Virus record (IMG/VR): IMGVR_UViG_3300041402_000782
Coordinates: 1 to 21,207 of that record
Direction: 5' to 3' (one strand)
Length of the DNA stretch: 21,207 nucleotides
Source: a virus
Shown in pieces: positions 1 through 21,207 of this stretch. The notes under the pieces were generated by a model. It was not told the DNA's origin and searched no databases. It was given only the letters and a program-made list of their open reading frames with translations. How positions within the stretch are numbered: position 1 is the first letter of the stretch; each line of letters opens with the position of its first letter. The position numbers and the translations under genes are program-made.

Positions 1-47
1 AAAAAACTCTGAATAATGCCATAAAACAGCATATTTACTTGAGTTTA

Positions 48-56
48 TGATATAAT
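48..56 (+). promoter_or_regulatory. possible extended -10 promoter
   Basis: TGATATAAT is an exact match to the bacterial extended -10 pattern TGnTATAAT. No convincing -35 hexamer lies 16-18 bp upstream, which extended -10 promoters can tolerate. Transcription would start near 62-64, inside the Shine-Dalgarno of the first gene, leaving almost no leader. In AT-rich DNA the match may be chance, so this is a weak call. Confidence 0.22.
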
Positions 57-70
57 TATGGAGAAGATAT

Positions 71-259
71 ATGGAAAAACGAGATTTTTCCCTTGTAGAA
101 GAAGGTGGTATTCAAACCTTTATTGAATTAGAAAATAACATTGTAAAGCTAATACTTAGCAATCCTAAATTGGCCTGTCCCAGTTGTGGGAAAGTTGTTA
201 CTTTAAATGGGAAGTGTAAAACCTGCCCTGACTGTGGCTGGTCCACTTGTGACGTATAG
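71..259 (+). CDS. small stand-alone zinc-ribbon protein
   Basis: A 62-residue protein. The N-terminal 30 residues look like a short strand and helix. The C-terminal half is a zinc ribbon: CPSC at residues 36-39 and CPDC at 52-55 supply four likely zinc ligands, with two extra cysteines at 49 and 60. The CPxCGW-S-x-C ending resembles, from memory, the C-terminal zinc ribbon of adenosylcobalamin-dependent ribonucleotide reductases (NrdJ), but here it stands alone with no reductase in view. The start is supported by GGAG at 60-63, seven bases before the ATG. The next gene begins 8 bp downstream, so the two are probably co-transcribed. The function is not known; a small nucleic-acid or protein-binding role is the usual guess for such phage proteins. 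Confidence 0.7.
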   Translation: MEKRDFSLVEEGGIQTFIELENNIVKLILSNPKLACPSCGKVVTLNGKCKTCPDCGWSTCDV

Positions 260-267
260 GAGTTAAT

Positions 268-930
268 GTGGGTAAAGAACGGATGGTATTACCGGATAAA
301 CGTAAGCTTCGTAATCTGAAGCAATATGCAGATTTATCAGACGAAGAGTTTGATAAGATTTGGGAACAAAAACTGGAAGAAATCGAAGTCACTCCAGAGA
401 TGTTAGAAATAAGAATCAATGAGAGACTAGATGAACTTGCTGAAGATTATGACATGGACGACATGAAGGCTAATGATAGAGTTCAGTTGAGAGCACTTGC
501 CTTAGCTATGGTTCAGTTGGAAGATTTAGAGCAAACTGCTTGGAAAATTCGACAGAAAACCGGATACCAAGACGTTCAGATACTCGAAAAGATCAATAAA
601 ATTCTTGGTGGATTACGTGATGATATCACCAAGATTTCTAATGATCTACAACTCACAAGAAAAATACGAAAGCAAAGTCGAGAGACGACAGTTCTTGACT
701 GGATCGCTGATTTGAGGAGTAAAGCTCATAAGTTTTATAAGCAGAGAATGTTATATATTTTCTGTCCTGAATGTATGATGTTGCTGAGTACCGTATGGTT
801 AAACTATAGTGATGAAAATCAAAATAGTATAAAACTCAAATGCAAACGCTGTGAGCACAAATTTACTCAGGACCTTGCTCCTCTATATAAAACAGATAAT
901 AAAAATCTGGATGACGTAGTATTACCATAA
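268..930 (+). CDS. helical protein with C-terminal zinc ribbon, possible small terminase subunit
   Basis: A 220-residue protein with a GTG start; AGGAG at 258-262, five bases upstream, fits this start better than the in-frame ATG at 283. Residues 1-160 are strongly charged and predicted helical: an acidic stretch around 24-70, then an LRALALAMVQLED helix (about 74-86) and an oligomerisation-like helix near 105-140 (ILEKINKILGGLRDDITKIS). Residues 166-195 hold CPEC and CKRC pairs separated by 22 residues, a probable zinc ribbon. Small terminase subunits are typically short helical oligomers that bind phage DNA and partner the large subunit, and this architecture is compatible. However, the large subunit is 17 kb away and no helix-turn-helix is clear, so the role is a guess while the coding call is firm. 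Confidence 0.72.
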   Translation: MGKERMVLPDKRKLRNLKQYADLSDEEFDKIWEQKLEEIEVTPEMLEIRINERLDELAEDYDMDDMKANDRVQLRALALAMVQLEDLEQTAWKIRQKTGYQDVQILEKINKILGGLRDDITKISNDLQLTRKIRKQSRETTVLDWIADLRSKAHKFYKQRMLYIFCPECMMLLSTVWLNYSDENQNSIKLKCKRCEHKFTQDLAPLYKTDNKNLDDVVLP

Positions 931-946
931 GGAAAGGTTAGGTATT

Positions 947-960
947 TTTATCATGATAAA
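947..960. promoter_or_regulatory. 14-bp perfect palindrome upstream of the structural gene
   Basis: TTTATCATGATAAA is a perfect 7+7 palindrome in the 53-bp gap between the genes at 268 and 984. Its centre is about 30 bp upstream of the next start codon. It could be a binding site for a dimeric regulator or be chance in AT-rich sequence. It is too short and AT-rich to be a terminator. Confidence 0.3.
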
Positions 961-983
961 GATTTATTTCGGAGGAAATAGAA

Positions 984-1565
984 ATGTTACAAAGTAAAAG
1001 TAGAATTACAGGACTTGTTCGAGCAACAGTGTATGGACCGGATGGAGAAGTTAAAAACTTTCCAGTACATCCAATCTTGAGCAGATTCCCGAAGGTTATT
1101 CAGGAAGTAGCTGAAAAGCTGTTAGGAATTCCTGTATCTGGACGACCTATGGTTTCTGAAAATCATAATATTGTTACCGATGAGGGCGATGCCTTGATTG
1201 TTGATATGTTAGTGACTTCAGCGACACAAACAGCAGTTGATAATTCCAACGGTAAGATTGGTGTTGGAACAGGCTTTTCATCTGAAACAAAGGGCACAGA
1301 TGCTCTAGTAACACAAACGGGTTCAGATGAAGAAATGGATGCTACATACCCTCTACAGAAGGGTGCATTTTTAGCGGCAAATGACAATACAATTGTATAT
1401 AGGGCAACGTTTGAAGCCGCTGATTTGGATGACACCGGAATTGATGAAGCACTGCTTGGAAATGGTACAGATACTTTAGCATATGCAGAAATTACTCCCG
1501 CTGTCAACGTTACAACCGCTGATACTTTGCAAGTTGATTGGGAACTTACATTCCTTGGTTCGTAA
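984..1565 (+). CDS. probable virion structural protein
   Basis: A 193-residue protein with a strong Shine-Dalgarno, GGAGGA starting at 971, before the ATG. Residues 60-95 (HNIVTDEGDALIVDML, then NGKIGVGTG) and the ending of the type DTLQVDWELTFLG match the pattern of a phage structural family I recall: an N-terminal region followed by a small beta-rich domain with a glycine-threonine loop, acidic turns and a YRATF strand (about 139-143). No signal peptide, membrane segment or enzyme motif is visible. The exact virion position (tail, decoration or baseplate) cannot be told. It is followed directly by a terminator, so it probably ends a transcription unit that includes the two zinc-ribbon genes upstream. 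Confidence 0.62.
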   Translation: MLQSKSRITGLVRATVYGPDGEVKNFPVHPILSRFPKVIQEVAEKLLGIPVSGRPMVSENHNIVTDEGDALIVDMLVTSATQTAVDNSNGKIGVGTGFSSETKGTDALVTQTGSDEEMDATYPLQKGAFLAANDNTIVYRATFEAADLDDTGIDEALLGNGTDTLAYAEITPAVNVTTADTLQVDWELTFLGS

Positions 1566-1624
1566 GCCGTAATATTTTGTCATGTATACTACAATGACGA
1601 ATATAACTACTGCTGTGAGAACAG

Positions 1625-1672
1625 GGGCAGATTTCACGTTGCTAAAAATAACGAGAATCTGCCCTATTTTTT
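1625..1672 (+). terminator. Rho-independent terminator, possibly an attenuator
   Basis: A 9-bp perfect stem, GGGCAGATT (1625-1633) with AATCTGCCC (1656-1664), is extended inside by CGTT (1637-1640) pairing with AACG (1650-1653). It is followed by TA and six Ts (1667-1672). The U-tract ends exactly where the AGGAG Shine-Dalgarno (1673-1677) of the next gene begins, so no promoter can fit between hairpin and gene. The surrounding gap 1566-1683 shows no other convincing signal; a loose TTGTCA near 1578 lacks a well-spaced -10. Confidence 0.8.
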
Positions 1673-1683
1673 AGGAGAAAATA

Positions 1684-2286
1684 ATGGCGTATTTAGAGGA
1701 ACCTTACGACGCAACATACTATGTCGGCAACCATGATGGGGGCTATACAGATTTTGCAACAATAAATCCTCAATGGTGGATTAATATTGCCGATGATATA
1801 GAAACCAATACAGGACTCGTGTCAGGAAAACGGGTTCTGGAAGTAGGCTGTGCCTATGGATTTCTAACCGACTTGCTTGCTCAACGTGGAGCAGATGTAA
1901 GTGGTATAGACATATCAACTTTTGCAATAAGTGAAGCAAATTCACGATTCCCTACCCTTGATTTTGTTGAGGATGATTTTCTCTCGTCAGGGGCTTTTTC
2001 TCTTAATACTTTTGATTTAATTGTTTCTTGTGGTGCTTTTGAATGTATGAGTACCGATCCTGAGATCGGGGGTTTCTTATCAAGAATGAGGGCGTGGCTA
2101 AAGTCTAGTGGTATTTATTATTTTTTGATTGACTATAAAAATAGTCCACCAATTTACTATCAGAACAGAACTGCATCTGAGTGGCTAACTGCGATGGAGG
2201 TGGGATTGCCCGGTCCTTTCACTTTTGATGTTCAGGACGTTAGTGATTTATCCGTTATGTATGCGACTAGGGTAGTGGTGACGTAA
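1684..2286 (+). CDS. class I SAM-dependent methyltransferase
   Basis: A 200-residue Rossmann-fold methyltransferase. Motif I is VLEVGCAYG (residues 51-59), the ribose-binding acidic residue is D76 in GIDIS, a motif III-like VEDDF lies at 95-99, and the motif IV strand is FDLIVSCGAFE (110-120). The length is typical for a Methyltransf_11/25-type small-molecule enzyme, and no target-recognition domain for DNA methylation is seen. AGGAG at 1673-1677 sets the start. The stop codon overlaps the next ATG (TAATG), coupling it to a fibre gene. A likely substrate is a sugar, lipid carrier or protein side chain, but none can be named. It lies apart from the other methyltransferases of the window and may modify a fibre component. 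Confidence 0.85.
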   Translation: MAYLEEPYDATYYVGNHDGGYTDFATINPQWWINIADDIETNTGLVSGKRVLEVGCAYGFLTDLLAQRGADVSGIDISTFAISEANSRFPTLDFVEDDFLSSGAFSLNTFDLIVSCGAFECMSTDPEIGGFLSRMRAWLKSSGIYYFLIDYKNSPPIYYQNRTASEWLTAMEVGLPGPFTFDVQDVSDLSVMYATRVVVT

Positions 2287-3965
2287 TGCCTTCGATTGTT
2301 CAAACGAACAGACATTTGGGTTTATCTAAAGGACAGCATAGAGTCGTTTTTCGCAATCCTCGCGGATTAAAAAGATATTATGCGTTTTACGTTTATGACG
2401 GTGTCCCTGATGTATTCGATACAACAGTTCGTGAGGAATATAGCACCGACGGCATTAATTGGGGTAATGCCCAAACTGAAGTTTTTAATTTCGACGAGAC
2501 AGGAGCCGCGGCAGGGATTATTTATTCTTTTGACGTAAAGATGCACGACGATGGTTCACAGTTGGAAGTCTGGGCTGTGGCAGTAGGATGGGATGCGGTT
2601 GAAGATGCCATACAAACGAGATATGCCTATGGCACAATCGCGGACGCGGAATCAGAAATCGTTTGGAACATCGAACAAGTAATCGACGCCGCAATCAACG
2701 ACGAAGGATTAGGAGAACCCCACTGTATCGCCCTCGCTCGAACCGACAACGGCGAGATAGTCGTTGCTTTCACAGAAGACCTTACGAACATGGGCAAGGA
2801 CTACCGCCTAACAAAACTCATCGGCTCTGATGGGGATGGTGCTTCTCCTTCATGGGGTGGTGAGACAATATGGAACGACCCAACTGGGAATAGCAACAAT
2901 CAAGATAAGGCTGAAGTTTGGTTCGGGTTGGAGAATTACAGTTCGAGTTATCCGAATAGGTGCTTTTTATATGCGAGAGTACCAAACGCAGCTACTGCGG
3001 CAAATTATATTGTGCTCGGTGCTCGACCAGATTGGAATGGGATTGCTTTTAGTAATACTTCCCCAACCTCTGGTAGTGATTTTCCTCATGCAGATGCAGG
3101 TAAATTAATTTCCGCCATTGTTGACGAAGAGGATTATGCACATTTACTCTATTTTGATGGCAATAACGGAGAGCTTGCGTCCAAAAAGAGTATTGGTAGA
3201 GGCAGTGGTTCTCTAGGACTTGACCGTGTTATAACTACATCTGATGTTGATGCCGCTACACTTACCTACGAAGAAAACCCTCCCGCAGATGTTCCAACGA
3301 GTGATGAATTAGTCGGCGGTTGGACTTCAACAGAAGGCGACCTTCATAGTGCTATTGATGAAGGTTATGTACCCAATGATGCTGAGTACATTGATAATAC
3401 TTTAGATAATACTTGTAGGTTAGGAGGGTTTGAAGGAGGGTTAGATGCTGTTGTAGTGCGTGCCGCATATACAGGAGCGGGGGGGGCTACGATAGCAGTG
3501 GCTACCTATTTAGGAGGGGTTTTGGTTGAGACCTTAGAAGCCGCACAAGTCCTTTCGGGGGGGGCAGTAGACCATGAGTATGCTCCTACCAATAACAACT
3601 GGGACGAGATAGTAATAACATCGACCAAGAATGCCTCTACCTCAGCTCGTATTTATAATCTTCATGTTGAGCGTCGTCATCTTTATGTCTTCTACCATAT
3701 TGTTGCAGACAGTGTTGATTTTAATTATAAATTTGCAGATAGCGAAAGAATCTCTTGGAGTGATGAAAAAATCGTCAGCTACCATCAAGACATAATCGCT
3801 CTCACTTCATGGAACCGTGTTATCGAAAACTCTTTACACATTGGAGGATTGTTCGGCACGACTGTTATCTACAACGAACACCCTGTTTACAAAGCACTTT
3901 CAACCACTCTCGCTGATCTGGAGTTCCCAGACCAGAACTACTACTTAGGACCGCACAGTACATAA
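2286..3965 (+). CDS. sialidase-fold-like tail fibre or spike protein with jelly-roll insert
   Basis: A 559-residue protein beginning on the TAATG overlap. Residues 1-330 and 465-559 look like blades of a sialidase-type beta-propeller: an Asp-box-like YSTDGINWG at 52-60, repeated strands followed by D/G-rich turns, and DSERISWSDEKIV at about 485-497. Residues about 335-465 look like an inserted jelly-roll or carbohydrate-binding-type domain (GWTSTEGDLHSAIDEG, then NNNWDEIVI). A related module starts the protein at 8891. No sialidase catalytic Arg triad or Tyr-Glu pair could be assigned, so binding is more likely than hydrolysis. Local base composition is unusually GC-rich (34 of 60 G+C at 2701-2760). 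Two runs of eight Gs (3479-3486, 3557-3564) fall in the insert. A receptor-contacting virion role is inferred. Confidence 0.65.
   Translation: MPSIVQTNRHLGLSKGQHRVVFRNPRGLKRYYAFYVYDGVPDVFDTTVREEYSTDGINWGNAQTEVFNFDETGAAAGIIYSFDVKMHDDGSQLEVWAVAVGWDAVEDAIQTRYAYGTIADAESEIVWNIEQVIDAAINDEGLGEPHCIALARTDNGEIVVAFTEDLTNMGKDYRLTKLIGSDGDGASPSWGGETIWNDPTGNSNNQDKAEVWFGLENYSSSYPNRCFLYARVPNAATAANYIVLGARPDWNGIAFSNTSPTSGSDFPHADAGKLISAIVDEEDYAHLLYFDGNNGELASKKSIGRGSGSLGLDRVITTSDVDAATLTYEENPPADVPTSDELVGGWTSTEGDLHSAIDEGYVPNDAEYIDNTLDNTCRLGGFEGGLDAVVVRAAYTGAGGATIAVATYLGGVLVETLEAAQVLSGGAVDHEYAPTNNNWDEIVITSTKNASTSARIYNLHVERRHLYVFYHIVADSVDFNYKFADSERISWSDEKIVSYHQDIIALTSWNRVIENSLHIGGLFGTTVIYNEHPVYKALSTTLADLEFPDQNYYLGPHST
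3479..3486 (+). repeat. G8 homopolymer tract
   Basis: Eight consecutive Gs encode part of the GAGG segment at residues 397-400 of the fibre protein. Such tracts are prone to slippage, and a change of one base would truncate or re-frame the C-terminal third. Confidence 0.95.
3557..3564 (+). repeat. second G8 homopolymer tract
   Basis: Eight consecutive Gs encode the SGG segment at residues 424-426 of the same fibre protein, starting 78 bp after the start of the first tract. Opposite slips at the two sites would re-code only about 26 residues between them. Confidence 0.95.
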
Positions 3966-6900
3966 TGGCACTTTATCTTGTAGGGCTAGAAAGCCTTGGA
4001 GCGAGTACAGAACAAAAGCGTGTAGGCGTGTGGAAAACCACAGGCGATCCTACGACGCTTTCTAACTGGTCACAAGAAGATAAATGGCTGAACTTCCCCG
4101 AAAAGATTTATTCCCTTTGGTCCGTAAACGATGGCGATGACATTCATGTTGTCACTCAACACCAAGACGGAATTGTTCGCTATTCAAGATTTGATACGAC
4201 GACGGATGCGTGGATAACTGAGGGGGAGATTGTTGTAAATCAAATCCATGATACCGGACCTACCGCTTTCGGCGTTTCTATTGGGGTTAGGTCAGATGGC
4301 GATGTAATTGTTATCTTCACTGGTTATGACGGAGTTACTACGCAAGTTTATTACGCTCGTGAAGAAGGTGCAGGTTGGTCTGCGGCAATTTTAGTAAGTT
4401 CTGAGGCGCTCAAATACATGACGGCTGGGGTTGTTGTTATGGGGGCAAGCGACAGAGCGCATTTTTTCTATACGAATGCGACAGATAATGATTATCAACA
4501 TAGGTCGTTGAGTTCTGCGAACGTATTAGATAACGAAGCTGTTGCCGAAGCCGATGCGGGTATTAATTGGCATGGGGTTGGTCGAGGAATATCTTATACA
4601 GACAACGGAGACACCATTGTAAAAGCCCCGCAAGCATTAGGGACTCCGGATTTCGAATTAGAATCTTTTAGGTTAGTAAGCGGTGCTAATCCTGCAATCA
4701 ATAGCGATGCCGTTGGTGTAGAAGAAGTCGAATTAATAAATGCTTCGATTGTCGCTTGTCATGTACTCGACGGAACTGACACATACGTTATATTCGCTGA
4801 GGCAACCGATAATGACATCTATCTTTATTCTCAAGCCGACGGCGGGGCATGGGCAAGTGTTGAAGAATTAGAAGATGCCGTAACCTGCAATCGGATTAGC
4901 GCAGAGTTCTATAACCGTTCTGGCGATAAAATTGGTTATGTTTGGCTCGATGGAACAACAACTAATTTTGACGAGTATAGTTTAGCAGTTGGTAATGATT
5001 ACTTTGCGAGCCTTGATGATGCAATAGGAATTACGGACAACATTGTCACAATTCTTGGAAGATATGTAATATTTACTGATCCTGTTGGAATTACTGACAC
5101 AGTAACAAATTTATCAGCATATAGCAGAAGCAACACCGATGCCGTAGGAATAGCTGATACAATATCTAGGGTAGGAACTTATATAAAGTCTGTTGTGGAT
5201 GCTGTTGGGATTACAGACACCCTTTCTACAGCCATAGATTATATCAAAAGTTTGGCAGATGCAGTTGGAATTACAGATACCATAACGGCAATCATTAAGG
5301 TATTTGTAGAATTGACAGATACTATAGGTATCACGGATATTCTTTCTGTGACTGGAAGTTATGTAAGAGAACTTACGGACTCTGTTTCAATAACAGATGC
5401 CCTTAGCATTACAGGCACATTTATTAGAACTTTGGCAGATGCGGTAGGTATAACCGATGCTCTGACCACATTAATTAATAGATTTGTGGCTTTGGTAGAT
5501 GCGGTGGGAATTACTGATACCATTACTACACTAATTAATAGAATTGTTACTTTAGTTGATACGGTAAACATTACGGACGCCCTTTCAACATTAATTAATA
5601 GGTTCGTGGCTTTAGCAGATACTGTCTCGATCACGGATGCAATCTCAAACTCCGTTGGCAGAATAATAACCCTTGCTGATTCTGTAGGCATAACAGATAC
5701 CATATCTGAAATCGGAAATTATGTACGAACAATCGCTGATACAGTAGGAATTACTGATGTAATAGATGCTATAAAACTAGGGGCGGCAAAATTTGCAACT
5801 TTGTTTGACACAGTTAGTATAACTGATACTCTTTCTACAGCAATAGATAAAATTATAGCTTTAGCGGATTCGGTTAGTATAACAGATACTCTCACCACAT
5901 TAATTAATAGGTTCGTGGCTTTAGCAGATACGGTAGGAATTACAGATACCCTTAATGCATTGATCGCCAGATTCGTGACCTTGGTGGATACAATAAGCAT
6001 AACCGATGCTCTCACCACGCTAATATCCAGAATTGTAACCCTAGCAGACACGGTTGGGATTACGGATGTTCTCACCACACTTGTTTCTAGATTTGTAACG
6101 CTGTTAGATACAGTAGGTATAACGGATTCTATAGCTATTACGGGAGCTTACATAAGAGCATTGGCGGACAGTGTTAGTATTACGGATGCCATATCAAAAA
6201 CGGGGACTTTTATAAGAAGTTTAGCGGACGTAGTTGGAATTACTGATGCTATAACAGCCGCAGTATATAAGCTAATTAGTCTAGCAGATACAGTCGGCAT
6301 AACTGACGCTGTTTCTAATATCGGAACATATATTAGAATATTATCAGATACTATTAGCATAACCGACGCTGTTTCTAAAGTCGGCACTTATATAAGAACG
6401 ATCACAGATGTAGAAGCCATAACAGACGCTATATCACTCTCTGTTGGTAGAATAGTAGCTCTTGTTGATAGTGTCAATATTACAGACACAATAACAACAA
6501 TAGCAATCAAAATAGTTGCTTTAGCGGATACGATAGGTATAACTGACGCCCTTACTACATTAATTTCCAGATTTGTAACTCTAGCGGATACGGTTGGAAT
6601 TACTGATGTTGTTTCTATTACAGCAGACTATATACGAGCATTGTCCGACGCTGTTGGCATTACAGACGCACTTTCAAAAACAGGAACATTTGTAAGAAGT
6701 ATAGCAGATGCCGTGGGGATTGCTGATGTTTTGGCGGCCACAGTATTCAAGTTAGTTACTTTGGCAGATACAGTGGGTATAACCGATGCCATTTCTGTAA
6801 TCGGAAACTACGTTAGAATAATTACTGACACAGTAAGTATAACAGATGTGTTTTCTAGAATTGGAACTTATATAAGAACAGTTGTGGATACAATATCTAT

Positions 6901-8626
6901 AACAGATGTCATATCAACTTCTATAGGAAGAATAATTGCTCTTGTTGACACAGTTTCGATAACAGATACTATAACAAATGCGGTATTCAAGCTGGTTTCT
7001 CTAGCCGACACGGTAGGCATTACCGATGCTGTCTCAACACTAATTAATAGAATTATAACTTTAGCGGATACGGTAAGTATTACTGATACCATTTCTATTA
7101 CGGCAAATTATATAAGAACCTTAGCCGATAACATTGGAATTACAGATGCTCTTACTACATTAGTAGATAGATTTGTAACTCTAGCAGATACGATAAATAT
7201 TACAGATACTATTAGTTCTATAGTATTCAAATTAATCTCTCTTGCTGATACAGTGGACATTACGGATGCTATTACAAGGATAGGAACATATATCAGGGCA
7301 ATCGCTGACGGTGTAAATATCACAGACACACTAGCCAGAACAGCTAATTACTTTAGGTCATTAGCAGATAGCGTTGGTATAACAGACACTATAACAAATC
7401 TTAGAAATTTGGTAGTTTCTTTAGCGGATACAGTAAATATTACAGATGCTATTGCTTCTATAGTATTCAAACTGGTTTCTCTTGCGGATACAGTTGGAAT
7501 CACGGATGTAATAACTAGGACAGGTACGTTTATAAGAAGTATCAGTGATACTGTAAATATTACAGATGCTTTATCAACTATCAGGTCTGTATTTGTTTCA
7601 TTAGCTGATAGTATTAATATAACAGATATCATCTCAACATTTATCACTAGGTTTGTAGCCTTGGCTGATACGGTAAATATTACCGATATAATGACCGCCG
7701 TAAAACTAGGTGCGGCAAAATTTGCATCCTTGGTTGATACAGTAGGAATCACGGATGCCATTACTACATCTAGGGATATTATTATAGCGTTGGCAGACGC
7801 TATTGGAATTACTGACATTATCTCTGCTACAAAGAGAGTAGTAATTGCTATTTCTGATGCTGTAACAATTACAGATATTTTTTCTGCAACGGGTACGTAT
7901 GTCAGACAAATTTCTGACGCTGTGGGAATTACAGATATAATAAGTGTATTTGCGGGCAGACTTGTACAACTTGCTGATTCTGTAGGAATAACCGACACAC
8001 TTAGTACATCTAGAGATATTATCGTAGGGTTAGTAGAAGCAATTGGAATTACGGATATTATTACTAGAGTAGGAACTTTTATTAGAGCAATTACTGATCC
8101 AGTAACAATTACAGATACGCTGACTAAAATAGGAACTTTTTTCAGAGCAATTGCTGATAACATAGGAATCACAGATGTTGTATCAACATTAGTAGGAAGA
8201 TTTGTAGCACTTGCAGACACAATTACAATTACTGATACTATATCTGTAGTTGGAAACTATGTAAGAAATCTAGCAGACACCATAGGAATTACAGATGTAA
8301 TTTCTAGAGTGCAACAATTTGTAAGAAGTATTTCGGAAGCAATTGATATCACAGACCAATTATCTATTGTTGGTACTTTTATAAGAAGTATTCAAGATGC
8401 TGTCACAATAACAGATGTTATAGCTACTCTAAAAACAGCAATAGTTTCTTTGGCTGACACAATTGGAATAACCGATGCTATTTCTGTAGTTGCAACACAA
8501 ATTATCTTTATTGCAAGAAAAATTAAAAAGACTTTATATTTGACACCAATAATTGCTAGAGATACTCTTTATTCTACACCCGTCATAGGCAAGATTCTTA
8601 AGACAACTCTTAAGACTAGAGATTAA
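3965..8626 (+). CDS. giant repeat fibre-like protein with 58 ITD repeats
   Basis: A 1553-residue protein whose first base overlaps the last base of the preceding gene (TAATG). Residues 1-350 are beta-propeller-like, with strands such as DVIVIFTGYDG and YVIFAEATDND and W-containing turns, similar in style to the preceding fibre. Residues 351-1516 are 58 back-to-back repeats of 20 residues, of the form A-D-T-V-G-I-T-D followed by about 12 hydrophobic/Thr/Arg residues. Units 13 and 45 have 23 residues. Residues 1517-1553 form a basic tail rich in K, R and T. There is no signal peptide or clear membrane helix. The architecture suggests a long virion fibre or shaft with a globular N-terminal domain. 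A tape-measure role is less likely because the repeats are not coiled-coil-like and a second, much shorter protein shares them. Function is inferred from context. Confidence 0.7.
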   Translation: MALYLVGLESLGASTEQKRVGVWKTTGDPTTLSNWSQEDKWLNFPEKIYSLWSVNDGDDIHVVTQHQDGIVRYSRFDTTTDAWITEGEIVVNQIHDTGPTAFGVSIGVRSDGDVIVIFTGYDGVTTQVYYAREEGAGWSAAILVSSEALKYMTAGVVVMGASDRAHFFYTNATDNDYQHRSLSSANVLDNEAVAEADAGINWHGVGRGISYTDNGDTIVKAPQALGTPDFELESFRLVSGANPAINSDAVGVEEVELINASIVACHVLDGTDTYVIFAEATDNDIYLYSQADGGAWASVEELEDAVTCNRISAEFYNRSGDKIGYVWLDGTTTNFDEYSLAVGNDYFASLDDAIGITDNIVTILGRYVIFTDPVGITDTVTNLSAYSRSNTDAVGIADTISRVGTYIKSVVDAVGITDTLSTAIDYIKSLADAVGITDTITAIIKVFVELTDTIGITDILSVTGSYVRELTDSVSITDALSITGTFIRTLADAVGITDALTTLINRFVALVDAVGITDTITTLINRIVTLVDTVNITDALSTLINRFVALADTVSITDAISNSVGRIITLADSVGITDTISEIGNYVRTIADTVGITDVIDAIKLGAAKFATLFDTVSITDTLSTAIDKIIALADSVSITDTLTTLINRFVALADTVGITDTLNALIARFVTLVDTISITDALTTLISRIVTLADTVGITDVLTTLVSRFVTLLDTVGITDSIAITGAYIRALADSVSITDAISKTGTFIRSLADVVGITDAITAAVYKLISLADTVGITDAVSNIGTYIRILSDTISITDAVSKVGTYIRTITDVEAITDAISLSVGRIVALVDSVNITDTITTIAIKIVALADTIGITDALTTLISRFVTLADTVGITDVVSITADYIRALSDAVGITDALSKTGTFVRSIADAVGIADVLAATVFKLVTLADTVGITDAISVIGNYVRIITDTVSITDVFSRIGTYIRTVVDTISITDVISTSIGRIIALVDTVSITDTITNAVFKLVSLADTVGITDAVSTLINRIITLADTVSITDTISITANYIRTLADNIGITDALTTLVDRFVTLADTINITDTISSIVFKLISLADTVDITDAITRIGTYIRAIADGVNITDTLARTANYFRSLADSVGITDTITNLRNLVVSLADTVNITDAIASIVFKLVSLADTVGITDVITRTGTFIRSISDTVNITDALSTIRSVFVSLADSINITDIISTFITRFVALADTVNITDIMTAVKLGAAKFASLVDTVGITDAITTSRDIIIALADAIGITDIISATKRVVIAISDAVTITDIFSATGTYVRQISDAVGITDIISVFAGRLVQLADSVGITDTLSTSRDIIVGLVEAIGITDIITRVGTFIRAITDPVTITDTLTKIGTFFRAIADNIGITDVVSTLVGRFVALADTITITDTISVVGNYVRNLADTIGITDVISRVQQFVRSISEAIDITDQLSIVGTFIRSIQDAVTITDVIATLKTAIVSLADTIGITDAISVVATQIIFIARKIKKTLYLTPIIARDTLYSTPVIGKILKTTLKTRD
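5588..5622 (+). repeat. 35-bp exact direct repeat, copy 1
   Basis: This segment of repeat unit 10 (encoding the TLINRFVALAD region) is identical over 35 bp to 5897-5931 in unit 15. Other units differ at many synonymous positions, so this pair reflects recent copying or gene conversion. Confidence 0.9.
5897..5931 (+). repeat. 35-bp exact direct repeat, copy 2
   Basis: The partner of 5588-5622, offset by 309 bp, which is five units of 60 bp plus the 9-bp insertion of unit 13. Recombination between the two copies would delete or duplicate five repeat units in frame. Confidence 0.9.
6104..7063 (+). repeat. two 480-bp superunits, each eight ITD repeats
   Basis: Units 19-26 (6104-6583) and 27-34 (6584-7063) match one-to-one by subtype. 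For example, 19 and 27 end in AYIRAL and DYIRAL, 20 and 28 share SKTGTF, 21 and 29 have YKLISL and FKLVTL, 24 and 32 have GRIVAL and GRIIAL, and 26 and 34 have TLISRF and TLINRI. Unit 35 (SITANYIRTL) restarts the order, and units 37-39 partly continue it. This indicates block duplication of eight units. Alignment was by eye. Confidence 0.7.
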
Positions 8627-8643
8627 TTAGGATAAGTGAAAAA

Positions 8644-8907
8644 ATGCCACTACCATGTCACGGAAATTGTAACGACAACTGCTGTTGTTTTCGTAATGTA
8701 ATTTGCCCTTTTTTGGAGGAAAATACAATAAAGGGTAGACGTTGGGGGTGTGAATTACTGCGTGAATTGGGAGATTGGGAATTGGTTCTTGCAGATAAAC
8801 GATATATGACAACTGTTCAAGATTTGTATAATACCACACCAGAACTAGATGGAATGAATTGTAGAGATTGGTTTTGCAAAGAGTTGATAGATGGCGACGC
8901 TTCCTGA
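8644..8907 (+). CDS. small cysteine-rich protein
   Basis: An 87-residue protein with nine cysteines at 5, 9, 13, 14, 15, 21, 36, 73 and 78. The N-terminal cluster of five cysteines in residues 5-15 (C-x3-C-x3-CCC) followed by C21 suggests metal binding, possibly zinc or an iron-sulfur cluster; YkgJ-type chelating proteins have comparable clusters, but no firm match is claimed. The middle (RRWGCELLRELGDWELV) is helix-like and amphipathic. The Shine-Dalgarno is weak (GGATAAG, about 8630-8636). It begins 17 bp after the long repeat protein and overlaps the second repeat protein by 17 bp, so it is translated within the fibre operon. An accessory, chaperone or virion role is possible. It is not a recognised family. 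Confidence 0.65.
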   Translation: MPLPCHGNCNDNCCCFRNVICPFLEENTIKGRRWGCELLRELGDWELVLADKRYMTTVQDLYNTTPELDGMNCRDWFCKELIDGDAS

Positions 8908-10504
8908 ACTAAGACCAAATGGAGATATTTCAAACTCAGGCCTGCTTTGGAATGATGATGCAGGAGTGACTCTTTGGGATGCGATAAATGATGATCCCGA
9001 TTCTCCGAACTCAATAGATTATGTAGACCACGATAATAGCCTCGATGCCGAGGCGGTAGTCGATTTAGGTTCTGTCCCTGTTGATTTCGTCAGCATGGAT
9101 ACGATTCTTATTGCTGGCTACTTCACCAAGGATGGAGCAAGAATCGACGACGATGTAAATGTCTATGTCGAGGTAACGGATAGCACAGAAGCAGTCGTCT
9201 ATATGGTGGAGGTTTTGCTTGCCTCATCGGATGCAGGTGGTGACGATACAGGATTGCAAACAGCGGGAACAATCACTTCCGCAGGTCAATCAGCAAGCGA
9301 TGATGACTGGAATGCCGCAAGACTTCATATCCGCTACGCCATGATCAAGTCGAAGAATTGGGACTCAGGTTCATTCCGGCTTGATGCAATCGAGATAAGG
9401 GGAACCTATACAGCCGGAGGAACAGCTTATATCCGTGATATTTTTGATGCTGTTGAAATTACTGATGTAGTAGTAATTACAGCAATCTACACCAGAAATA
9501 TCCCTGCCGCTATAGGAATAACCGATACAATATCAAGGGTGGGAACGTATATAAGGTCTACTGCTGACAGTGTAGGAATTACAGACATAATAAATACAGT
9601 TGTTGGTGTATTCATAAATCTAACAGACACGGTAGGGATTACAGATGCAATAACAGCGGCAATAGGTAAACTTGTAAATTTAGCAGATACGGTTGGAATT
9701 ACTGATACATTAATAAATGTACAAACCTATGTACGAAGTATTGCTGATTCTATAGGAATCACCGATGCAGTTTCTAGAGTAATAGATTTTGTTATATTAA
9801 TTAGTGACTCAGTAAGTATAACCGATATCCTTGCCAAAATTGGAACCTTTATAAGAACAGTTGCCGATACAATCGGAATTACTGACGCTATAACAGCAAT
9901 TATTAAAATATTTGTCAATTTGGTAGATGTGGTCAGTATAACCGACATTGTTGCTACGGTTGGGGAATATGTTAAAGTGATTACAGATGCGGTTAATATA
10001 ACCGACACATTTTCCAGAATTGGAACTTATATAAGAACAATTGCTGATACAGTATCTATAACAGATACTATCACAGCCGCTATTGGTAAAATAGTTTCCC
10101 TTGCTGATACTGTTGGTATCACAGATGTCATACAAGCTGTAAAAGGTGCGGTAGAATACTTTGTAAATCTTGCTGACACAGTAGGTATTACCGATACTCT
10201 TTCCAAGACTGGAATATACATCAGAAATGTTGTAGATTCTATTACAATAGTAGATGCAATAAGTAATATTAAAGCACTTGTTGTATCACTTCAGGATACA
10301 GTAGGTATTACAGATGCCATAATTAAAATTAAAGGACTGATTGCATTTATTTCGGATACAGTAAATATAACAGATACAATCTCTTTAATAGTTACTCAAA
10401 TTATAACTATTCTTTATCCGATTGAATTAAGAGTAAGGGCAACACTTATTATTGACAAAACGATTAGATTAAGCAGGAAGATTACAAAAAGTTTGAGGCA
10501 ATAA
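8891..10504 (+). CDS. second ITD-repeat fibre-like protein with jelly-roll N-terminus
   Basis: A 537-residue protein in three parts. Residues 1-184 are a beta-rich domain (LLWNDDAGVTLWDAINDD at about 19-36, SIDYVDHDN at about 42-50, then KSKNWDSGSFRLDAIEIRG at the end) that resembles the jelly-roll insert of the fibre gene at 2286. Residues 185-507 are 16 repeats of the same 20-residue ITD family as the 1553-residue protein. Residues 508-537 form a basic tail with several K and R. The 16th-to-tail junction and the tail chemistry parallel the longer protein, suggesting the same mode of anchoring or folding. The DNA of the N-terminal domain is more GC-rich than the repeats (28 of 60 G+C at 9001-9060). 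It is probably a shorter companion fibre, and carbohydrate binding by the N-terminal domain is inferred. Confidence 0.65.
   Translation: MATLPELRPNGDISNSGLLWNDDAGVTLWDAINDDPDSPNSIDYVDHDNSLDAEAVVDLGSVPVDFVSMDTILIAGYFTKDGARIDDDVNVYVEVTDSTEAVVYMVEVLLASSDAGGDDTGLQTAGTITSAGQSASDDDWNAARLHIRYAMIKSKNWDSGSFRLDAIEIRGTYTAGGTAYIRDIFDAVEITDVVVITAIYTRNIPAAIGITDTISRVGTYIRSTADSVGITDIINTVVGVFINLTDTVGITDAITAAIGKLVNLADTVGITDTLINVQTYVRSIADSIGITDAVSRVIDFVILISDSVSITDILAKIGTFIRTVADTIGITDAITAIIKIFVNLVDVVSITDIVATVGEYVKVITDAVNITDTFSRIGTYIRTIADTVSITDTITAAIGKIVSLADTVGITDVIQAVKGAVEYFVNLADTVGITDTLSKTGIYIRNVVDSITIVDAISNIKALVVSLQDTVGITDAIIKIKGLIAFISDTVNITDTISLIVTQIITILYPIELRVRATLIIDKTIRLSRKITKSLRQ
9443..10411 (+). repeat. 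16 tandem 60-bp units of the ITD repeat family
   Basis: Fifteen units of 60 bp and one of 69 bp (unit 12) exactly fill 9443-10411. The consensus is the same as in 5015-8512, including Ile-Thr-Asp at positions 6-8 in all units except 14 (Ile-Val-Asp). A 24-bp stretch at 10016-10039 is identical to 6857-6880 in the longer gene, so the two arrays share recent sequence exchange or common origin. Confidence 0.95.
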
Positions 10505-10505
10505 A

Positions 10506-10850
10506 ATGACTGATATTAAAGTTGAATTCATTTACCAAGAAGCATACGGTTATGAAATAAATGTAACAATAGTAGAGTGGGATGATGTCACCCAAGCATG
10601 GATAGCATCTGATATTTCCAGCTTTCCTACCAAACAATTCAAAATAGAAAAACCAGATAGAACAGATGTTACTGTAATTGCTGATTTTGATGAAACTGAT
10701 GGAAAAAATGGAATATTAGTTTATACCGTACCATCGGGATTAGGGCTCTTTAATCAAGTTGGATGGTATCAGTTGCAAGCCATAATAGCTAATGCATCTC
10801 AGTATTTTCCAACATCAAAAGTGGGGTTTACTGTAGATGATCCACTCTAA
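10506..10850 (+). CDS. BppU-like Ig-fold baseplate or fibre-adaptor protein
   Basis: A 114-residue all-beta protein. The pattern follows the N-terminal domain of phage baseplate upper proteins (BppU / DUF2479 type): a first strand pair (IKVEFIYQEAYGYEINVTIVEW), then FKIEKPDRTDVTVIADF, a D-x-x-N-G-I-L-V-Y-TVP strand, then GWYQLQAIIAN and a closing FTVDDPL. These domains usually attach fibres or receptor-binding proteins to the tail tip. GAGG at 10495-10498 precedes the ATG, which lies one base after the stop of the repeat gene. Its place at the end of the fibre block supports a fibre-adaptor or baseplate role. The family assignment is from memory of the pattern. Confidence 0.6.
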   Translation: MTDIKVEFIYQEAYGYEINVTIVEWDDVTQAWIASDISSFPTKQFKIEKPDRTDVTVIADFDETDGKNGILVYTVPSGLGLFNQVGWYQLQAIIANASQYFPTSKVGFTVDDPL

Positions 10851-10862
10851 AAAGGAGTTACA

Positions 10863-11696
10863 ATGAGCAGGGTTTTAGTGTTAGGGGCGGAAGGATATTT
10901 GGGGAGACACTTAGTAAAAAAGTTAAAGAGTGAGCCAAGTAATATAGTGCTTACTACAGATAGACGTGACCTTGATTTGAGAGATGGCTTTGATTGCTGG
11001 CAATATTTGGTTCATCAGCATCCAGATGAAATTTATCAATTGGCCGCTGATTCTGGAAGCATGGAATATATTTTATCTGACAAATTCTCATACGGGGATT
11101 CTACGTTAATGAATATCAATGTAATAACAGCACTCAAAAACACTGGTTTCAAGGGCAGGATTTTATTTCCAAGTTCATTTTATGCTTATAATACTGCTAA
11201 TAAATATGGTATTGAAAAATTATATAATGAACATCTCTATCTGAATTCTGGATTGGACGTTAGAATAGCTAGATTATTCAGTATATATGGCCCAGGTGAA
11301 GAACTGAATTCTCCTAGAGAGAAGGTAACAACGGCTTTTTGTAGAAAAGTTATACAGGCTGATATTGGAAAACCCTTGATTTTACGGGGAAGGCACGATC
11401 AGGTTCGATATTTTCTATATATAACAGATGCAATAGATGCTCTTATAACTCAAATGTTAGGTCCGATGAGAGGTTGTTACGATGTGGCAGGTAGTAAAGC
11501 AATTAATTTTCAGAAGCTAATTGATGAAATTATAACAGTTGATAGTAGAAATATCAGAACGGTTTGGGCAAATGCACAGTGGGAAGAGCCGATTACTCCA
11601 TTGAATAAACTGAACTGGAAACCCAAGATTGAATTTGAAGCTGGAATTAAACGTTTATATAATTGGGTAGGAGAGGAATTAAATGAACTACATTGA
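10863..11696 (+). CDS. GDP-mannose 3,5-epimerase-like NAD-dependent sugar epimerase/dehydratase
   Basis: A 277-residue extended SDR enzyme. GAEGYLG (residues 8-14) is the NAD-binding glycine motif, SSFYAY holds the catalytic Ser position, and YGIEK is the Tyr-x3-Lys pair. Similarity is strongest to GDP-mannose 3,5-epimerase: LAADSGSMEYI parallels its AADMGGMGFI, and REKVTTAFCRK parallels REKAPAAFCRK, retaining the Lys that assists catalysis in the plant enzyme. The Cys of its SSACIYP motif is Tyr here, so 3,5-epimerisation may be altered or replaced by another nucleotide-sugar reaction. The protein is shorter than the plant enzyme (about 370 residues). AGGAG at 10853-10857 sets the start, and the gene overlaps the next by 14 bp. 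It opens the sugar cassette and probably acts in the cytoplasm on a nucleotide sugar. Confidence 0.78.
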   Translation: MSRVLVLGAEGYLGRHLVKKLKSEPSNIVLTTDRRDLDLRDGFDCWQYLVHQHPDEIYQLAADSGSMEYILSDKFSYGDSTLMNINVITALKNTGFKGRILFPSSFYAYNTANKYGIEKLYNEHLYLNSGLDVRIARLFSIYGPGEELNSPREKVTTAFCRKVIQADIGKPLILRGRHDQVRYFLYITDAIDALITQMLGPMRGCYDVAGSKAINFQKLIDEIITVDSRNIRTVWANAQWEEPITPLNKLNWKPKIEFEAGIKRLYNWVGEELNELH

Positions 11697-12912
11697 AAGA
11701 GATACTTGTAGAATGGATGGAAGTAAACTAGAAACAGTATTGGATTTTGGTAGTATATATCCATCAAATTTTATAAATAAGGATAATTCTAAGGTGAGGG
11801 TTCCACTTGAGTTATGTAGAGGTACTACATCTAACTTGATACAATTACGACATACAATGGATAGAGATATACTTTATAGAAACTATTGGTACAGGTCAGA
11901 CCTAAATTCATCTATGGTAGAATCCCTAAGAGACATTGTGGTAAAGGTACAATACAAAATACATTTATTTGCTGAGGAAGTGGTCGTAGATATAGGTGCT
12001 AATGATGGAACAATGTTATCAATGTTTCCCAAGTACAGTGTGACTGTTGGTTTTGATCCTGCGAATAATTTGAAAGATATTGCAAGCACCCGTTGTACAC
12101 ATTTTATAAATGATTACTTTACAGCAGATAAATATCCTTTGAAAAAGAAAGCAAAGATTGTAACCAGCATAGCTATGTTCTATGACTTGGAAGACCCTAG
12201 TATTTTTGTAAAGGACGTAAAGAAAATTTTAGCAGATAATGGTATTTGGATAATACAATTGACCGATCTGCTATCAATGATGAAGGTCAATGCCTTTGAT
12301 ACCATCGTACATGAACACCTAGAGTATTATTCACTTGAAGTTTTATGTGAACTGATGAGAATGAATGACATGCACGTTTTTGACGTAAATTATAACCGTG
12401 TAAATGGAGGAAGTATTCGGGCTTATGTGGGTCATGCAGGTTTTAGAATAACAAAGAGAAGTGTAACCAGAGCATTTCAAAAGGAGCGTGAATATATGTC
12501 TTCTTTTGAAAATCCTTGGAAATCATTCAAAGAGCGTGTAGAAAATATCAAAGAAACTACGATGAATTTTATCCACGATGAGATTGGTAAAGGAAAGACT
12601 ATATATGGTATGGGTGCATCCACAAAAGGGAATACACTTTTACAATATTTTGGTTTGACACCTAATGAAATTATAGCCATCGCAGAGGTAAATGAAGCTA
12701 AATATGGTTTGAAGACAGTTGGAACAGGTATCCCAATTGTTCCCGAAACAGAAGCTTTGATGGTGCAACCCGATTATTTCTTAGTATTACCGTGGCATTT
12801 TATTGATAATTTTGTAGATAGAAATCAGAAATATCTAGAAGCTGGTGGAAAATTTATTGTACCTTGTCCAGAACCAGCAGTCATAAGTAAAGGTGGTAAA
12901 GAACTTCTATGA
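11683..12912 (+). CDS. sugar C-methyltransferase-like protein (TylCIII/TcaB9/NovU type)
   Basis: A 409-residue protein with the three-part layout of deoxysugar C-methyltransferases: an N-terminal Methyltransf_13-like region (1-75, ending NYWYRSDLNSSM), a SAM domain (VVDIGANDG at 102-110; SVTVGFDP) and a Methyltransf_14-like C-terminal domain (YGMGASTKGNTLLQYFG at 308-324; LPWHFIDNF at 369-377). The HEHLEYYS motif at 210-217 includes the proposed catalytic Glu-His of this family, and NGGSIRAYV follows at 241-249. The N-terminal zinc site looks degenerate: the expected CxxC pairs read CRMD (9-12) and CRGT (45-48). The family methylates a carbon of dTDP-keto-deoxysugars; the substrate here is unknown. 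AGGAGAGG at 11669-11676 gives a strong start. It overlaps the genes on both sides. Confidence 0.85.
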   Translation: MNYIERDTCRMDGSKLETVLDFGSIYPSNFINKDNSKVRVPLELCRGTTSNLIQLRHTMDRDILYRNYWYRSDLNSSMVESLRDIVVKVQYKIHLFAEEVVVDIGANDGTMLSMFPKYSVTVGFDPANNLKDIASTRCTHFINDYFTADKYPLKKKAKIVTSIAMFYDLEDPSIFVKDVKKILADNGIWIIQLTDLLSMMKVNAFDTIVHEHLEYYSLEVLCELMRMNDMHVFDVNYNRVNGGSIRAYVGHAGFRITKRSVTRAFQKEREYMSSFENPWKSFKERVENIKETTMNFIHDEIGKGKTIYGMGASTKGNTLLQYFGLTPNEIIAIAEVNEAKYGLKTVGTGIPIVPETEALMVQPDYFLVLPWHFIDNFVDRNQKYLEAGGKFIVPCPEPAVISKGGKELL

Positions 12913-14120
12913 CAAAAATAGAACTAACAAATTCCCTTAGAAGAGGGGGACCTTCAATAGATTTTGGTACTGTATGGCGTTATAATGATCATATTTATAG
13001 AACCATAGAGAAAAAGTATATAAACCAAGTTAGAACGTTGGTATCAAATACTGAACAGATGGAAAGGCTACATGAAAAGGGACTGATAGAAACTACTATA
13101 GCACCTGTTCATACAGAAGAATATGATTTTTTACTTGAGCATAAACTGGTTGAATTTGAATCACACTCGAATGAATGGTGTTTGTCAGCAAAGATAGATG
13201 CTTCTTATATGGTACTTGAGTTACTTGAGGAACTAGTAAGGCATGGTTGGTTTTTATGGGATGGAGTTCCTTTTAATGTATTATTTGATTATACTGAACC
13301 AAGGTGGACAGATTTCCATTCCATTGTGCCATTTACAGTACAGACTTGTTGGGAAGCTGAATTTAATTATCATTTCTTTAAAGGAGTGGGTGGTGATGTG
13401 ACTTTATGGGATAGAGAATGGAAGAGCATTAAAGATACCCATACAGCCTTAGCATTTTTGGAAAAAATAAAAGAAGCATTATTAACTATCCCAATAAATC
13501 CTAAAAAAACACCGTGGTTTGATTATCCTAGATTGAGTGATACTGATTTAGATGATAAACAAAAAAGTACCTTACAAATAATAGAAAAAGTAAAACCAAA
13601 TTGTGAAACATTTCTTGACATAGGCTGTAATGTTGGTTGGTATTCTAGAGCGGCACATGGTATGGGATACAGAGTTGTAGCGATAGATGTTGACGAAGCT
13701 TGTATAGCTGAGTTGTATGCACATGCCAAAGAAACCGAAAGTAAAATATTACCACTAGTTTCAGACTTTAGAACTTGTTTAGATATTATTAATCAAACTC
13801 ACCCAAGTTTTGTTAATAGAATACAATGTGACGTAACATTATCATTAGCCCTTTTGCATCATTTAGTTTTCTTTCAACACCTTGATTTTCCCTTCATAGC
13901 AGAAAGATTAGATGCACTGACAAAAAAGATTGCCATCGTGCAATTTATAACTAGAGAAGATGGTTACGTTAAACATTGGTTGAAGACTGCGGATAGGAAT
14001 TATGATTGGTATACTATGGACAATTTTATTTCGTCAATGACTAAATATTTTCCTAAACATGAGGTATTTGAATCATCACCTGTAGGTAGAAAATTAATAG
14101 TATTTGAGAAAAAATTATGA
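12909..14120 (+). CDS. class I methyltransferase with kinase-like N-terminal region
   Basis: A 403-residue protein. The C-terminal half is a SAM methyltransferase: FLDIGCNVG at 235-243, D260 in VVAIDVDE, and LSLALLHHLVF as the motif IV region. The N-terminal part (1-200) matches the pattern of long bacterial methyltransferases (a NoeA-like group, from memory) with IYRTIEKKYINQ at 29-40, NEWCLSAKIDASYMVLELLEE and LWDGVPFNVLFD. Within it D118-x4-N123 and D135-F are spaced as the catalytic loop and DFG of protein kinases, but the following Gly is His. A sugar or polysaccharide precursor is a plausible methyl acceptor because of the neighbours. It starts inside the end of the previous gene (4-bp overlap) and ends in an ATGA overlap with the next, so translation is coupled. 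Confidence 0.8.
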   Translation: MTKIELTNSLRRGGPSIDFGTVWRYNDHIYRTIEKKYINQVRTLVSNTEQMERLHEKGLIETTIAPVHTEEYDFLLEHKLVEFESHSNEWCLSAKIDASYMVLELLEELVRHGWFLWDGVPFNVLFDYTEPRWTDFHSIVPFTVQTCWEAEFNYHFFKGVGGDVTLWDREWKSIKDTHTALAFLEKIKEALLTIPINPKKTPWFDYPRLSDTDLDDKQKSTLQIIEKVKPNCETFLDIGCNVGWYSRAAHGMGYRVVAIDVDEACIAELYAHAKETESKILPLVSDFRTCLDIINQTHPSFVNRIQCDVTLSLALLHHLVFFQHLDFPFIAERLDALTKKIAIVQFITREDGYVKHWLKTADRNYDWYTMDNFISSMTKYFPKHEVFESSPVGRKLIVFEKKL

Positions 14121-15049
14121 GAGTTTTGATAGTAAATCATTCACAACAATCTTGTGGAGTATGGCAATTTGGAAAACGATTTTACGATCTTGCATCCAGA
14201 TCAACAAGAATAGAATATTTATATAAAGAGATACACGATCTAGGTACTCTTATAAAAATTGTAAATGAAACACAGCCTGTCATGATTATTTATAACTGGT
14301 ATCCTGTTACTATGACATGGTTGCCAGAGCAGTTTGTACAAGAGGTCAAAGAAGTTAAACACTTTTTCAACTGGCATGATGGGCATGTAAGACAGAATTA
14401 TGATGGTTATATATTCTTTGGTGCAGGCGAAAAGGACCTAGATGCCGAAAGAATTTATGAAGAGAAGTCTTTTATAATACCACGACCTTTATTTGATTAT
14501 GAAACTACTCATGAAAAAAATGAGATACCACACATAGGTAGTTTTGGATTAAGTGGTTGGCATAAAGGATTTCCAGACCTTGTTACACTGGTAAACAATA
14601 CTTTTGATAAGGCTGTTCTGAATATTCATATGCCTTTCACCTTCTTTGGTGATACACAAGGGGTTGAAGGGAAAAAGATTGCGGCAATGTGTAGAGAACT
14701 GAATACTAATCCAAACGTTCAATTGAACTTAACACATCATCTGCTATCAAATGAAGAACTATTAGATTTCTTAGCCAAAAATGACATCAATGCTTTTTTA
14801 TATCAAGCTAATAGTGAAGGACTTTCAAGTGTGACAGACTACGCCTTGTCTGTAAAGAAGCCGATAGCAATTACGAATAGTATGATGTTTAGACACATTG
14901 TAAGTGATGAAATTGTTGTTGGAGAGAATAATTCATTAATTGATATAATGAATAGAGGTACAGCACCATTAGAGGAATTTTACAAAAGGTGGTCTACGGA
15001 TAAGTTTGTGGAGGAATTAGATAATGTCGTTGAATCGAATATTAACTGA
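14117..15049 (+). CDS. GT-B type glycosyltransferase (GT4-like)
   Basis: A 310-residue protein with a two-domain GT-B appearance. The N-terminal domain starts MRVLIVNHSQQSCGVWQFG, a typical first strand plus glycine loop. The C-terminal domain starts near IGSFGLSGWHKGFPDLV (140-156) and contains the donor-binding segment EGLSSVTDYALSVKKPIAIT (234-253), in which the Glu and the SS(V)-Y-A pattern correspond to the GT4 nucleotide-sugar site. Total length is at the short end for GT4 enzymes, and the donor sugar cannot be predicted. It begins at an ATGA overlap and overlaps the next methyltransferase gene by 26 bp. There is no membrane segment, so it is a cytoplasmic enzyme. Confidence 0.75.
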   Translation: MRVLIVNHSQQSCGVWQFGKRFYDLASRSTRIEYLYKEIHDLGTLIKIVNETQPVMIIYNWYPVTMTWLPEQFVQEVKEVKHFFNWHDGHVRQNYDGYIFFGAGEKDLDAERIYEEKSFIIPRPLFDYETTHEKNEIPHIGSFGLSGWHKGFPDLVTLVNNTFDKAVLNIHMPFTFFGDTQGVEGKKIAAMCRELNTNPNVQLNLTHHLLSNEELLDFLAKNDINAFLYQANSEGLSSVTDYALSVKKPIAITNSMMFRHIVSDEIVVGENNSLIDIMNRGTAPLEEFYKRWSTDKFVEELDNVVESNIN

Positions 15050-15662
15050 CAGAGATAGAAAGGACTTTGAACCACTTATAGAAGAGATGTTTAATCTATG
15101 TCCAGAAATGATGGGCAGGAAAATCCCAGAAGCAAATGTTCAACAAGCAGTTGTCCTAGATTATATAATAAAGTTGCACCTCTATGTTGATGATCTTTCC
15201 ATGTTGTGTGTAGGGTCTTTTGAGGATACTACTACAGAATCTTTGAAGCAGTTGGATTATCCAGTGACAAATATAGACCCTGCTGTGAACATGGATTTGG
15301 CAACATTTCGTATGTCAACAGATGAAAAATTCGATATTATTTTCTCTGTGTCCGTTATTGAGCACGTGGTAAATGATGAACAGTTCATAGAGGATATATG
15401 TAATCTCCTGAGTGATAGTGGAATTGCAATACTTACCTGCGATTTCAAGAACGATTATAAACCAGGTGATCCATTGCCTGCCACAGATGTAAGATTTTAC
15501 ACCAAGGAGGATTTGACCGTAAGGCTTCCAAGAGTATTGAAGAGAAATAAATGCTCACTTTTCGATGAACCTTATTTAGATGATCCACCTGATTTTCTGT
15601 ACCAAGGACACACATATAGTTTTGCAACATTTGTTTTCAGGAAGGTTAAGGATGGAGATTGA
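15024..15662 (+). CDS. class I SAM-dependent methyltransferase (paralogue A)
   Basis: A 212-residue Methyltransf_11-like protein. Motif I is divergent (LCVGSFEDTT at 61-70, lacking the usual GxGxG), the acidic residue is D85 in NIDP, and SVSVIEHV (108-115) is the characteristic motif IV helix. The second half (LTCDF, then DVRFYTKEDL) is clearly related to the protein encoded at 15891, which has LTTDF and HIRTYSEKDL in the same order. GGAGG about 10 bp before the ATG supports the start inside the preceding glycosyltransferase gene. Its stop overlaps the next small gene by 11 bp. The weak glycine loop raises the possibility of reduced SAM binding. The likely role is sugar O- or N-methylation in the cassette. 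Confidence 0.78.
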   Translation: MSLNRILTDRDRKDFEPLIEEMFNLCPEMMGRKIPEANVQQAVVLDYIIKLHLYVDDLSMLCVGSFEDTTTESLKQLDYPVTNIDPAVNMDLATFRMSTDEKFDIIFSVSVIEHVVNDEQFIEDICNLLSDSGIAILTCDFKNDYKPGDPLPATDVRFYTKEDLTVRLPRVLKRNKCSLFDEPYLDDPPDFLYQGHTYSFATFVFRKVKDGD

Positions 15663-15882
15663 TAGGAAAAGTATAGGGGTTCTTATTGACGAATTGATTA
15701 CTACAAGCTTAAAGTGTTGGTTTGCACAAGAAGTCGTAATGAGTTCAAAGGATGAAAAAGAATTAGCTACTGCCGCTAAGAAAGCACAACTTATGAACGC
15801 AAGAAGAAATGCTCTCATTCGGGCAATAGATGAACGGCTAGGAGAGAGTGATATTTCTCCAACGGATAAAACTTATGCATAG
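15652..15882 (+). CDS. conserved-looking small phage protein
   Basis: A 76-residue protein if started at the ATG at 15652, which follows a GGAAGG Shine-Dalgarno at about 15640-15645. A longer in-frame start at 15580 exists but would overlap the preceding gene by 83 bp without a ribosome site. The sequence is helical: LIDELITTSLKCWFAQE (11-27 of the short form), then AKKAQLMNARRNALIRAIDERLGE. This arrangement of LIDELI, an aromatic QE segment and NxRRNxLIRAID recalls small uncharacterised phage proteins often found near structural genes, but I cannot name a family. It sits between two paralogous methyltransferase genes, where a non-enzymatic helical protein is out of keeping with the sugar cassette. 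It may belong to the virion or packaging set. Confidence 0.65.
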   Translation: MEIDRKSIGVLIDELITTSLKCWFAQEVVMSSKDEKELATAAKKAQLMNARRNALIRAIDERLGESDISPTDKTYA

Positions 15883-15890
15883 GATAGGAA

Positions 15891-16538
15891 ATGATTTATT
15901 CTAAAGTACTAAACATTGATGATTATGAAACCTTACCAACTGCTTTTGTGGACAGTACATATAAGAAGTTTAAGTGGATATGTAGATTTGAGCATGAACA
16001 TCGTCGTTGGGAATATGGTTTAGCAATAAAAGCATTGTTAGATAATAAAGCTGAAAAAATTCTTGAGGTTGGTGGTGGGGGTTCCATACTAGTACCATTA
16101 GCTTATCTAAGTAAAATGCATGTTACTGAAGTAGACTTCTGGGACGGTACTGAAACATTAGATAAACAGGCGGTTATGTTGGGAAGCGGTCCAATAAGGT
16201 ATTTTCAACAGGACTTTTTAGACTTTGAATTAGATGAAAAGTTTGATGCTGTAGTATGCACAAGTGTAATAGAGCATGTGCATGAGCACAAAAAGTTTTT
16301 CCTGAAACTTTTGGATTATGTAATATCTGGAGGATTGTTGGTACTGACTACAGATTTTCATCCATCTAGTAATAGATTTTCTAGAGATCATATAAGAACA
16401 TATTCAGAAAAAGATTTACTGGAATATGCTGAACTTGCAAAAGGATTTACTTTTTATGGAGATGATTATGATTATACTTATTGGGGTAACTATGTATATC
16501 AGTATAGCTTTGGGTCCTTGGTGCTGAAAAATGGATAA
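15891..16538 (+). CDS. class I SAM-dependent methyltransferase (paralogue B)
   Basis: A 215-residue Methyltransf_11-like protein with intact motifs: ILEVGGGGS at 57-65 (motif I), D82 in TEVDFWD (acidic residue) and CTSVIEHV at 123-130 (motif IV). Residues 145-215 parallel the protein at 15024 and the two are paralogues. The N-terminal 50 residues carry a basic and aromatic helix (KFKWICRFEHEHRRWEYG) that could contact the acceptor. An AGGA sequence precedes the ATG. The gene ends with an 8-bp overlap with the next glycosyltransferase-like gene. The acceptor is unknown; a sugar is the likeliest given the flanking enzymes. Confidence 0.82.
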   Translation: MIYSKVLNIDDYETLPTAFVDSTYKKFKWICRFEHEHRRWEYGLAIKALLDNKAEKILEVGGGGSILVPLAYLSKMHVTEVDFWDGTETLDKQAVMLGSGPIRYFQQDFLDFELDEKFDAVVCTSVIEHVHEHKKFFLKLLDYVISGGLLVLTTDFHPSSNRFSRDHIRTYSEKDLLEYAELAKGFTFYGDDYDYTYWGNYVYQYSFGSLVLKNG

Positions 16539-17403
16539 AAAAGTAATATTTTATAATCATTTTGGGAATGGAGACATCTTTGAATCCAGAGAATTCGTAA
16601 AAGAATACATGGAAAAGATACCAGCAGATAATTATTATTACGCTCATGGAAAGAATCCACGGATTTTAGCGGATATGCCAGAACTTCAATTCACTGAAGT
16701 TACAGATGTTATGAAAGCAATACACGCCGCTGTAATTACAGATGATATACTATATATCAATACTTGGATAGGTAGAGATGGAAGATATGTGCTCCCTGGA
16801 ATTGGTTGTGTAGTGGAAAATTTATACCACATGCACAATGCAATATTAGAAGGTTTGGGTTTTGAACTTTTACAAAAAGATATGTTCGATTATGTACCAA
16901 GTATAGATTATTCTTATTATGATACAAGTACTATTGATGCTTTTTGTAAGGAATATCCTGATAGAAAAGTTCTGATTTCAAACGGTCCTGTACACTCAAA
17001 TCAAGCAAATAATTTTGATTTTACTCCGATTATTGAAATGATAGCAATGACTTTTCCAGAAATTACATTCATCATAACAAGCTCCGCTGATGTCCAGAAA
17101 GACAATATATTTTTTACGAGTGATATTATTAGGACAGACGACGGTTTTGATCTGAATGAAATTTCTTATCTGAGTTTATTTTGTGATACTCATATTGGTA
17201 GAAATTCTGGACCGCATGTATTCGCACAAGTACGAGAAAATTGGCTTGACGAAACTAAGGCTAGTTTATCATTCACATATCAAAAAGTAGCGTCACATTT
17301 CATTTATGGGCTTTCAGTAGAAATGCAAAAATATTGGTCGCCGTGTACAGATGCTTTAGAGATACATGATGTGATGAGTCGAGTGATACAAAGGAGAGGA
17401 TAA
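16531..17403 (+). CDS. putative GT-B glycosyltransferase (heptosyltransferase/GT9-like)
   Basis: A 290-residue protein. Residues 1-110 form a Rossmann-like half (VIFYNHFGNGDIFESREFV at 5-23, matching the start of heptosyltransferase-type enzymes with their N-x-x-x-GD loop; ILYINTWIG at 73-81). Residues 140-235 form a second half (KVLISNGPVHSNQ at 146-158; ITFIITSS; then LFCDTHIGRNSGPHVFA at 216-232, where GRNSGP resembles the donor-site GxxSGP segment of GT9 and related families). No membrane segment is present. Similarity is by motif pattern only, so the exact family is open. It overlaps the previous gene by 8 bp and the next by one base (TAATG). Confidence 0.6.
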   Translation: MDKKVIFYNHFGNGDIFESREFVKEYMEKIPADNYYYAHGKNPRILADMPELQFTEVTDVMKAIHAAVITDDILYINTWIGRDGRYVLPGIGCVVENLYHMHNAILEGLGFELLQKDMFDYVPSIDYSYYDTSTIDAFCKEYPDRKVLISNGPVHSNQANNFDFTPIIEMIAMTFPEITFIITSSADVQKDNIFFTSDIIRTDDGFDLNEISYLSLFCDTHIGRNSGPHVFAQVRENWLDETKASLSFTYQKVASHFIYGLSVEMQKYWSPCTDALEIHDVMSRVIQRRG

Positions 17404-18308
17404 TGAGTACACTGATAGGAATAGTAACTTTTGGAAATTTGCCCTTTACAAAATTAACAATAAGAGGAATTAAAGAAACTGTTACAGAACCTTATTCTAT
17501 TTATGCAATTGTTGGTAAGCCCAATGATATTGAAACAGCAGAATGGCTTAGTTCGGAGAGTATACCGCACCTGATCCATGATCAAAACTATGGATTTCCG
17601 TACTCTTTAAATGATATTTATGATTTCGCATGGAAATTCAATAATTTTGACAATCTGGTAATAATTGGAAACGATGTAATTCCATATCCACATGCAATAG
17701 ACTCTTTGATCAAAATCGCAGATACTACAGATTATGAATGGATTTGTTCTAGTCAAATTGATTCTAAATCTATGGTCTTGACATGGCCTTGGACAAGACG
17801 TTATTTTGAAGGTCCAACTCTTATATTTTCTGATTTTGATGCACGTCCTTGGGAAAAAGTACCAATAGATTATTCAGATAAAATAGAAATCAATCCCACA
17901 CCTATGAGTGATGTTCATAATTTGGCACTTTACAAAAAAAGCGTATTCGACAAAATTGGATACATAGATGTAAATTTCTATCCAGCATATTATTCAGATA
18001 ATGATTATGTACGACGAGCACTTCATGCTGGAATAACATCCTGCACAGCAAGTAATTCAATTTACTTTCACTTTTGGAGCAGAACAATTCATCAAGAAAC
18101 TGGTGGCTCAACTCATATTTATTTCAATTTGAATAGAGTTTTCTATATTATGAAGTGGGGAAATGATTTTGGAAAAGAAGCATTTGATGCACCATTCGAT
18201 GGAAAACCATATCAACTTGGTGAAACAGTTCTACAACCAGATATCAAAATTGATAGTAGAGAACAAGAGTTGAAAATTATTAACCATTGGAAAACTAGAG
18301 GTCGTTAA
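17403..18308 (+). CDS. GT-A (GT2-like) glycosyltransferase
   Basis: A 301-residue protein. It begins LIGIVTFGN (4-12), the first strand of the GT-A nucleotide-binding fold, with QNYGFPYSLNDIYDFA (61-76) and VIIGNDVIPYP (86-96), where N-D replaces the usual D-x-D. AYYSDNDYVRRALHAG (195-210) gives the acidic acceptor/catalytic segment comparable to the ED motif of GT2 enzymes. The C-terminal FHFWSRTIHQETGG and KWGND suggest a metal- or substrate-binding His. It opens on a TAATG overlap and closes on a TAATG overlap with the terminase gene, so the sugar cassette is translationally joined to DNA packaging. Donor and acceptor are unknown. Confidence 0.78.
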   Translation: MSTLIGIVTFGNLPFTKLTIRGIKETVTEPYSIYAIVGKPNDIETAEWLSSESIPHLIHDQNYGFPYSLNDIYDFAWKFNNFDNLVIIGNDVIPYPHAIDSLIKIADTTDYEWICSSQIDSKSMVLTWPWTRRYFEGPTLIFSDFDARPWEKVPIDYSDKIEINPTPMSDVHNLALYKKSVFDKIGYIDVNFYPAYYSDNDYVRRALHAGITSCTASNSIYFHFWSRTIHQETGGSTHIYFNLNRVFYIMKWGNDFGKEAFDAPFDGKPYQLGETVLQPDIKIDSREQELKIINHWKTRGR

Positions 18309-19858
18309 TGACAATAACAGAAAGAATAACCTACGAAGATTTGGAAGTCTATGAGATACTGAGAAATCCAATCTTATGTGGTGAATTTCACCGCAATATG
18401 GATATACCAGAATGGAGCGAAGACGAATGGGAGTATTCAGATTACCAAAAGGAATACCTTGGAGATTTTGGTCGTTATGTCTCTTTATGTTGCGGACGTG
18501 CTGTTGGAAAGACTGTAACACTAACAGACCTGATCGTTTGGTATCTAATTAATTCAGTATTTCCACAAGATTACCTTGTATATACAGTTCCGAGTAAGGT
18601 TCACTTGGAACCAGTATGGTTTAGTTTGATCAAAGCTTTTAGAAATAACGACTTACTAAAACACTTTGTTGAAAGTAAAAAGGGAATTAACTCCTCAAAC
18701 TTTACTATTCGACTTCTAAATGCATCTGAGTTAATTTGTCGTATTGCTGGTCAGAGTGGTACCGGTGCAAATGTCGTAGGATTACACTCACCTATAGTCA
18801 TTTTAGATGAGGCAGGATATTATCCTTGGGGAACTTGGGTTGAACTTCAACCTGTTCTAAATTCATGGCAAGAGGGAATGAAATTATTTATCTCAGGAGT
18901 CCCAACGGGAATGCGTGAAAATAATGTTCTCTATTATGCCGATGAAGTGGATGATAAATTTAGTCACCATAGAACATCTGCACATGAAAATCCAAGATAC
19001 TCAGATGCAGATGAAGAAAGAAATTTAAAGCAATATCATGGAGTAGATGGAGAGGATTATATTCACTTGGTATTAGGAAGGCATGGTTCACCTGTTCATG
19101 CTGTATTTGATAGACGTTTAATGAAAATTACAGACTATCCTGTTTATAAGGTTAAAGCAAATGGAATTGATGATAGTCAACAAGAAATCATAGGCAAGAT
19201 TGCATTATTACCTCCAGTTCCAGAGCATGATATAAAAATCATGGGGATTGATACAGGTTACACAGAACCAACGGCGATTGTAATATTATACGAACATAAA
19301 AATGTATTAAAAATACACGCTAGAATTGAACTTTCAAAAGTAAAATACAATATACAGGAGAAGATTTTTGACTTCATAGACAGTCGATTGGGACCCTTTG
19401 AAATAATAGCAATAGACGCTGGAAATGAACAAGGTTTAGTTCATCACTTGCAAAATGATGACGAATATCTTCATAAAAATTATAAGAAACGATTGTACTC
19501 GGTAAAATTTGGACAATGGTTAACCCTTGGTACAACTCCAGATGGAGAAGAAATCAGATCAAAGACAAAACCATATTCTGTGAGTATTCTACAAGAATAT
19601 ACAAACTCACATAAAATTATTTATACCAGTACAGATTTAGATTTGATCACCGAAATGGAACGAATGACATATTCAAAAACACCAACTGGTGAAATTGTAT
19701 ATAGAACTTTAACTCCAAAAGGTGGCAAACGAGGAGCAGACCACTTTACTTCTGCTATGCTGTGTGCAAGTCTTACATATGCCTTGATGGTAGAAGGTAG
19801 ACTTTTTTCACAGAAAAAACCAAAATTAGCGGGCAGTAGGTGGGTGAGAGGACACTAA
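18308..19858 (+). CDS. terL: terminase large subunit
   Basis: A 516-residue packaging motor. The ATPase domain has a Walker A-like CCGRAVGKT (61-69), Walker B IVILDE (163-168) and a coupling-type SGVPTG segment (196-201). The RNase H-like nuclease domain shows the expected three acidic sites: D315 in MGIDTGYTEPTAIV, D370 in IIAIDAGN and D478 in GADHFTSAML. The length is normal for phage terminases. It powers DNA translocation into the prohead through the portal and cuts the concatemer. The start overlaps the upstream glycosyltransferase stop, and one base separates its stop from the portal gene. This is the most secure functional call in the window and identifies the element as a tailed phage or close relative. 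Confidence 0.95.
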   Translation: MTITERITYEDLEVYEILRNPILCGEFHRNMDIPEWSEDEWEYSDYQKEYLGDFGRYVSLCCGRAVGKTVTLTDLIVWYLINSVFPQDYLVYTVPSKVHLEPVWFSLIKAFRNNDLLKHFVESKKGINSSNFTIRLLNASELICRIAGQSGTGANVVGLHSPIVILDEAGYYPWGTWVELQPVLNSWQEGMKLFISGVPTGMRENNVLYYADEVDDKFSHHRTSAHENPRYSDADEERNLKQYHGVDGEDYIHLVLGRHGSPVHAVFDRRLMKITDYPVYKVKANGIDDSQQEIIGKIALLPPVPEHDIKIMGIDTGYTEPTAIVILYEHKNVLKIHARIELSKVKYNIQEKIFDFIDSRLGPFEIIAIDAGNEQGLVHHLQNDDEYLHKNYKKRLYSVKFGQWLTLGTTPDGEEIRSKTKPYSVSILQEYTNSHKIIYTSTDLDLITEMERMTYSKTPTGEIVYRTLTPKGGKRGADHFTSAMLCASLTYALMVEGRLFSQKKPKLAGSRWVRGH

Positions 19859-19859
19859 T

Positions 19860-21207
19860 ATGGCTGAAGAAGAGATAAAGAAATTAGCAAAAGCAAGAGC
19901 GGCATATGTTGGTACTTCATTTTATCCATCGCAGACATCAACTAACTTAGGCGTAAACCCTTGGACCGGGACCGTTGACAAGTTATCATTTGCTGATCAT
20001 GATACATATGAAAAAATAATTAGAGACTGTAGATTCTATTTTAGACACGACCCACTTGCATCTACTGTTATTCAAAAATTAGTTGATATGGCAATGAATG
20101 AACTTGTTATCAACCCAGGTGGCACAATTTCCAAGACGGAAGAGGCCATATTTGATGCTCTAGAAGATGATATTATTAAATTTCTACGTAAAGCCGCCTT
20201 TGAATATTTGATTACTGGTCTTTTGGTTCCAGAAATTAAACTTACAAGAATTAGAAAGAGAGATTTAAGAGATAAGCACATCAAGAGAATTGATTCTCTA
20301 TTATATCCTACCAGTATGTGGGTACGAGATTCTAAGGACATCGAAATTAAACGTCCTCTGATTACAGAAAAAGAATCTTATTTTCTAAAAATTCCTCCAG
20401 AAGTTTTATTCTTTATACAATCAGGAGGCGAATATCCTGATGGTGAAAAAGATGTTAAACTTTATGAAGAAATTGCAAGAATGTACCCAGATTTTGTTGC
20501 TAAAGTTAAAGCAGGTGAAACAAAGATATTATTGGAGAATCCACTAGTAATTAAAGGAGTTACATTAGCGGATTCCGCATATCCAATACCTTACTTATAT
20601 TCAGCACTTGAAGCATTAAAGCACAAAAGAAATCTTCGCAGAATGGATTATGCTGTGGCGGCAAGAATTATTAGTGCCGTATTACACGTAAAAGTTGGTA
20701 GCGATGAATTTCCACTTACTGAAGATCAAGAAGATGTATTGATAGATTTGGAAGAGAAGTTTAAATGGAGACAGAACTTAAGTGTTGATGAAATTGAAAG
20801 AGTATTCGCTTTTTTCACCAACCACACTGTAGACCTTTCATGGGTCTTTCCTGAAGTAGAGACTTTACTTGATGATAAGAAATATGAAACAGTAAATCAA
20901 GATATTATGGTTGCTCTTGGATTTCCGAGAATTTTGATTACAGGTGAAACTGAAAGATCATTTGCTTCAGACCCAGCAATTGCTACAATTTCACCTTTGC
21001 ATACAATGTTGGGACTTCAAAAAACACTGGTTCCAATTGCAGAAAAAATCTTTGTTGAAATGAGAAACAACAATAGAGTAATCAATAATATTCCAAGAGT
21101 ATACTTCAAGCCGGTGAATCTAATGAGCTTACAATTACTGTATGAAGGAATTCAAACACTATATGAAACAGGTAACTTGTCAAGAGCAGATTTCTCTGAA
21201 GCATATG
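19860..21207 (+). CDS. phage portal protein, 3' end cut by window
   Basis: An open frame from the ATG at 19860 runs without a stop to the right edge (449 complete codons). Portal-like segments are FRHDPLASTVIQKLVDMAMN (61-80), the membrane-free alpha/beta core with SMWVRDSKDIEIKRP, and VALGFPRILITGETERSFAS (about 351-370), which resembles the wing/crown helix region where portals carry a GIPxxLxG-type motif. NLSRADFSEAY near the edge is compatible with the portal C-terminal helices. Its place directly after the large terminase is the classic order. The portal forms the dodecameric ring at the capsid vertex. The start is weakly supplied with a ribosome site and probably relies on coupling with the terminase gene, whose stop lies one base upstream. 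Confidence 0.85.
   Translation, partial: MAEEEIKKLAKARAAYVGTSFYPSQTSTNLGVNPWTGTVDKLSFADHDTYEKIIRDCRFYFRHDPLASTVIQKLVDMAMNELVINPGGTISKTEEAIFDALEDDIIKFLRKAAFEYLITGLLVPEIKLTRIRKRDLRDKHIKRIDSLLYPTSMWVRDSKDIEIKRPLITEKESYFLKIPPEVLFFIQSGGEYPDGEKDVKLYEEIARMYPDFVAKVKAGETKILLENPLVIKGVTLADSAYPIPYLYSALEALKHKRNLRRMDYAVAARIISAVLHVKVGSDEFPLTEDQEDVLIDLEEKFKWRQNLSVDEIERVFAFFTNHTVDLSWVFPEVETLLDDKKYETVNQDIMVALGFPRILITGETERSFASDPAIATISPLHTMLGLQKTLVPIAEKIFVEMRNNNRVINNIPRVYFKPVNLMSLQLLYEGIQTLYETGNLSRADFSEAY

Follow-up and report, generated by a model that had tools for sequence, protein, structure and literature searches.

The window, by which we mean the whole 21.2 kb IMG/VR fragment analysed here, encodes two neighbouring proteins built around long arrays of a short tandem unit (Table 1). 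The first carries a unique N-terminal region (residues 1-350), 58 units and a short basic C-terminal tail, while the second has an N-terminal region of 184 residues (1-184), 16 units and again a short basic tail; the two N-terminal regions are unrelated to one another. The original prediction had divided 74 units over the two proteins, and mapping of the individual units returned exactly its coordinates. Its 60-bp period was also borne out, as 71 of the 74 units are exactly 20 aa long and the other three 23 aa, and as lag-20 self-identity (0.455 in the first array, 0.336 in the second) lies far above the maxima of 500 shuffles (0.144 and 0.191, respectively). The 23-aa units start at 5735 and 7664 in the first array and at 10103 in the second, and each has three additional residues in its second half (e.g. 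KLGAAKFA, KGAVEYF).

Table 1. Features of the window and the basis on which each was assigned.
Feature	Position	Strand	Basis or remark
phrog_5417-family protein, 193 aa	984..1565	+	Function unknown; E 3.8e-8
559-aa protein	2286..3965	+	Directly upstream of first array gene, stop/start overlap
First array protein, 1553 aa	3965..8626	+	ORF call, unit mapping
Array, 58 units	5015..8512	+	Consecutive units, within ORF 3965-8626
Second array protein, 537 aa	8891..10504	+	ORF call, unit mapping
Array, 16 units	9443..10411	+	Within ORF 8891-10504
114-aa protein	10506..10850	+	Abuts second array gene
Terminase large subunit	18308..19858	+	Marks window as tailed virus, anchors comparison with relatives
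Portal	19860-21206		Follows terminase gene

The consensus of the 58-unit array reads A-D-T-V-G-I-T-D-x-I/L-S/T-x-x-x-x-x-I/F-R/V-x-L, and that of both arrays together A-D-T-V-G-I-T-D-(A/T)-(I/L)-(S/T)-x-x-x-x-x-(I/F/V)-(R/V)-x-(L/I). Upon recounting, Ile-Thr-Asp occupies unit positions 6-8 in 71 of the 74 units, the same number as predicted, the exceptions being IAD (twice) and IVD. Among the 20-aa units, all 71 have I6 and D8, and D2 and T7 are each present in 68.

Because the DNA copies have diverged, Tandem Repeats Finder recovers only short pieces of the arrays from the window DNA; on average, two units are 53% identical in DNA and 42% in protein. Where two units share a residue, they also use the same codon in 36.1% of comparisons, close to the 34.4% that codon usage by itself would give, and therefore synonymous sites between units are saturated, which rules out a recent DNA-level expansion. 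With the codons of conserved residues randomised between units, the array is old and maintained through selection on the protein. No clear higher-order repeat in the order of units was seen, with 0.572 for the best lag and a 95% permutation limit of 0.566.

An uncatalogued repeat family of environmental viruses and archaea

The profile search that had been proposed for the unit was run against Pfam, NCBIfam, PHROGs and PDB and gave no credible match, in line with the original prediction, which had recognised no established fold. Several scores were set aside. The Pfam Vps35 hit (E 9e-11), to a eukaryotic helical protein, covers one 219-residue stretch and was judged a composition artefact; those to GH123, TetR_C_9 and TAF are single stretches in biased sequence; and NF033849 reached 86.8 against a cut-off of 650, in one locus only (L061). 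A literature text search for the repeat motif returned nothing relevant. Since the repeat is absent from the searched curated libraries, its proteins go unannotated. As such, the ITD repeat is a genuine uncatalogued family, found in fibre-like proteins of environmental phages and in giant proteins of archaea.

Outside the window, about 40 other environmental viral contigs carry the repeat, with 28 viral loci from a first unit profile and 37 from a second, the contigs being partly shared, whereas it was not found in cultivated phages (50,697 records) or in plasmids. The earlier statement that arrays this long are uncommon in phage virion proteins thus holds, as far as this repeat is concerned, for cultivated phages but not for environmental ones. 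From 47 array ORFs (duplicates removed) we collected 848 units, 16-26 aa in length; 610 of them have 20 aa, and 18 and 22 aa are further common lengths. Where an ORF has four or more 20-aa units (38 ORFs), the conserved marks are D/E2 (94%), V/I/L4 (93%), G5 (69%), I/L/V6 (96%), T7 (76%), D8 (96%) and R/K18 (64%).

The repeat was also confirmed in genomes of Nitrosotalea and Nitrosarchaeum. In a scan of genomes that was narrow in scope, 38 of 150 sampled Nitrososphaeria genomes carried it (E <= 1e-8), in open frames of up to 4232 aa; a 40-aa query against genome contigs gave no confirmed match, but a longer query succeeded. One example is a 2401-aa protein of Nitrosotalea devanaterra (L075), which shares with the window a 20-residue unit with D2, V4, I6, T7 and D8. 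It matches the repeat profile A7 with an E of 1.4e-26, although rows of its own array helped to build that profile, and independently by tblastn with an E of 1e-29. It differs from the window proteins in being cellular, in its hydrophobic, signal-like N-terminus, and in having LamG and NHL domains along with a C-terminal part that is folded. Since archaeal chromosomal proteins also use the repeat, it is not confined to virions, and as both viruses and Nitrososphaeria have it, one may ask in which direction it was transferred.

An array with a 20-residue period also exists in gp26, a minor tail protein of Mycobacterium phage Aminay. However, the profile gives its sense repeat (GLSVTPTLxVAGAxR) no more than 4.9 bits, and the tblastn match that pointed to it lies on the antisense strand and is coincidental. 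We therefore regard gp26 as analogous, homology not being shown.

Gene setting of the arrays

Within the window itself no tail genes are visible, because the contig is a fragment. Upstream of the terminase gene lie a NAD-dependent epimerase, several methyltransferases and proteins without a Pfam match. The 559-aa protein found no family match in profile searches; its position suggests that it is possibly a third tail-fibre-type protein. A beta-propeller reading of this protein and of the first N-terminal region, made by eye, is not claimed here, as the two do not match. Neither of the two N-terminal regions has a relative among viral contigs, in Pfam or in PDB, and a receptor-binding role for these regions is therefore unproven.

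More of the setting is visible in relatives. Based on the terminase, 19 relatives were found, and the records of 15 were searched for the repeat. Two have it, G009 and G010, with identical array loci. In G009, the order runs from a tape measure (phrog_4211, E 1e-28) through a tail protein (phrog_1887), a weak baseplate-hub match (phrog_177), a virion structural protein (phrog_18179) and the phrog_5417 protein, past two putative lipoprotein genes, to the array gene. Its product measures 633 aa and has an N-terminal region unlike those of the window proteins. Directly 3' of it follow a homologue of the 114-aa protein, 39% identical to that of the window and in the same place, and then a GH25 endolysin. 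In two relatives that lack the repeat, G014 and G005, three other large fibre-like genes occupy that place, and in a repeat-less relative these three sit between homologues of window positions 268-930 and 10863-11696. This different filling of the locus indicates that the array gene belongs to an exchangeable cassette, which we read as an adsorption module.

In 29 of 43 array loci of the wider family, a phrog_5417-family gene lies at most 3.4 kb from the array gene, and genes for portal, terminase, major head, head-tail adaptor or endolysin lie near the arrays across the family. Small proteins similar in size to the 114-aa protein come after the array gene in many other loci; a BppU-type baseplate domain considered for such small neighbours was rejected, having been hit only at an E of 0.099, in a single protein encoded upstream of the array. 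N-terminal regions vary widely among the array proteins, and those of L058, L070 and L101 contain LamG/concanavalin-like domains. Furthermore, the aligned bases of the L079 and L080 array genes agree at about 99-100%, against 81.7% identity in the flanking 3 kb, a contrast that looks like a sign of recent exchange of the array gene, as expected for fibres.

Architecture of the unit

So how might such a unit fold? The original prediction offered two forms for the proposed fibrous shaft, a beta-solenoid coil and a trimeric beta-spiral. The fibre or adsorption type stands by gene context, but neither fold could be established. Structure prediction of native window units as AlphaFold2 monomers gave strands only and was unusable, with a pLDDT of 44.8 for seven units (26 sequences) and of 40.6 for five units (69 sequences). 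A monomeric beta-solenoid with one coil per unit agrees with these all-strand models, and 20 residues per turn is usual for solenoids. A true solenoid would, however, not be expected to fail in this way, since AlphaFold2 is reported to give even unrealistic repeats confident solenoids (PMC11795689), and this form is consequently improbable. Low confidence would be as expected for a unit that needs to oligomerise in order to fold, although it does not prove this.

We favour, on the pattern of residues across the family, a unit of beta strand, loop, beta strand and turn. Variation in length centres on unit positions 13-16, where Gly/Asn-rich inserts are found (L102, L103, TLAVGNAV in L071, STSGNKIKSL in Nitrosotalea), and diverged members look hairpin-like; both loop-length variation and turn residues support such a unit. 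Unit lengths that change in steps of two residues (18 and 22 besides 20) and the strand-only AlphaFold2 models, low as their confidence is, point the same way. Chou-Fasman propensities are higher for strand than for helix in 33 of 38 loci. Under this arrangement, a strand at about positions 4-12 would be followed by a loop of variable length (~13-16), a second strand (~16-20) and a tight turn (~1-3), with D2 beside the turn and D8 in the first strand.

The hydrophobic spacing points in another direction, as for positions 9-20 the helix-type moment is larger than the strand-type one in all 38 loci, and some units look helical (e.g. TNARELYKTL). This brings up a trimeric alpha/beta coiled coil, in which each unit would contribute a helix of two heptads (7-23) and a beta-layer at V4-G5-I6. 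Its core spacing (10-13-17-20-4') is 3-4-3-4, and with V4 as beta1, the a/d positions are 90% hydrophobic and the central residue is small in 96% of the window units. Both window lengths would fit as well, as 20 = 14+6 (hexad) and 23 = 14+9 (nonad), which accommodates all 74 units and follows the hexad and nonad elements and insert sizes given for alpha/beta coiled coils by Hartmann et al. 2016 (PMC4786415). With the known alpha/beta coiled coils OMP100, Tcar0761 and the Streptococcus prophage hyaluronidase 2C3F the repeat would possibly share the heptad spacing and the small-centred three-residue layer. It should be noted, however, that the a/d score is reached in 5.6% of trials with permuted positions and hence is not significant alone, and that no sequence match links the repeat to these proteins. 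Positions 9-20 hold very little Glu, Gln or Lys and much Ser, Thr, Ile and Val, the repeat being Glu/Lys-poor compared with those proteins; glycine-rich inserts would fall mid-helix; proline, where present, favours position 3, inside the putative helix; and neither AlphaFold2 model contains helix. Moreover, 175 of the 848 family units, with lengths of 18, 19, 21, 22, 25 or 26, break the arithmetic of hexads or nonads plus heptads or hendecads, and for that reason we rank the beta unit above the coiled coil, which we consider rather unlikely.

Among beta forms, the canonical triple beta-spiral of adenovirus and reovirus shafts fits the consensus in part. Its best register (c=16, e=18, g=20, turn 20-3, k=4, m=6) gives a core that is 82% hydrophobic on average (minimum 55%, permutation P 0.08); the loop of variable length would then sit between repeats, where that fold tolerates loops. 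Yet Gly or Pro at j, a consensus feature of that fold (PMC3150272), is found at the corresponding position 3 in just 4% of the window units, across the family Arg or Lys occupies e (position 18) in 64%, and the unit has 20 residues rather than 15; a spiral of the canonical type is thus highly doubtful.

The strand-loop-strand unit, in an obligately oligomeric 20-residue form, might instead belong to a fibre architecture absent from solved structures, for which a new alpha/beta coiled coil of a hexad plus two heptads would be the other candidate form. That such an architecture exists, is common to environmental phages and ammonia-oxidising archaea, and has moved between them or their hosts, is a tentative suggestion with the odds somewhat against it. 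While the fibre-shaft role is supported by context, the architecture of the shaft is what we infer from the units. Few fibre folds are known, and a structure of the repeat would add a new one or extend a known one, and would aid annotation of receptor-binding proteins in many uncultured viruses.

A probable stalk for adsorption

Gene context makes the reading of the array proteins as structural proteins of a fibre or adsorption type well supported. In G009 the array lies between tail and lysis genes, in the order tape measure, hub, array and lysin, and other loci also place it in the tail/adsorption-to-lysis region; the terminal parts of the array proteins are exchangeable, as seen from the differing N-terminal regions and the gene exchange between L079 and L080. 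Taken further, we put at roughly 60% the probability that both window proteins are tail or adsorption structural proteins of a tailed virus, present in its virion, with units that form a long, thin and probably trimeric stalk.

The archaeal proteins suggest another use. If the viral proteins were secreted or surface adhesins made in the infected host, the array would be a flexible spacer outside the virion, and the open frames of up to 4232 aa on Nitrososphaeria chromosomes, the signal-like start and LamG and NHL domains of the Nitrosotalea protein, and the two putative lipoprotein genes next to the array gene of G009 would all be in keeping with this. Against it, inspection of 26 viral array proteins revealed no obvious N-terminal signal sequence, and the array genes sit among virion structural and lysis genes, which leaves the adhesin an unlikely account.

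As a stalk, the units would follow one another along the axis of a slender and probably trimeric fibre linking an anchoring part to a binding part. This fibre would carry an N-terminal domain that varies between proteins and phages and that resembles a lectin in some relatives. The anchor may consist of the short basic C-terminal tails together with the small downstream protein; if so, the variable N-terminal domains would be outermost, a polarity that is a guess.

The window proteins would extend the known class of repeat-shafted fibres with this uncatalogued repeat. With the adenovirus and reovirus triple beta-spirals and the long fibres of T4 type they share a long regular array and a gene in the adsorption region, but no sequence relationship was found with these fibres, the unit differs in length from that of the triple spiral (20 versus 15), and the Gly/Pro of the latter is absent. 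Fibre length and stiffness are set by the stalk repeats. Copy number would set the length of the stalk here as it would in those fibres, and 58 versus 16 units would result in two stalks of different length.

Variant array architectures

In contig L083, which also has two ORFs of tandem ITD-type units, a stop codon and a change of frame lie between them: the array may be split in two, the frame may shift here, or the assembly may be wrong at this point. The array of L061 is built from 17- and 20-residue units in alternation, forming a 37-residue super-repeat. In the long frame of L067 the ITD-type units are intermixed with a second repeat (VFQTNVFDxDVFQ). The array proteins of L061 and L065 each terminate in a folded-looking domain of ~100 aa that is similar in both. 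Aminay gp26 has an array of its own with a period of 20 residues (GLSVTPTLxVAGAxR...), which by profile score is unrelated to the ITD repeat. Within the window, the open frame on the strand opposite the array seems to be a side effect of the repeat's codon usage pattern rather than a gene candidate.

Coordinates of the features
Feature	Location	Strand	Remark
Open frame, 290 aa	window 7348-8220	-	antisense to array
Two array ORFs, 841 and 260 aa	L083:6741-10050		back to back
Array protein, 2220 aa	L061:1039-7698		
Array protein, 1337 aa	L065:3028-7038		
Open frame, 2814 aa	L067:1-8442		5' end open
Block with epimerase/dehydratase-like, methyltransferase and sugar-transferase-like genes	window 10863-18308		between fibre cassette and terminase
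Two genes with lipoprotein-type signal sequences	L037:9135-11188	-	within G009 structural cassette
gp26, annotated minor tail protein, Mycobacterium phage Aminay	L009:8340-9749	-	

Epimerase/methyltransferase block and lipoprotein-type genes

The block of the window between fibre cassette and terminase encodes an NAD-dependent epimerase/GDP-mannose dehydratase-like protein, a C-methyltransferase, further methyltransferases and sugar-transferase-like proteins, and perhaps serves glycan decoration of the virion or the DNA. Most of it is kept, at up to 79% identity, in G014, a relative by terminase without the ITD repeat.

In G009, a repeat-carrying relative, the signal sequences of the gene pair read ..LLVACS.. 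and ..LLLSACAP.., followed by Pro/Thr-rich stretches. Our impression is of a style like that of Chloroflexota lipoproteins, which may hint at the host.
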